From Prevotella sp. (GTDB lineage: Bacteria > Bacteroidota > Bacteroidia > Bacteroidales > Bacteroidaceae), in assembly GCA_017430675.1 (NCBI GenBank), contig JAFRMM010000109.1:1-45709 (forward strand): 45,709 bases of DNA, in the 5' to 3' direction. Positions 1-45,709 of this stretch are shown here, one piece after another. A program made the translations under genes and the position numbers. Below the pieces are notes generated by a model that did no database searches, was not told where the DNA came from, and was given only the letters and a program-made list of their open reading frames with translations. Every line of letters begins with the position of its first letter. Within the stretch, counting starts at the first letter, position 1.

Positions 1-25
1 CCCCCCCACACCCCCCCCCCTCCCC
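1..25. repeat. C-rich low-complexity run at window edge
   Basis: Of the first 25 bases all are C apart from two A and one T. It lies inside the reading frame of the truncated tatD gene and would encode a Pro-rich stretch that is not expected in TatD. It may be a contig-end artefact at a homopolymer, or the edge of a poly-C/poly-G hairpin element like the one inside priA at 41098-41122. The sequence alone cannot decide. Confidence 0.55.
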
Positions 26-548
26 AGTGAGGCCCCTCGCCCTCGGAGAGGTGGGACTCGACTTCTACTGGAGTCGCGAGTTTGAGAAGGAACAACTGGC
101 GGCCTTCGAGGAGCAGGTACGCTGGTCGGTGGAGACGAGGCTGCCGCTGATGATCCACTGCCGAAAAGCACAGAATGAGATGGTGGCTATCCTGAAGAAA
201 TACAGAGCAGACCTGCCTGGCGGTGTGTTCCACTGTTTTACGGGGAATGCCCTGGAGGCACAAGAACTGTTGCAGTTTGACCGTTTCGTATTAGGCATCG
301 GCGGCGTTTTGACGTTCAAGAAATCTCATCTGCCGGAAGTACTCCCTACTGTCGTCCCCCTTGACCGTATCGTTTTGGAGACGGATGCCCCCTATATGGC
401 TCCTGTCCCTATGCGTGGCCAACGTAATGAACCGGCGTTTGTGACCTATGTGCTGCACCGTCTGGCTGAGGCCTATGGGGTGAGCGAGGAGGAAGTGGCT
501 CGACAGACGAATGCGAACTGCGAAAAAATATTAAATATATCTGTTTAA
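3..548 (+). CDS. tatD: TatD family metal-dependent hydrolase (3' part)
   Basis: TatD-family TIM-barrel deoxyribonuclease/hydrolase that uses two divalent metals; family members act in 3'-5' DNA/RNA processing and repair. The frame is open to the window edge, so the gene is cut on the left. About 174 residues remain, against roughly 255-260 in the family, and the N-terminal HxH metal site is missing. Visible family motifs are LGEVGLDFYW (catalytic Glu), MIHCRKA (metal His), HCFTG (metal His) and LETDAP (catalytic Asp). A GTG at 27 is the first start-like codon but lies within the conserved region, so it is not the true start. The gene ends 49 bases before the tRNA. The proline-rich translation of the first 25 bases is suspicious and may be assembly error. 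Confidence 0.9.
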   Translation, partial: PPHPPPSPVRPLALGEVGLDFYWSREFEKEQLAAFEEQVRWSVETRLPLMIHCRKAQNEMVAILKKYRADLPGGVFHCFTGNALEAQELLQFDRFVLGIGGVLTFKKSHLPEVLPTVVPLDRIVLETDAPYMAPVPMRGQRNEPAFVTYVLHRLAEAYGVSEEEVARQTNANCEKILNISV

Positions 549-573
549 TCAGCGTAATATGCGGCAAAAACAC

Positions 574-581
574 TACCTTTG
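574..581 (+). promoter_or_regulatory. Bacteroidota -7 element TACCTTTG
   Basis: TACCTTTG matches the TAnnTTTG -7 consensus and lies 16 bases before the tRNA-Ser 5' end. No clear TTTG -33 box is visible. It may also drive exbB, which begins 18 bases after the tRNA with no promoter between. Confidence 0.6.
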
Positions 582-597
582 CATCCGCTAAACGCAA

Positions 598-685
598 GGA
601 GAGGTGCTCGAGTGGCTGAAGAGGCACGCCTGGAAAGCGTGTAATCGTCAAAAGCGATTCGGGGGTTCGAATCCCCCTCTCTCCG
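598..685 (+). tRNA. tRNA-Ser (anticodon GGA)
   Basis: An 88-nt cloverleaf can be folded by eye. The acceptor stem is GGAGAGG (598-604) with TCTCTCC (678-684) and discriminator G685. The anticodon stem is CACGC/GCGTG (625-629 and 637-641), with anticodon GGA at 632-634 reading UCC/UCU. The long variable arm (AATCG/CGATT) is typical of class II tRNA-Ser, and the T arm is GGGGG-TTCGAAT-CCCCC (661-677). The 3' CCA is not encoded and would be added after transcription. Confidence 0.97.
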
Positions 686-703
686 CAGAAATCCTTTTTC
701 ACG

Positions 704-1540
704 ATGAAAAGACTGATTATTCTGTTTTCGATGATTGGTTTGTTCTGTATGCCGCAAACCATCCAAGCCCAAAACAATATTTTAGAGGATAGTACTCTCG
801 TCGCAGGTTCCCCTGTGACTGCCGATTCCCTTGCTGTGGCAGACTCCTTGGAAACAGAGGTATTGTTGGCGGAAGATGTCGAAGTTGATGTTGAGGAAGA
901 AGGTATCCATAAGCAGTTGAAGACCAAGTTCATCGACGGTAATGTGGGCTTCATGTCATTGGTGGCATTGGCCTTGGTACTTGGACTGGCCTTCTGCATC
1001 GAGCGTATCATCTACCTGACATTGTCGGAGATTAAGGCATATAAACTGATGGAGGACATCGAGGGTTATCTGAAGAAGGATGACGTGGAAGGTGCCAAAC
1101 AACTCTGCCGGAATACGCGTGGTCCTGTGGCATCTGTCTGTTATCAGGGGCTACTGCATATCAATCAGCCCATGGATGCTATTGAGCGGAGTGTGACGAA
1201 CTATGGTGGACTACAGGCAGCAAATCTGGAGAAGGGCTGTTCATGGATTAAACTCTTCATCGCCATGGCGCCCTCGTTGGGATTCCTCGGTACGGTAATC
1301 GGTATGGTGATGGCTTTTGACAAGATCCAGCAGGCTGGCGACATAGGTCCCACGATTGTTGCCCAGGGCATGAAGGTGGCACTGATCACGACGATCTTCG
1401 GTATCGTGGTAGCACTGGTCCTGCAACTCTTCTACAGTTATATCCTTTCGAAGATCGAGCGGCTGACGGCTCAGATGGAGGAGTCGGCCATCACCTTGCT
1501 TGATATGATAACGGAGTATAAACTGAGACATAAAGGTTAA
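704..1540 (+). CDS. exbB: MotA/TolQ/ExbB proton channel family protein
   Basis: Inner-membrane proton channel subunit. With ExbD it turns proton motive force into mechanical work on periplasmic or outer-membrane partners. The protein is 278 aa. It has a signal-like N-terminal segment ending in IQAQ, an acidic Ser/Ala/Asp-rich stretch (residues 25-65), a first membrane helix near 82-102, and the paired C-terminal helices of the family; the segment MAPSLGFLGTVIGMVMAF is the ExbB/TolQ signature. The extra N-terminal hydrophobic segment is common in Bacteroidota ExbB proteins. It starts 18 bases after the tRNA and heads an operon of tightly spaced genes (exbB, membrane protein, exbD, exbD, lrp). 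Which TonB or other partner it energises cannot be told from the sequence. Confidence 0.93.
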   Translation: MKRLIILFSMIGLFCMPQTIQAQNNILEDSTLVAGSPVTADSLAVADSLETEVLLAEDVEVDVEEEGIHKQLKTKFIDGNVGFMSLVALALVLGLAFCIERIIYLTLSEIKAYKLMEDIEGYLKKDDVEGAKQLCRNTRGPVASVCYQGLLHINQPMDAIERSVTNYGGLQAANLEKGCSWIKLFIAMAPSLGFLGTVIGMVMAFDKIQQAGDIGPTIVAQGMKVALITTIFGIVVALVLQLFYSYILSKIERLTAQMEESAITLLDMITEYKLRHKG

Positions 1541-1552
1541 ACATTTAATTTA

Positions 1553-1912
1553 ATGAATAGTTTCGTCTCGCCTTTCTTTGCTGATCTGATGCTGTGGCTG
1601 ATATACTTGATGGTGGTCGCTGCAGTAGGAGTGACGGTCTGTTCTGTCTGGCATGGGCTGCGCAACAGGCGGAAGGGAGACGATATCATCAATGGTGTAC
1701 CTGCCGGCCGGATAGGCTGGTGTGTGGCCGTCGTGCTGGTAGCCTGTCTTGTGATGACATTCTTCTTAGGTTCTTCAACTCCAGTCGTCACCAATGGCGT
1801 CCGTTTTACTGATGTGTTCTGGCTGAAGGCCACGGACATGTTTATCTATACCTCAATCCTACTGATCATCGGATGTTTCGTAAGCGCTATCGTCAGCAGA
1901 TTCCAGAACTGA
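1553..1912 (+). CDS. small hypothetical membrane protein in exbBD operon
   Basis: 119 aa with three hydrophobic segments (about residues 10-30, 57-77 and 93-113) and a short basic loop RNRRK after the first. I recognise no domain. It starts 12 bases after exbB and its last 40 bases overlap the start of the first exbD, so the two are probably translationally coupled. The position between exbB and exbD suggests an accessory subunit of the proton-channel complex (inference from context only). It ends SAIVSRFQN, read from the same DNA that encodes the MFRKRYRQQ start of ExbD in another frame. Confidence 0.75.
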   Translation: MNSFVSPFFADLMLWLIYLMVVAAVGVTVCSVWHGLRNRRKGDDIINGVPAGRIGWCVAVVLVACLVMTFFLGSSTPVVTNGVRFTDVFWLKATDMFIYTSILLIIGCFVSAIVSRFQN

Positions 1913-2394
1913 ATACTACGTCAACGGCTGACATCTCGTTTATGCTGCTGATCTTCTTCCTCGTGACATCCTCGATGGACACGGATAAGGGACTGTTGCG
2001 CCAGATGGCCCCGCCGACCGTGGAACAACAGTTGCCTACAGATATCAACAAAGATCTGGTGATGCGGGTGAGACTGGACGGTCATGACCAACTGACTTGC
2101 GACGGGAAACCTGTCAATATGAAACAGTTGTCGGATGCTGTGATGGCGAAGGTCAATGTCAGTCGTCTGGAGCATGTCATTTCCATTCAGGCTGACCGTG
2201 AGACCAGTTACGAGGTATATTTCCGGGTGCAGAACACGATAGTCAATGCTTATCAAACCTTACGTGAACGGTATGCCCGAGAGCATTATGGCAAGAGTTA
2301 TATCCATTGTGGTAATGAGGAGCGGAAAACCATCAATGAGCGTTACCCTCAACGTATTAGTGAGGAACCTGTTCAGGAAGGAGGTATCCCATGA
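1873..2394 (+). CDS. exbD: ExbD/TolR family biopolymer transport protein (first copy)
   Basis: 173 aa single-pass inner-membrane protein with a periplasmic domain; partner of ExbB. The basic cytoplasmic N-terminus (MFRKRYRQQ) is followed by TADISFMLLIFFLVTS. Asp20 at the start of that membrane helix matches the proton-carrying Asp of ExbD. The periplasmic domain has the TolR-like fold signature of alternating strands and helices (VMRVRLDGHDQLTCDGKPV). It overlaps the upstream gene by 40 bases and the next exbD by 4 bases (ATGA). The C-terminal tail beyond about residue 135 is polar and not conserved in a way I recognise. Confidence 0.92.
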   Translation: MFRKRYRQQIPELNTTSTADISFMLLIFFLVTSSMDTDKGLLRQMAPPTVEQQLPTDINKDLVMRVRLDGHDQLTCDGKPVNMKQLSDAVMAKVNVSRLEHVISIQADRETSYEVYFRVQNTIVNAYQTLRERYAREHYGKSYIHCGNEERKTINERYPQRISEEPVQEGGIP

Positions 2395-2855
2395 GGCCGA
2401 TGCGGAGCATGTTCCGTACAAAGAGGCACAATGTCCCGTCATTGAACATGGCTTCAATGCCTGACTTGATTTTCACGGTGCTTTTCTTCTTCATGATTGT
2501 CACACACATGCGCAGTGATGAGGTGAAGGTGCGTTATACCGTACCCCAGGGGGTTGAGATCCGGAAACTGGCCAACAAATCCTCGGTGGTGAATATCTAT
2601 ATAGGACGGCTTGGAGATGCCTGGCGGATTCAGTTGAACGGGGAATTGGTGACACCAGAGGAGATCCCTGCCCGAATTGAGCATTTGCGGGATGCCATGT
2701 CACCAGAGAATGCCGAACACCTGACTGTCAGTCTGCGTGCCGACCGTCATACACCAATGGGCATCATCAGCGATGTGAAGCAGACCTTGCAGAAGTCGTA
2801 CGCCCTGCGGATCAACTATAGTGCTACAGATTTAAAACAAGACGAATATGAGTAA
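2391..2855 (+). CDS. exbD: ExbD/TolR family biopolymer transport protein (second copy)
   Basis: 154 aa paralogue of the preceding gene. The basic N-terminus (MFRTKRHNVP) is followed by a membrane helix with MPDLIFTVLFFFMIVTHM, in which Asp25 is the expected proton carrier, and then a periplasmic domain. The start codon sits in an ATGA overlap with the first exbD, and an in-frame ATG at codon 7 is a possible alternative. Two different ExbD subunits per operon suggest a hetero-oligomeric stator, as seen in several Bacteroidota ExbB/D operons (family knowledge). Confidence 0.92.
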   Translation: MRPMRSMFRTKRHNVPSLNMASMPDLIFTVLFFFMIVTHMRSDEVKVRYTVPQGVEIRKLANKSSVVNIYIGRLGDAWRIQLNGELVTPEEIPARIEHLRDAMSPENAEHLTVSLRADRHTPMGIISDVKQTLQKSYALRINYSATDLKQDEYE

Positions 2856-3330
2856 GATTGACAAACTTGACAAGCAGATTCTCCGTCTGATTGCTGAGGA
2901 TGCGCGCATCCCTTTCCTAGAGGTGGCCCGTAGTTGTAATGTCAGTGGTGCTGCTATTCACCAGCGTATCCAGAAACTGACGGCCATGGGGGTGTTGAAA
3001 GGTTCTCAGTATGTGATAGACCCGGAGAAAATCGGTTATGGGACCTGCGCCTATATCGGCCTGAACCTCAAAGATCCCGGAACCTTTGACGAGGTGGTGG
3101 AGAAACTCAAGGATATTCCTGAGGTAGTGGAGTGCCATTATACGACAGGCAACTTCGATATGTTCATCAAACTGTATGCCGTCAACAACCACCATCTGCT
3201 GACAATCATCCACGATAAACTGCAACCGCTGGGTCTGGCCAGCAGTCAGACACTCATATCCTTCCATTCTGCCATCAACCGTCAGTTGCCCATCGTTGAC
3301 ATGCTTTTCGGTGAGGCTGACGAGGAGTGA
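2848..3330 (+). CDS. Lrp/AsnC family transcriptional regulator
   Basis: 160 aa, usual length for the family. An N-terminal winged helix-turn-helix (LDKQILRLIAEDARIPF, then EVARSCNVSGAAIHQRIQKL) precedes a C-terminal RAM ligand/oligomerisation domain (TCAYIGLNL... VECHYTTGNFDMFIKL). Such proteins sense amino acids or related metabolites and bind DNA as dimers or octamers. The start codon overlaps the end of the second exbD by 8 bases, so it is cotranscribed with the proton-channel genes. Whether it controls them is unknown. The C-terminus (LLFGEADEE-like acidic tail) is unremarkable. Confidence 0.93.
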   Translation: MSKIDKLDKQILRLIAEDARIPFLEVARSCNVSGAAIHQRIQKLTAMGVLKGSQYVIDPEKIGYGTCAYIGLNLKDPGTFDEVVEKLKDIPEVVECHYTTGNFDMFIKLYAVNNHHLLTIIHDKLQPLGLASSQTLISFHSAINRQLPIVDMLFGEADEE

Positions 3331-3368
3331 GCGTTCCGGGTTTCTGAATTCCAAAATGATGAAATAGC

Positions 3369-3400
3369 GGATTATGCTACAAAAAGTGGCGTAATCCTTT
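3369..3400 (+). terminator. intrinsic terminator-like hairpin after lrp
   Basis: GGATTATGCTAC (3369-3380) pairs with GTGGCGTAATCC (3386-3397), giving a 12-bp stem with two G-U pairs and an AAAAA loop, followed by TTT. It lies 38 bases after the lrp stop and before the next promoter, so it likely ends the exbBD-lrp transcript. The U-tract is short. Confidence 0.6.
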
Positions 3401-3463
3401 CATTATGCAATAAAATGACAATTATTTGGTAGAAAAAGACAAGTCATATTCAAAATTAGTTTG

Positions 3464-3471
3464 TAACTTTG
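3464..3471 (+). promoter_or_regulatory. Bacteroidota -7 element TAACTTTG
   Basis: TAACTTTG matches TAnnTTTG. Transcription would begin around 3478, about 50 bases before the ATG at 3531. That excludes an upstream start for the next gene. No good -33 box is seen. It is the only clear promoter before the 11-kb AAA+ operon. Confidence 0.6.
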
Positions 3472-3530
3472 CAACCGAAAACCCGAATAAGGCAGAAACC
3501 AATTATTTATTAATCATAAAATTAATCATT

Positions 3531-4970
3531 ATGGCTTATACAGAAACAACAACGACGGGTTATGGAACCCGTGTAGGTAATTCTTTTAAGGCAATAGGCA
3601 GTGGTTTCCTGCTGTTTATTGCAGGTACAGCACTGTTGTGGTGGAACGAGGGACGTGCCGTGAAGACGGAAAAGATGCTCGAAGAGGCAGGCAGTGCATA
3701 CGTTGAGATGGAGAATCCCGGTAAGAAGGATGCCTCTTTGGATGGTGAACTGATCTGCGGAACCGCCATGGCTACGACAGAGGATTCGCTGGTTGATGCG
3801 CAGTTTGGTGTTGGTGCCAAGGCCATTGCCATCAGGCATAAGGTAGAGTACTACCAGTGGGTAGAGCATGCTCAGGAGAAGAGAGAAGACAAACTGGGCG
3901 GTAAGGAAGTAACTACTACCACCTACACCTATACGAAGGAGTGGATGAGCAGTCCTATAGAGTCGGCCCAGTTCAAGGATCCCGCCTACCAGAACAAGAA
4001 CATGGTACTGGCCACTTTTGAGGATTATGAGCAGTATGCTGAGAACGTCTCATGGGGTGCTTATAAGTTGAACGAGAGCCTGATCCACAGCATATCTTCC
4101 AAAGAGGGTATCGAACTGGCCATGGCAGAGGATCTGCTGAGCCAGTTGGATAAGAGCACGCAGACGGCCTATGAGCGTTTCTATGGTGTGCAGAAAAGTA
4201 CTCAGCAACCCACACAGCAACCCGTCCAGCAACCGGTCGTCCCCGATTCTGTAAGAGCCCTGCTCTCTGATTCTGCCAAGGCTGTACTCGACTCCCTGCA
4301 GGCTATCAATGACTCTATCAACAAGCAGATGGAAAATGCCAACAACAAGAAGGATCTGGAATATGTTCATCAGGCCAGTAATGTGCTTTACCTCGGTCGT
4401 GTGCCTGGCTCTCCTGAGGTGGGTGATGTACGTGTGACCTTCGAGCAGATCGTTCCCGCCAAGGTGACGGTGATGGCTGTCGTCGATGGTGACACCTTCA
4501 AGCCTTTCAAGGCCAAGAACGGCAAGCGCTTCCAGACCCTTGTGATGGGTAAGAAGACTGGCGACGAGATTATCGAGGATGCTCAGGCTGCCAACAACAC
4601 ATGGCTGTGGATCCTGCGCATCGTGGGTATCATGATGGTGATCGGCGGTCTGAAGGGTATCTTCGGCTTCCTCACAACGATCCTCAAGGTGGTGCCTTTC
4701 ATCGCAGGTATCTTCGGATGGGGTATTGGTGTCGTCTGCACCGTTATCGGTATTGCCTGGTCACTGATTATTATTGCCCTCGCATGGCTGTTCTATCGTC
4801 CGCTGTTGGGTATCAGCCTTTTGGTACTGGCTGGTTTCCTCATCTGGGTATTCGCCTTCAAGGGTAAGGACAAACTGAAGGAGTTGGCAGCCAAGGCAAA
4901 GAACAAAGGTGCTGAGGCACAGCCTGTTCCTGCTCCAACTGAGCACACTCAGACTCCGGAGAACGTATAA
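3531..4970 (+). CDS. TMEM43 family protein
   Basis: 479 aa membrane protein of the TMEM43 (LUMA) family, whose biochemical role in bacteria is not established. Residues 18-38 form the first membrane helix, including the family-typical LLWWNEGRAVKT. A long non-membrane domain follows (about 40-330), with a Gln/Pro-rich low-complexity stretch (residues 222-235) and a Ser/Asp/Ala-rich region. The C-terminal third has four hydrophobic segments (about 355-460) and ends in a Lys/Ala-rich tail. The ATG at 3531 was chosen because the promoter at 3464 lies inside the longer open frame. The next gene begins 3 bases after its stop. It leads the operon with the AAA+ genes, which hints at a membrane platform for them (inference). 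Confidence 0.85.
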   Translation: MAYTETTTTGYGTRVGNSFKAIGSGFLLFIAGTALLWWNEGRAVKTEKMLEEAGSAYVEMENPGKKDASLDGELICGTAMATTEDSLVDAQFGVGAKAIAIRHKVEYYQWVEHAQEKREDKLGGKEVTTTTYTYTKEWMSSPIESAQFKDPAYQNKNMVLATFEDYEQYAENVSWGAYKLNESLIHSISSKEGIELAMAEDLLSQLDKSTQTAYERFYGVQKSTQQPTQQPVQQPVVPDSVRALLSDSAKAVLDSLQAINDSINKQMENANNKKDLEYVHQASNVLYLGRVPGSPEVGDVRVTFEQIVPAKVTVMAVVDGDTFKPFKAKNGKRFQTLVMGKKTGDEIIEDAQAANNTWLWILRIVGIMMVIGGLKGIFGFLTTILKVVPFIAGIFGWGIGVVCTVIGIAWSLIIIALAWLFYRPLLGISLLVLAGFLIWVFAFKGKDKLKELAAKAKNKGAEAQPVPAPTEHTQTPENV

Positions 4971-4973
4971 GAT

Positions 4974-5375
4974 ATGGTGAAAGTGATTCTGGGCATCATC
5001 CTGGTCAGCGTAGGCGGCGGCATCTATCTGCTGCAGCGTACGACGGGACTGCTGATGTTCAGAATCATTGATTTCTTAGGACTGTCAGATACCGTCGCCG
5101 GTCTTCGTGCCGCCGTCATCCCTATGCCCGAGTTTGTCGTGTATAGCCTGCCTGGTGGCTTATGGTCAGCCTCATACGTGCTGTTGTCAGACGCCCTGTT
5201 CTGTCAACAGCCATTAGCAGTACGGTTGTCATGGGGATCCCTGATTCCGCTGATGGGTGTGGTCTCCGAATTGTTGCAGATGGCAGGACTCTGTCCCGGT
5301 ACGGCCGACTGGCAGGATCTTGTCTGCTACGGTCTGCCGTACATCGTTTATGTGATTTGTTTAATTTTGAAATGA
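4974..5375 (+). CDS. VanZ-like small membrane protein
   Basis: 133 aa with four hydrophobic segments. The stretch SELLQMAGLCPGTADWQDL resembles the VanZ motif E-x-x-Q-x-x-x-p-g-R-x-x-d-x-x-D, though the usual Arg is replaced. VanZ-like proteins are polytopic membrane proteins of mostly unknown biochemistry; some confer teicoplanin resistance. Three bases separate it from the TMEM43 gene and one base from the next ATG, so it is cotranscribed with both. The assignment rests on this single motif plus the membrane layout. Confidence 0.6.
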   Translation: MVKVILGIILVSVGGGIYLLQRTTGLLMFRIIDFLGLSDTVAGLRAAVIPMPEFVVYSLPGGLWSASYVLLSDALFCQQPLAVRLSWGSLIPLMGVVSELLQMAGLCPGTADWQDLVCYGLPYIVYVICLILK

Positions 5376-5376
5376 T

Positions 5377-6369
5377 ATGAGTATAAACATTGGTAAGAAT
5401 ACCGCTATCGTGTTGGTGGTCCTTTTTGGCTTAATGGGGGCATTCACCTTTTATGTAGATCAACAGGAGACGACAGATGGTACCGACTCCGCTACGGAGG
5501 AAAAGACCGACACGGTCGCGGAAGAGAAACCCGTGGTCGTGAATGAACCCTTGGAGGGAGATCCGTATAAGGAACTCGATGACCTCATCGGTCTCGGACA
5601 GGTGAAGGAAGAGGTGCGTACATTGGCCAACTTCGTTAAGGTGCAGAAACAGCGTGAGGCACAGGGGCTGAAGATTCCCAAGATCTCCTATCACCTGGTG
5701 TTCCTCGGCAGTCCTGGTACAGGTAAGACCACTGTGGCCCGTATCGTGGGACGTATCTATAAGGACCTTGGTGTGCTGAAAAAGGGACATACCGTCGAGA
5801 CCGACCGCTCCGGACTGGTCGCCAAGTATATGGGACAGACGGCCCTCAAGACCGACACCATCATCCAGAAGGCCATGAATGGTGTGCTCTTCATTGATGA
5901 GGCCTACTCTCTGGTGCCAGAAGACGGCAGCGGTAGCGACTATGGTCAGGAGGCCATCTCAACCCTGCTCAAGCGCATGGAGGATTACCGTGACAGTCTG
6001 GTGGTCATCATCGCCGGCTATCCTGACGAGATGAAGCGCTTCATCGACTCCAACCCCGGTCTCCAGTCGCGCTTCAACCGCTATATCAGTTTCCCCGACT
6101 ATACTTCCGGAGAGTTGTATGACATCTTCTGCATGTACATGCGCAAGAACCAATATACACTGACGGATGAGGCCTCCGACTATCTCAAGCAGGCACTTAG
6201 TAATGCCGTGGCGCACAAGGACCGCAACTTCGGTAATGCCCGTTATGTGCGTAATATCTTTGAGAAGGCCATCCAGCAGCAGGCCAACCGCTTGTCGGGC
6301 CGGACGAACCTGTCCACGGAACAGTTGACGGAACTGACACAGGAGGATATCCAACAGTCATTCAAATAA
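5377..6369 (+). CDS. membrane-anchored CbxX/CfxQ-type AAA+ ATPase
   Basis: 330 aa. An N-terminal hydrophobic helix (about residues 9-27) precedes an acidic Thr/Glu-rich linker (28-65) and one AAA+ module of the CbxX/CfxQ (CbbX, SpoVK-like) type. Walker A is GSPGTGKT (111-118) and Walker B is VLFIDE (170-175). Pore-loop-like KYMGQTA, sensor-1-like IIAGYPDEM, an arginine finger in SRFNR and the C-terminal lid FGNARYVRNIFEKA are all present, so it should be an active ATPase. It is closely similar to modules 2-4 of the 1368-aa protein at the end of the operon. The residues after the membrane helix are acidic, which by the positive-inside rule would put the ATPase outside the cytoplasm; that is unlikely for an ATP user and needs testing. 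Confidence 0.88.
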   Translation: MSINIGKNTAIVLVVLFGLMGAFTFYVDQQETTDGTDSATEEKTDTVAEEKPVVVNEPLEGDPYKELDDLIGLGQVKEEVRTLANFVKVQKQREAQGLKIPKISYHLVFLGSPGTGKTTVARIVGRIYKDLGVLKKGHTVETDRSGLVAKYMGQTALKTDTIIQKAMNGVLFIDEAYSLVPEDGSGSDYGQEAISTLLKRMEDYRDSLVVIIAGYPDEMKRFIDSNPGLQSRFNRYISFPDYTSGELYDIFCMYMRKNQYTLTDEASDYLKQALSNAVAHKDRNFGNARYVRNIFEKAIQQQANRLSGRTNLSTEQLTELTQEDIQQSFK

Positions 6370-6381
6370 GACAACGGGGAG

Positions 6382-7653
6382 ATGAGAAGAATCTTAGGAA
6401 TTACCTTTCTGCTGTTCGTCGTGCTCTCGGCAACGGCGCAAAACTATGAGCGGAAGGACTTTACGTTTAAGACCATAAAGGTGAAGAATGCCGAGGGTGA
6501 GGTCTCCCATGTCAAGGTGGGGGCTTATGTCGGCAAGAAACTCATCAAGGAATATTCCTACGAACTGGTGCCCGCGCTCTCTGCAGACTTGGCTGAGTAT
6601 GTAGGTACCGTCTCAGAGTATGACCTGAACTTCGATGGCTATCCCGATGCCGATATCTATCTCGGCTATATGGGCGGCTTTGCCAACAACACCCATCATG
6701 AGGCCCTGCTTTGGGATCCCTCTGGGCACTGCTTTGTAGAGGGAGAGGGCTATGGCGAGATCGGTGAGCCTGTGGTAGTAGAAGAAAAGGAGTATATTCA
6801 GACCACACTCTCTAATGGTCCGGAACACAGGGTAACGACCTATTATAAATGGCAGGGCCATCGCCTACAGGATTATCTCTGCAACACCTGGGCCATCGAA
6901 GACGACGACTATGTCAGTTTCGACGGTCTGATGAACTATCCCTGTTACCGCTTCGATGCGAAACTCGACGGGCGCATCCCCGTGATCATCGTGTTCCAAC
7001 GCACTGATGATGATATCATCGCTGGCTATATCTACTATCCCAAGGCCAAGACCCCTGCTCCTATCCTCATTGCGGGCAGTGTCGTCCAATACGGAGACAA
7101 ACTATATTATCATTTCGACGAATACCAGCCCGATGGTATCATTACGGGTAATATCTCATTACAGACACCTGTGGTGTGCGACTATTTTTCTGAGATGGAA
7201 GGTACCTGGACCAATCCCAAGACGCTGAAGGAGATGAAAATGACGGATTTGCAATTTAGCCGTGAGATGCCCAAGTGGTTCACGAAGTCGTTGCTCAGCC
7301 CCGAGGATCCAGGCAATATCGGCCGTGAGTATTCCTTCCGGCAGTGGAATGAGGGTTATCAGGATCTGATAGGTGGCCATATCACTTTCCGTGGCGCTGG
7401 CAAGAACAAGGTGCACTTCGAGTGTGGCAACATACGTCATAATATTGCGGAGGGTCGCAGTGATGATGACCGTCCTGCCGTACTCAAGGGCAACGTGTTC
7501 GAATATCAGGATGTCAACGAGTGCGGCTACGGTTTCCGTGCCACGTTCTTTCCCCGTTTCGTGGTGCTGACGACAACGACGGATTACAATACCCTCGACT
7601 GCTTCGGTGCTGGCGCTTCTTTCGATGGTGTATATATTAAGGTGAAACAATAA
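6382..7653 (+). CDS. exported protein of unknown function with DxNxDG motif
   Basis: 423 aa. The signal peptide is MRRILGITFLLFVVLSATAQ, cleaved after Ala-Gln as usual in this group. I recognise no family with confidence. Residues 81-89 read DLNFDGYPD, an EF-hand/FG-GAP-like acidic loop (Asp81, Asn83, Asp85, Asp89) followed by a strand, as in VCBS/XAC2610-like repeats. The C-terminal half (about 270-423) is a separate beta-rich region with several Gly and aromatic residues. It starts 12 bases after the anchored AAA+ gene and 9 bases before the next gene, so it belongs to the same operon. An exported protein within an ATPase operon suggests an envelope role (inference). Confidence 0.78.
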   Translation: MRRILGITFLLFVVLSATAQNYERKDFTFKTIKVKNAEGEVSHVKVGAYVGKKLIKEYSYELVPALSADLAEYVGTVSEYDLNFDGYPDADIYLGYMGGFANNTHHEALLWDPSGHCFVEGEGYGEIGEPVVVEEKEYIQTTLSNGPEHRVTTYYKWQGHRLQDYLCNTWAIEDDDYVSFDGLMNYPCYRFDAKLDGRIPVIIVFQRTDDDIIAGYIYYPKAKTPAPILIAGSVVQYGDKLYYHFDEYQPDGIITGNISLQTPVVCDYFSEMEGTWTNPKTLKEMKMTDLQFSREMPKWFTKSLLSPEDPGNIGREYSFRQWNEGYQDLIGGHITFRGAGKNKVHFECGNIRHNIAEGRSDDDRPAVLKGNVFEYQDVNECGYGFRATFFPRFVVLTTTTDYNTLDCFGAGASFDGVYIKVKQ

Positions 7654-7662
7654 CAGCAGGAT

Positions 7663-9165
7663 ATGAAAAAACTGATCATACTTGCCGTCATCTCGCTGTG
7701 CGTGATGGCTGCCTGTAAGAACAACAAGACACAGGCGACGGATTCGGGGACAGATTCCACGATCGCCGACAGTGTGGCTGTCGCCGAGGAGCCGCAGGAC
7801 ACCACGCCCATGCCCATGTTCCTCTATTGTCTCGACAAGGACTATATGCAGATGGTCTATTGGACAGACATTAAGGAACCCAAGAAGGACAAGGACAATG
7901 CCGAGTATTTCGACGACATGCACCAGTCGTGGGCCTTGCAGGAGGGTTTCCGCCGCAATGCCGCCCAATACACGAAGATGCTTTTGGACGAAGGCAAGAC
8001 TACTGACATCAGGTTCATCGGGGAACTCCTGAAGAACCCTGATGGCGAGGAGATGTATAGTGGCGAACTCCATAGCCGTACATCCATCCCGTCGCCGGGT
8101 CTCCGCTATGCCTTTGCCAATGCTAATGACCCCGTCATGAAGAAGAGCGACTGGAAGAGCATGAACATTGTGGTGACGGAGAGTTATCTCCAGACGCGGA
8201 AACAGATGACGCAGAAACTCCTGTCGCCCTATGACAAGACCAATCCCCTGCCTGCTACTGTCATCAAACAGTTGGAGCAGGAGTACGGTATGAAATGTCA
8301 GCGCTCTGAGGCCGTCTGCCGTTACAACGACCGCTATACCTATGGTGTCCTTCAGTTCAAGGGCGTCTATAAGAAAAAGAAGGAGTATGGTGAGGAGCGT
8401 GAGATCGCCCTGGCCCTTGAAGTGCTCACCGATGGCGACAAGGTCTATTCCTATCCTGTGGAGGGCTATATCTACGATGGTATGCCCACATGGAACGTTG
8501 ATGACGACGGCGAGTATATCTCCAGTTCCTTCCCCGCCGCCTTCGAGGGTCCCAACGGTCCCGAACTCTGTTTCATCCACTGGGCGCCAGAGAGTTGTAC
8601 CGTGGGTCTTTTCCTGATCCGCGACGGCAAACTGGTGCGCGTGGTCTATGAGGGCTATCACTCGATGGTTGACGAGGAAACGCCACTCTGGAAGAAAGAT
8701 ATCGAACAACTGCAGAAACTCTATCTCGCCGATGATCCCCACGAGAACAAGGACTACAAGTTCGCGAAGTACCGTTACATCTGGATCGACAACGACGACA
8801 CCGAGGAGATCTGGTTGCGCGACAAGGACGATAAGCACGGTGCCTTCTTCACCCGTCACAATGGGGAATTCAAACTTATCGCCACGGAGAACGGCCGTCT
8901 GCAACCCACCTTCCTCCGCAGCCGTGATGGTGTGAGTTATCTCCGTATCTCAGGCTCTGCTGGCGGTCCATCGTACTATACTCAGGTCATTGAGTTGAAG
9001 AACAGTCAGGTTCTCCACCGCTTCACCGCCCTGGAGATCTATGGTGAGATCGATGAGTGCAGTTTCGACGGTAAACCCATGGACAAGGCCGAGGGCAAAC
9101 GCTATATGGAGTCGTTGCCCGAGGTGGACAACATTGCCATCTGGTGGCGCGAAATACAGAATTAA
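7663..9165 (+). CDS. exported lipoprotein of unknown function
   Basis: 500 aa. Lipobox VMAAC at residues 16-20 (Cys20) after a short hydrophobic segment, followed by a low-complexity Asn/Lys/Thr/Asp/Ser linker that could act as an outer-membrane tether. The body is rich in aromatic and charged residues with no family I can name. Residues 375-384 (IDNDDTEEIW) look like a degenerate version of the acidic loop in its two neighbours. It is part of the tight rightward operon (9 bases upstream, 18 downstream). The three exported genes in a row may encode partners or diverged paralogues; the shared motif is weak evidence. Confidence 0.78.
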   Translation: MKKLIILAVISLCVMAACKNNKTQATDSGTDSTIADSVAVAEEPQDTTPMPMFLYCLDKDYMQMVYWTDIKEPKKDKDNAEYFDDMHQSWALQEGFRRNAAQYTKMLLDEGKTTDIRFIGELLKNPDGEEMYSGELHSRTSIPSPGLRYAFANANDPVMKKSDWKSMNIVVTESYLQTRKQMTQKLLSPYDKTNPLPATVIKQLEQEYGMKCQRSEAVCRYNDRYTYGVLQFKGVYKKKKEYGEEREIALALEVLTDGDKVYSYPVEGYIYDGMPTWNVDDDGEYISSSFPAAFEGPNGPELCFIHWAPESCTVGLFLIRDGKLVRVVYEGYHSMVDEETPLWKKDIEQLQKLYLADDPHENKDYKFAKYRYIWIDNDDTEEIWLRDKDDKHGAFFTRHNGEFKLIATENGRLQPTFLRSRDGVSYLRISGSAGGPSYYTQVIELKNSQVLHRFTALEIYGEIDECSFDGKPMDKAEGKRYMESLPEVDNIAIWWREIQN

Positions 9166-9183
9166 AGGAATAATAGTAAAGAT

Positions 9184-10275
9184 ATGAAAAAAGGTTTATT
9201 ATTGATATGTGCCATGCTGGTACTGACGGCTTCAGCGCAGAAACGTATAAGCATCGACGAACTTCAGGCTCAGTGGCAGACGAAGACTATCCAAGGTCCC
9301 AAGAGCGGGGGGATCCTCGACCTTGTGGGTATGTTCAATCTCAATTATCCCACCTACAGCGGCAGTGAGTTCCTGACGGATGTGTCGCGCCCTGCCGATC
9401 AGCAGAAGTGGCTTATTACACTTGACCGTCCCAATGGTTTCGCCAGTTTCGCCGAGGGCAGCGACGACGCCTCCAGCGAGTCAATGCAGGCCTGTGTGTG
9501 GAAGCGCAGTAACGGTCATAAACTCTTCGCCATCGCCTTCGAACAGCAGTCATCCCAAGTGAAGGCCATGGTGGCTTTCTACGATCTGGATCCTGCCACG
9601 GGCATCCTGAAACCAGAGAAGGGCCTCGACCGTCTCTTTGCACCGAATCATCCTGAGGGTATCGTGCATATCAGTCTGCCCCAGCATGGCAAGGACATGA
9701 AGGTGACGGAATACTATATCAACGCCATGTTTGCCATCACGCACGTCTATCTCTGGGACGGCATGAAGCCCGGGCGCGAGCGCGTGGAGATCGAGAACAT
9801 CGACAAGATGTGGGATGAATACAGTGATCAGGCCATGATGGACGGTCAGCAGCCCGTCACCCGCTACGCCGTCATCGACATCGACCGTGACGGTTCGCCC
9901 GAACTGATGCTCGGCTCTGAGAGCGACGACTATCAGGCCGTCTTTGCCCTCTATGACGGGAAGTACGAACTCATCGCCGCCAAGGATTACAAGCGCCATC
10001 TGAATTTCTATCCCCCGAAGGCGGTGGGCAGTGCCGGCGGTTGTGGCACGGGCTGCTTCCTCATCAACTGGACACTGCTGGAGAACAGTCGTCCGAAGCA
10101 CCGCATCGACAACCAGCAGGAGTATAATTTCGAGACCGACAAGATGGTGGATCACTACGAACTCGACGGCCGTGAGGTGGTGTATGCCGAGGAGGGCGAC
10201 CGTCTGGTCAAGTCCTTCGGCGAGTCCGTGGAGATGACGATTCCCTGGCGCCCGTTAAACAGATATAACCAATAA
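9184..10275 (+). CDS. exported protein of unknown function with DxDxDG motif
   Basis: 363 aa. The signal peptide ends in LTASAQ. Residues 232-240 read DIDRDGSPE, a clear DxDxDG calcium-loop-like motif (Asp232, Asp234, Asp236, Glu240) followed by LMLGS, as in FG-GAP/VCBS repeats. A Gly-rich segment SAGGCGTGC lies near residue 285. No enzyme family is recognised. It lies 9 bases before the multi-AAA gene. The same kind of acidic loop occurs in the exported protein at 6382, suggesting that both bind calcium or share an ancestral repeat. Confidence 0.78.
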   Translation: MKKGLLLICAMLVLTASAQKRISIDELQAQWQTKTIQGPKSGGILDLVGMFNLNYPTYSGSEFLTDVSRPADQQKWLITLDRPNGFASFAEGSDDASSESMQACVWKRSNGHKLFAIAFEQQSSQVKAMVAFYDLDPATGILKPEKGLDRLFAPNHPEGIVHISLPQHGKDMKVTEYYINAMFAITHVYLWDGMKPGRERVEIENIDKMWDEYSDQAMMDGQQPVTRYAVIDIDRDGSPELMLGSESDDYQAVFALYDGKYELIAAKDYKRHLNFYPPKAVGSAGGCGTGCFLINWTLLENSRPKHRIDNQQEYNFETDKMVDHYELDGREVVYAEEGDRLVKSFGESVEMTIPWRPLNRYNQ

Positions 10276-10284
10276 GATCAGGAT

Positions 10285-13200
10285 ATGAAAAGATGTATCA
10301 AGTGCCAGCACGAACTGGCTGATAACGCCCGTTTCTGTACCATCTGTGGCACCCGCCAGCCGGAAGGTGTACCCGTCAGTCCCACCGTTCAATCTGTTGC
10401 TGTGCCACAGCAACAGACACAACGCCCACGGATTGATATCGACTCCCTCTTGGCCGAGGCCGTGGGTAAGGAGTCTGTCCTGGATGAGGTGCAGCGCCTT
10501 GTCGCTTTCTATAATGCCTCGAAGCAGGAGGGACGTATGCGCCAGCGCCCGGAGATGGACATGCTTGTACTCGGCAATAGTGGTACGGGTAAGACCTTCG
10601 TCATCAATCTCATCCACCAGTTGTTCCTCGCCTATGGCGTGCTTACCAATCCCCGTCTCAAGAAGGTGGATGCCTCGGAGTATAACCAGTGGATCAACAG
10701 CCTCTCCGAGCGTGGGCTCGACGACATGAAAGGTCAGTTGCTCGTGATCGACAATGTCCATCTGCTGATGACCGACACGGAGCACCTGACGCCCATCGAC
10801 CGCTTGATAAGTATGATGGAAGACTGGGAGCGCGACCTTTCTGCCGACTGGCTGACTTATCCTGTCGTGATCTTCGCAGGAGAGAAGAACCAGGTGGAGT
10901 ATTACTTCCAGAAGAAGAAGAGCGGGCGCAGCCGCTTTGCCAAGGTGCTCGAACTCCACGACTGCAGCGCGCAGGAACTCTACGCTATCTGTAAGCGTGA
11001 ACTCAGCCGTCGCGGTCTCTCCGTGGAGGGTGAGGCCGACGGGAAGTTACTCGGCTATTTCCGCTATCTCGTGAAGAACCGCAAACTCACCTTCCGCAAC
11101 GCCTATGAGGCCACGGAGAAGGCCGACGGCATCTATAAGCGCTGTCTGGAGAACGGCCATACTACGCAGGTGGCGCCCGACGATATCTCCGGTGACATCT
11201 TCGTGGAGCAGACACCCGACGAGATACTGAGCCGTCTCGACGCTTTCATCGGTATCGACGACGTGAAGCGCGAGATGCACAGCATCGTGGAGAATATCAA
11301 ACAGTACCGCATCGAGAAGAACGACCCGAAGGCCCTGCCGCCGTTCAGCGACCAGTACGTGTTCCTCGGCAATCCCGGCACGGGAAAGACTACCGTGGCC
11401 CGTATCTTCGCCGACATGCTCAGTGCCTTGGGCATCCTGCCCGGCGGTCAACTCATCGAGGTCACCCGTGAGGATCTTGTGGCAAAGTTCGTGGGTGGCA
11501 CGGCCCCGAAGACCCGTCAGGTGGTCGATTCCGCCATGGGCGGCGTGCTCTTCATCGACGAGGCCTACACCCTCTCCTCCGGTGAGGGCAGCGACTATGG
11601 GCGCGAGGCCATCAACACCCTGCTGAAGCCTGTCGAGGAACTGCGCGGCAAGTTCGTCTGTATCATCGCGGGCTACACCAAAGAGATGCTTGACTTCTTC
11701 GATGCCAACTCCGGTCTCGCCTCCCGTTTCAACCGTCGTCTGGAGTTTGCCGACTATACCCCCGACCAACTCACCAGCATCTTCCGTGGTAAGACGGCGA
11801 AGGAAGGCTATACCCTCGATGCCGATGCCGACGAGCATCTGGAGAAGTTCTTCGAGAAGATGTACAAGCGTCGCACGAAGAACTTCGGCAATGCCCGTGA
11901 GGTGATGTCCGCCTTCCAGGAGGCTGTGGAGCGTCACCGTGAGCGGCTGCTTCAGGAGGGCAGGGCAGAGGACCATGTCTTCAACCGTGCCGACATAGAG
12001 GGCGAGGAAGCCCTGAAGGAACTCGACGTGGATCAGATCGTCGCCCAACTCGACAAGGACTTCGTGGGCATGCAGGCCGTGAAGGACTTCGTGCGCGAGA
12101 TCGCCTCGCAGAAGGCCGACATGGACGAGCGCCTGGAACTCGGACTCCAGACGCAGCAGACCATGAAACTTAATATCATCCTCACCGGTAATCCCGGCAC
12201 GGGCAAGACCACCGTCGCCCGTAAACTCGGCGAGATCCTCCATGCCATGAAACTGCTCTCCTCTCCCGACATCGTGGAGTGCGAGCGCAAGGACATCGTG
12301 GGCAAGTACCAGAACTCGTCCGGCGAGGCGATGGGCAAGTACTGCGACCTGGCCATGGGTAAGTTGCTCTTCATCGACGAGGCCTATTCGTTCGCACCCG
12401 TCAATGATGCGGGCACGAAGGATGCCGAGGCCACGAAAGCCGTCGAGGTGCTGATGAAGCGCATGGAGGACGATGCCGGTAAGTTCGCCGTGGTCCTCGC
12501 CGGCTACCCTGCTCCCATGGACAATTTCATCCGTGTGAACGAGGGTATCGCCCGCCGTATCACCCATCGCATCCATATCGACGACTACTCCGCCGTGGAA
12601 CTCGTGAAGATCTTCACCCAGATGGCTGACCGTCAGGGCTACCTGTTGGCGAAGGAGACGGAGGCCGTGCTCTTCCGCAAGGTCAGTGAGATGCTCGCCT
12701 CGAAAGATAAGAACTGGGGCAATGCCGGAGAGATGGCGAAGTTGTTGGAGACCGTTAAGAGCCGCCTGTCGCTCCGCATCCGCGAACTGTCCAAGGAGGA
12801 GCGTACCGCAGAGGTCTATCAGACCATCGAGCCCGAGGATATCCCCTTCGAGCAGCGCAAAGCCCTCTCTGCCGAGGAATCCCTCGCCGAACTGGACAAA
12901 CTGGTAGGGCTGGACAATATCAAGACACAACTGCGCCAGATGGTGGAGTCGTTCCGCGCTGATGAGGCCCGCGCCAAACTGACGGGCGAGACCGTCCGTC
13001 GTGAGGCACCCCATTATATCTTCATGGGTAATCCCGGCACGGGCAAGACCACCGTGGCTCGTCTCGTGGCCGACATCCTCACTTCCCTCGGCGTACTCTC
13101 CCGTGGCCATCTCGTTGAGGTCACGGAGAAGGACCTTGTGGCGGGCTATACAGGCCAGACGGCCATCAAGACCTCCAACGTCATCGACTCCGCCATGGGC

Positions 13201-14391
13201 GGCGTGCTCTTCATCGACGAGGCGTACTCGCTGAACAAGGGCGATGGCGGCGGCTTCGGCATCGAGGCCATCAACACCCTGTTGCAGCGGCTCACCGCCG
13301 ATGCGGGTAAGTTCGTCTGCATCCTCGCGGGCTATACCAAGGAGATGACCGACTTCCTGAAGACCAACTCCGGCCTGGAGCGCCGCTTCCGCACTATCCA
13401 GTTCGACGACTACGGTCCCGAGGCCTTGGAGCAGATCTTCCGCAACCTCCTGGCAAAGAACAATATGACCCTCGACGAGGGGGCCGAGAAGGGCATCAGC
13501 GCCTTCTTCCATACGGTCTATGACCAGCGTAACCCGCAGTCGTTCGGCAATGCCGGTGCCGTGGTGAACATCTTCAAGCAGGCCAAGGAGCGCCAGGGTG
13601 CCCGTCTGGCTCCGAAACTGGAGCAGCAGCAGTGTACGCCCGACGACCTTCGCACGCTCACGCTCGTGGATATCGCCGGCGAACAGGCCAAGGCCAATGC
13701 CACCACCACGGATCTCATGCAGGCCTTCGATAAACTCGTGGGTGCCGCCAGTGCGAAGAAGAAGATGGAGAACCTGCTCAATCAGATCAAACTCAACCGC
13801 CGTCGTGCAGAACTGACGCATACGCCGTTCCAGAACCTCAGTATCTGCTTCGCCTTCATCGGTCATCCTGACACGGGACAGGTGGAGTTCCGCGAGGCCA
13901 TGCGACAGGTGCTCTCTGACATCGGCATCATTGACAAGGAGGGCATGAAAACGCTCTTTGCCTCCGACCTGCTCGCCCGTGTCGCTGGTAATCCGCAGAT
14001 GGAGCGCCGACTCATCGACGACATGCTCGCCCAGCACGGCAAGACCATCTATGTCATCGATGCCAACCCGTCGGAGTGGAAACAGGTGGAGGAACAGTTG
14101 CCCGTGCTCGCGGAGTTCGTCAACGACCGTTTCGTGTTCGACGACTACACGCCCGCCGAACTCGCCCGTCTGTTCACCGACTACCTCCGTCAGCAGAACA
14201 TGCGCCTGGCCGACGATGCACAGGAGACGCTCGTGGGCTACTTCGGTTCCCATGCCGAGGGCGGTCGCTCGGAGATGAAACTCCTCTATAATGAGGTGAT
14301 CTTCCGCCAGAACACCCGTCTGGCCTCCGCTGCCGATATCAGCGATGCCGACCTCGTTACCATCACCAAGGCCGACATCCCGACGGACTAA
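10285..14391 (+). CDS. zinc-ribbon protein with five tandem CbxX-type AAA+ modules
   Basis: 1368 aa, no signal or membrane segment, so cytosolic. An N-terminal zinc ribbon (Cys4, Cys7, Cys18, Cys21) and a Pro/Gln linker precede five AAA+ modules. Module 1: Walker A GNSGTGKT (97-104), but Walker B LLVIDN, with Asn157 in place of the catalytic Glu. Modules 2, 3 and 4 are intact: GNPGTGKT at 362-369, 635-642 and 915-922; Walker B FIDE ending at Glu426, Glu699 and Glu979. Module 5 is degenerate: GHPDTGQV (1193-1200), Lys replaced by Gln1199, and Walker B VIDA with Ala1260. Modules 2 and 4 carry SRFNRR- and RRFRT-like arginine-finger segments. CbxX-type ATPases normally have one module and work as hexamers, so this is a covalent tandem form. 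Codons end heavily in C or G. Confidence 0.9.
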   Translation: MKRCIKCQHELADNARFCTICGTRQPEGVPVSPTVQSVAVPQQQTQRPRIDIDSLLAEAVGKESVLDEVQRLVAFYNASKQEGRMRQRPEMDMLVLGNSGTGKTFVINLIHQLFLAYGVLTNPRLKKVDASEYNQWINSLSERGLDDMKGQLLVIDNVHLLMTDTEHLTPIDRLISMMEDWERDLSADWLTYPVVIFAGEKNQVEYYFQKKKSGRSRFAKVLELHDCSAQELYAICKRELSRRGLSVEGEADGKLLGYFRYLVKNRKLTFRNAYEATEKADGIYKRCLENGHTTQVAPDDISGDIFVEQTPDEILSRLDAFIGIDDVKREMHSIVENIKQYRIEKNDPKALPPFSDQYVFLGNPGTGKTTVARIFADMLSALGILPGGQLIEVTREDLVAKFVGGTAPKTRQVVDSAMGGVLFIDEAYTLSSGEGSDYGREAINTLLKPVEELRGKFVCIIAGYTKEMLDFFDANSGLASRFNRRLEFADYTPDQLTSIFRGKTAKEGYTLDADADEHLEKFFEKMYKRRTKNFGNAREVMSAFQEAVERHRERLLQEGRAEDHVFNRADIEGEEALKELDVDQIVAQLDKDFVGMQAVKDFVREIASQKADMDERLELGLQTQQTMKLNIILTGNPGTGKTTVARKLGEILHAMKLLSSPDIVECERKDIVGKYQNSSGEAMGKYCDLAMGKLLFIDEAYSFAPVNDAGTKDAEATKAVEVLMKRMEDDAGKFAVVLAGYPAPMDNFIRVNEGIARRITHRIHIDDYSAVELVKIFTQMADRQGYLLAKETEAVLFRKVSEMLASKDKNWGNAGEMAKLLETVKSRLSLRIRELSKEERTAEVYQTIEPEDIPFEQRKALSAEESLAELDKLVGLDNIKTQLRQMVESFRADEARAKLTGETVRREAPHYIFMGNPGTGKTTVARLVADILTSLGVLSRGHLVEVTEKDLVAGYTGQTAIKTSNVIDSAMGGVLFIDEAYSLNKGDGGGFGIEAINTLLQRLTADAGKFVCILAGYTKEMTDFLKTNSGLERRFRTIQFDDYGPEALEQIFRNLLAKNNMTLDEGAEKGISAFFHTVYDQRNPQSFGNAGAVVNIFKQAKERQGARLAPKLEQQQCTPDDLRTLTLVDIAGEQAKANATTTDLMQAFDKLVGAASAKKKMENLLNQIKLNRRRAELTHTPFQNLSICFAFIGHPDTGQVEFREAMRQVLSDIGIIDKEGMKTLFASDLLARVAGNPQMERRLIDDMLAQHGKTIYVIDANPSEWKQVEEQLPVLAEFVNDRFVFDDYTPAELARLFTDYLRQQNMRLADDAQETLVGYFGSHAEGGRSEMKLLYNEVIFRQNTRLASAADISDADLVTITKADIPTD

Positions 14392-14449
14392 GCATGAAGG
14401 CCCTCGCCTCATCAATTGACGTGGGTTCGATGAAAACAGATACGACCTT

Positions 14450-14475
14450 CCTATCGCGCGTTCGCGCGCGATAGG
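14450..14475. terminator. 11-bp hairpin with TTCG loop after the AAA+ operon
   Basis: CCTATCGCGCG (14450-14460) and CGCGCGATAGG (14465-14475) form a perfect stem around a TTCG tetraloop, 58 bases after the multi-AAA stop codon. No U-tract follows, so it may be a structural or Rho-linked end rather than an intrinsic terminator. Confidence 0.5.
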
Positions 14476-14494
14476 AGGTTAAAGCCGAAAACAA

Positions 14495-14561
14495 GTGTCC
14501 CATCTGTCCCATGTGTCCCTGTCGTTTTGCGGAAAAGGGACAGATGGGACAGGTGGGACAC
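14495..14561. repeat. 26-bp imperfect inverted repeat built of 9-bp TGTCCCATS units
   Basis: The left arm 14495-14520 holds three 9-bp TGTCCC units. The right arm 14536-14561 is nearly its reverse complement, with three GGGACA units. They are separated by 15 bases. Transcribed either way it would fold into a long hairpin. It is non-coding and looks like a dispersed intergenic repeat element. Confidence 0.7.
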
Positions 14562-14599
14562 ATAAAAAGTGAGTATGCCAACTATATTATGCGTGCACA

Positions 14600-14619
14600 C
14601 ATATACGCGCGCGTATATG
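14600..14619. repeat. 20-bp perfect palindrome
   Basis: CATATACGCGCGCGTATATG is its own reverse complement. The central alternating CGCGCGCG flanked by TATA is a candidate protein-binding or cruciform/Z-prone site. No gene is nearby on either side within 200 bases. Confidence 0.6.
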
Positions 14620-14699
14620 GAAGCCCTCCCCGGAATAGAAGGGGTCGGGTGCAGGATATCTGGTGGTACTTATCACCCGGATTCTCTCGAGAATTCATC

Positions 14700-14739
14700 C
14701 CTATAGTGGCTCCGTTTTCCGCTACGGAGCCACTATAGG
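14700..14739. repeat. 16-bp perfect inverted repeat containing GTGGCTCCGT
   Basis: CCTATAGTGGCTCCGT (14700-14715) and its exact reverse complement (14724-14739) enclose an 8-base loop. An A-run follows. The core GTGGCTCCGT is the same word that recurs in the 21-bp tandem repeat just downstream. Confidence 0.7.
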
Positions 14740-14747
14740 AAAAAATA

Positions 14748-14801
14748 GTGGCACGATAGCAACAAACGGTGGCTCCGTAGCAACAAATGGTGGCTCCGTA
14801 G
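14748..14801. repeat. 21-bp tandem repeat, about 2.6 copies
   Basis: Units begin at 14748, 14769 and 14790 with the pattern GTGGCTCCGTAGCAACAAA plus two bases; the first copy has GTGGCACGAT. The unit shares GTGGCTCCGT with the hairpin at 14700-14739. The short open frames across it on both strands only translate the repeat. Confidence 0.7.
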
Positions 14802-14846
14802 TCGTCAGTCATTCGCTGATTAAAACAAGTCATTCGTTGAATAGAA

Positions 14847-14877
14847 TTGCACCGTTATCTTATTCTGTTTACTTTTG
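14847..14877 (+). promoter_or_regulatory. promoter TTG-N20-TACTTTTG
   Basis: TTG (14847-14849) and TACTTTTG (14870-14877) are separated by 20 bases, matching the Bacteroidota -33/-7 pattern. Transcription would start near 14884. That excludes the upstream in-frame TTG at 14847 and sets the ATG at 14910 as the start of the next gene. Confidence 0.65.
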
Positions 14878-14909
14878 CAGTTACTATTAACAGTTTAAAT
14901 GGTTGTTTT

Positions 14910-16187
14910 ATGAAAGGTACTTTTTTGTTAGTGATGTCGTTCTTGATATTCCAGTCAGTAAAAGCAGACGACTTCACCTATTTGAATGTTCAGAAGACAG
15001 ATGGAACGGGTGTTTCGCTTGAACTCTCCGACCTTTCCATAACGTTCTCTGATGGTTTATTTATGGCGGGCGACACACAGATTGCCCTCACAGATCTCAG
15101 CAAGATGTTTTTCTCAGATGAAGAGATGGACAGTCAGGCTGTTTACGAAAGCATAACTCTTGGTGATAGTGGCAAGACAACCTATTGCAGTGACGAGTCA
15201 CTTGATTTCAGTGCTATTGATAATGTGAAGGCATTTGTGGCTACAGGTTTCGACAAGGATCAGGGAATCATCTGGCTGACACGTGTCACCAAGGTTCCCG
15301 CGGAGACACCGGTACTGTTGAAAGGAGATGCCAATTCTACCTTCGAGGTGCCAGTGCTATCATCCTCTCTGTCTTCTTACTATAAGAATATGTTGATAGG
15401 TAACCTCGGGTCTTCTATCACGATAGATGAGACAGAAGAAGACGGAGCCTATGTGAATTACTACCTGAAGAATGGAGAGTTTACGAAGGTCAACGGCTCA
15501 GCGACAGTAGGTGAGAACAAGTGCTACCTTCGTCTGCCTGCCGCGTTTAATACGGCACATGCCGGGTCTTCACAATCTGTCACAATTGGCAGTACTGGCA
15601 AGGCCACCTATGCTCCCTCTGTCGATGTTGACTTTACCAACGTGGATGGTCTGAAGGCATTCACGGCTACGGGTTATGAGAAGAATAGCAACACGGTCTG
15701 GCTGACGCGCGTGTTCAGGGTTCAGGCTGGTGAGGGTGTCCTGTTGAAAGGAGATGCGGGAGACTACGAAATCCCTTCAGAAGCCGTACAATCCAACTAT
15801 AGTAACATGTTTGTTGGGAATATAAGTGGTGAGTCACTGGACATTGATGAGAATGATGGCGACTTAAGGAATTACTATCTGTCAGAAGGAACGTTTGTCA
15901 GTGTGAACGGTACTGCCAATATCGGTAATGGCAAGTGTTATTTGCAACTTCCTGTGTCTTTTGCCTCTCTTACTCGTGGTTCCCAAAACAGTACCGATTA
16001 CGGTCTGTCAGAGCAGGAGACGATCCAGATGAAGATTAGTACTATAGCAGGAAATATGACAGGTATTAATGAAACTATCCAGACTGGTGTCGAACAGGAT
16101 GTCTATTATAATTTACAAGGCATGCGTGTAGATAACCCCACAAGGGGGATCTATATCCGTAATGGCAAGAAGGTCGTTATTAAATAA
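14910..16187 (+). CDS. exported two-repeat protein with T9SS-like C-terminal end
   Basis: 425 aa. The signal peptide (MKGTFLLVMSFLIFQSVKA) is followed by a short strand-rich region, two related repeats of about 125-130 residues (near 81-210 and 223-350) and a C-terminal end. Each repeat runs S-x-T-x-G-x-x-G-K-x-T-Y ... KAF-ATG ... WLTRV ... VLLKGD ... NYYL ... G-K/N-CYL-LP. The end YYNLQGMRV ... GIYIRNGKKVVIK resembles the YxLxGxxV...GiYxxxGkkvvvk end of Prevotella secreted proteins and type A T9SS sorting domains. It is therefore a possible cargo of the T9SS encoded further right (inference). It is more A/T-rich in codon use than the AAA+ operon before it. Confidence 0.78.
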   Translation: MKGTFLLVMSFLIFQSVKADDFTYLNVQKTDGTGVSLELSDLSITFSDGLFMAGDTQIALTDLSKMFFSDEEMDSQAVYESITLGDSGKTTYCSDESLDFSAIDNVKAFVATGFDKDQGIIWLTRVTKVPAETPVLLKGDANSTFEVPVLSSSLSSYYKNMLIGNLGSSITIDETEEDGAYVNYYLKNGEFTKVNGSATVGENKCYLRLPAAFNTAHAGSSQSVTIGSTGKATYAPSVDVDFTNVDGLKAFTATGYEKNSNTVWLTRVFRVQAGEGVLLKGDAGDYEIPSEAVQSNYSNMFVGNISGESLDIDENDGDLRNYYLSEGTFVSVNGTANIGNGKCYLQLPVSFASLTRGSQNSTDYGLSEQETIQMKISTIAGNMTGINETIQTGVEQDVYYNLQGMRVDNPTRGIYIRNGKKVVIK

Positions 16188-16206
16188 CCCATTCAATTAA
16201 ATCAAC

Positions 16207-18195
16207 ATGAAAAAGATATATTCACTCTTCTCTGCCCTTGTATTGACTACAACAGTCTGGGCACAAACACTTAATGTCAATGTAGGGAATGTTACATATC
16301 AGTTTCCTGCAGCGCAAACTGGTGATATGGTCTATGAAGACGGCACAACGCTCACGATCATGGGTAAGTCTTTCACTATCAGTGACATCACGTCGATAAC
16401 AGTTGACAATACTACGGTGACTGACAACACTGTCAGCATCGCCTATAGCGGAACGTCAGTTGCTGTCAGTATTGCAGGCAACGTGGCCCAGTATCTGACC
16501 CCGACAGTCAGTGGAGCGCACGTCTCGATAGCACAGAGCGACGATCTGGCTGATGAGATCACCTATGTGCTCAGCGGAACCTCCACAGACGGTGAGTTCT
16601 ATATGTCGGGATCATATAAGGCCACGGTGGAACTCAACGGATTGACACTTACGAACACGACACCTGTGTATAGCGGTGCTGCTGTGCATATCCAGAATGG
16701 CAAGCGGATTAATGTGAAGGTCGTCACAGGCACTGTCAATACGCTTGTCGATGCTGCAAGCGGCTCACAGAAGGGTTGCCTTTATGTGAAAGGCCATGCC
16801 GAGTTTAAGCAGAAGGGTACGCTTAATGTGACAGGTAACGTGAAGCACGGTATCAAGACTGGCGAGTATATGACAGTCAAGAATGCAACGATCAACGTCC
16901 TCTCAGCAGTCGGCGACGGCATCAGCAGCAACGAGTATTTCCTCATGGAAAGCGGCACTGTCTGTATCAGTGATACAGGCGATGATGGCATCCAGTGTGA
17001 TATAGATGGAGACAGTTCGACGGGTGAGACTACCGACCATGAAGACGAGGACTCAGGTAACATCTACCTCCAAGGCGGTACTATCACTATCGACTGCGCT
17101 GCCACTGCGGCCAAAGGCATCAAAAGCGAGGGCGATATGCTGATTACCGATGGCACCATCAGTGTGACAACTACTGGTGATGGTGAATGGGACAGTGACG
17201 ACAGCGAGACCAAGGCTGCATGCGGGCTGGCTGCTGATGGTAATATGACTGTCAGCGGTGGTACGCTCACGCTGGTTGCCAAGGGCTCAGGTGGCAAGGG
17301 CATGAAGTGTGACGGTGTGCTGACTGTCAGCGATGGAACCATCGATGTAAAGACCAGTGGTGGACTCTATTATAATAATGGTACGACAGAGAATACCAAC
17401 TATACGGGCGATACCGATAGGATAAGCAGCGACTATTACTCCTCACCCAAGGGCATCAAGGCTGGTGTGAAGAGCCAGAGCGGCAACAGTTATGCTTACA
17501 GTGGCGGTCTGGTCATTCATGGTGGAACCGTTAATGTCACTACCAGCGGTACCAATGCCGAGGGTATTGAGAGCAAGAACTATCTCAACATCACGGGAGG
17601 CTATACAACGGTGAATGCCTACGACGACGCCATCAACTCTGCACAAGACCTTACGATTACCGGTGGGTTCGTCTATGCCCGTGCCACAGATAACGATGGC
17701 ATCGATGCTAACGGTAACTGCTACATCGAGGGTGGTCTGATCTATGCCATTGGCTGCAAGTCTCCCGAAGTGGCTATAGATGCCAACTCCGAGGAGCAGA
17801 AAAAACTATATGTCACCGGAGGTACGCTCGTTGCCATTGGCGGACTGGAATCCGGCAGCAGCCTTACGCAGTCGTGTTATTCTGCCTCTTCTTGGAGTAC
17901 GGGCACTTGGTATGCCTTAACATACGGCGACGAGACCTTCGCCTTCCAGACTCCTTCGAGCGGAGGTAATACGCTTGTGGTCTCTGCTGCCTCCACACCA
18001 ACCCTGAAATCAGGCGTCACTGTCAGCGATGGTACATCCATCTTCGGTGGAGTCGGCTATACGGATGCTACTGTCTCTGGCGGATCCTCAGTTTCGCTCT
18101 CCTCATATACAGGTGGAAATAGCGACGGTCAAGGAGGCGGTGGCAACACCCCTGGCGGCGGAGGGCAGCCAGGGGGTGGCCCTGGGGGCAGATGA
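16207..18195 (+). CDS. Cthe_2159-like carbohydrate-binding domain protein
   Basis: 662 aa exported protein with signal peptide MKKIYSLFSALVLTTTVWAQ. From about residue 115 onward it is built of many short strands of the form GG-T-x-x-x-x (GGTITIDC, GGTLTLVAK, GGTVNVTTSG, GGYTTVNA, GGFVYARA, GGLIYAIG, GGTLVAIG) with D-G-I/KGIK turns. This matches the Cthe_2159 right-handed beta-helix family, which binds cellulose-like or acidic sugars with calcium. It ends in a Gly/Pro-rich tail (last 25 residues). It starts 19 bases after the previous gene without a promoter of its own, so the pair is probably cotranscribed. The similar N-terminal strand region suggests both act at the cell surface. Confidence 0.8.
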   Translation: MKKIYSLFSALVLTTTVWAQTLNVNVGNVTYQFPAAQTGDMVYEDGTTLTIMGKSFTISDITSITVDNTTVTDNTVSIAYSGTSVAVSIAGNVAQYLTPTVSGAHVSIAQSDDLADEITYVLSGTSTDGEFYMSGSYKATVELNGLTLTNTTPVYSGAAVHIQNGKRINVKVVTGTVNTLVDAASGSQKGCLYVKGHAEFKQKGTLNVTGNVKHGIKTGEYMTVKNATINVLSAVGDGISSNEYFLMESGTVCISDTGDDGIQCDIDGDSSTGETTDHEDEDSGNIYLQGGTITIDCAATAAKGIKSEGDMLITDGTISVTTTGDGEWDSDDSETKAACGLAADGNMTVSGGTLTLVAKGSGGKGMKCDGVLTVSDGTIDVKTSGGLYYNNGTTENTNYTGDTDRISSDYYSSPKGIKAGVKSQSGNSYAYSGGLVIHGGTVNVTTSGTNAEGIESKNYLNITGGYTTVNAYDDAINSAQDLTITGGFVYARATDNDGIDANGNCYIEGGLIYAIGCKSPEVAIDANSEEQKKLYVTGGTLVAIGGLESGSSLTQSCYSASSWSTGTWYALTYGDETFAFQTPSSGGNTLVVSAASTPTLKSGVTVSDGTSIFGGVGYTDATVSGGSSVSLSSYTGGNSDGQGGGGNTPGGGGQPGGGPGGR

Positions 18196-18203
18196 TAGAA
18201 GAG

Positions 18204-18217
18204 GGCACATAAGTGCC
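18204..18217. terminator. small hairpin between convergent genes
   Basis: GGCAC-ATAA-GTGCC lies in the 28-base gap between the convergent beta-helix gene and bgl gene. The stem is only 5 bp with no long U-tract, so this is a weak terminator candidate. Confidence 0.3.
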
Positions 18218-18223
18218 ATGTGT

Positions 18224-20614
18224 TTATTGCTTCAGCAGGTTGAGAGTATGCTGGGGAGCGAGGGCATTGGCGGTCTTCTCAGCATATTCGGCAATCTTCA
18301 GTTGGGCGGTGGCGGCGATGTTACGGCTGCTGTTGCCGATGCGGAAGGTATAGGTGCCTGCCTCCGTGAGCCACTGGCTGTTAGCCTCGTCGAAGGAGGC
18401 CAGTAGGCGCACGGGGATGGTCATCGTGAGCGTCTGGCTCTCGCCGGGCAAGAGTTCGCGCGTCTTGGCGAAGGCCTTCAGTTCCTGGGCGGGCTTCTCC
18501 AGACGGCCCTTGGGCGCCTCGACATATACCTGTGCCACTTCCTTGCCCTTGACGCTACCCGTGTTCTTCACGGTGATGCTCACCTCGACGGCATCCTTCC
18601 CCTTGGCCTTCACCACGGGTTTCGACATCTCGAACGTGGTGTAACTGAGGCCGAAGCCGAAGGGATAGGCAACGTTCTTCCCGAAGGTGTCGAAGAAACG
18701 GTAGCCCACGTAGATATCCTCCTCGTGGTTGGTATAGTCGTGGCCGGGGATGGGCATCTTGTTGCCCATCATCACCTCGAAACTATAGGTGTCGATATTA
18801 CCGGGGAAGTTCTTCGTGGAAGCGTGGTCGGTGGCGGCGATGGGCCATGTCATCGTGAGTTTGCCCGAGGGGTTCACCTGACCCGTGAGCAGGTCGGCAA
18901 TGGAGTTGCCGCCCTCCATGCCTGGCTGCCAGGCGCAGAGGATAGCGTCGGGATAACTGCTCCAGGAGACTGTCTCGATGACGCTGCCGGAGTTGATGAT
19001 GACGATGACGGGCTTGCCGGCCTGATGGAAGGCGTTGCAGACGTCGATGATCAGGTTGCGCTCCTCGGGGATGAGGTTGAACTCCGTGTCGATGTCGCGG
19101 TCGATACCCTCACCAGCCTGACGGCCGATGGTGATGATGGCAGCGTCGGCGCCCTGTACCTCCTTAGCGATGGCGATGGGCGAGAGGGCGATCTCGGGAT
19201 ATTTCTGCTGCCCCATCGCCTCGGTCTGGAACCACTTGGCGGGATGGCGCTCGGCCTGGAATTTTACACGCGCATAGTCAATGTACTTCCGGTAGATATC
19301 GGTGAGTGTGGCCGACGACTGGATGCCGGCGTTCTTCAGACCTTCGAGCATATCGACGACATAAGGGGGATGGACGCAGCCGGAACCCGTACCGCCAGAG
19401 AGGAAGTCGTAGGAGTTCTCGCCGAAGAGGGCGACCGTTCTGATCTGGGGTGAGGGACGAAGGTTTGGCAGGTGCGCGTTGAGTGCCTTGGGGTGGAAGT
19501 TCCAGGGCAGCGTACCGTTGTTCTTCAGCAGGACGATACCCTCGGCAGCGCTCTGACGGGTGATGGCGGCGTGGGCCTTGAAGTCGGGGGCGTTGCTGGC
19601 GGGATACTGGTGGAAACTCGGGGTCTTGACGATGTACTCGAGCATGCGGCGCACGTTACGATCGACATCGGCGATGTCGAGACGGCCTTCCTTTACGCCA
19701 GCGATGATCTCCTCGACCTGCTTGGGCTGGCCGGGCTCCATGAGGTCGTTGCCGGCATGTACCTCACTGATGGTCTCCAGCCCCTGACGGATGCCGATCC
19801 AGTCGGTCATCACGATACCTTTATAGCCCCAGTCGTCGCGCAGGATCTTGGTGAGCAGGTCATGGTTGCCCATCGAGTACTGGCCGTTGATCTGGTTATA
19901 CGATGCCATGATGGTCCAGGGGTCGCTCTCGCGGACGGCAATCTCGAAGCCGCGGAGGTAGAGTTCACGGGCGGCACGCTGCGAGACACGCTCATCGACG
20001 CTGGTACGGTCGGTCTCCTGTGAGTTCACGGCGAAGTGCTTGGCCGACACACCGGCGCCCTGGCTCTGTACGCCCTGGATATAGGCGGCGGCGATCTTTC
20101 CCGTCAGCAGCGGATCCTCCGAGTAGTATTCGAAGTTACGGCCGCAGAGAGGGTTGCGGTGCAGGTTCATGCCCGGACCGAGGATGACGTCGCAGCGGTA
20201 TTCCTTGGTCTCGTTGCCGATGGCTTCACCCACCTTGCTGACAAGATCGGTGTTCCATGTGGAGGCGAGGCACGAGCCGATGGGGAAAGCCGTGGCATAG
20301 TAGGTCTTATCTGTGCCCTTACGGGTGGGGTTGATACGAACACCGGCAGGACCGTCGGTGAGTACGGTGGCGGGGATGCCCAGACGTGGGATGGCGGGGG
20401 AGGTGCCTGCGGCACCAGCCACGAGGTCGGCCTCACCGCCTACGACGGCGCCTGTACCGAAGAAGTTGTTAGCACCGCCAACGAGTAGTTTGGCTTTCTC
20501 CTCAAGGGTCATCGCCTTGAGCACCTCGTCGATATTCGAGGCTGTCAGTTGTGGCTGAGCGTTCATTGTCATTGTAACTGTTGCTGTTAGAAGAGTAATT
20601 AGTAATCTTTTCAT
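18224..20614 (-). CDS. glycoside hydrolase family 3 beta-glucosidase
   Basis: 796 aa exported enzyme that removes terminal beta-linked glucose or xylose from oligosaccharides. The signal peptide ends in MNAQ. The order is a GH3 N-terminal barrel (LTDGPAGVR, KHFAVNSQETDR, then YKGIVMTDW with nucleophile Asp271), a GH3 C-terminal sandwich (AIITIGRQAGEGIDRD, whose Glu is the probable acid/base, and QPGMEGGNSIADLL) and a fibronectin III-like domain (VEVSITVKNTGSVKGKEVAQVYV). The length is normal for secreted GH3 enzymes of Bacteroidota. It is the last gene of the leftward set GT117, polysaccharide deacetylase, GH3. The 93-base gap before it holds the CCTAGG array. The substrate is not predictable from sequence alone. 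Confidence 0.95.
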   Translation of the reverse strand: MKRLLITLLTATVTMTMNAQPQLTASNIDEVLKAMTLEEKAKLLVGGANNFFGTGAVVGGEADLVAGAAGTSPAIPRLGIPATVLTDGPAGVRINPTRKGTDKTYYATAFPIGSCLASTWNTDLVSKVGEAIGNETKEYRCDVILGPGMNLHRNPLCGRNFEYYSEDPLLTGKIAAAYIQGVQSQGAGVSAKHFAVNSQETDRTSVDERVSQRAARELYLRGFEIAVRESDPWTIMASYNQINGQYSMGNHDLLTKILRDDWGYKGIVMTDWIGIRQGLETISEVHAGNDLMEPGQPKQVEEIIAGVKEGRLDIADVDRNVRRMLEYIVKTPSFHQYPASNAPDFKAHAAITRQSAAEGIVLLKNNGTLPWNFHPKALNAHLPNLRPSPQIRTVALFGENSYDFLSGGTGSGCVHPPYVVDMLEGLKNAGIQSSATLTDIYRKYIDYARVKFQAERHPAKWFQTEAMGQQKYPEIALSPIAIAKEVQGADAAIITIGRQAGEGIDRDIDTEFNLIPEERNLIIDVCNAFHQAGKPVIVIINSGSVIETVSWSSYPDAILCAWQPGMEGGNSIADLLTGQVNPSGKLTMTWPIAATDHASTKNFPGNIDTYSFEVMMGNKMPIPGHDYTNHEEDIYVGYRFFDTFGKNVAYPFGFGLSYTTFEMSKPVVKAKGKDAVEVSITVKNTGSVKGKEVAQVYVEAPKGRLEKPAQELKAFAKTRELLPGESQTLTMTIPVRLLASFDEANSQWLTEAGTYTFRIGNSSRNIAATAQLKIAEYAEKTANALAPQHTLNLLKQ

Positions 20615-20643
20615 TGTTATTGGTGTTTTAGGGGTTATTGATA

Positions 20644-20713
20644 TTTCCTAGGATTTCCTAGGTTTTCCTAGGATATCCTAGGCTTTCCTAGGCTTTCCTA
20701 GGGAGTCCTAGGG
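20644..20713. repeat. seven CCTAGG palindromes at exact 10-bp spacing
   Basis: CCTAGG occurs at 20647, 20657, 20667, 20677, 20687, 20697 and 20707, always 10 bp apart; the unit is TTTCCTAGGN with small changes in the first three and last bases. The array fills most of the gap between the deacetylase gene and bgl. The last copy supplies the TAG stop codon of the deacetylase. All copies face the same side of the DNA helix. Confidence 0.9.
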
Positions 20714-21319
20714 GAATGTCTTGAAGGCGTAGCCCTGCTCTTTGAGCCATTGGAGCGAGGCGGGGAGGGCGGTGCGCAGTTTGTCGATGGATTTCAGCGA
20801 GTCGTGGAAGGTGATGATGGAACCATTGCGCGCGTACCTCTTAATATTATTGACGACATCCTCTGCCGTCAGCCATTTGGAGTAGTCGCGGGTGACGAGG
20901 TCCCACATCACGATCTTGTACTTACGGCTGAGCCAGGCGTACTGTCCCATGCGCATCCACCCGTGTGGCGGACGCACATAGTGGCTCTTGATATAGGCAT
21001 TGGCCTTCTCCACATTGTAACTGTACTCCTTGATGGTGTGGGATAGTCCCTGAATGTGGTTGTGCGTGTGGTTGCCCACCTGATGGCCCTCGGCGATGAT
21101 GCGCTCGTAGAGTTCGGGGTGCTTCCGCACGTTGTCGCCCACCATGAAGAAGGTGGCCTTGGCATCAAACTGCTTCAGGGTGTCGAGGATGAAGGGGGTG
21201 GCGTCGGGGATGGGACCGTCGTCGAAGGTCAGATAGACAGACCTGTCGTGACGGTCCATTCTCCAGTAGGCTTTCGGATAGAGCCAGCGGAGGTAGATGG
21301 CGGGTTGCTCTATGAACAT
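20708..21319 (-). CDS. polysaccharide deacetylase (NodB/CE4) family protein
   Basis: 203 aa. CE4 metal-dependent deacetylase of N- or O-acetylated sugars. Motif 1 TFDDGP (31-36), with the catalytic base and metal Asp; motif 2 HTHNH (His84, His88, metal ligands); motif 3 RPPHG (116-120); motif 4 around MWDLVTRDY; motif 5 ITFHDS with the catalytic His. All are intact, so it should be active. No cleavable signal peptide is evident, only an N-terminal aromatic-rich stretch. It begins 15 bases after the GT117 gene and so is cotranscribed with it. Its stop codon TAG lies inside the last CCTAGG of the adjoining array. Target (peptidoglycan, capsule or glycan) is unknown. Confidence 0.93.
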   Translation of the reverse strand: MFIEQPAIYLRWLYPKAYWRMDRHDRSVYLTFDDGPIPDATPFILDTLKQFDAKATFFMVGDNVRKHPELYERIIAEGHQVGNHTHNHIQGLSHTIKEYSYNVEKANAYIKSHYVRPPHGWMRMGQYAWLSRKYKIVMWDLVTRDYSKWLTAEDVVNNIKRYARNGSIITFHDSLKSIDKLRTALPASLQWLKEQGYAFKTFP

Positions 21320-21334
21320 CTACTTATCATTCTT

Positions 21335-24300
21335 TTATTCCCAACTTCCTCCTTTCGACTGGTAGAGGCGCATGTAACCCTCGAGTTGCTGCTCCTTCTT
21401 GTCGCCCTGCTCCTCGGAGATGAGGTCCTGCACTTCGAGCATCTGCTGCAAGATGTAGATATGGACCATGCAGTCGCGCTGGGATCCGCTGAAGCGCATG
21501 TCGTCAAGAGAACAGTACCACTGGATGTACTGGCAGGACTTCTGCCAGAGTTCGTCGAGCAACTGCTGGGCCTTCTGGTTCTGGCCTGTCAGGACGTAGG
21601 CACGCACGAGGTCGAGTGATCCGCTCTGGTAGTCGTGGCGCACGTTATAGCCAGGGATCTCCTTCTCGGCCTTGTCGAGTACCTGCTTGGCCCTGACGGT
21701 GTCGCCCTCCTGCACGAGATTCAGGGCGAGTTGGGAGAGCAGACGGCGGTGGGTATAGCACATGCGCATGACGGTCTCGTCGAGATAGATGCCCTGCTGG
21801 TCGATGCCGCCGAACTTGAACTTGTGCATCACATTGTCGAACACCTTCTCCGTGTCGAAGCGCTTCACGCCCTCCATGGGCACCAGGTTACCGCGACTGT
21901 CGGTGTAGTAGGTGCGGAAGGGGGTGATGCGGTTGGCCAGACCCTCCTGGACGAAGTGCTCGCCGAGGTTCATGTAGTTCTCCTGGCCCACGGTCATGGC
22001 TACGTAGATGGGGCGCGTCCAGTTGCACTGGGCGATCATCTCCAAGATCATCAGGTCACCCTTGTAGAGCGCGCTCTTGCCCTTCAGGGAGATCACCATG
22101 CGGTCGGGGATGCTGTCGGCTGCCATCATCATACCGCTCTTGCGGACGGCCTCCTTGTCGATGGTGACATAGACGGTGTCTGTGGGGATGACGTGGAAGT
22201 CCTTATTGGTAGCGCGCACCCAGTTCTTCAGGATGTTCTTCAACTCGAAGGGATCGTCGCCGAACTGCTCGCGGGCTGCCTCGGGCTGTTCCTCGTAGAG
22301 TTGGATGACCTGCTCCTTGAGCGACGGGTCGATCTGTACGTACTCATTGGTGCCGGCACAGTATTCCAGTCGGCTCCAGGTGATAGGTACGCTGGGCGAG
22401 TCGTAGGCAGGACGGCGCATCTGGTCGATATACCAGTCGGTCTGCAGATAGGAGAGGTTGCAGACGCGGGCATCGGTACGCACACTCTCCGTATCCTGGT
22501 TATACCAGAGGGGGAAGGTGTCGTTGTCGCCATTGGTATAGATGATGGGGTTGCCCTCTTCCTGCAAGGTCATCAGGTAGTTCTGGCCGAAGTCGCGGCA
22601 GCAGTAGCGGCCAGAGCGGTCGTGGTCGTCCCAGGTCTGGGAGGCCATCTGGATAGGAATTCCTAGAGATACTAGGGATACTAGTCCAGTTAGGACGAGG
22701 GATTCTTTCTTGAGTTTGCGGTTGAGCCAGTCGATGATGGCGGCCACGCCCATGCCGCACCAGATGGCAAAGGCATAGAAGGAGCCAGCGTAGGCATAGT
22801 CGCGCTCACGGGGCTGCATCGGTGTCTGGTTCAGATAGACAACAATGGCGAGACCCGTCATGAAGAAGAGGAAGAACACCACCCAGAACTGGCGGATGCC
22901 GATAGGATCGTCGATGGTCTTCTCACCCACTTGGCGCTTACGCGTGAACCAGGCTTGCCAGAAGAGACCGAGCAGACCGAGGATCAGCGGCAGACAGTAG
23001 AACACGTTGTGCCCCTTGTTCTCCTTCAGTTCATCGGGCAGCAGACTCTGGTCGCCGAGGCGGGCATTGTCGATGAAGGGGATGCCCGAGAGCCAGTTGC
23101 CATGCTCCAGTTCACCATTGCCCTGGATGTCGTTCTGACGACCGGCGAAGTTCCACATGAAGTAACGCCAGTACATGAAGTTGCACTGGTAGGAGAGGAA
23201 GAAACGGATGTTCTCAAACTGTGAGGGTACCTTGACCATCATAGGTTCGCCGCAGCGGTCGTAGGGTACCTCCGTACCATCGACACCACCCATCCACGAC
23301 TCGTAGGCAGCGGCATGACCACTGTCGTACATACGTGGGAAGAGCATGTTCTGGGCATATTTGTATTCATCCTTCGTGCGGACGATGAAGTAGGAGTCCT
23401 TTTCGTCGGCCGAAGCCTTCTCCTTGCGTTGCCAGACGGGCTTGCCCTTCGACATCACGGGACGGCAGTAGTGACCGTCGCTCTCCAAGGCGACCTGTGA
23501 GGTATAGGCCTGACCGTAGAGCAGGGGACGGTAGCCGTACTGGTCGCGCCCCAGGTAGTCGCCGAGGGTGAAGATATCCTCCGGCGAGTTCTGGTCCATC
23601 GGCGGGTTGGCAGATGAACGGATCACGATAAGGGCATAACTGGAGTAGCCGATCATCAGCATGAGCATGCAGAGCAGCATCGTGTTCTTGATGCGGGCGG
23701 AGATCAGCGGCTGCTTGTTACGAGTGTAGTTCACAACAAACCAGAGCACTGCCAGGACAATGATGCCAATGATGAATGCCGACCAGCCGTAGCCATAGAA
23801 CGGAATACCGAGCATGCCTACGGAGAGCAGGAAGGCGATGTTCTGGATCTTCTGGCCATGCTTCTGAGTCTGGGTCTCATAGACGGCCCAGATGACACAG
23901 GCCACGAGCAGGATGATATAGATGATCTCGCCCGTATTGAACGGCATGCCGAGCGTATTGACAAAGAACAGTTCGAACCATCCGCCGACGGTGATGATGC
24001 CAGGCACCACACCATAGAGCACGGCAGCCAGGATCACGATGGAGATGCCCAGGGCAATCAGTGACCCTTTCAGGTTGGCATCGGGGAAGCGGCGGTAGTA
24101 CCATACCAGTACGATGGCGGGCACGCAGAGCAGGTTCAGCAGGTGGACGCCGATGGAGAGTCCCGTCATATACATGATCAGCACCAGCCAACGGTCACTG
24201 TGGGGCTCATCGGCCACATCCTCCCATTTCAGGATCAGCCAGAACACCACGGCCGTGAATGCCGAGGAATAGGCATAGACCTCACCCTCGACAGCGGAGA

Positions 24301-24715
24301 ACCAGAACGTGTCGCTGAAGGTGTAGATGAGGGCTCCAACAAGACCCGATGCCTCAATGGCAATGGTCTTCGGCAGGGTCAGTTCGCTCCAGTCGCTGAT
24401 GAGCAGACGGCGCGTGAGGTGCGTGATGCTCCAGAACAGGAAGAGGATACACGTGGCCGACAGCAAGGCACTCATCATGTTCACCATCCGTGCCACCTGT
24501 GTGGGGTCGCTGGTGAACTGTGAGAAAAGGTTGGCTGTCAGCATGAAGAACGGTGCCCCCGGCGGGTGGCCGATTTCCAGTTTATAACCTGTGGTAATGA
24601 ACTCCGGACAGTCCCAGAACGAGGCTGTCGGCTCAATCGTAGAACAATAGACGAAGGCTGCTATCAGAAACGACAACCAGCCTAAGACATTATCTACCAG
24701 TCTGAATTGTTTCAT
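21335..24715 (-). CDS. GT117/DUF2723 protein O-mannosyltransferase-like membrane protein
   Basis: 1126 aa. DUF2723 family proteins (GT117, relatives of eukaryotic TMEM260) are multi-pass glycosyltransferases; in Bacteroidota they are linked to protein O-glycosylation, with sugar added on the periplasmic side from a lipid donor (family knowledge). The N-terminal half has about a dozen membrane helices. The signature STIEPTASFWDCPEFI, with acidic residues as expected for the active site, is followed by KLEIGHPPGAPFF. The C-terminal part (about 690-1126) is soluble, with TPR-like helices near the end. A TACCTTTG promoter lies 43 bases upstream. It leads the deacetylase/GH3 set. Codons 672-682 or so carry a 9-bp CTAG repeat encoding LVSLVSLG. 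Confidence 0.9.
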   Translation of the reverse strand: MKQFRLVDNVLGWLSFLIAAFVYCSTIEPTASFWDCPEFITTGYKLEIGHPPGAPFFMLTANLFSQFTSDPTQVARMVNMMSALLSATCILFLFWSITHLTRRLLISDWSELTLPKTIAIEASGLVGALIYTFSDTFWFSAVEGEVYAYSSAFTAVVFWLILKWEDVADEPHSDRWLVLIMYMTGLSIGVHLLNLLCVPAIVLVWYYRRFPDANLKGSLIALGISIVILAAVLYGVVPGIITVGGWFELFFVNTLGMPFNTGEIIYIILLVACVIWAVYETQTQKHGQKIQNIAFLLSVGMLGIPFYGYGWSAFIIGIIVLAVLWFVVNYTRNKQPLISARIKNTMLLCMLMLMIGYSSYALIVIRSSANPPMDQNSPEDIFTLGDYLGRDQYGYRPLLYGQAYTSQVALESDGHYCRPVMSKGKPVWQRKEKASADEKDSYFIVRTKDEYKYAQNMLFPRMYDSGHAAAYESWMGGVDGTEVPYDRCGEPMMVKVPSQFENIRFFLSYQCNFMYWRYFMWNFAGRQNDIQGNGELEHGNWLSGIPFIDNARLGDQSLLPDELKENKGHNVFYCLPLILGLLGLFWQAWFTRKRQVGEKTIDDPIGIRQFWVVFFLFFMTGLAIVVYLNQTPMQPRERDYAYAGSFYAFAIWCGMGVAAIIDWLNRKLKKESLVLTGLVSLVSLGIPIQMASQTWDDHDRSGRYCCRDFGQNYLMTLQEEGNPIIYTNGDNDTFPLWYNQDTESVRTDARVCNLSYLQTDWYIDQMRRPAYDSPSVPITWSRLEYCAGTNEYVQIDPSLKEQVIQLYEEQPEAAREQFGDDPFELKNILKNWVRATNKDFHVIPTDTVYVTIDKEAVRKSGMMMAADSIPDRMVISLKGKSALYKGDLMILEMIAQCNWTRPIYVAMTVGQENYMNLGEHFVQEGLANRITPFRTYYTDSRGNLVPMEGVKRFDTEKVFDNVMHKFKFGGIDQQGIYLDETVMRMCYTHRRLLSQLALNLVQEGDTVRAKQVLDKAEKEIPGYNVRHDYQSGSLDLVRAYVLTGQNQKAQQLLDELWQKSCQYIQWYCSLDDMRFSGSQRDCMVHIYILQQMLEVQDLISEEQGDKKEQQLEGYMRLYQSKGGSWE
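22663..22684. repeat. three CTAG words at 9-bp spacing inside the GT117 gene
   Basis: CTAG at 22663, 22672 and 22681, each 9 bp apart and in frame. On the coding strand CTA starts each three-codon unit, giving Leu-Val-Ser, Leu-Val-Ser, Leu-Gly in a membrane helix. Confidence 0.75.
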
Positions 24716-24757
24716 TGGATGTTATCTCGTTTTTTTGTTATAATCGTAATATGGTTG

Positions 24758-24765
24758 CAAAGGTA
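24758..24765 (-). promoter_or_regulatory. Bacteroidota -7 element TACCTTTG (minus)
   Basis: Reads TACCTTTG on the minus strand, 43 bases before the GT117 ATG. It separates the GT117-deacetylase-GH3 set from the purD operon. No good -33 box is visible. Confidence 0.6.
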
Positions 24766-24777
24766 CGAAAAATATGG

Positions 24778-25230
24778 CTATATAAAGAGCCCGACTCCGT
24801 AAATTAAGATAATATAACGGAAGATCTTGCCCAAAGTGATGGCGATGAACGTGATGACGATGTTGGAGCGCATCAGTCCCAGGGCGATGGTGATGGCACT
24901 GCCCAACACGGGCAGGAAGGCGAAGAATCCCATCCAGGCACCGTGTCCCGCCATGAAACGGTGGGCCTTGTCAAGATCCTCTTTCTTCACATGCAGGTAT
25001 TTCTCGATCCACTCCATCTTTCCCATACGGCCTAAACAATAGTTGAGCACGCTTCCCAGTACATTACCGACGGTACCGTAGATCATCAGTATCCATGGGT
25101 CAAGGCCCGTCGCCATCAGTCCTACTATGACTGCCTCGCTGGAGAAGGGGAAGAAACTGCCAGCCAGAAAGGCCGCCAGTAGCATACCCCAGTAGCCATA
25201 CTGGGTCAGGAATGAGATAATGAAATCCAT
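24778..25230 (-). CDS. YqaA/DedA family membrane protein
   Basis: 150 aa. Small SNARE-associated/DedA-like membrane protein of the YqaA branch; DedA relatives move or flip lipids such as undecaprenyl phosphate (family knowledge, not shown for this branch). Helices at about 8-28, 38-62, 98-118 and 126-148. The family-like segment GSFFPFSSEAVIVG near residues 24-37 and GHGAWMGFFAFLPVLGS near 94-110 support the call. It overlaps the end of the upstream membrane-protein gene by 25 bases and is the last gene of the rlmL-purD operon. Confidence 0.85.
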   Translation of the reverse strand: MDFIISFLTQYGYWGMLLAAFLAGSFFPFSSEAVIVGLMATGLDPWILMIYGTVGNVLGSVLNYCLGRMGKMEWIEKYLHVKKEDLDKAHRFMAGHGAWMGFFAFLPVLGSAITIALGLMRSNIVITFIAITLGKIFRYIILIYGVGLFI

Positions 25231-26144
25231 AGGTTGACAGCGGTGAGGATGAGGATGGCTCCCGTGATGATGAGGAAGGCGATATTAGTGAGCCTCGTCC
25301 TCGTCAGTGCTATAAAGTGGCCGATAAGCGGACTGGCGGCAATGATTATGATGCGTATCAGCATGTCGTAATGCTGAGGTTGGAGGATCAGGAATGTCAG
25401 GGCGGACAGTCCTATGATGAAGAAACTGTAATACAGTTGACGGGTTCGGATCTTATCAAGGTAACTGGTACGCAGGAAATGAATGCTCCCTATCAGTCCA
25501 AGTATCGCGACCAGTGTCAAAAGCAGCAACTGGGGGGGTGTTAGGGCTTGGTCATACGGTACCTGGAATGATACCAGGTCAGAGAGATGCTGTAGGATGG
25601 GAGTGGGGTTCCCATTTTCCTGCCAGAGTGTCCAGGCTGTCCAGAACCAGTAGGGTGTCAGCAGTCCCAACAATGAGGCAATGAAGGTGCGCCAGCAGAG
25701 GGAATAGACAATGGTCGCCATCATCAGCCAAAAGACAGGGACGAAGAACAGGATGTGGACATCTGCGATGCTTGCGATTCCCAAGAAGAGGAAGGTGTAG
25801 AACGTCCAGCCCGGGGTGGCCTTGTCCTGATAACAGTTGTATAGTGTTGCCAACGATGCGATAAAACATAACTGGATCACGGCTCCTACGACGGATGGGA
25901 AGAGAAAGACGGCGGCAGAAGAAAGCACGATGAAAACCACGGAAACCATACGGCTGTAGATGCGTATCAGCACGTTGAGCCTGTTCAGTTCCACCATCAG
26001 GAAGGAGGCCAGTGCGAAACAAAAGAACTGGATCCACCATTGCTGTTGAACCAGACCTGCCAGAAACCATACGGCGATACTATACAGTATCACCCCTGGC
26101 AGAGTCTTGCGGCTCTCAGCCACTTTGTTCTGGATCCGTTTCAT
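25206..26144 (-). CDS. multi-pass hypothetical membrane protein
   Basis: 312 aa with about nine or ten hydrophobic helices and short loops, starting MKRIQNKVAESRKTLPG. I chose the ATG at 26144 because a longer frame would overlap the end of purD by more than 100 bases in a composition typical of antisense to another gene. It lies 19 bases after the purD stop, and overlaps the YqaA gene by 25 bases. I do not recognise the family. The conserved-looking features are the aromatic loop ATPGWTFYTF and the QWWIQFF segment after the first helix. It probably works in the membrane with no visible catalytic motif. Confidence 0.75.
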   Translation of the reverse strand: MKRIQNKVAESRKTLPGVILYSIAVWFLAGLVQQQWWIQFFCFALASFLMVELNRLNVLIRIYSRMVSVVFIVLSSAAVFLFPSVVGAVIQLCFIASLATLYNCYQDKATPGWTFYTFLFLGIASIADVHILFFVPVFWLMMATIVYSLCWRTFIASLLGLLTPYWFWTAWTLWQENGNPTPILQHLSDLVSFQVPYDQALTPPQLLLLTLVAILGLIGSIHFLRTSYLDKIRTRQLYYSFFIIGLSALTFLILQPQHYDMLIRIIIIAASPLIGHFIALTRTRLTNIAFLIITGAILILTAVNLWISLSHS

Positions 26145-26163
26145 GCCGTCCTTATCTTTCTTC

Positions 26164-27450
26164 TCAGAGGTCGGAACCGATGTCGCGACGGAAATACTTG
26201 TCGGTGAACTGGATTTTCTGGGCTTCCTCGAAAGACTTCTGCAGCGCCTCGGCCTTATCCTTGCCATAGGAAGAGACAGCGATGACACGTCCTCCATTCG
26301 TCACCACCTCACCGTCTTTCAGGGTTGTACCGCTATGGAAGACGATACTGCCCTCCACCTGGTCGATGCCAGAGATGGGATAGCCCTTCTTGTAGGCCTG
26401 AGGATAACCGCCGGAGACCAGCATCACACAGACAGCGGCGCGAGGATCAAACTCGATGCTGCGCTGGTCAAGGTCACCAGCAGCCACACCCTCAAAGAGA
26501 TCGACGATGTCGCTCTTCAGGCGGAGCATCACACTCTCGGTCTCAGGATCACCCATACGACAGTTGTATTCGATGACGTAAGGCTCGGGCTCACCAGTCG
26601 GGGTGTTGGTGCGGTTAATCAATCCGAAGAAGATAAAGCCCTTGTAGTCAATGTCCTCTGCAGCCAGTCCCTTGACGGTAGGTCGGATGATACGGTCTTC
26701 GACCTTCTGCATCCACTCCTTCGTGGCAAAGGGAACGGGGGTTACAGAACCCATACCACCCGTGTTCAGGCCTGTATCGTGCTCGCCAATACGTTTGTAG
26801 TCCTTGGCTTCGGGCAGAATCTTGTAATGCTGACCATCCGTGAGGACAAAGACAGAGCACTCAATACCGCTCATAAACTCCTCGATGACCACCATCGATG
26901 AGGCGTTGCCGAACATACCGCCCAGCATCTCTTTCAGTTCCTTCTTGGCTTCGTCGAGGGTAGGGAGGATGAGTACGCCCTTGCCGGCGCAGAGACCATC
27001 AGCCTTGAGGACATAAGGTGGTTCCAGTGTCTCCAGGAAGGCTAGTCCTTCTAGTAAATGCTCACCGTCGAAGGTCTGGTAACGGGCAGTGGGGATGTTG
27101 TGGCGTTGCATGAAGCCCTTGGCAAAATCCTTCGAACCTTCGAGCACAGCGCCAGCCTTCGAGGGACCGATGACGGGGATGGCCTTGGTGCGGGGATCTG
27201 TCTTCAGTTCGTCGTAGAAGCCCTTTACCAACGGGTCCTCGGGGCCTACGACCACCATGTTGATGCCTTTCTCTACACAGAAGGTCTTGATGGCCTCGAA
27301 GTCGTCAGCCTTCATGGCGACGTTCTCACCGCAGTTGCTGGTGCCGGCGTTACCTGGGGCGATATAGAGTTTCTCACACTTGCTGCTCTGAGCAATCTTC
27401 CATGCCAAGGCGTGTTCACGACCGCCACTTCCTAATAATAATATCTTCAT
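26164..27450 (-). CDS. purD: phosphoribosylamine-glycine ligase (GAR synthetase)
   Basis: 428 aa, normal length. ATP-grasp enzyme for step 2 of purine synthesis: 5-phosphoribosylamine + glycine + ATP gives GAR. The N-terminal [18 protein letters not shown] is the PurD signature. It is followed by the preATP-grasp domain, [11 protein letters not shown] (ATP-binding loop), [20 protein letters not shown] and [11 protein letters not shown] (metal site), then the C-terminal domain with [13 protein letters not shown]. It starts 3 bases after the dipeptidyl-peptidase gene. A purine enzyme between a peptidase and membrane genes is an unusual neighbour set but tight spacing suggests one transcript. 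Confidence 0.97.
27042..27054. repeat. two CTAG words 9 bp apart inside purD
   Basis: CTAG at 27042 and 27051, in frame; the coding strand reads CTA GAA GGA CTA GCC. The shortest member of the phased CTAG clusters in this window, and could be chance on its own. Confidence 0.45.
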
Positions 27451-27453
27451 ATC

Positions 27454-29616
27454 TTACTTTAAATAATCTTCAAAATACTGGGTGATGCGTTCATGCAGAT
27501 GGACACTGGCATGACCACGCATGTTATGCTCCTCACCGGGATAGGCAAAGAAGTCTGGCTGTGTACCTGCTTTGACACAGGCATCGAGGAACGACAGACA
27601 ATGCTGTGGCACGACCGTATTGTCGTTATAGCCAGTGATAATCTGCAGTTTACCCTTCAGGTTCTTGGCCTTACTGATGAGGCTGCACTTGGCGTAACCC
27701 TCGGGGTTATCCTGGGGCGTGCCCATATAACGCTCGCCGTACATCACCTCGTACCACTTCCAGTCGATGACAGGGCCGCCGGCCACACCCACCTTGAACA
27801 CGTCAGGGTAGTTGGTCATCAGCGAGATAGTCATGAAACCACCGTAACTCCAACCATGGACACCCAACCGGCCCATATCGACGTAGGGTAGGGTACGCAG
27901 GAACTCTACACCCTTCATCTGATCCTGCATCTCGATTTGACCCAGTTGGTGGAAAGTGACTTGTTCGAAGTCACGACCGCGATTCTCCGAGCCGCGGTTG
28001 TCAAGGATGAAGAACACATAGCCTTTCTGTGCCATATAAGTCTCCCATGAGCGACTATACCAATGCCAGGATGCCTCGATATTATGGGCATGGGGACCAC
28101 CATAGACATAAACGACCGTCGGATATTTCTTGTTAGGGTCGAAGTCATAGGGTTTCACCATCCTATAGTAAAGGTCAGTCGTACCGTCGGCAGCCTTGAT
28201 ACTGCCTGATTCGAAGATGGGCTGCTGGTAACCCTGCCAGGGGTCAGCGGCTCGCAGCAGTTCGTAACTCTTGCCCTTAGTGGTGCTGGCCACCTCTATC
28301 ACACGGGGTATCTCGGGTGCGGAATACTTATAACAAATCTGCAGTCCTGAAGCCGACAGACTGGCACTTTGGACACTGCCAATGCCGTGGTCTAAAGGTG
28401 TGCGCTTACCTGTCTTCACATTCATAGCGTAAAGATTAGACTGTAATGGGTGTTTCTCATTAGAGATATAAATGATGCTCTGGCTCTTCTTATTGAAGCC
28501 CTCTACGGAGAGAACCACCCACGGACCGTGGGTCAGTTGTTTCTGTTCCTGACCATTGACATCGAAGAGATACAGATGATTGTAGCCGTCTTTCTGACTC
28601 TGCAGGATGAATTTGGTGTCATCCCAAGGTAGGAACTGAATGGGATGCATCGGTTCCACATATTTGTCGGATGTCTCGCGATATAGTTCTGATATCTTCT
28701 CCCCCGTCGTGGCGTTGTAACTTACCAGACGGCAGTCGTTCTGCTTGCGATTCAACTCGAACATATAGACCGTCTTGCTGTCAGGACTCCAAGCAATATT
28801 CGTGAAGTAACGGTCAGTAGGATCGCCAGCCTGCAGATAGATGGTCTTATCGGTCTGCAGGTCATAGACACCCACTGTCACCTTATGTGAAGTCATACCT
28901 GCCATCGGGTATTTGTCGGGTTCGTAGGCAGCCTCCCGTGGGAAGATATCTACCTGCGGGTAGTCTGTCACCATGCTCTGGTCCATGCGGTAGAAAGCCA
29001 GACGCTGACCGTCAGGACTCCAGAACGTACCTTTCTCGATGCCGAACTCATTACGGTGGACAGCCTGTCCATAGACAATCTCACGCGAACCGTCCGTCGT
29101 GAGTTGATGTTCCTGGTCCTGGGCGCCCCTCACATACAACTGCCAGTCCTTAGTATAGGCGATGGCCTGTGACTGCTTGTTCCAGTCTTGGTTGTCGGAG
29201 CCTTGTATGTGCAGAATCTGTTCCGTCTGGTGGGTCTTAAAGTCATACAACACCTGTATGGTATCGTTACTTAACTTCACAAGGGATTTGTCTGCATAGG
29301 GGTAAGTCGCGTTGTAGGCGCTGTGCATCCTGGAACTTTCCCCCAAAAGGGTAGCGTTTACCTCATCAAGCGTAAACAACGGTTCCTTTTGCCTGTTCTT
29401 GTCAATGGTTCCTCCCTGTTCGGCATCCTGATACATCAGTTGTTCGCCCCACCAGACGAGAAACTCGTTCTCAGGCAGCATTCGACGATAGTTCGTGCCG
29501 CCGAAGTTCAGGTCTTCAAGGGTGAAAAGTTTATCTTGAGATGTCATGGTCTGGGGTGCTAGGGGTGCTAGCCATGCTAGTAATGCTAGCCGTGCTAGAT
29601 TCTTATTCCTCATCAT
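27454..29616 (-). CDS. S9 family dipeptidyl-peptidase (DPP IV-like)
   Basis: 720 aa exported serine peptidase that removes N-terminal dipeptides. A signal peptide (first 20 or so residues, core LARLALLAWLAPLAPQ) is followed by a DPP IV N-terminal beta-propeller (about 80-480) and an alpha/beta hydrolase domain. The catalytic Ser is in GWSYGG (Ser590), Asp in GYNDNTV and His in EEHNMRG; the substrate-binding region includes DNRGSENRGRDFE. All triad parts are present. Its start overlaps the end of the rlmL-like gene by 14 bases (MM start within TTATTCCTCATCAT), and it ends 3 bases before purD. The signal-peptide core is encoded by a 9-bp CTAGCANNN tandem repeat. Confidence 0.95.
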   Translation of the reverse strand: MMRNKNLARLALLAWLAPLAPQTMTSQDKLFTLEDLNFGGTNYRRMLPENEFLVWWGEQLMYQDAEQGGTIDKNRQKEPLFTLDEVNATLLGESSRMHSAYNATYPYADKSLVKLSNDTIQVLYDFKTHQTEQILHIQGSDNQDWNKQSQAIAYTKDWQLYVRGAQDQEHQLTTDGSREIVYGQAVHRNEFGIEKGTFWSPDGQRLAFYRMDQSMVTDYPQVDIFPREAAYEPDKYPMAGMTSHKVTVGVYDLQTDKTIYLQAGDPTDRYFTNIAWSPDSKTVYMFELNRKQNDCRLVSYNATTGEKISELYRETSDKYVEPMHPIQFLPWDDTKFILQSQKDGYNHLYLFDVNGQEQKQLTHGPWVVLSVEGFNKKSQSIIYISNEKHPLQSNLYAMNVKTGKRTPLDHGIGSVQSASLSASGLQICYKYSAPEIPRVIEVASTTKGKSYELLRAADPWQGYQQPIFESGSIKAADGTTDLYYRMVKPYDFDPNKKYPTVVYVYGGPHAHNIEASWHWYSRSWETYMAQKGYVFFILDNRGSENRGRDFEQVTFHQLGQIEMQDQMKGVEFLRTLPYVDMGRLGVHGWSYGGFMTISLMTNYPDVFKVGVAGGPVIDWKWYEVMYGERYMGTPQDNPEGYAKCSLISKAKNLKGKLQIITGYNDNTVVPQHCLSFLDACVKAGTQPDFFAYPGEEHNMRGHASVHLHERITQYFEDYLK
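29559..29598. repeat. five CTAG words at 9-bp spacing encoding a signal peptide core
   Basis: CTAG at 29559, 29568, 29577, 29586 and 29595. On the coding strand the unit is CTAGCANNN, giving Leu-Ala-X five times (X = Arg, Leu, Trp, Pro, Pro). It is the hydrophobic core of the dipeptidyl-peptidase signal peptide. Confidence 0.9.
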
Positions 29617-31162
29617 CGTTGAATGTTTTTTTATTCCTACTCATATCCCTGCCTCTGCCGAAATCCTTGCCTTTGGCAAAGTTGCGTCCCTTCCCGCTGC
29701 GGTCGAAACGCTCGTGACCGCCGCGGTTCTTACCCTGCGGGCGTCCCTCGGTTGAGCGAGGTCCTCTCTTATAGCCATTCCTACGCTCGTCCCAGTCTTC
29801 GCGATTCCTACGTTCACCTCTTTCTTCACGTCCCCTATGCTCTCTTTTCTCGTCCTGCTTCAAATCGTGGTGATGGAAGGTGAATGAACGGATGTCGGCC
29901 TCCTCGTTCTGCTCCGTCTCTTCCAGACGCTGTTTGAACTCGCGGTTTTTCTTGAAACGGTGTTTCTCGGCCATCTGACGCTTTTCATCCTCCGTCTTGA
30001 CGATGCCGCCCTCGGAACGGAAGTCCTTTAACTTGCCGTCAAACATCTGATATTTGCGGAATTCGCATTCTAAGGAACCGTTGAAGAGGGGAATCTTGAT
30101 GCTGGGTTTCAGGCCGATCTGGTCGAAACACTCCTCGCGGTAAGAGAGCACCCATGCATCGTTACCCTTGAACTGGTGCTTCAGCCTCTCTCCAATCATC
30201 CTGTAGGTACCCAGAAGGTCGGGCGTGGAGATACGTTCGCCGTATGGCGGATTGGTAATCATGATGCTCTTCGCCTCAGGCTGGGTGAAGTCCTTGAAGT
30301 CCTGTTGCCTGACGGTGATGTCACTGCTCAGTCCGGCAGCCTTCACGTTCATCAGCGCCGTGTTCACTGCCTTGATGTCGATGTCATAGCCATAGATGTG
30401 ATGATTGAACTCGCGCTCCTGACTGTCGTCATTGTAGATCTGGTCAAAGAGGTCGGCATCGAAGTCGGGCCATTTCTCAAAGGCATATTCCTTGCGGAAC
30501 AGACCCGGTGCCATATTCTTTGCAATGAGTGCCGCCTCGATGAGTAGGGTGCCAGAGCCGCACATGGGATCGATGAAGTCCGTGTCGCCTTGCCAACCCG
30601 ACATCAGGATCATGCCAGCGGCCAGTACCTCGTTCAACGGTGCTTCGACGCTCTCGTGACGATAACCACGGCGGTGAAGGGACTCACCGCTGGAGTCGAG
30701 GCTCAGCGTACACTGGTCCTCGGCGATGTGCATATTCAGTCGGATGTCGGGGTTGGCGACGGAAATGTTCGGCCGCTTGCCCGTCTTCTCGCGGAACTGA
30801 TCGACGATGGCATCCTTCACCTTATAAGAAACGAACTTGGAGTGGCGAAACTCTTCGGAGAACACCACGGCATCCACGGCAAAGGTCTTGTCCGTTCCTA
30901 AATAGTCTGTCCAGTCGATTTTCTTGATTTCCTCATAAACTTCATCCGCGCTCTTAGCCTTGAAATGGCGGATGGGTTTCAATATCCGGATAGCGGTGTG
31001 TAACTGGAAATTAGCGCGATACATGGTTTCCTTGTTGCCTGTAAACGAAACCATCCGTCGGCCTTCCTTCACATCATTAGCCCCCAATTGGGTCAGTTCT
31101 TTCGCCAGTACAGGTTCCAGTCCCATAAACGTTTTGGCGATCAATTCGAATTTCTGTTCCAT
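29603..31162 (-). CDS. rlmL: THUMP-domain SAM-dependent rRNA guanine-N2 methyltransferase (RlmL-like)
   Basis: 519 aa. Family members methylate guanine N2 in 23S rRNA (RlmL, G2445). An N-terminal ferredoxin-like/THUMP domain (FELIAKTFMGLEPVLAKEL, RPNISVANPDIRLNMHI) precedes a Rossmann methyltransferase domain with DPMCGSGTLLIEAAL (SAM site) and TNPPYGER (catalytic NPPY). The ATG at 31162 was chosen because it gives the family-typical start and leaves the promoter at 31203-31210 upstream. From about residue 385 to the end the protein is very Arg/Gly/Asp/Glu-rich and low in complexity, an extension beyond the usual fold. The last 14 bases overlap the next gene. First gene of the leftward operon. 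Confidence 0.9.
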   Translation of the reverse strand: MEQKFELIAKTFMGLEPVLAKELTQLGANDVKEGRRMVSFTGNKETMYRANFQLHTAIRILKPIRHFKAKSADEVYEEIKKIDWTDYLGTDKTFAVDAVVFSEEFRHSKFVSYKVKDAIVDQFREKTGKRPNISVANPDIRLNMHIAEDQCTLSLDSSGESLHRRGYRHESVEAPLNEVLAAGMILMSGWQGDTDFIDPMCGSGTLLIEAALIAKNMAPGLFRKEYAFEKWPDFDADLFDQIYNDDSQEREFNHHIYGYDIDIKAVNTALMNVKAAGLSSDITVRQQDFKDFTQPEAKSIMITNPPYGERISTPDLLGTYRMIGERLKHQFKGNDAWVLSYREECFDQIGLKPSIKIPLFNGSLECEFRKYQMFDGKLKDFRSEGGIVKTEDEKRQMAEKHRFKKNREFKQRLEETEQNEEADIRSFTFHHHDLKQDEKREHRGREERGERRNREDWDERRNGYKRGPRSTEGRPQGKNRGGHERFDRSGKGRNFAKGKDFGRGRDMSRNKKTFNDDEE

Positions 31163-31202
31163 TATTATTAGCAAATTGAGCAATTCTGTAGAATTGCGTG
31201 TG

Positions 31203-31210
31203 CAAAGTTA
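31203..31210 (-). promoter_or_regulatory. Bacteroidota -7 element TAACTTTG (minus)
   Basis: Reads TAACTTTG on the minus strand, 40 bases upstream of the rlmL-like ATG. Probable promoter for the rlmL/dpp/purD/membrane/yqaA operon. It is divergent from the kinase promoter about 110 bases away. Confidence 0.6.
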
Positions 31211-31290
31211 ATGGAAGTTCACGGAAAAACACCTTTTTTATCTGTTAATCTAATAAAAATCTGTGGTTTTTGCTAAAAATTGTGCATAAA

Positions 31291-31323
31291 TTGCGCCTGT
31301 TTCGGAGAAAATATGTACTTTTG
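31291..31323 (+). promoter_or_regulatory. promoter TTG-N22-TACTTTTG
   Basis: TACTTTTG (31316-31323) matches the -7 consensus, with TTG at 31291 as a loosely spaced -33 candidate. Transcription would begin near 31330, so the kinase must start at the ATG of 31343 or later. Confidence 0.55.
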
Positions 31324-31342
31324 CGAAAGTTACAGAAAGATA

Positions 31343-32593
31343 ATGCTTGGATTATTGCTATATTCTCAGTCAGATAATCCCTTTATGATTCATTTCATCT
31401 GGGGGGTGGGCTTGTTGCTGCTGATAGGTCTTGTTGCCTCTCTTTATATTCAGCGCCGCACGGGTCTCAGACTGAAAAGTGAGTTGGCGGAGTTGGAGAA
31501 GGTGAAGGAAGGGAATGTGGAATATGAGTTCATCCTGAAGGCCATGAAACTCTGTACCTGGCATATTGATCCTAAAAATCATACTATTACCATTGATAAT
31601 GACTTCCGCGAGAGTCAGGACAACTATGTTTTGCTGCCCGGAACTCATCTGGCCATGTTGTCTGAGATGATAGCAAAGTCAGATGCCCAGCGCGTGATGA
31701 CGGCTATCGACGATATCTGCATGGGGCGTAGCAATACATATCATCAGCAGTATCAGGTCAGGTCGGGGCATACGGGCATGACCTACTGGGAGGAGAGTTA
31801 TGCGACGATTGCCAGCCGTGATGCCGATGGGAATCCCGCTAAGATAGTGGGAACATCCATGCGTATTGACAGCCGGAAGAAGATGGAGGCAGACCTGATC
31901 AACGCCCGTAATAGGGCCGAGGAGAGCGACCGTCTAAAGACGGCCTTCCTGGCGAATATGGGTCATGAGATCCGGACGCCTCTTAATGCGATTGTTGGCT
32001 TTGCCGACCTGTTGCCTGTGGTTGAAAACGCGGAGGATCGCAATCAACTGATCAATGAGATACAACTTAACAACCGCAAACTGCTACGCATTATTGATGG
32101 TCTTGTAAGCATGTCTAAGATTGAGGCTGAGGCCAAGAACCTTGTCAAGATGCAGACGGATCTCGTACCGCTCCTGAATGAGACCGTTAAGAATCATTCT
32201 GCTATGGTCGATCCCCAAAATATTATCCTGGCCACGCAGTTCCCCTATTCGCAGTTGATGATGAATACCGATGTCGGAAAACTGAGCGAGACCATCGACC
32301 ACCTGATGCAGAACGCTGTGAAGTTCACAGAGAAAGGACGTATCACGCTCGGCTTCGACCTTCAGGAAGGAGATCATGTGCGTATATGGGTGAAAGATAC
32401 GGGTAAGGGTATCCCCGAGGAGGATCAGAAGAAGATCTTCGAACGTTTCGTCAAACTCGACGAGTATATCCCGGGAACAGGTCTTGGCCTGTCTGTTGCC
32501 AAGTCCCATGTAGAGAGTCTGGGAGGAACGATCGGAGTGGATTCTCATCTGGGCGAGGGCTCTACCTTCTGGATAGATCTGCCGCTGACTTGA
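31343..32593 (+). CDS. membrane sensor histidine kinase
   Basis: 416 aa. One N-terminal membrane helix (about residues 15-35), a coiled segment, a PAS-like sensing domain (about 55-175), HisKA with FLANMGHEIRTPLNAIVGF (phospho-acceptor His208), and a HATPase_c domain with N box MQNAVKFTEKG, G1 DTGKGIPEED, F box FERFVKL and G2 GTGLGLS. All are intact, so it should be an active kinase. The ATG at 31343 follows the promoter; a second ATG at 31385 is possible. There is no response regulator next to it, so it may pair with a distant PorX-like partner. It lies directly upstream of the T9SS genes, so control of secretion is plausible, as by PorY in Porphyromonas (inference). Confidence 0.88.
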   Translation: MLGLLLYSQSDNPFMIHFIWGVGLLLLIGLVASLYIQRRTGLRLKSELAELEKVKEGNVEYEFILKAMKLCTWHIDPKNHTITIDNDFRESQDNYVLLPGTHLAMLSEMIAKSDAQRVMTAIDDICMGRSNTYHQQYQVRSGHTGMTYWEESYATIASRDADGNPAKIVGTSMRIDSRKKMEADLINARNRAEESDRLKTAFLANMGHEIRTPLNAIVGFADLLPVVENAEDRNQLINEIQLNNRKLLRIIDGLVSMSKIEAEAKNLVKMQTDLVPLLNETVKNHSAMVDPQNIILATQFPYSQLMMNTDVGKLSETIDHLMQNAVKFTEKGRITLGFDLQEGDHVRIWVKDTGKGIPEEDQKKIFERFVKLDEYIPGTGLGLSVAKSHVESLGGTIGVDSHLGEGSTFWIDLPLT

Positions 32594-32682
32594 TGGTTGG
32601 CGAATTTTCTTTTGAGTGTTTGCAACTTACCTGGTTTATTTCCCGTCTAATAGACAGGAAGTAAAACCAAAAAGAAAACAAT

Positions 32683-33459
32683 ATGAATACAAGGAAATTG
32701 CTAGGTAGTGTGTTATTGTTGACTGTGTCAATGATAACGGTGTCGTGTATCCACACAGGAAGTGTGGTGGAGAGTTTCAGTGATGAGCGGATAACGGAAA
32801 CCCGCCCACTGACTGGTTTTGAGAAGATCGAGATCAATGGTTCGCCAACGGTCTATTACACACAGGCAGATACGTTCTCCGTGGTTGTGGAGGGATCAGC
32901 CAAGGGCGTCGAAAATATCCTGACGGAAGTGACAGGAGGCACGCTCTCCATCCGTAACCGTGGGAAGATGGGTGTGGTGAACATCGTGTTCAACGAAAAC
33001 GATGAGGCCACTGTCCATGTCTCTTCTCCTGATATGATAGGTGTGACGCTTAACGGCTCCGGCGACTTCATCAGTAACGGACGGATTGATAGCGACAATA
33101 TGGCTGTCACACTGAAAGGCTCTGGTGACATTGACATCAAGGATCTGATCTGTGACCGTTGCCAGGTGGAACTGATCGGCTCTGGTGACATAGACTTGAA
33201 GCGTGTGGAGACCAAGGACATGACGACCACCCTCGTTGGTTCTGGTGACATTGACCTTCATTTGTGGAACACCCTTGAAACACGATTATACCTGAAAGGC
33301 TCTGGCGACATCGATGCGGACTTCTCACAGGGATGTCAGTCTGTCCAATGTGAGTTACGAGGCTCTGGCGACATCAGCCTCAGTGGCAAGGTGATGCATC
33401 TCTCCCAGCAGACGAGCGGCTCGGGTGACGTGAACATTGGAAAACTGACCGTACAATAA
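32683..33459 (+). CDS. DUF2807 (head GIN) family lipoprotein
   Basis: 258 aa. Lipobox VSMITVSC at residues 16-23 gives a lipid-anchored envelope protein. The body is a DUF2807 beta-helix of seven GSGD-type turns (GSGDF or GSGDI/V about every 19-21 residues, spaced 57-63 bases apart). The family is common in Bacteroidota, function unknown; some are called putative autotransporter adhesins. It sits between the kinase and porP, 89 bases after the former and 2 bases before the latter's open frame. The DNA repeat is a protein repeat with silent changes and not a CRISPR array. Confidence 0.88.
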   Translation: MNTRKLLGSVLLLTVSMITVSCIHTGSVVESFSDERITETRPLTGFEKIEINGSPTVYYTQADTFSVVVEGSAKGVENILTEVTGGTLSIRNRGKMGVVNIVFNENDEATVHVSSPDMIGVTLNGSGDFISNGRIDSDNMAVTLKGSGDIDIKDLICDRCQVELIGSGDIDLKRVETKDMTTTLVGSGDIDLHLWNTLETRLYLKGSGDIDADFSQGCQSVQCELRGSGDISLSGKVMHLSQQTSGSGDVNIGKLTVQ

Positions 33460-33461
33460 AT

Positions 33462-34421
33462 TTGCTGCAATTACGTTATTATGAGGTGTTGAGACGTCTG
33501 CCCATAATAACGGTGTTGGTCCTGGTCACCTTGGTGGCCAGGGCGCAGTATGATGTGTCCTTCAGCCATTACTGGGCGATGGAACCCTCGTTTAACCCTG
33601 CGGCTGTGGGCAAGGAGTCGAAGTTGAACATCGCAGCAGCATACGCCCTGCAGATGGCTGGTTTCGAGCATAACCCGAACACAATGTACGCTGCTGCCGA
33701 CATGCCTTTCTATGCCCTGAAGTCCTACCATGGGGCAGGTGTCCAGTTTATCAACGATAACATCGGTCTCTTTTCCCATAAGCGTCTCGCTCTGCAATAT
33801 GCCTACCAGCCTCAGTTGCTGGGTGGAAAAATGAGTCTTGGTATCCAGTTAGGTATGTTGAGCGAAAACTTTGACGGATCAAAACTGGAACTAGAGGACT
33901 CCAATGACCCCGCTTTCACCAGTTCCTCCGTCAATGGAACAGGCTTCGACATCTCGGTAGGAGTCTATTACAAGCGCCGTAACTGGTATGCGGGTGTCTC
34001 TGCGCTACACCTGAATTCTCCCCGTGTGGAACTTGGAGAAAAGAACGAACTGAACGTGGCGGCCACTTATTATTTGACGGGCGGATACAATATTCGGCTG
34101 AAAAATCCGTTTTTATCCATACACACCTCTGTATTGGGGAGGACTGACGGTGTCGCCTATCGTGGGGATATTTCCGGACGTCTGATCTATACACATGAGA
34201 AAAGGGTGATGTATGCAGGTCTGTCTTATAGTCCGACAAATTCTGTGACGATTCAGTTGGGTGGTAACATCCGCGGCATCAGGGTAGGGTACAGTTATGA
34301 GGTCTATACCTCTGCCATTAGCATAGGCAATGGAAGTCACGAACTGTTCGTGGGTTATCAGACGGAACTGAACCTTTATAAGAAAGGCCGCAACCTGCAT
34401 AAGAGCGTGAGAATCTTGTAA
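33462..34421 (+). CDS. porP: PorP/SprF family type IX secretion outer-membrane protein
   Basis: About 319 aa. Outer-membrane beta-barrel of the PorP/SprF family; in the T9SS it links the trans-envelope PorK/N ring to the cell surface. The signal peptide ends LVARAQ, then YDVSFSHYWAMEPSFNPAAVG, which is typical PorP. Many aromatic, Gly-spaced strands follow. The start is uncertain: TTG at 33462, GTG at 33486 or TTG at 33489 are all in frame and none is ATG; the shorter ones give a better signal peptide. It lies directly before porK as in known T9SS loci. The end is followed by an A-rich repeat that starts at the stop codon. Confidence 0.9.
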   Translation: MLQLRYYEVLRRLPIITVLVLVTLVARAQYDVSFSHYWAMEPSFNPAAVGKESKLNIAAAYALQMAGFEHNPNTMYAAADMPFYALKSYHGAGVQFINDNIGLFSHKRLALQYAYQPQLLGGKMSLGIQLGMLSENFDGSKLELEDSNDPAFTSSSVNGTGFDISVGVYYKRRNWYAGVSALHLNSPRVELGEKNELNVAATYYLTGGYNIRLKNPFLSIHTSVLGRTDGVAYRGDISGRLIYTHEKRVMYAGLSYSPTNSVTIQLGGNIRGIRVGYSYEVYTSAISIGNGSHELFVGYQTELNLYKKGRNLHKSVRIL

Positions 34422-34446
34422 AGTAAAAAAGGAAAAAAGTAAATAA
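34419..34446 (+). repeat. A-rich short repeat at the porP/porK junction
   Basis: AAGTAAAAAAGGAAAAAAGT starts at the porP stop codon and is roughly complementary to the TTACCTTTTTACCTTT repeat (34508-34540) inside the porK signal peptide. The porK ATG lies between. Pairing is imperfect, with bulges. Confidence 0.5.
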
Positions 34447-34453
34447 CGAAAAT

Positions 34454-35923
34454 ATGGAAAGAGAAACTAATATGATGAAGCGAAAAGGAAGCAGGGCAAA
34501 AAGGATATTACCTTTTTACCTTTATGCCTTTTTACTTTTGTTTTTGTCCAGTTGCTTTGGTGGCAAGATGGCAATGTCCAGCGGTGGTGAGGTGACAGGT
34601 ACGGGAGGCAGAGCCTTCTCGGAACCGACACCATACGGGATGACGCTGATTAAACGTGGGCACCTGAAGATGGGTATCGAGAGTCAGGACAGCCTCTGGG
34701 GCAAGAAGACACCCAATCGTGACATCTCCGTCGATGGGTTCTGGATGGACGAGTATGAGGTTACCAACTCTAAGTACCGCCAGTTCGTTTATTATGTGCG
34801 TGACTCTATCCTCCGCGAGCGTCTTTCTGAGATTGACGAGACCTACAAGACCGTGAAAACTGATAAGGACGGTGAGGAGATCGGCACGTTCCTGAACTGG
34901 AAGAAATCCCTGCCACGCAAGCCCAGTGAGGATGAGCAGGAGATTATCGACGGTTTATATGTGACCAATCCCGTGACAGGAGACAAAATGCTCGACTACC
35001 GTCAGATGAACTACCGCTATGAGATCTACGACTATACGGCAGCAGCCCTGCGCCGTAACCGAATCAATCCTCAGGAGCGTAACCTGAACACAGATATCGC
35101 CGTGGATCCGAACGAACAGGTGTGGATATCAAAGGATACTGCCTATATCGACGATGAGGGCAAGATTGTGCGCGAAACCATCAACCGTCAGTTGACAGGT
35201 CCCTGGGACTTCCTCAACACCTATATCGTCAATATCTTCCCTGATACCACCTGTTGGGTGAACGATTTTCCCAATTCCGACAACGAGATATACATGCGCT
35301 ACTATTTCTCAAATCCTGCCTATAATGACTATCCTGTTGTGGGCGTGACGTGGGAACAGGCCAATGCTTTCTGCGCCTGGCGCACGGAGTATCTGCTGAA
35401 GGGCCTTGGTCCTGCCGCCCGTTTTGTACAGCGCTATCGTCTGCCGACAGAGGCTGAGTGGGAATATGCTGCCCGCGGGAAGGACCAGAACGAATTCCCC
35501 TGGGACAATGAGGATGTGGCGAGTGGCAAGGGGTGCTTCTATGCGAACTTCAAGCCCGATGACGGTAACTATACGAAGGACGGCAACCTGATCACCAGTA
35601 AGGTCGGTATCTATGCGGCCAATAGCAACGGCCTCTTTGATATGGCCGGTAATGTGGCTGAATGGACGAGCACCATCTATACCGAGGCTGGCGTGGAGGC
35701 TATGAACGACCTCAATCCTCAGTTAAAGTATAATGCGGCCATAGAGGATCCTTACCGTCTGAAGAAGAAGAGCGTAAGAGGCGGTTCATGGAAGGACCCG
35801 GAGTCGTATATCCGTTCGGCCTGGCGCTCGTCGGAATATCAGAACCAGCCACGTTCCTACATCGGCTTCCGTTGTGTGCGTAGTCTGGCAAACAGCGCCA
35901 GTGAAAAGGCAAAGAAGAAATAG
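34454..35923 (+). CDS. porK: T9SS ring lipoprotein PorK/GldK
   Basis: 489 aa. Outer-membrane lipoprotein that forms the periplasmic ring of the type IX secretion system with PorN. The N-terminal hydrophobic core PFYLYAFLLLFLSSC carries a lipobox (Cys about 35). A formylglycine-generating-enzyme/SUMF1-like fold follows: VDGFWMDEYEVTN, YRLPTEAEWEYAARG, GLFDMAGNVAEWT, VRGGSWKDPESYIRSAWR and GFRCVRS. ATG at 34454 is used, but ATG at 34472 would also work and leaves a basic start (MKRKGSRAKR). Gene order porP-K-L-M-N matches the canonical locus. The signal-peptide core is encoded by a pyrimidine repeat. Confidence 0.95.
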   Translation: MERETNMMKRKGSRAKRILPFYLYAFLLLFLSSCFGGKMAMSSGGEVTGTGGRAFSEPTPYGMTLIKRGHLKMGIESQDSLWGKKTPNRDISVDGFWMDEYEVTNSKYRQFVYYVRDSILRERLSEIDETYKTVKTDKDGEEIGTFLNWKKSLPRKPSEDEQEIIDGLYVTNPVTGDKMLDYRQMNYRYEIYDYTAAALRRNRINPQERNLNTDIAVDPNEQVWISKDTAYIDDEGKIVRETINRQLTGPWDFLNTYIVNIFPDTTCWVNDFPNSDNEIYMRYYFSNPAYNDYPVVGVTWEQANAFCAWRTEYLLKGLGPAARFVQRYRLPTEAEWEYAARGKDQNEFPWDNEDVASGKGCFYANFKPDDGNYTKDGNLITSKVGIYAANSNGLFDMAGNVAEWTSTIYTEAGVEAMNDLNPQLKYNAAIEDPYRLKKKSVRGGSWKDPESYIRSAWRSSEYQNQPRSYIGFRCVRSLANSASEKAKKK

Positions 35924-35952
35924 TCAAATAGTGAAATAGTCAAATCGTCCAA
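35921..35952 (+). repeat. 8-bp TAGTCAAA tandem repeat at the porK/porL junction
   Basis: TAGTCAAA, TAGTGAAA, TAGTCAAA and TCGTCCAA follow each other from 35921 to 35952. The first TAG is the porK stop codon. The array fills the gap to the porL ATG at 35960. Confidence 0.75.
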
Positions 35953-35959
35953 TTACAGC

Positions 35960-36841
35960 ATGACAACATACAGCAAGTTTAATTTCGTATATCGGCTGCA
36001 GAAATGGATGGACAGTGTGCCTGGCCAGACGTTCCTGAACTATGCCTACAGTTGGGGTGCCTCCATCGTGATCTTAGGTACCCTTTTCAAACTGACCCAC
36101 TTGCCAGGAGCCAACTTTTTCCTGTTCCTCGGTATGGGTACTGAGGTGTTCGTGTTCTTTATCTCTGCTTTTGACCGTCCCTTCGACAAGACGGCCGACG
36201 GTATGGAACTGGAGATGCATCCAGGTACTACCGTTGTAGGCAACATCGGAGGAACAGACGGTGTTATTGAAGGGAATACCGGAGGAAGTACTGAAGGTAA
36301 TGGCGGTACTGTTGTCATTGGTGGCGGCGGTGGCGGCGGTGGAACCGTGATTATCGGTGGAGGTGGTGCTGGCATTGGCACGCCAATAACAGGTGGCAGT
36401 ATGCCGTTGCCGTCGGCTGATGAGGCTCCCGTCGTGGATACAGAGGCTATCGCAGCCGTCTCCTCGTCAGTGGTGACGATGTCTGGCGGCACAGGAGTCA
36501 TCGGCGGACCCGTCGGAGGCAGTGTGCCACCTATCAATCCTGAACTCGAGGAAGCCACCACGAACTACGTGGATGAACTGAAACGACTGACGGAGATGCT
36601 CGCCAGAGTCTCTGCCCAAAGCGAGCGCCTGGCGCACGACTCCGAGGAGATGGAGAACCTGAACCGTACGCTGACAGGCATCACCAAGGTATATGAGATG
36701 CAGTTGAAGAGTGCCAGTGCACAGATAGGCACCATCGACGATATCAATGAACAGACCAAGAAGATGGCGGCTCAGATACTGGAACTGAATAAGATCTATG
36801 CCCGTATGATTGAGGCCATGACCGCCAAGTTGAACGTATAG
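35960..36841 (+). CDS. porL: T9SS motor protein PorL/GldL
   Basis: 293 aa cytoplasmic-membrane protein. With PorM it forms the proton-driven rotary motor of the T9SS. It has two helices (about residues 25-48 and 54-70, with the sequence LGTLFKLTHLPGANFFLFLG between them; a Glu in GMGTEVFVFF fits the proton path). A Gly-rich region (about 85-170) has an eight-Gly run near 121-128 and Ile/Val-Gly words. It ends in a helical coiled region (about 195-293). The Gly-rich segment is far more repetitive than I expect for the family. It starts 36 bases after porK and stops 5 bases before porM. Confidence 0.93.
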   Translation: MTTYSKFNFVYRLQKWMDSVPGQTFLNYAYSWGASIVILGTLFKLTHLPGANFFLFLGMGTEVFVFFISAFDRPFDKTADGMELEMHPGTTVVGNIGGTDGVIEGNTGGSTEGNGGTVVIGGGGGGGGTVIIGGGGAGIGTPITGGSMPLPSADEAPVVDTEAIAAVSSSVVTMSGGTGVIGGPVGGSVPPINPELEEATTNYVDELKRLTEMLARVSAQSERLAHDSEEMENLNRTLTGITKVYEMQLKSASAQIGTIDDINEQTKKMAAQILELNKIYARMIEAMTAKLNV

Positions 36842-36846
36842 TAAAG

Positions 36847-38412
36847 ATGGCAATCAAGAAAAGACCCGTATCGCCGCGCCAGAAGATGATCAATCTGATG
36901 TATGTCGTCTTGATGGCCATGCTCGCGCTGAATGTCTCCACGGAGGTGCTCAACGGCTTCTCCATCGTGGAGGAGAGCCTGAACCGTACGACAGGCAATG
37001 CGGCGAAGGAGAACCTGGCCATCTATGAGGACTTCGACACCCAGATGAAGGCCAATCCCCAGAAGGTGAAGATGTGGTACGACCGTGCCCAGAGGGTGAA
37101 GCAGATGAGCGATTCGCTCTATAACCTTGCTGCCGACCTGAAACTCGCTATCGTGCAGGAGGCCGACGGCAAGAATGGCGATCCGCAGAATATCCGTAAC
37201 AAGGAAGACCTTGAGGCCGCCAATCAGGTGATGCTCTCGCTCAGTGGCGGACGCGGACAGGAACTCTTCGATGCCATCAACTCCTTCCGTCAGCGGATGC
37301 TCAAGATGGTGACCGACGAGAAGCAGAAAGAGATCATAGCCAGCAACCTGACGACGGAGATTCCCAAGGATGCCATGACGATGGGCAAGAACTGGCAGGA
37401 GTATATGTTTGAGTCGATGCCCGCAGCCGCCGCCGTGACCCTGCTCTCAAAGTTACAGAGCGATGTGCGCTATGCTGAGGGTGAGGTACTGCACACGCTG
37501 GTACAGAACATTGATGTCAAGGATATCCGCGTGAACGCCCTTGAGGCTTTCGTCATCCCCAACTCCCAGACCATCGTCCGTGGCGATAAGTTCTCGGCCC
37601 ATATCGTAATGGCCGCTGTCGATACCACCCAGGTGCCTGATATCTATATCGGTAATCAGAAGGTGACGCTCCAGGATAATCTCTATGAGCGGATTTGCGG
37701 AGCCACTGGCGACTTCACGTTGGCTGGCTATCTGGAGACCGTCAACGGCAATGGGGAGCGGATCCGCAGGGACTTCGAACAGAAATATACGGTGGTGGAT
37801 CCCAGTGCAACGGTTTCCGCCGATCTGATGAACATGTTGTATGCGGGCTATAACAACCCCATCAGCGTGAGTGTGCCTGGTGTGCCTTTGACAAAGGTAC
37901 AGGCCTCGATGACCAATGGTACCCTGCAACCCGTAGGCCCTGGTAAGTATATTGCCCGTCCTGCCAAGATCGGGGAAAACGCCACCATCACCGTGGTATC
38001 TACCAATACGGGCCGCCCCCAGCAGATGGGACAATACACCTTCCGTGTGCGTAAGTTGCCTGATCCGACACCCTTTATCGCCATGAGGGATGAGCATGGC
38101 AATCCTACCCGCTTTAAAGGCGGCGGTCTGGCTAAGTCGCAACTGGTGGCTGCCGATGTTATCGGAGCCGCCATCGACGACGGCATCCTTGATATCGGTT
38201 TCCGCGTGCAGAGTTTTGAGACGGTGTTCTTCGACAACATGGGTAATGCTGTGCCGATGGCCTCGGAAGGTGCCTCGTTCTCCAGCCGTCAGAGAGACAC
38301 GTTCCGCAAACTGACCCGTAACCGCCGTTTCTATATCTCCCGTGTGACGGTGGTGGGCCCCGACGGTCTGACGCGTACCCTACAGAACCCGATGGAAGTC
38401 ATCGTGAAGTAA
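36847..38412 (+). CDS. porM: T9SS motor protein PorM/GldM
   Basis: 521 aa. Single-pass inner-membrane protein whose periplasmic part spans to the PorK/N ring. The N-terminal helix QKMINLMYVVLMAMLALNVS is the family signature and sits beside PorL's helices. Four periplasmic domains (D1-D4) follow: helical D1, then beta domains with GDKFSAHIVMAAVD, VDPSATVSADLMNMLYAGY and NPISVSVPG. The length matches PorM of Porphyromonas (about 515 aa). The stop codon TAA at 38410-38412 is the first part of the AATTGA repeat that forms the inverted repeat around the next gene's start. Confidence 0.96.
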   Translation: MAIKKRPVSPRQKMINLMYVVLMAMLALNVSTEVLNGFSIVEESLNRTTGNAAKENLAIYEDFDTQMKANPQKVKMWYDRAQRVKQMSDSLYNLAADLKLAIVQEADGKNGDPQNIRNKEDLEAANQVMLSLSGGRGQELFDAINSFRQRMLKMVTDEKQKEIIASNLTTEIPKDAMTMGKNWQEYMFESMPAAAAVTLLSKLQSDVRYAEGEVLHTLVQNIDVKDIRVNALEAFVIPNSQTIVRGDKFSAHIVMAAVDTTQVPDIYIGNQKVTLQDNLYERICGATGDFTLAGYLETVNGNGERIRRDFEQKYTVVDPSATVSADLMNMLYAGYNNPISVSVPGVPLTKVQASMTNGTLQPVGPGKYIARPAKIGENATITVVSTNTGRPQQMGQYTFRVRKLPDPTPFIAMRDEHGNPTRFKGGGLAKSQLVAADVIGAAIDDGILDIGFRVQSFETVFFDNMGNAVPMASEGASFSSRQRDTFRKLTRNRRFYISRVTVVGPDGLTRTLQNPMEVIVK

Positions 38413-38553
38413 TTGAAAATTGAGAATTGAAAATTGATAATTGATAAGAATATGAATCTAAAAGCAATGAATACGAGTGGAAATTGGATGATGAGGTTGA
38501 TGATTGTGGCTATCTGCCTGCAATTCTCAATTCTCAATTCTCAATTTTCAATT
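38411..38553 (+). repeat. 33-bp inverted repeat flanking the porN start codon
   Basis: The left arm 38411-38443 and right arm 38521-38553 are complementary at 31 of 33 positions, with 20 perfect in a row at the outer end. The 77-base loop holds the porN ATG (38452). The left arm is the porM/porN gap, and the right arm encodes part of the porN signal peptide. Confidence 0.85.
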
Positions 38554-39582
38554 TGTTCGGCCCAGCCCAAGCAGCGCCGTGTGCAGCAGACGGAACGACA
38601 GCAGCAGAAACAACAACCGCAACAACAGCAAAAGAAGAAAAGTCCCTCTTCCGCGATGTCGATGCGCGCCCAGATATCGTTCCCCACAGCCCTGGATATT
38701 CCCGAGGATGTGGTGTGGCGCCGTGATATCTACCGTGAGATCGACCTGACGACGGATGAGAATGCCGGACTCTACTATCCCGTGGAGCCCCAGGGCAAGC
38801 AGGTGAACCTCTTTACCTATCTCTTTAAGTTGGCGCAGAACGGCTATCTGCCCGTGTATGAGTATCCTACGGATGGCAGCGACGTGTTTGATGACGATAT
38901 GAAGGTGCAGATGAAGACCATCCTCGACAACTACCATATCTTCTATGAGGAGCAGGATGGGAAGTTGAAGGTGGATAACAGCGACATCCCCTCTGCTGAG
39001 GTGAAGAAATACTATCTGAAGGAGAGTGCCTACTATGATCAGGCCAACTCGTCGTTCCATATCAAGGTGCTGGCCCTCTGTCCCGTGATGATGCGCGATG
39101 ATGACTGGGGCGGCGAGGCCACGCAGTACCCCCTGTTCTGGGTGAAGTACTCGGACCTGGAGCCCTTCCTGAACCGTCAGACCGTGATGACCAGCAGCCT
39201 GAATAATGCTGCTACCATGTCAATGGACGACTTCTTCACGCTGAACATGTACCGTGGCAAGATTTACAAGACGACCAATGCCCAGGGCAAGACCCTGATA
39301 CAACTCTGTGACGGTGACACCACCAAACTCTCAGCAGAGCAGAAACGTATCGAGAAAGAACTGACGGATTTCCAGAAGAACATCTTCGGCGATCCTGAGA
39401 AGAAAGACTCCCTCGACAGTATCGCCAAACTGGATGTGAAGGCCGCCAAGAAAACCAAGACGAAGGCCACGAAGAGCAGTAACTCGCGCCGCACGAAGGC
39501 CGGCAAGTCCAAGGGTAGTGGTAGCAGTTCTTCGGCAGCCAGTGGCTCTGCCCGTGTCTCCGTTCGCCGCCAGCGACACTAA
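38452..39582 (+). CDS. porN: T9SS ring protein PorN/GldN
   Basis: 376 aa periplasmic ring partner of PorK. The N-terminus is MNLKAMNTSGNW, then a signal peptide with core LQFSILNSQFSICSAQ, a Gln/Lys-rich linker (about residues 44-66) and the GldN domain (about 68-310: VVWRRDIYREIDL, ENAGLYYPVEP, LFKLAQNGYLPVYEY, YYLKESAYYD). The tail after 320 is Lys/Ala/Ser-rich low complexity. ATG at 38452 is preferred over the non-ATG start at 38434. The signal-peptide core is encoded by an AATTCTC repeat that pairs with the leader. A strong terminator follows. Confidence 0.93.
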   Translation: MNLKAMNTSGNWMMRLMIVAICLQFSILNSQFSICSAQPKQRRVQQTERQQQKQQPQQQQKKKSPSSAMSMRAQISFPTALDIPEDVVWRRDIYREIDLTTDENAGLYYPVEPQGKQVNLFTYLFKLAQNGYLPVYEYPTDGSDVFDDDMKVQMKTILDNYHIFYEEQDGKLKVDNSDIPSAEVKKYYLKESAYYDQANSSFHIKVLALCPVMMRDDDWGGEATQYPLFWVKYSDLEPFLNRQTVMTSSLNNAATMSMDDFFTLNMYRGKIYKTTNAQGKTLIQLCDGDTTKLSAEQKRIEKELTDFQKNIFGDPEKKDSLDSIAKLDVKAAKKTKTKATKSSNSRRTKAGKSKGSGSSSSAASGSARVSVRRQRH

Positions 39583-39609
39583 ATCATCCTGCAGATAAAT
39601 TATTTTCCG

Positions 39610-39637
39610 AAAAAAGAGCGCTCGTTCGCTCTTTTTT
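39610..39637 (+). terminator. intrinsic terminator after the T9SS operon
   Basis: AAAAAAGAGCG (39610-39620) pairs with CGCTCTTTTTT (39627-39637) around a 6-base loop; the right arm itself is the U-tract. It lies 27 bases after the porN stop. A second small hairpin (GTATCT...AGATAC, 39638-39662) follows directly. Confidence 0.85.
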
Positions 39638-39688
39638 GTATCTCTGGCTTCGCCGAAGATACTTGCACTCGAAAAAAATCAAATAGAA

Positions 39689-39720
39689 TTTGTTTTTTTG
39701 CTCGCTTATTCGTATCTTTG
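39689..39720 (+). promoter_or_regulatory. promoter TTTG-N20-TATCTTTG
   Basis: TTTG (39689-39692) and TATCTTTG (39713-39720) with 20 bases between, close to the Bacteroidota consensus. Drives the PorT-like gene at 39749. Confidence 0.75.
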
Positions 39721-39748
39721 CAGCGGTTATAACTAATTAGAATCGATT

Positions 39749-40321
39749 ATGAAGAGATTAATTACTTTAATCGTGCTGGCAGCCGCCATGACAATGACGG
39801 TTCAGGCACAGGGTGTGAAGTTTGGTTTGAAGGGTGGTCTCAACATCACCAAAATGTCGGTCAGTAAGGATGTGGTCAAGTCTGACAACCAGACAGGTTT
39901 CTATGTAGGTCCTACGGTAAAGGTCTCCCTGCCTCTGGGCTTTGGCGTGGATATCGCCGCTCTCTATGATCAGCGTAGTGCAAAGGTCGAGGATACTGAT
40001 ATCAAGCAGAAGTCGCTGAACATCCCCGTCAATGCCCGCTATAACATTGGATTGAGCAGCCTCGCTGGTATCTATTTGGCAGTTGGCCCTCAGTTCGGCT
40101 TCGCTGTTGGCGACAAGGTATATAATACCAAGGTGGGCGAATATACGTTGAAGAGTTCCAACTTAAGTTTCAACTTCGGAGCCGGTGTCTATCTGCTGAA
40201 GCATCTGGAGGTGGGCTTCACCTACAACCTCGCCGCTGGCAAGTCGGGTGAGTTCAAGAATTACAACGACGTTGATACCCACAACAACGCCTGGCAGATC
40301 GGTGCTGCCGTCTATTTCTAA
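39749..40321 (+). CDS. PorT-like outer-membrane beta-barrel protein
   Basis: 190 aa. The signal peptide ends TVQAQ, followed by an eight-stranded-barrel-like repeat of alternating hydrophobic and polar residues: GVKFGLKGGLNITKM, GFYVGPTVKVSLPLGFGVDIAALY, VNARYNIGLSSLAGIYLAVGPQFGFAV and a final aromatic end AAVYF with C-terminal Phe. It fits the porin-family/PorT-like outer membrane group of Bacteroidota. PorT is a T9SS accessory in Porphyromonas, but this family name covers many small barrels, so a T9SS role is only suggested by the neighbouring locus. It has its own promoter. Confidence 0.85.
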   Translation: MKRLITLIVLAAAMTMTVQAQGVKFGLKGGLNITKMSVSKDVVKSDNQTGFYVGPTVKVSLPLGFGVDIAALYDQRSAKVEDTDIKQKSLNIPVNARYNIGLSSLAGIYLAVGPQFGFAVGDKVYNTKVGEYTLKSSNLSFNFGAGVYLLKHLEVGFTYNLAAGKSGEFKNYNDVDTHNNAWQIGAAVYF

Positions 40322-40342
40322 TCGTAAATCGTAAAACGATAA

Positions 40343-42694
40343 TTGTATATCGACGTCATCCTGCCGCTTCCACTCGACGGCGTGTTCACCTATTCCGTTC
40401 CGCCAGAGTTGGAGCGGCAGGTTGTCGTTGGCTGTCGTGTTCTGGTTCCCTTCGGCCGTAACAAGACCTACGTCGGCGTCATCGCCTCGACACACGGGGA
40501 CAGGCTCTCATCTGTGCGCAGTTTACGGAGCACAGTGGTGCCTGTCCCCAGTGTGTCGCAGATCAAGCCCATCCTTCAAGTCCTCGATACTTCTCCCATC
40601 CTTCTCGACAGCCAACTCCACCTCTGGCACTGGATCTCCGACTACTACATGTCGCCCATTGGCGAGGTGTATAAGGCCGCCCTCCCCGCAGGACTGAAGG
40701 CTGAGGACGGCTACCGCCCCAGGACGGAGACCTATATCCGCCTTACACCGAAGTTCCGTAGCGAACAGTCCCTGCATGTCGCCCTGAACATGCTCCAGCG
40801 GGCCGACAGGCAACAAAGGGCTTTTGTTGATTATCTCGCTCTGTCGCACTGGGACACGCTGGAAGGACAGCGCTGTCAGGAACCTCCTGTGGAGATCACC
40901 CGCGACGAACTGCTCAACGCGGGACATTCCCTGGCGACGGTCACTGCCCTGGTGAAGCGCGGACTCCTCGAGACTTATGAGCAGGAGGTAGGCCGCCTGA
41001 ACCACGGCGGCGAGCCCCATCTGGAGAACATCAAGCCGCTGAGTGCTGTGCAGCAGGATGCCTATAATCAGATACAGTTCTCCTTTGCTCCCCCACTTCT
41101 CCCCCCCTTGCAGGGGGGGAGACCGAAGGGGGGTAAGAATGTCACCCTTCTCCATGGCGTCACCTCCAGCGGCAAGACGGAGATCTATATCCATCTCATC
41201 CGTCAGGCACTGGAGCAGAAGAAGCAGGTGCTCTACCTCCTGCCTGAGATTGCCCTGACGGTGCAGATCATGCAACGCCTGCAGCACGTCTTCGGCAACC
41301 GCCTCGGCATCTACCACTCCAAGTATTCCGATGCCGAGCGCGTGGAGATCTGGCAGAAGCAACTCTCCGCAAATCCCTACGACGTGATCCTGGGAGCGCG
41401 CAGTGCTGTGTTCCTGCCCTTCCAAAACCTCGGACTGGTGATTATCGATGAGGAACATGAGACCTCGTATAAGCAGCAGGATCCCATGCCCCGCTACCAT
41501 GCCCGTAGTACGGCCATTGTCCTGGCGCAGATGTTTAGGGCGAAGACGCTTCTTGGCACCGCCACGCCCTCATTAGAAACCTACCACAATGCGAAGACGG
41601 GCAAATACGGCCTCGTGGAACTCTTCCAAAGATATCAGGGCATCGAACTGCCCGAGATCCAGGTTGTTGATATCAAGGACCTGCAGCACCGTAAGATGAT
41701 GCACGGTCCCTTCTCGCCCCTTTTGTTGAATAAGGTTCGCGAGGCTTTGGAGCGTGGCGAACAGGCCATCCTCTTCCAGAACCGTCGTGGCTATGCGCCG
41801 CTGATCGAGTGCAAGCAGTGCGGTTGGGTGCCCCATTGCCAGCATTGCGATGTCAGTCTCACGTTCCACCGCAACCTCAACCAACTCACCTGCCACTACT
41901 GCGGCTACGTCTATCAGGTGCCCACGGAGTGCCCCGCCTGTGGCTGTAAGGGTCTGCAGACACGTGGCTACGGCACGGAGAAGATCGAAGCCGAGGTGCG
42001 CGACATCTTCCCTGAGGCGCGTATTGCCCGTATGGATCTCGATACCACACGCAGCCGTAGTGCCTACGAGCGCATCATCAGCGACTTCTCCGCAGGGCGC
42101 ACCAACCTGCTCATCGGCACGCAGATGATCTCCAAGGGCCTCGACTTCGACAAGGTCAGCGTCGTGGGCATCCTCAATGCCGACACCATGCTCAACTATC
42201 CCGACTTCCGTGCCTACGAGCATGCCTTCATGATGATGTCGCAGGTCAGTGGCCGTGCAGGGCGCAAGGGCAAGCGCGGCCTCGTCATTCTCCAGACCAA
42301 GAGCCCTGATCTGCCATTGGTCCAACAGGTAGTCCGCAACGACTATCCTGCTTTCTATCGTTCGTTGATAGCCGAGCGCCAGCAGTTCCACTATCCCCCT
42401 TATTTCAGGCTTATCTATGTCTATCTGAAGCACCGCACAGACAGTCTTGTCGAGACGGCCGGTATCGAGATGGGCAGTCGTCTGCGCCAGTGGTTCGGCG
42501 GCCGGGTTCTCGGCCCCGACAAACCGGGTGTCGCCAAGGTCAAGTCGCTCTCCATCCGCAAACTCGTATTGAAACTCGAACTCGGCCTGAACATGACCGA
42601 TGTGCGCAAATACTTAGCGCTTGCCCAGCAGCAGATGCTGCAAGACAAGCGCTATTCCTCCCTACAGATCTACTACGACGTAGATCCGTTGTAA
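40343..42694 (+). CDS. priA: primosomal protein N' (replication restart helicase PriA)
   Basis: 783 aa, normal length plus a small insert. 3'-5' DNA helicase that reloads the replisome at stalled forks. The 3'-DNA-binding domain is YIDVILPLPLDGVFTYSVP; Walker A is HGVTSSGKTE; DEEH box is VIIDEEHETSYKQ; motif III is LLGTATPSLE; zinc-binding Cys pairs are CKQCGWVPHCQHC and CHYCGY, with CPACGCKG; motif V/VI are IGTQMISKGLDFDKV and SQVSGRAGRKGKRG. The start is TTG at 40343, because the codon directly before it is an in-frame TAA. A poly-C/poly-G hairpin repeat is inserted before Walker A (41090-41133). Confidence 0.95.
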   Translation: MYIDVILPLPLDGVFTYSVPPELERQVVVGCRVLVPFGRNKTYVGVIASTHGDRLSSVRSLRSTVVPVPSVSQIKPILQVLDTSPILLDSQLHLWHWISDYYMSPIGEVYKAALPAGLKAEDGYRPRTETYIRLTPKFRSEQSLHVALNMLQRADRQQRAFVDYLALSHWDTLEGQRCQEPPVEITRDELLNAGHSLATVTALVKRGLLETYEQEVGRLNHGGEPHLENIKPLSAVQQDAYNQIQFSFAPPLLPPLQGGRPKGGKNVTLLHGVTSSGKTEIYIHLIRQALEQKKQVLYLLPEIALTVQIMQRLQHVFGNRLGIYHSKYSDAERVEIWQKQLSANPYDVILGARSAVFLPFQNLGLVIIDEEHETSYKQQDPMPRYHARSTAIVLAQMFRAKTLLGTATPSLETYHNAKTGKYGLVELFQRYQGIELPEIQVVDIKDLQHRKMMHGPFSPLLLNKVREALERGEQAILFQNRRGYAPLIECKQCGWVPHCQHCDVSLTFHRNLNQLTCHYCGYVYQVPTECPACGCKGLQTRGYGTEKIEAEVRDIFPEARIARMDLDTTRSRSAYERIISDFSAGRTNLLIGTQMISKGLDFDKVSVVGILNADTMLNYPDFRAYEHAFMMMSQVSGRAGRKGKRGLVILQTKSPDLPLVQQVVRNDYPAFYRSLIAERQQFHYPPYFRLIYVYLKHRTDSLVETAGIEMGSRLRQWFGGRVLGPDKPGVAKVKSLSIRKLVLKLELGLNMTDVRKYLALAQQQMLQDKRYSSLQIYYDVDPL
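41090..41133. repeat. poly-C/poly-G hairpin repeat inserted in priA
   Basis: TCTCCCCCCC (41098-41107) and GGGGGGGAGA (41113-41122) form a 10-bp stem with a TTGCA loop, flanked by CCCCC and GGGGGG. It reads in frame as the Pro/Leu/Gly-rich insert PPLLPPLQGGRPKGG, just before the Walker A region of priA. Confidence 0.75.
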
Positions 42695-42698
42695 AGGT

Positions 42699-42812
42699 TT
42701 ACAGGGTAATGGGTCCGTATCCCATGCAACTCGTGGTCGTGATGGCCGTCAGGAAGGCCGTGAGTGCGGCTACTACCACCTTCACCGCAATCTCAATCAT
42801 TCGCTTCTTCAT
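42699..42812 (-). CDS. smalltalk-type short peptide
   Basis: 37 aa: start MKKRMIEIAVKVVVAAL, a hydrophobic Ala/Val/Thr segment, then TTTSCMGYGP and a few residues. It matches the short Bacteroidota 'smalltalk' proteins, which occur downstream of HU-like DNA-binding proteins; function unknown. TTTSC could be a lipobox. A very strong Shine-Dalgarno AGGAGG lies 6 bases before the ATG, rare in this phylum and strong evidence that it is translated. It sits 17 bases after the HU-like gene on the same strand. Confidence 0.8.
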   Translation of the reverse strand: MKKRMIEIAVKVVVAALTAFLTAITTTSCMGYGPITL

Positions 42813-42815
42813 GAT

Positions 42816-42824
42816 TCACCTCCT
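42816..42824 (-). promoter_or_regulatory. strong Shine-Dalgarno AGGAGGTGA
   Basis: Reads AGGAGGTGA on the minus strand, with 6 bases between AGGAGG and the ATG at 42812. A full match to the anti-SD, rare in Bacteroidota, and decides the start of the 37-aa gene. Confidence 0.85.
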
Positions 42825-42829
42825 TTCGA

Positions 42830-43345
42830 TTACGGCTCGGGCTCGGGCTCGGGGTTGAGGAACGCGTCGATCTTGTCGGCGGCAGCCTTCGTCCAACGGA
42901 AGGTGGAATCACCGTTGAGTTCCTTCTTGGTGAACTCACCCGTAGCCTGTGCCAAGAGGCGCACGGTCTTCACGGCGGGCTGGGTCTGCTTGGTGAAGTC
43001 AGGATCGCCCGTACCGTCAGGACCAGTAGTGGGCAGGTTACCCAGGCTGCAGTTCACCTTGAAACCCTCACGCAACTGGAGGCCGTTGGCTGAGACGGAG
43101 CACTTGAAGATGGCGAGGTCGTCGATCTTCACGGTGTTACCGTTGAGGCACTGCTCACGCGTACAACTGACGAAGTCGCGGAGGATGCCCTCGATGGTGC
43201 CCACGGAGAACGGGGTGTTGTGCTCGGCCATGTGCTTGGCCATGTCCTTGATGCTCAGGGTCTGCTTGTACTCCACACGGGCATAGTATTTGCCGTACTT
43301 CGGAGAATGCTGATCGTTGTTCACTGAAATGTTAAGTTCTAGCAT
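42830..43345 (-). CDS. HU family DNA-binding protein
   Basis: 171 aa, longer than classical HU (about 90 aa). Fits the HU-like DNA-binding group of Bacteroidota: N-terminal strand YYARVEYKQTLSIKDMAKHMAEH, helix TPFSVGTIEGILRDFVSC, V-K-I-D-D-L, then GLQLREGFKVNCSLGN. The C-terminal half is an extra region with TRLLAQATG-like text (VRLLAQATGEFTKKELN) and ends in a Pro-Glu repeat (PEPEPEP). Probably nucleoid-associated or an attachment-type DNA-binding protein. It lies between the smalltalk gene and the divergent DUF4248 gene. A -7 box is at 43459-43452 about 107 bases upstream. Confidence 0.85.
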   Translation of the reverse strand: MLELNISVNNDQHSPKYGKYYARVEYKQTLSIKDMAKHMAEHNTPFSVGTIEGILRDFVSCTREQCLNGNTVKIDDLAIFKCSVSANGLQLREGFKVNCSLGNLPTTGPDGTGDPDFTKQTQPAVKTVRLLAQATGEFTKKELNGDSTFRWTKAAADKIDAFLNPEPEPEP

Positions 43346-43401
43346 AATGTTTAATTTTTGTGTTGGTGTTGTTTGAAATTTTAGTTTGTTAATTCTCTCT
43401 G

Positions 43402-43421
43402 TCTCTGGTCGTCTCTGGTCT
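43402..43421. repeat. 10-bp GTCTCTGGTC direct repeat in the HU leader
   Basis: GTCTCTGGTC occurs twice in tandem (about 43401-43420) between the HU-like gene and its -7 box, in the 5' untranslated leader. A + strand TACCTTTG also lies at 43428-43435 but has no gene close behind. Confidence 0.5.
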
Positions 43422-43451
43422 GCGCACTACCTTTGATTTCCTTTGACAATG

Positions 43452-43459
43452 CAAAGATA
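43452..43459 (-). promoter_or_regulatory. Bacteroidota -7 element TATCTTTG (minus)
   Basis: Reads TATCTTTG on the minus strand, about 107 bases upstream of the HU-like ATG, giving an unusually long leader. No -33 box is clear. Confidence 0.6.
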
Positions 43460-43534
43460 TATATTTTATTTTTGACTTGATACGTTATGATACATTATAA
43501 ACAATTTTCATTCGTTATTCTCAAATATTTTTCG

Positions 43535-43542
43535 TATCTTTG
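43535..43542 (+). promoter_or_regulatory. Bacteroidota -7 element TATCTTTG
   Basis: TATCTTTG followed 17 bases later by the DUF4248 ATG. The short leader supports this as its promoter. Confidence 0.65.
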
Positions 43543-43559
43543 CACCATCATAATAAAAT

Positions 43560-43769
43560 ATGTGCAAAATGGAAAAAACAATCAAAACCTATGGCCGTAC
43601 AGAACTAGCCACCCACTATTTCCCATGGATGCGCCCGGATGCAGCCTGGCATAAACTCCGCTCCTGGCTTCGCATCAATCCGCGGCTGTCGCATTTCTAC
43701 GACCTGCGCCGCCGATCCTTCACGCCCGCAGAAGTCTCGCTGATCTTCGCCGAATTGGGCGAACCTTGA
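43560..43769 (+). CDS. DUF4248 domain protein
   Basis: 69 aa. Matches the DUF4248 pattern: ELATHYFPWMRPDAAWHKLRSWL, then NPRLSHFYDL, then RSFTPAEVSLIFAELGEP. The family is found in Bacteroidota, often beside HU-like and smalltalk genes. Function is unknown; the FTPAEV-x-x-I...LG pattern looks like a helix-turn-helix (inference). Two ATG codons (43560 and 43569) are possible; both lie after the -7 box at 43535. It ends in a perfect palindrome that likely terminates it. Confidence 0.85.
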   Translation: MCKMEKTIKTYGRTELATHYFPWMRPDAAWHKLRSWLRINPRLSHFYDLRRRSFTPAEVSLIFAELGEP

Positions 43770-43792
43770 ATTAAAAGGCACTTTAGCCAAAT

Positions 43793-43826
43793 TAAGTGGC
43801 ACTTTTCGCGCGAAAAGTGCCACTTA
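43793..43826. terminator. 34-bp perfect palindrome, bidirectional terminator
   Basis: TAAGTGGCACTTTTCGC and its exact complement (43810-43826) meet with no loop. It lies between the convergent DUF4248 and umuC genes and is followed by ATTTTTC on the + strand and AATTTGGC on the other. The AAGTGGCACTTTT word recurs in part at 43775-43785. Confidence 0.75.
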
Positions 43827-43864
43827 TTTTTCAATAAGTAATGAGTATTTTCTGAAAGTTGCCC

Positions 43865-45154
43865 CTATTCCGCCTCTGGGATGTCGCTCCAGCGCGTGGT
43901 GTAGCACGGGCTACGAAAATCATGCTTGATACTATCCTTAAACACACCAGCCTTACCTTTCCCGTTCTCCCGCGTATATTGCTGAGAACCCAGCACCACG
44001 GTCTCACTGCCATACAGACGGTTTACCTTGTCGATGGTCTCATCGAGACGTTTCAGTTTCTCGTGGCGCTCTGCGTCGTAGTCGATGAAATTAGTCTGTA
44101 GGGCACTCACAGGGCAGATGTCATACACCACCACGCCAGCCCTCTTGTAGTGATAGCCTTGGCGGAAGATGCGGCGCGTCGAGTGCAGCGCGGCCTCTAC
44201 GACTTGTTGCGTGCTGTTAGTGGGGGTCAATAGCCGCTCTTCTGCCATGTTCCAGTATTGGGGCAGATCCTCACGGAAGTGGTTGGTGTCGATGAACACA
44301 CTCACCACAGCAGCCGCCGTGCCCTGCTTACGCAGTTTCTCAGCACAACGGGCGGCGAAGTTAGAGATACTGGTGCGCAGGGTCTCGAAGTCCGTCACCA
44401 TCCCCGGGAAAGAACGCGAGGTGCAGATGCTCTTTTTCTTCGTCATTTCCTCCATAGGGATGCAGTCCTCACCGTTCAGTTCCTTCCATGTGCGCAGGAT
44501 CACCACATTATTAAATATCGCGCGCACCCACGAGACTGGTTTCTGGGCAAAGTCGAAGGCAGTCTTGATGCCCAATGCCTCCAGTCGTGCGTTGTATCGG
44601 CGCCCGATGCCCCATACCTCGCCAATCTCGTAGAGTGCGAGGGCTTTCTTGCGGCGCTCTTCGCTGTCAATGAGGCAGCAGTGACGGTATGCGGGATAGT
44701 GCTTGGCATAGTGTGAGGCCATCTTAGCCAGTGTCTTAGTGGAGGCAATGCCAATACTCACAGGCATACGCACGGCCTTCCAGACATAGGCGGCAAGGTC
44801 TTCGCCCCAGCGCTTTAAATCAAGGTTTTCCATACCGTGAAGGTCACAAAAACCTTCATCGATGCTATAGCGGTAGAATGTGGGTGCAGCCTTGCGCACG
44901 AGCGACATCACGCGGTCAGTGATCTCGCCGTAAAGTTCATAGTTTGAAGAAAAGACCGTCACGTCGGGATGCTCCTGACGCATCTTGAAGTAAGGTGTGC
45001 CAGCCTTGATGCCGAGGGCTTTGGCCTCGTTGGAGCGTGCCACGACGCAACCGTCGTTGTTGGAGAGCACAACCACGGGCTTGCCGTTGAGATCAGGTCT
45101 GAAGACCCTTTCGCACGACACGTGACAGTTATCACAATCTACTATGGCGTACAT
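43865..45154 (-). CDS. umuC: Y-family DNA polymerase (UmuC-like)
   Basis: 429 aa. Error-prone lesion-bypass polymerase, catalytic subunit of a Pol V-like complex with processed UmuD. The N-terminus reads MYAIVDCDNCHVSCERVF; Asp6 is a metal ligand, and SIDE (97-100) gives Asp99 and Glu100. Palm, little-finger and SIGIASTKTLAKMASHYAK segments are intact. The residue that aligns with the steric-gate Tyr11 of E. coli UmuC is His11, and the preceding residue is Cys instead of Phe. The start overlaps the umuD gene end by 13 bases, so the two are translationally coupled. It lies downstream of umuD in the usual order. Confidence 0.94.
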   Translation of the reverse strand: MYAIVDCDNCHVSCERVFRPDLNGKPVVVLSNNDGCVVARSNEAKALGIKAGTPYFKMRQEHPDVTVFSSNYELYGEITDRVMSLVRKAAPTFYRYSIDEGFCDLHGMENLDLKRWGEDLAAYVWKAVRMPVSIGIASTKTLAKMASHYAKHYPAYRHCCLIDSEERRKKALALYEIGEVWGIGRRYNARLEALGIKTAFDFAQKPVSWVRAIFNNVVILRTWKELNGEDCIPMEEMTKKKSICTSRSFPGMVTDFETLRTSISNFAARCAEKLRKQGTAAAVVSVFIDTNHFREDLPQYWNMAEERLLTPTNSTQQVVEAALHSTRRIFRQGYHYKRAGVVVYDICPVSALQTNFIDYDAERHEKLKRLDETIDKVNRLYGSETVVLGSQQYTRENGKGKAGVFKDSIKHDFRSPCYTTRWSDIPEAE

Positions 45155-45612
45155 CTGTGCTTGGTAGTATCGCGGTGAACGGAGGTCACCACACCCTGGA
45201 TGATCAGTTGGTCGTTGGCATCAACGATGATAGGAGGATAGGCTGGATTAGCGGGCATCAGCCGTAGATATCCCTGTTCACGGGTAGAGGTATCGAGGTA
45301 TTTCACTACCTGCCCACCATTATGCCAGGCAGCGACGATGGCACCGTCGTGGGGCTCCTCCATGCGATCCACGAGACAGATATCACCATCCATGATGCCA
45401 GCACCTATCATCGAATCACCTTTGATCCTGAGGAAGTAGGATGCCTCGGGATGGTGCACAAACCGCTCGTTGATGTCCAGCGACTCGTGCGCATAGTCAG
45501 CCGCAGGACTCTCAAAACCTGCACTGCCCCCCTCATAGAGCGGTAGGCTCACCACTTTCCCAGCCTCCAAGCCGATAATCTCAGAGCCGTCTATCAGTTC
45601 TTTCTTCTTCAT
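45142..45612 (-). CDS. umuD: UmuD-like S24 family self-cleaving protein
   Basis: 156 aa. LexA/UmuD-type serine-lysine protease that cleaves itself in the SOS response to give active UmuD'. Catalytic Ser67 is in GDSM and Lys104 in VVKYL, 37 residues apart as in E. coli UmuD. The cleavage site is Ala31-Gly32 (SAGFESPAADY). The ATG at 45612 is chosen because the consensus promoter covers the region just upstream; the longer open frame to 45696 would run through the promoter. Only 4 bases lie between the -7 box and this ATG, so the mRNA is nearly leaderless. No LexA-box could be identified with confidence. Confidence 0.92.
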   Translation of the reverse strand: MKKKELIDGSEIIGLEAGKVVSLPLYEGGSAGFESPAADYAHESLDINERFVHHPEASYFLRIKGDSMIGAGIMDGDICLVDRMEEPHDGAIVAAWHNGGQVVKYLDTSTREQGYLRLMPANPAYPPIIVDANDQLIIQGVVTSVHRDTTKHRCTP

Positions 45613-45616
45613 GCTG

Positions 45617-45648
45617 CAAAGATAAGAAAAAACCTCGAAAATAGCAAA
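45617..45648 (-). promoter_or_regulatory. promoter TTTG-N20-TATCTTTG (minus)
   Basis: TTTG (45648-45645) and TATCTTTG (45624-45617) on the minus strand are separated by 20 bases, a near-perfect Bacteroidota promoter. The umuD ATG begins 4 bases after the -7 box. Confidence 0.8.
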
Positions 45649-45709
45649 AAATACTACACTGGATTCAGGATTCAAGGATTCATTTAGTAAATGCATTCAG
45701 CAAAAATTA

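What the first reader, a model, noticed from the sequence alone, without database searches (positions are those of the whole stretch)
3531..14391. Candidate undescribed AAA+ envelope system in one operon
Seven tightly spaced genes (gaps of 1-18 bases) behind one promoter: TMEM43-family membrane protein, VanZ-like protein, membrane-anchored AAA+, three exported proteins and a zinc-ribbon protein with five AAA+ modules. Six AAA+ modules in total, with dedicated membrane and exported genes, does not match any system I know. CbxX-type ATPases remodel protein assemblies, so a machine that couples cytosolic ATP use to the envelope is plausible. The substrate is unknown.
Basis: partly seen in the sequence, partly recalled or inferred. 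Interest (0 to 1): 0.85.

Follow-up and report, generated by a model that had tools for sequence, protein, structure and literature searches.

The report
Prevotella TMEM43–AAA+ chaperone envelope operon
In bacteria of the Prevotella group, a membrane protein of a family also found in our own nuclear envelope is encoded beside chaperone-type molecular motors and a changing set of exported proteins, probably to tend the cell envelope; the pairing recurs, but the exact seven-gene set is a local version of it.

Summary
The seven genes are real, co-directional and 1-18 bases apart. TMEM43, six AAA+ modules and three exported proteins are confirmed; "VanZ" is not supported by HMM, and four of the six modules (anchored AAA+, modules 2-4) are canonical.

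The exact gene set was seen in no other locus examined. What recurs: (i) TMEM43 with the membrane-anchored AAA+: in 398 genomes of one genus they co-occur (47 both, 51 TMEM43 only, 16 AAA+ only, 284 neither, strict cut), and 27 genomes carry them within 5.4 kb, all on one strand; (ii) the 500-aa lipoprotein, downstream of 27 of 39 close TMEM43 relatives. The 1368-aa protein looks recruited: its relatives lie in a Ser/Thr-kinase–FHA–PP2C cassette. One exported protein carries an XAC2610 domain (peptidoglycan-hydrolase inhibitor fold); the other two resemble it more weakly.

Best reading: a modular envelope-maintenance operon in which SpoVK/CbbX/EccA-clade AAA+ chaperones serve a TMEM43-centred membrane complex with variable periplasmic partners. 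Complex, client and mechanism are inferred. Unexplained: flanking charges of the anchored AAA+ place its ATPase outside the cytoplasm.

The parts
3531..4970 (+). TMEM43-family membrane protein (479 aa), N-terminal TM, large middle domain (extracytoplasmic by inference), C-terminal TMs
   Evidence: PF07787 E 7.9e-64, two stretches; 3506 proteins at E<=0.001 among the 7999 candidates scored; four TMs by hydropathy
4974..5375 (+). 133-aa multi-TM protein, VanZ-like only by eye
   Evidence: No Pfam hit in the window copy and no VanZ in 6 of 6 orthologues; alignment A4; a 47% relative lies beside the AAA+ and TMEM43 in the divergent locus L199
5377..6369 (+). aaaM: single-TM anchored SpoVK/CbbX/EccA-clade AAA+ (330 aa)
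   Evidence: PF00004, PF17866; TIGR02881 307.4 bits, under its cut-off; within 5.4 kb of TMEM43 in 27 genomes; TM followed by an acidic stretch in 24 of 24 single-TM copies listed
6382..7653 (+). exp1: exported protein with XAC2610-related domain and DxNxDG loop
   Evidence: NF047539 42.9 bits over cut-off 35; 49.4-49.7 bits in 3 of 4 further copies scanned, none in the 268-aa copy of L005
7663..9165 (+). exp2: lipoprotein (500 aa), commonest partner of close TMEM43 relatives
   Evidence: 27 of 39 operons; C-terminal 160 aa homologous to exp3 (hhalign 99.0, E 3.9e-18); model pLDDT 87.8
9184..10275 (+). exp3: exported two-domain protein, invariant DxDxD..PE loop
10285..14391 (+). big: zinc-ribbon protein with five CbxX modules (1368 aa), M2-M4 canonical, M1 partial, M5 dead
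   Evidence: grouped next to L007 and L008, which lie in the kinase-type cassette
3369..3397 (+). terminator-like hairpin between the upstream lrp-like gene and the operon
   Evidence: Pattern match only
3464..3471 (+). possible Bacteroidales -7 promoter element TAACTTTG (consensus recalled)
   Evidence: Sequence; no paired -33 element

Best explanation
A modular envelope-maintenance operon. SHOWN: TMEM43 and a membrane-anchored AAA+ of the SpoVK/CbbX/EccA clade form a recurring genetic pair, with a variable set of exported proteins, one with an XAC2610 domain, two resembling it, and in relatives a YARHG protein; in one subclade a soluble multi-module AAA+ protein is added whose nearest relatives belong to a kinase-FHA-PP2C cassette. 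INFERRED: TMEM43 forms an inner-membrane complex that displays its large domain to the periplasm and docks the exported lipoproteins; the AAA+ proteins act as dedicated chaperones that use ATP to assemble, activate or recycle this complex or one envelope (perhaps peptidoglycan-synthesis) enzyme, as SpoVK does for MurG. The exported proteins would be periplasmic sensors, or inhibitors of wall hydrolases. The 1368-aa protein would be a single-chain, mostly pre-assembled version of such a ring, with three working modules between inactive ones.
For: TMEM43/aaaM co-occurrence (47/51/16/284 of 398 genomes, odds ratio 16.4; looser cut 72/26/47/253, odds ratio 14.9) and linkage (27 of 27 close pairs on one strand, 23 with aaaM downstream and 4 upstream); an aaaM-like AAA+ directly downstream in 2 of the 6 further order-level TMEM43 loci fetched (L070, L071) and, reordered but with the vanZ-like gene, beside the 38%-identical TMEM43 of L199. 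exp2 in 27 of 39. XAC2610 relations of exp1, exp3 and, through exp3, exp2. YARHG in the one c4 cargo copy scanned, a domain proposed to bind peptidoglycan (PMC3355149, abstract and passages). AAA+ clade of dedicated chaperones with envelope roles (PMC10659427, passages); GY sensor-1 signature in aaaM and M2-M4.
Against: No client, interaction or phenotype is known. aaaM is missing from 25 of 39 operons by the downstream gap rule (in some genomes it lies upstream or elsewhere), 21 of the 47 genomes with both genes do not have them close together (fragmented MAGs), and no aaaM orthologue was found in two of seven big-bearing genomes. Flanking charges of aaaM predict an extracytoplasmic ATPase. 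The XAC2610 resemblance of exp2 and exp3 rests on one domain, moderate Z (5.8, 6.5) and low Foldseek TM-scores, which may be a common arrangement. Co-occurrence is not corrected for phylogeny.
Confidence: 0.45

Rival explanations
1. Phospho-signalling output: the large AAA+ keeps the job it has in the kinase-FHA-PP2C cassette, so the operon is a branch of a Ser/Thr phosphorylation pathway and the AAA+ assembles a signalling complex rather than chaperoning an envelope client.
For: The nearest relatives, L007 and L008, are in that cassette (the L008 contig starts too late to show the kinase), and 6 of 7 big-bearing genomes (not G001) also carry the ~1100-aa paralogue.
Against: No kinase, FHA or PP2C gene matches in the window or in the six TMEM43 loci tested; 33 of 39 TMEM43 operons show no large protein (with L001 and L006).
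Confidence: 0.15
2. Immunity island: the exported proteins are inhibitors of lysozyme-like effectors or host lysozyme, collected as variable cargo; TMEM43 and the AAA+ only help their maturation.
For: XAC2610 is the immunity protein of a lysozyme-like T4SS effector, modelled to insert a loop into its active site (PMC10933484, passages); exported gene content varies between genomes; exp1 passes the NCBIfam cut-off.
Against: No effector gene was recognised among the operon genes, though none was searched for systematically, and the alternative cargo c12 has a sub-threshold zeta-toxin-like match; exp2 is kept widely rather than swapped.
Confidence: 0.15
3. Loose co-transcription: a cargo operon of unrelated exported genes in which TMEM43 and AAA+ genes travel without a common machine.
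For: Gene content and order vary; of 39 close TMEM43 relatives 10 have none of aaaM, exp1-3, c4 or c12 downstream.
Against: 27 of 27 close TMEM43-aaaM pairs are on one strand, in either order, and the pairing recurs beside TMEM43 genes of only 38-39% identity.
Confidence: 0.18
4. 5+1 ring: the five modules of the large protein plus one anchored aaaM close one hetero-hexameric ring at the membrane.
For: Module arithmetic and the dead, finger-less M5 at the open end.
Against: Among the 39 operons, most of the 14 with aaaM show no large protein; the large protein occurs without a found aaaM orthologue in G003 and G010; kinase-cassette relatives have three to five modules and no aaaM-labelled gene in the cassette loci listed.
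Confidence: 0.05

Closest known systems
SpoVK / CbbX / EccA clade of AAA+ chaperones
   Same: Sequence family, lid domain, GY sensor-1 signature; small dedicated roles, SpoVK and EccA1 linked to envelope synthesis (PMC10659427, passages)
   Different: Membrane anchor on aaaM; tandem modules in one chain; TMEM43 and lipoprotein partners; scores under the SpoVK, EccA and CbbX cut-offs (aaaM)
Kinase - CbxX AAA+ - zinc-ribbon FHA - PP2C cassette of Bacteroidales
   Same: Family of the 1368-aa protein: zinc ribbon plus tandem CbxX modules
   Different: No kinase, FHA or PP2C match in the window
TMEM43/LUMA
   Same: PF07787 profile match
   Different: Eukaryotic TMEM43 is a nuclear-envelope/ER protein tied to emerin and lamins (PMC7889174, passages) and listed as a cofactor of the E3 ligase RNF26 (PMC12765900, one passage); no AAA+ partner of it was seen in the listings
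X-Tfi XAC2610 / PliI / Tsi1 hydrolase inhibitors
   Same: Domain family of exp1; fold resemblance of exp3 and, more weakly, exp2 C halves; exported or lipoprotein
   Different: No cognate effector gene recognised; larger proteins with additional domains

Membership tests
TMEM43 (PF07787) | Pfam profile over gathering score | tested here: met
   215.8 bits against 23.3
SpoVK/CbbX/EccA AAA+ clade | GY signature in sensor-1 (PMC10659427) | tested here: met
   By eye in the alignment: aaaM, M2, M3, M4 have AGY; M1 (AGE) and M5 (DAN) do not
SpoVK equivalog (TIGR02881) | curated cut-off 422.95 bits | tested here: not met
   aaaM 307.4 bits; the 681 bits of the large protein are a sum over six stretches
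EccA of type VII secretion (TIGR03922) | cut-off 466.65 bits over the whole profile | tested here: not met
   aaaM 277.7 bits over profile 250-553 of 557; the 626 bits of the large protein are a sum over five stretches
CbbX (TIGR02880) | cut-off 459.25 bits | tested here: not met
   aaaM 239.5 bits; the 590 bits of the large protein are a sum over six stretches
VanZ | Pfam VanZ profile | tested here: not met
   No VanZ match in 6 of 6 orthologues at E<=10
XAC2610-related domain (NF047539) | cut-off 35 bits | tested here: met
   exp1 42.9 bits; three of four further copies 49.4-49.7
XAC2610-like fold (exp2, exp3) | structural match to 4qtq | tested here: inconclusive
IetA anti-phage ATPase | NF042959 cut-off 510 bits | tested here: not met
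   25.8 and 76.1 bits; PADLOC IetA models, which have no cut-off here, match at 37.9 and 95.5 bits
XAC2610-type inhibitor function | inhibition of a lysozyme-like enzyme | not testable with these tools
   needs an assay

The most novel reading that the evidence does not exclude
The TMEM43 partner is an extracytoplasmic AAA+ motor. In 24 of 24 single-TM copies listed an acidic stretch follows the TM helix, and where it was computed the N-terminal flank is near neutral to basic (often ending GCGC), which by the positive-inside rule puts the ATPase in the periplasm, facing TMEM43's large domain and the lipoproteins, as torsin AAA+ proteins lie in the ER/perinuclear space of eukaryotes. This would need a periplasmic nucleotide source or an unusual topology.
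Probability: 0.06. Interest if true: 0.92.

Novelty: new variant of a known kind. Interest (0 to 1): 0.55.

Why it matters
TMEM43 is a human disease protein (ARVC5, Emery-Dreifuss muscular dystrophy; PMC7889174, passages) whose molecular role is, to my knowledge, unsettled. A bacterial gene pair of TMEM43 with an AAA+ chaperone gives a testable partner in a simple organism, and would add an envelope client to the little-explored SpoVK/CbbX/EccA clade. A single-chain AAA+ with active and dead modules is a natural fixed-order ring to study. No paper on bacterial TMEM43 operons or on this AAA+ pairing was seen in the listings (15 of 1,596 shown; 12 of 4,929; 3 of 3; 10 of 2,282; 2 of 2; 5 of 5; 15 of 51; 8 of 41); most listed rows of the large ones hold other term pairs. 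PMC10659427 has a figure of operons and domain architectures of this AAA+ clade, with a zinc-binding label in its legend; figures are not held, so zinc-ribbon CbxX operons may be drawn there. Its text has no TMEM43 and no kinase.

Tried and rejected
Fixed seven-gene machine: rejected, the full set was not seen again. 5+1 hexamer: disfavoured. Type VII secretion: aaaM matches only the AAA+ part of the EccA profile and scores below its cut-off. Anti-phage defence: PADLOC matches fall on the two AAA+ proteins, best IetA 95.5 bits for the large one, none for the other five proteins; NCBIfam's version is far under its cut-off. RNA element: no Rfam hit at gathering scores in 3000-15000. PDB sequence searches with exp2, exp3 and exp1 profiles gave no hit better than E 0.2, nor did exp3 alone (E 0.17). 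hhalign of exp2 against the exp1 profile gave nothing; that profile had four sequences. Foldseek of the whole exp2 model gave no match at E<=0.001. A homologue search with TMEM43 listed 120 proteins of 81-100% identity, too alike for a good model, and the two structure jobs went to exp2 and exp3, so TMEM43 was not folded.

Limits of the counts. L146 was dropped (the first gene call missed TMEM43; the same place refetched as L183 is counted). L003 holds only the large gene. L006 shows the large protein as two overlapping ORFs; it was left as it is. One search takes 71 loci (window included); gap rule 200 bases, first nine genes. Its 28 TMEM43 genes under 62% are the highest-scoring Pfam matches plus order- and phylum-level ones, not a random draw. 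The 12 loci were fetched because their TMEM43 and aaaM matches lie close together, so describes them and they are not added. In one search only two first-look candidates per genome were scored, five, so absences there are soft. The strict cut (63 best aaaM genomes, E<=2.8e-136) was set by me by rank; the table at E<=1e-90 is given too. Identities of the order-level genomes are not told, so they may or may not belong to the Prevotella group.
Full report
What is there. Seven co-directional ORFs fill 3531-14391 with gaps of 3, 1, 12, 9, 18 and 9 bases. Pfam and NCBIfam name gene 1 as TMEM43, gene 3 (aaaM) and gene 7 (big) as CbxX-type AAA+, and gene 4 (exp1) as carrying an XAC2610-related domain. 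The small membrane gene 2 has no VanZ match in six orthologues. Genes 5 and 6 have no Pfam family at E<=0.1.

The AAA+ modules. In the alignment, aaaM and M2-M4 of big have Walker A GxPGTGKT, the DE Walker B, the AGY sensor-1 signature given for the SpoVK/CbbX/EccA clade (PMC10659427, passages) and the arginine finger. M1 has Walker A and the finger but a non-canonical Walker B and no GY; M5 has lost all. Solved relatives by sequence are CbbX (E 1.7e-51) and EccA1 (1.7e-47).

Conservation of the set. One scan of genome contigs with big found 14 loci. Eight (L001-L006, L009, L011) have best segments at least 76% identical; L003 is too short to show neighbours, and the other seven carry TMEM43 on the same contig. 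Gene content between TMEM43 and big varies: L074 lacks exp1; L075 and L076 have a different 638-aa protein and no aaaM; L077 and L078 carry other exported genes. In 249 genomes of the genus of G003 (the genome behind L004, an uncultured Prevotellaceae bacterium), the only matches listed at 77% or more over the full length are in G003 and G008, while 122 of 249 match at 1e-60, most of the listed ones in open frames of about 1,100 aa (two candidates scored per genome).

Origin of big. Eighteen loci of other big relatives were compared with the proteins of L087: the AAA+ protein is followed by a relative of the zinc-ribbon FHA protein in 18 of 18, preceded by a relative of the Ser/Thr kinase in 17 (the L008 contig begins too late to show it), and accompanied by PP2C in 15 (missing in L010, L082, L083) (Pfam names from the L087 copies). 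A 21-row tree puts the six TMEM43-operon proteins in one group (100/99) beside L007 and L008; the program warns of long branches, L007 and L008 among them, and the root is unknown. The simplest account is one recruitment from such a cassette.

The core pair. TMEM43 is over the cut-off in 98 of 398 genomes of the genus, 8 of 393 of the order and 3 of 395 of the phylum, G003 counted in each. In 71 loci, taking downstream genes with gaps up to 200 bases, the 39 TMEM43 genes at least 70% identical (window included) have exp2 in 27, aaaM in 14, c4 in 14, exp3-like in 12, c12 in 10, the vanZ-like gene in 5, exp1 in 4 and big in 4 (6 if L072 and L073 are added from L001 and L006); 9 of 39 run into a contig or stretch end. 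The four at 62-70% have big in 2 and aaaM in 2; the 28 under 62% have aaaM in 1. aaaM at E<=1e-90 occurs in 119 of 398 genomes. With TMEM43 that gives 72 both, 26 TMEM43 only, 47 aaaM only, 253 neither (odds ratio 14.9); for the 63 best aaaM genomes it is 47, 51, 16, 284 (odds ratio 16.4, Fisher p 2e-20); neither is corrected for kinship. Twenty-seven pairs lie within 5.4 kb, 27 of 27 on the same strand, 23 with aaaM downstream and 4 upstream; three more share a contig at 31-63 kb. Of the 47 strict genomes with both, 26 have them close and 21 do not. Of six further order-level TMEM43 loci fetched (38-43% identical), two (L070, L071) have an aaaM-like AAA+ directly downstream. In L199 the order is vanZ-like, aaaM, TMEM43, although TMEM43 is only 38% identical.

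How it may work. The AAA+ clade is described as dedicated chaperones; SpoVK activates MurG, and EccA1 is tied to mycolic-acid production (PMC10659427, passages). The simplest reading is that aaaM serves a TMEM43-centred membrane complex, with exported proteins as periplasmic sensors or wall-hydrolase inhibitors, and that big adds a second, fixed-order motor in one subclade. Steps shown: families and linkage. Supported by a tree: the origin of big. Inferred: complex, client, chaperone action.

What does not fit. In 24 of 24 single-TM aaaM copies listed (12, 12) the 20 residues after the TM helix have net charge -1 to -9; the up to 15 residues before it have -1 to +2 in the 12 (not computed; the L077 start, the one at -1, is uncertain). 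By the positive-inside rule this predicts an extracytoplasmic ATPase, which would have no known ATP supply. The L070 version has a TM hairpin followed by basic residues, consistent with a cytosolic motor. TM helices were called by simple hydropathy. Torsins, ER-localised AAA+ ATPases activated by a nuclear-envelope protein (PMC4358337, listing abstract), are the parallel for the bold reading. This needs an experiment.

Literature. Searches for TMEM43 with bacterial terms, for SpoVK/CbbX/EccA with Bacteroid*, and for PP2C/FHA/CbxX/kinase showed nothing on these operons in the rows listed; five papers were seen in passages (searches cover six papers, PMC7159879, PMC7889174, PMC3355149, PMC10933484, PMC10659427 and PMC12765900; the first gave no CbxX, VanZ or TMEM43). 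The library holds open-licence papers only.

Noticed in passing
L079-L092, L007, L008, L010, L012: A recurring Bacteroidota cassette: double zinc ribbon protein, Ser/Thr kinase (C-terminal TMs in L087), zinc-ribbon tandem CbxX AAA+, zinc-ribbon FHA, PP2C, in many followed by a metA-like gene (metA named by eye). No description was seen in the listings.
   Followed up: partly
window 33462-39582: porP/gldK/gldL/gldM/gldN-like run of genes (type IX secretion), named by eye from the ORF translations.
   Followed up: no
window 704-3330: TolQ/ExbB-like, two ExbD-like and an Lrp/AsnC-like gene upstream (named by eye); the Lrp-like gene is also next upstream of TMEM43 in L072, L075, L076, L129, L141 and L142.
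   Followed up: partly
aaaM N-termini; L072 125-aa and L138 119-aa genes: A GCGC motif at the start of the TM helix in 18 of the 24 single-TM anchored AAA+ copies (by eye; not in the window copy), shared with small two-TM proteins in two of the operons; meaning unknown.
   Followed up: no
L075 9466-11382, L072 4070-5992, L131, L133, L136: An alternative exported ~640-aa cargo protein; two copies scanned have weak nucleoside-hydrolase-like N-terminal and P-loop/zeta-toxin-like C-terminal Pfam matches, all below cut-offs.
   Followed up: no
L067 6581-8949: A TMEM43 gene followed by LemA and DUF2207 genes (Pfam), another envelope-type context for TMEM43.
   Followed up: no
L006 10001-14051: The large AAA+ gene is split into two overlapping ORFs in this MAG, either a frameshift or an assembly error.
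   Followed up: no
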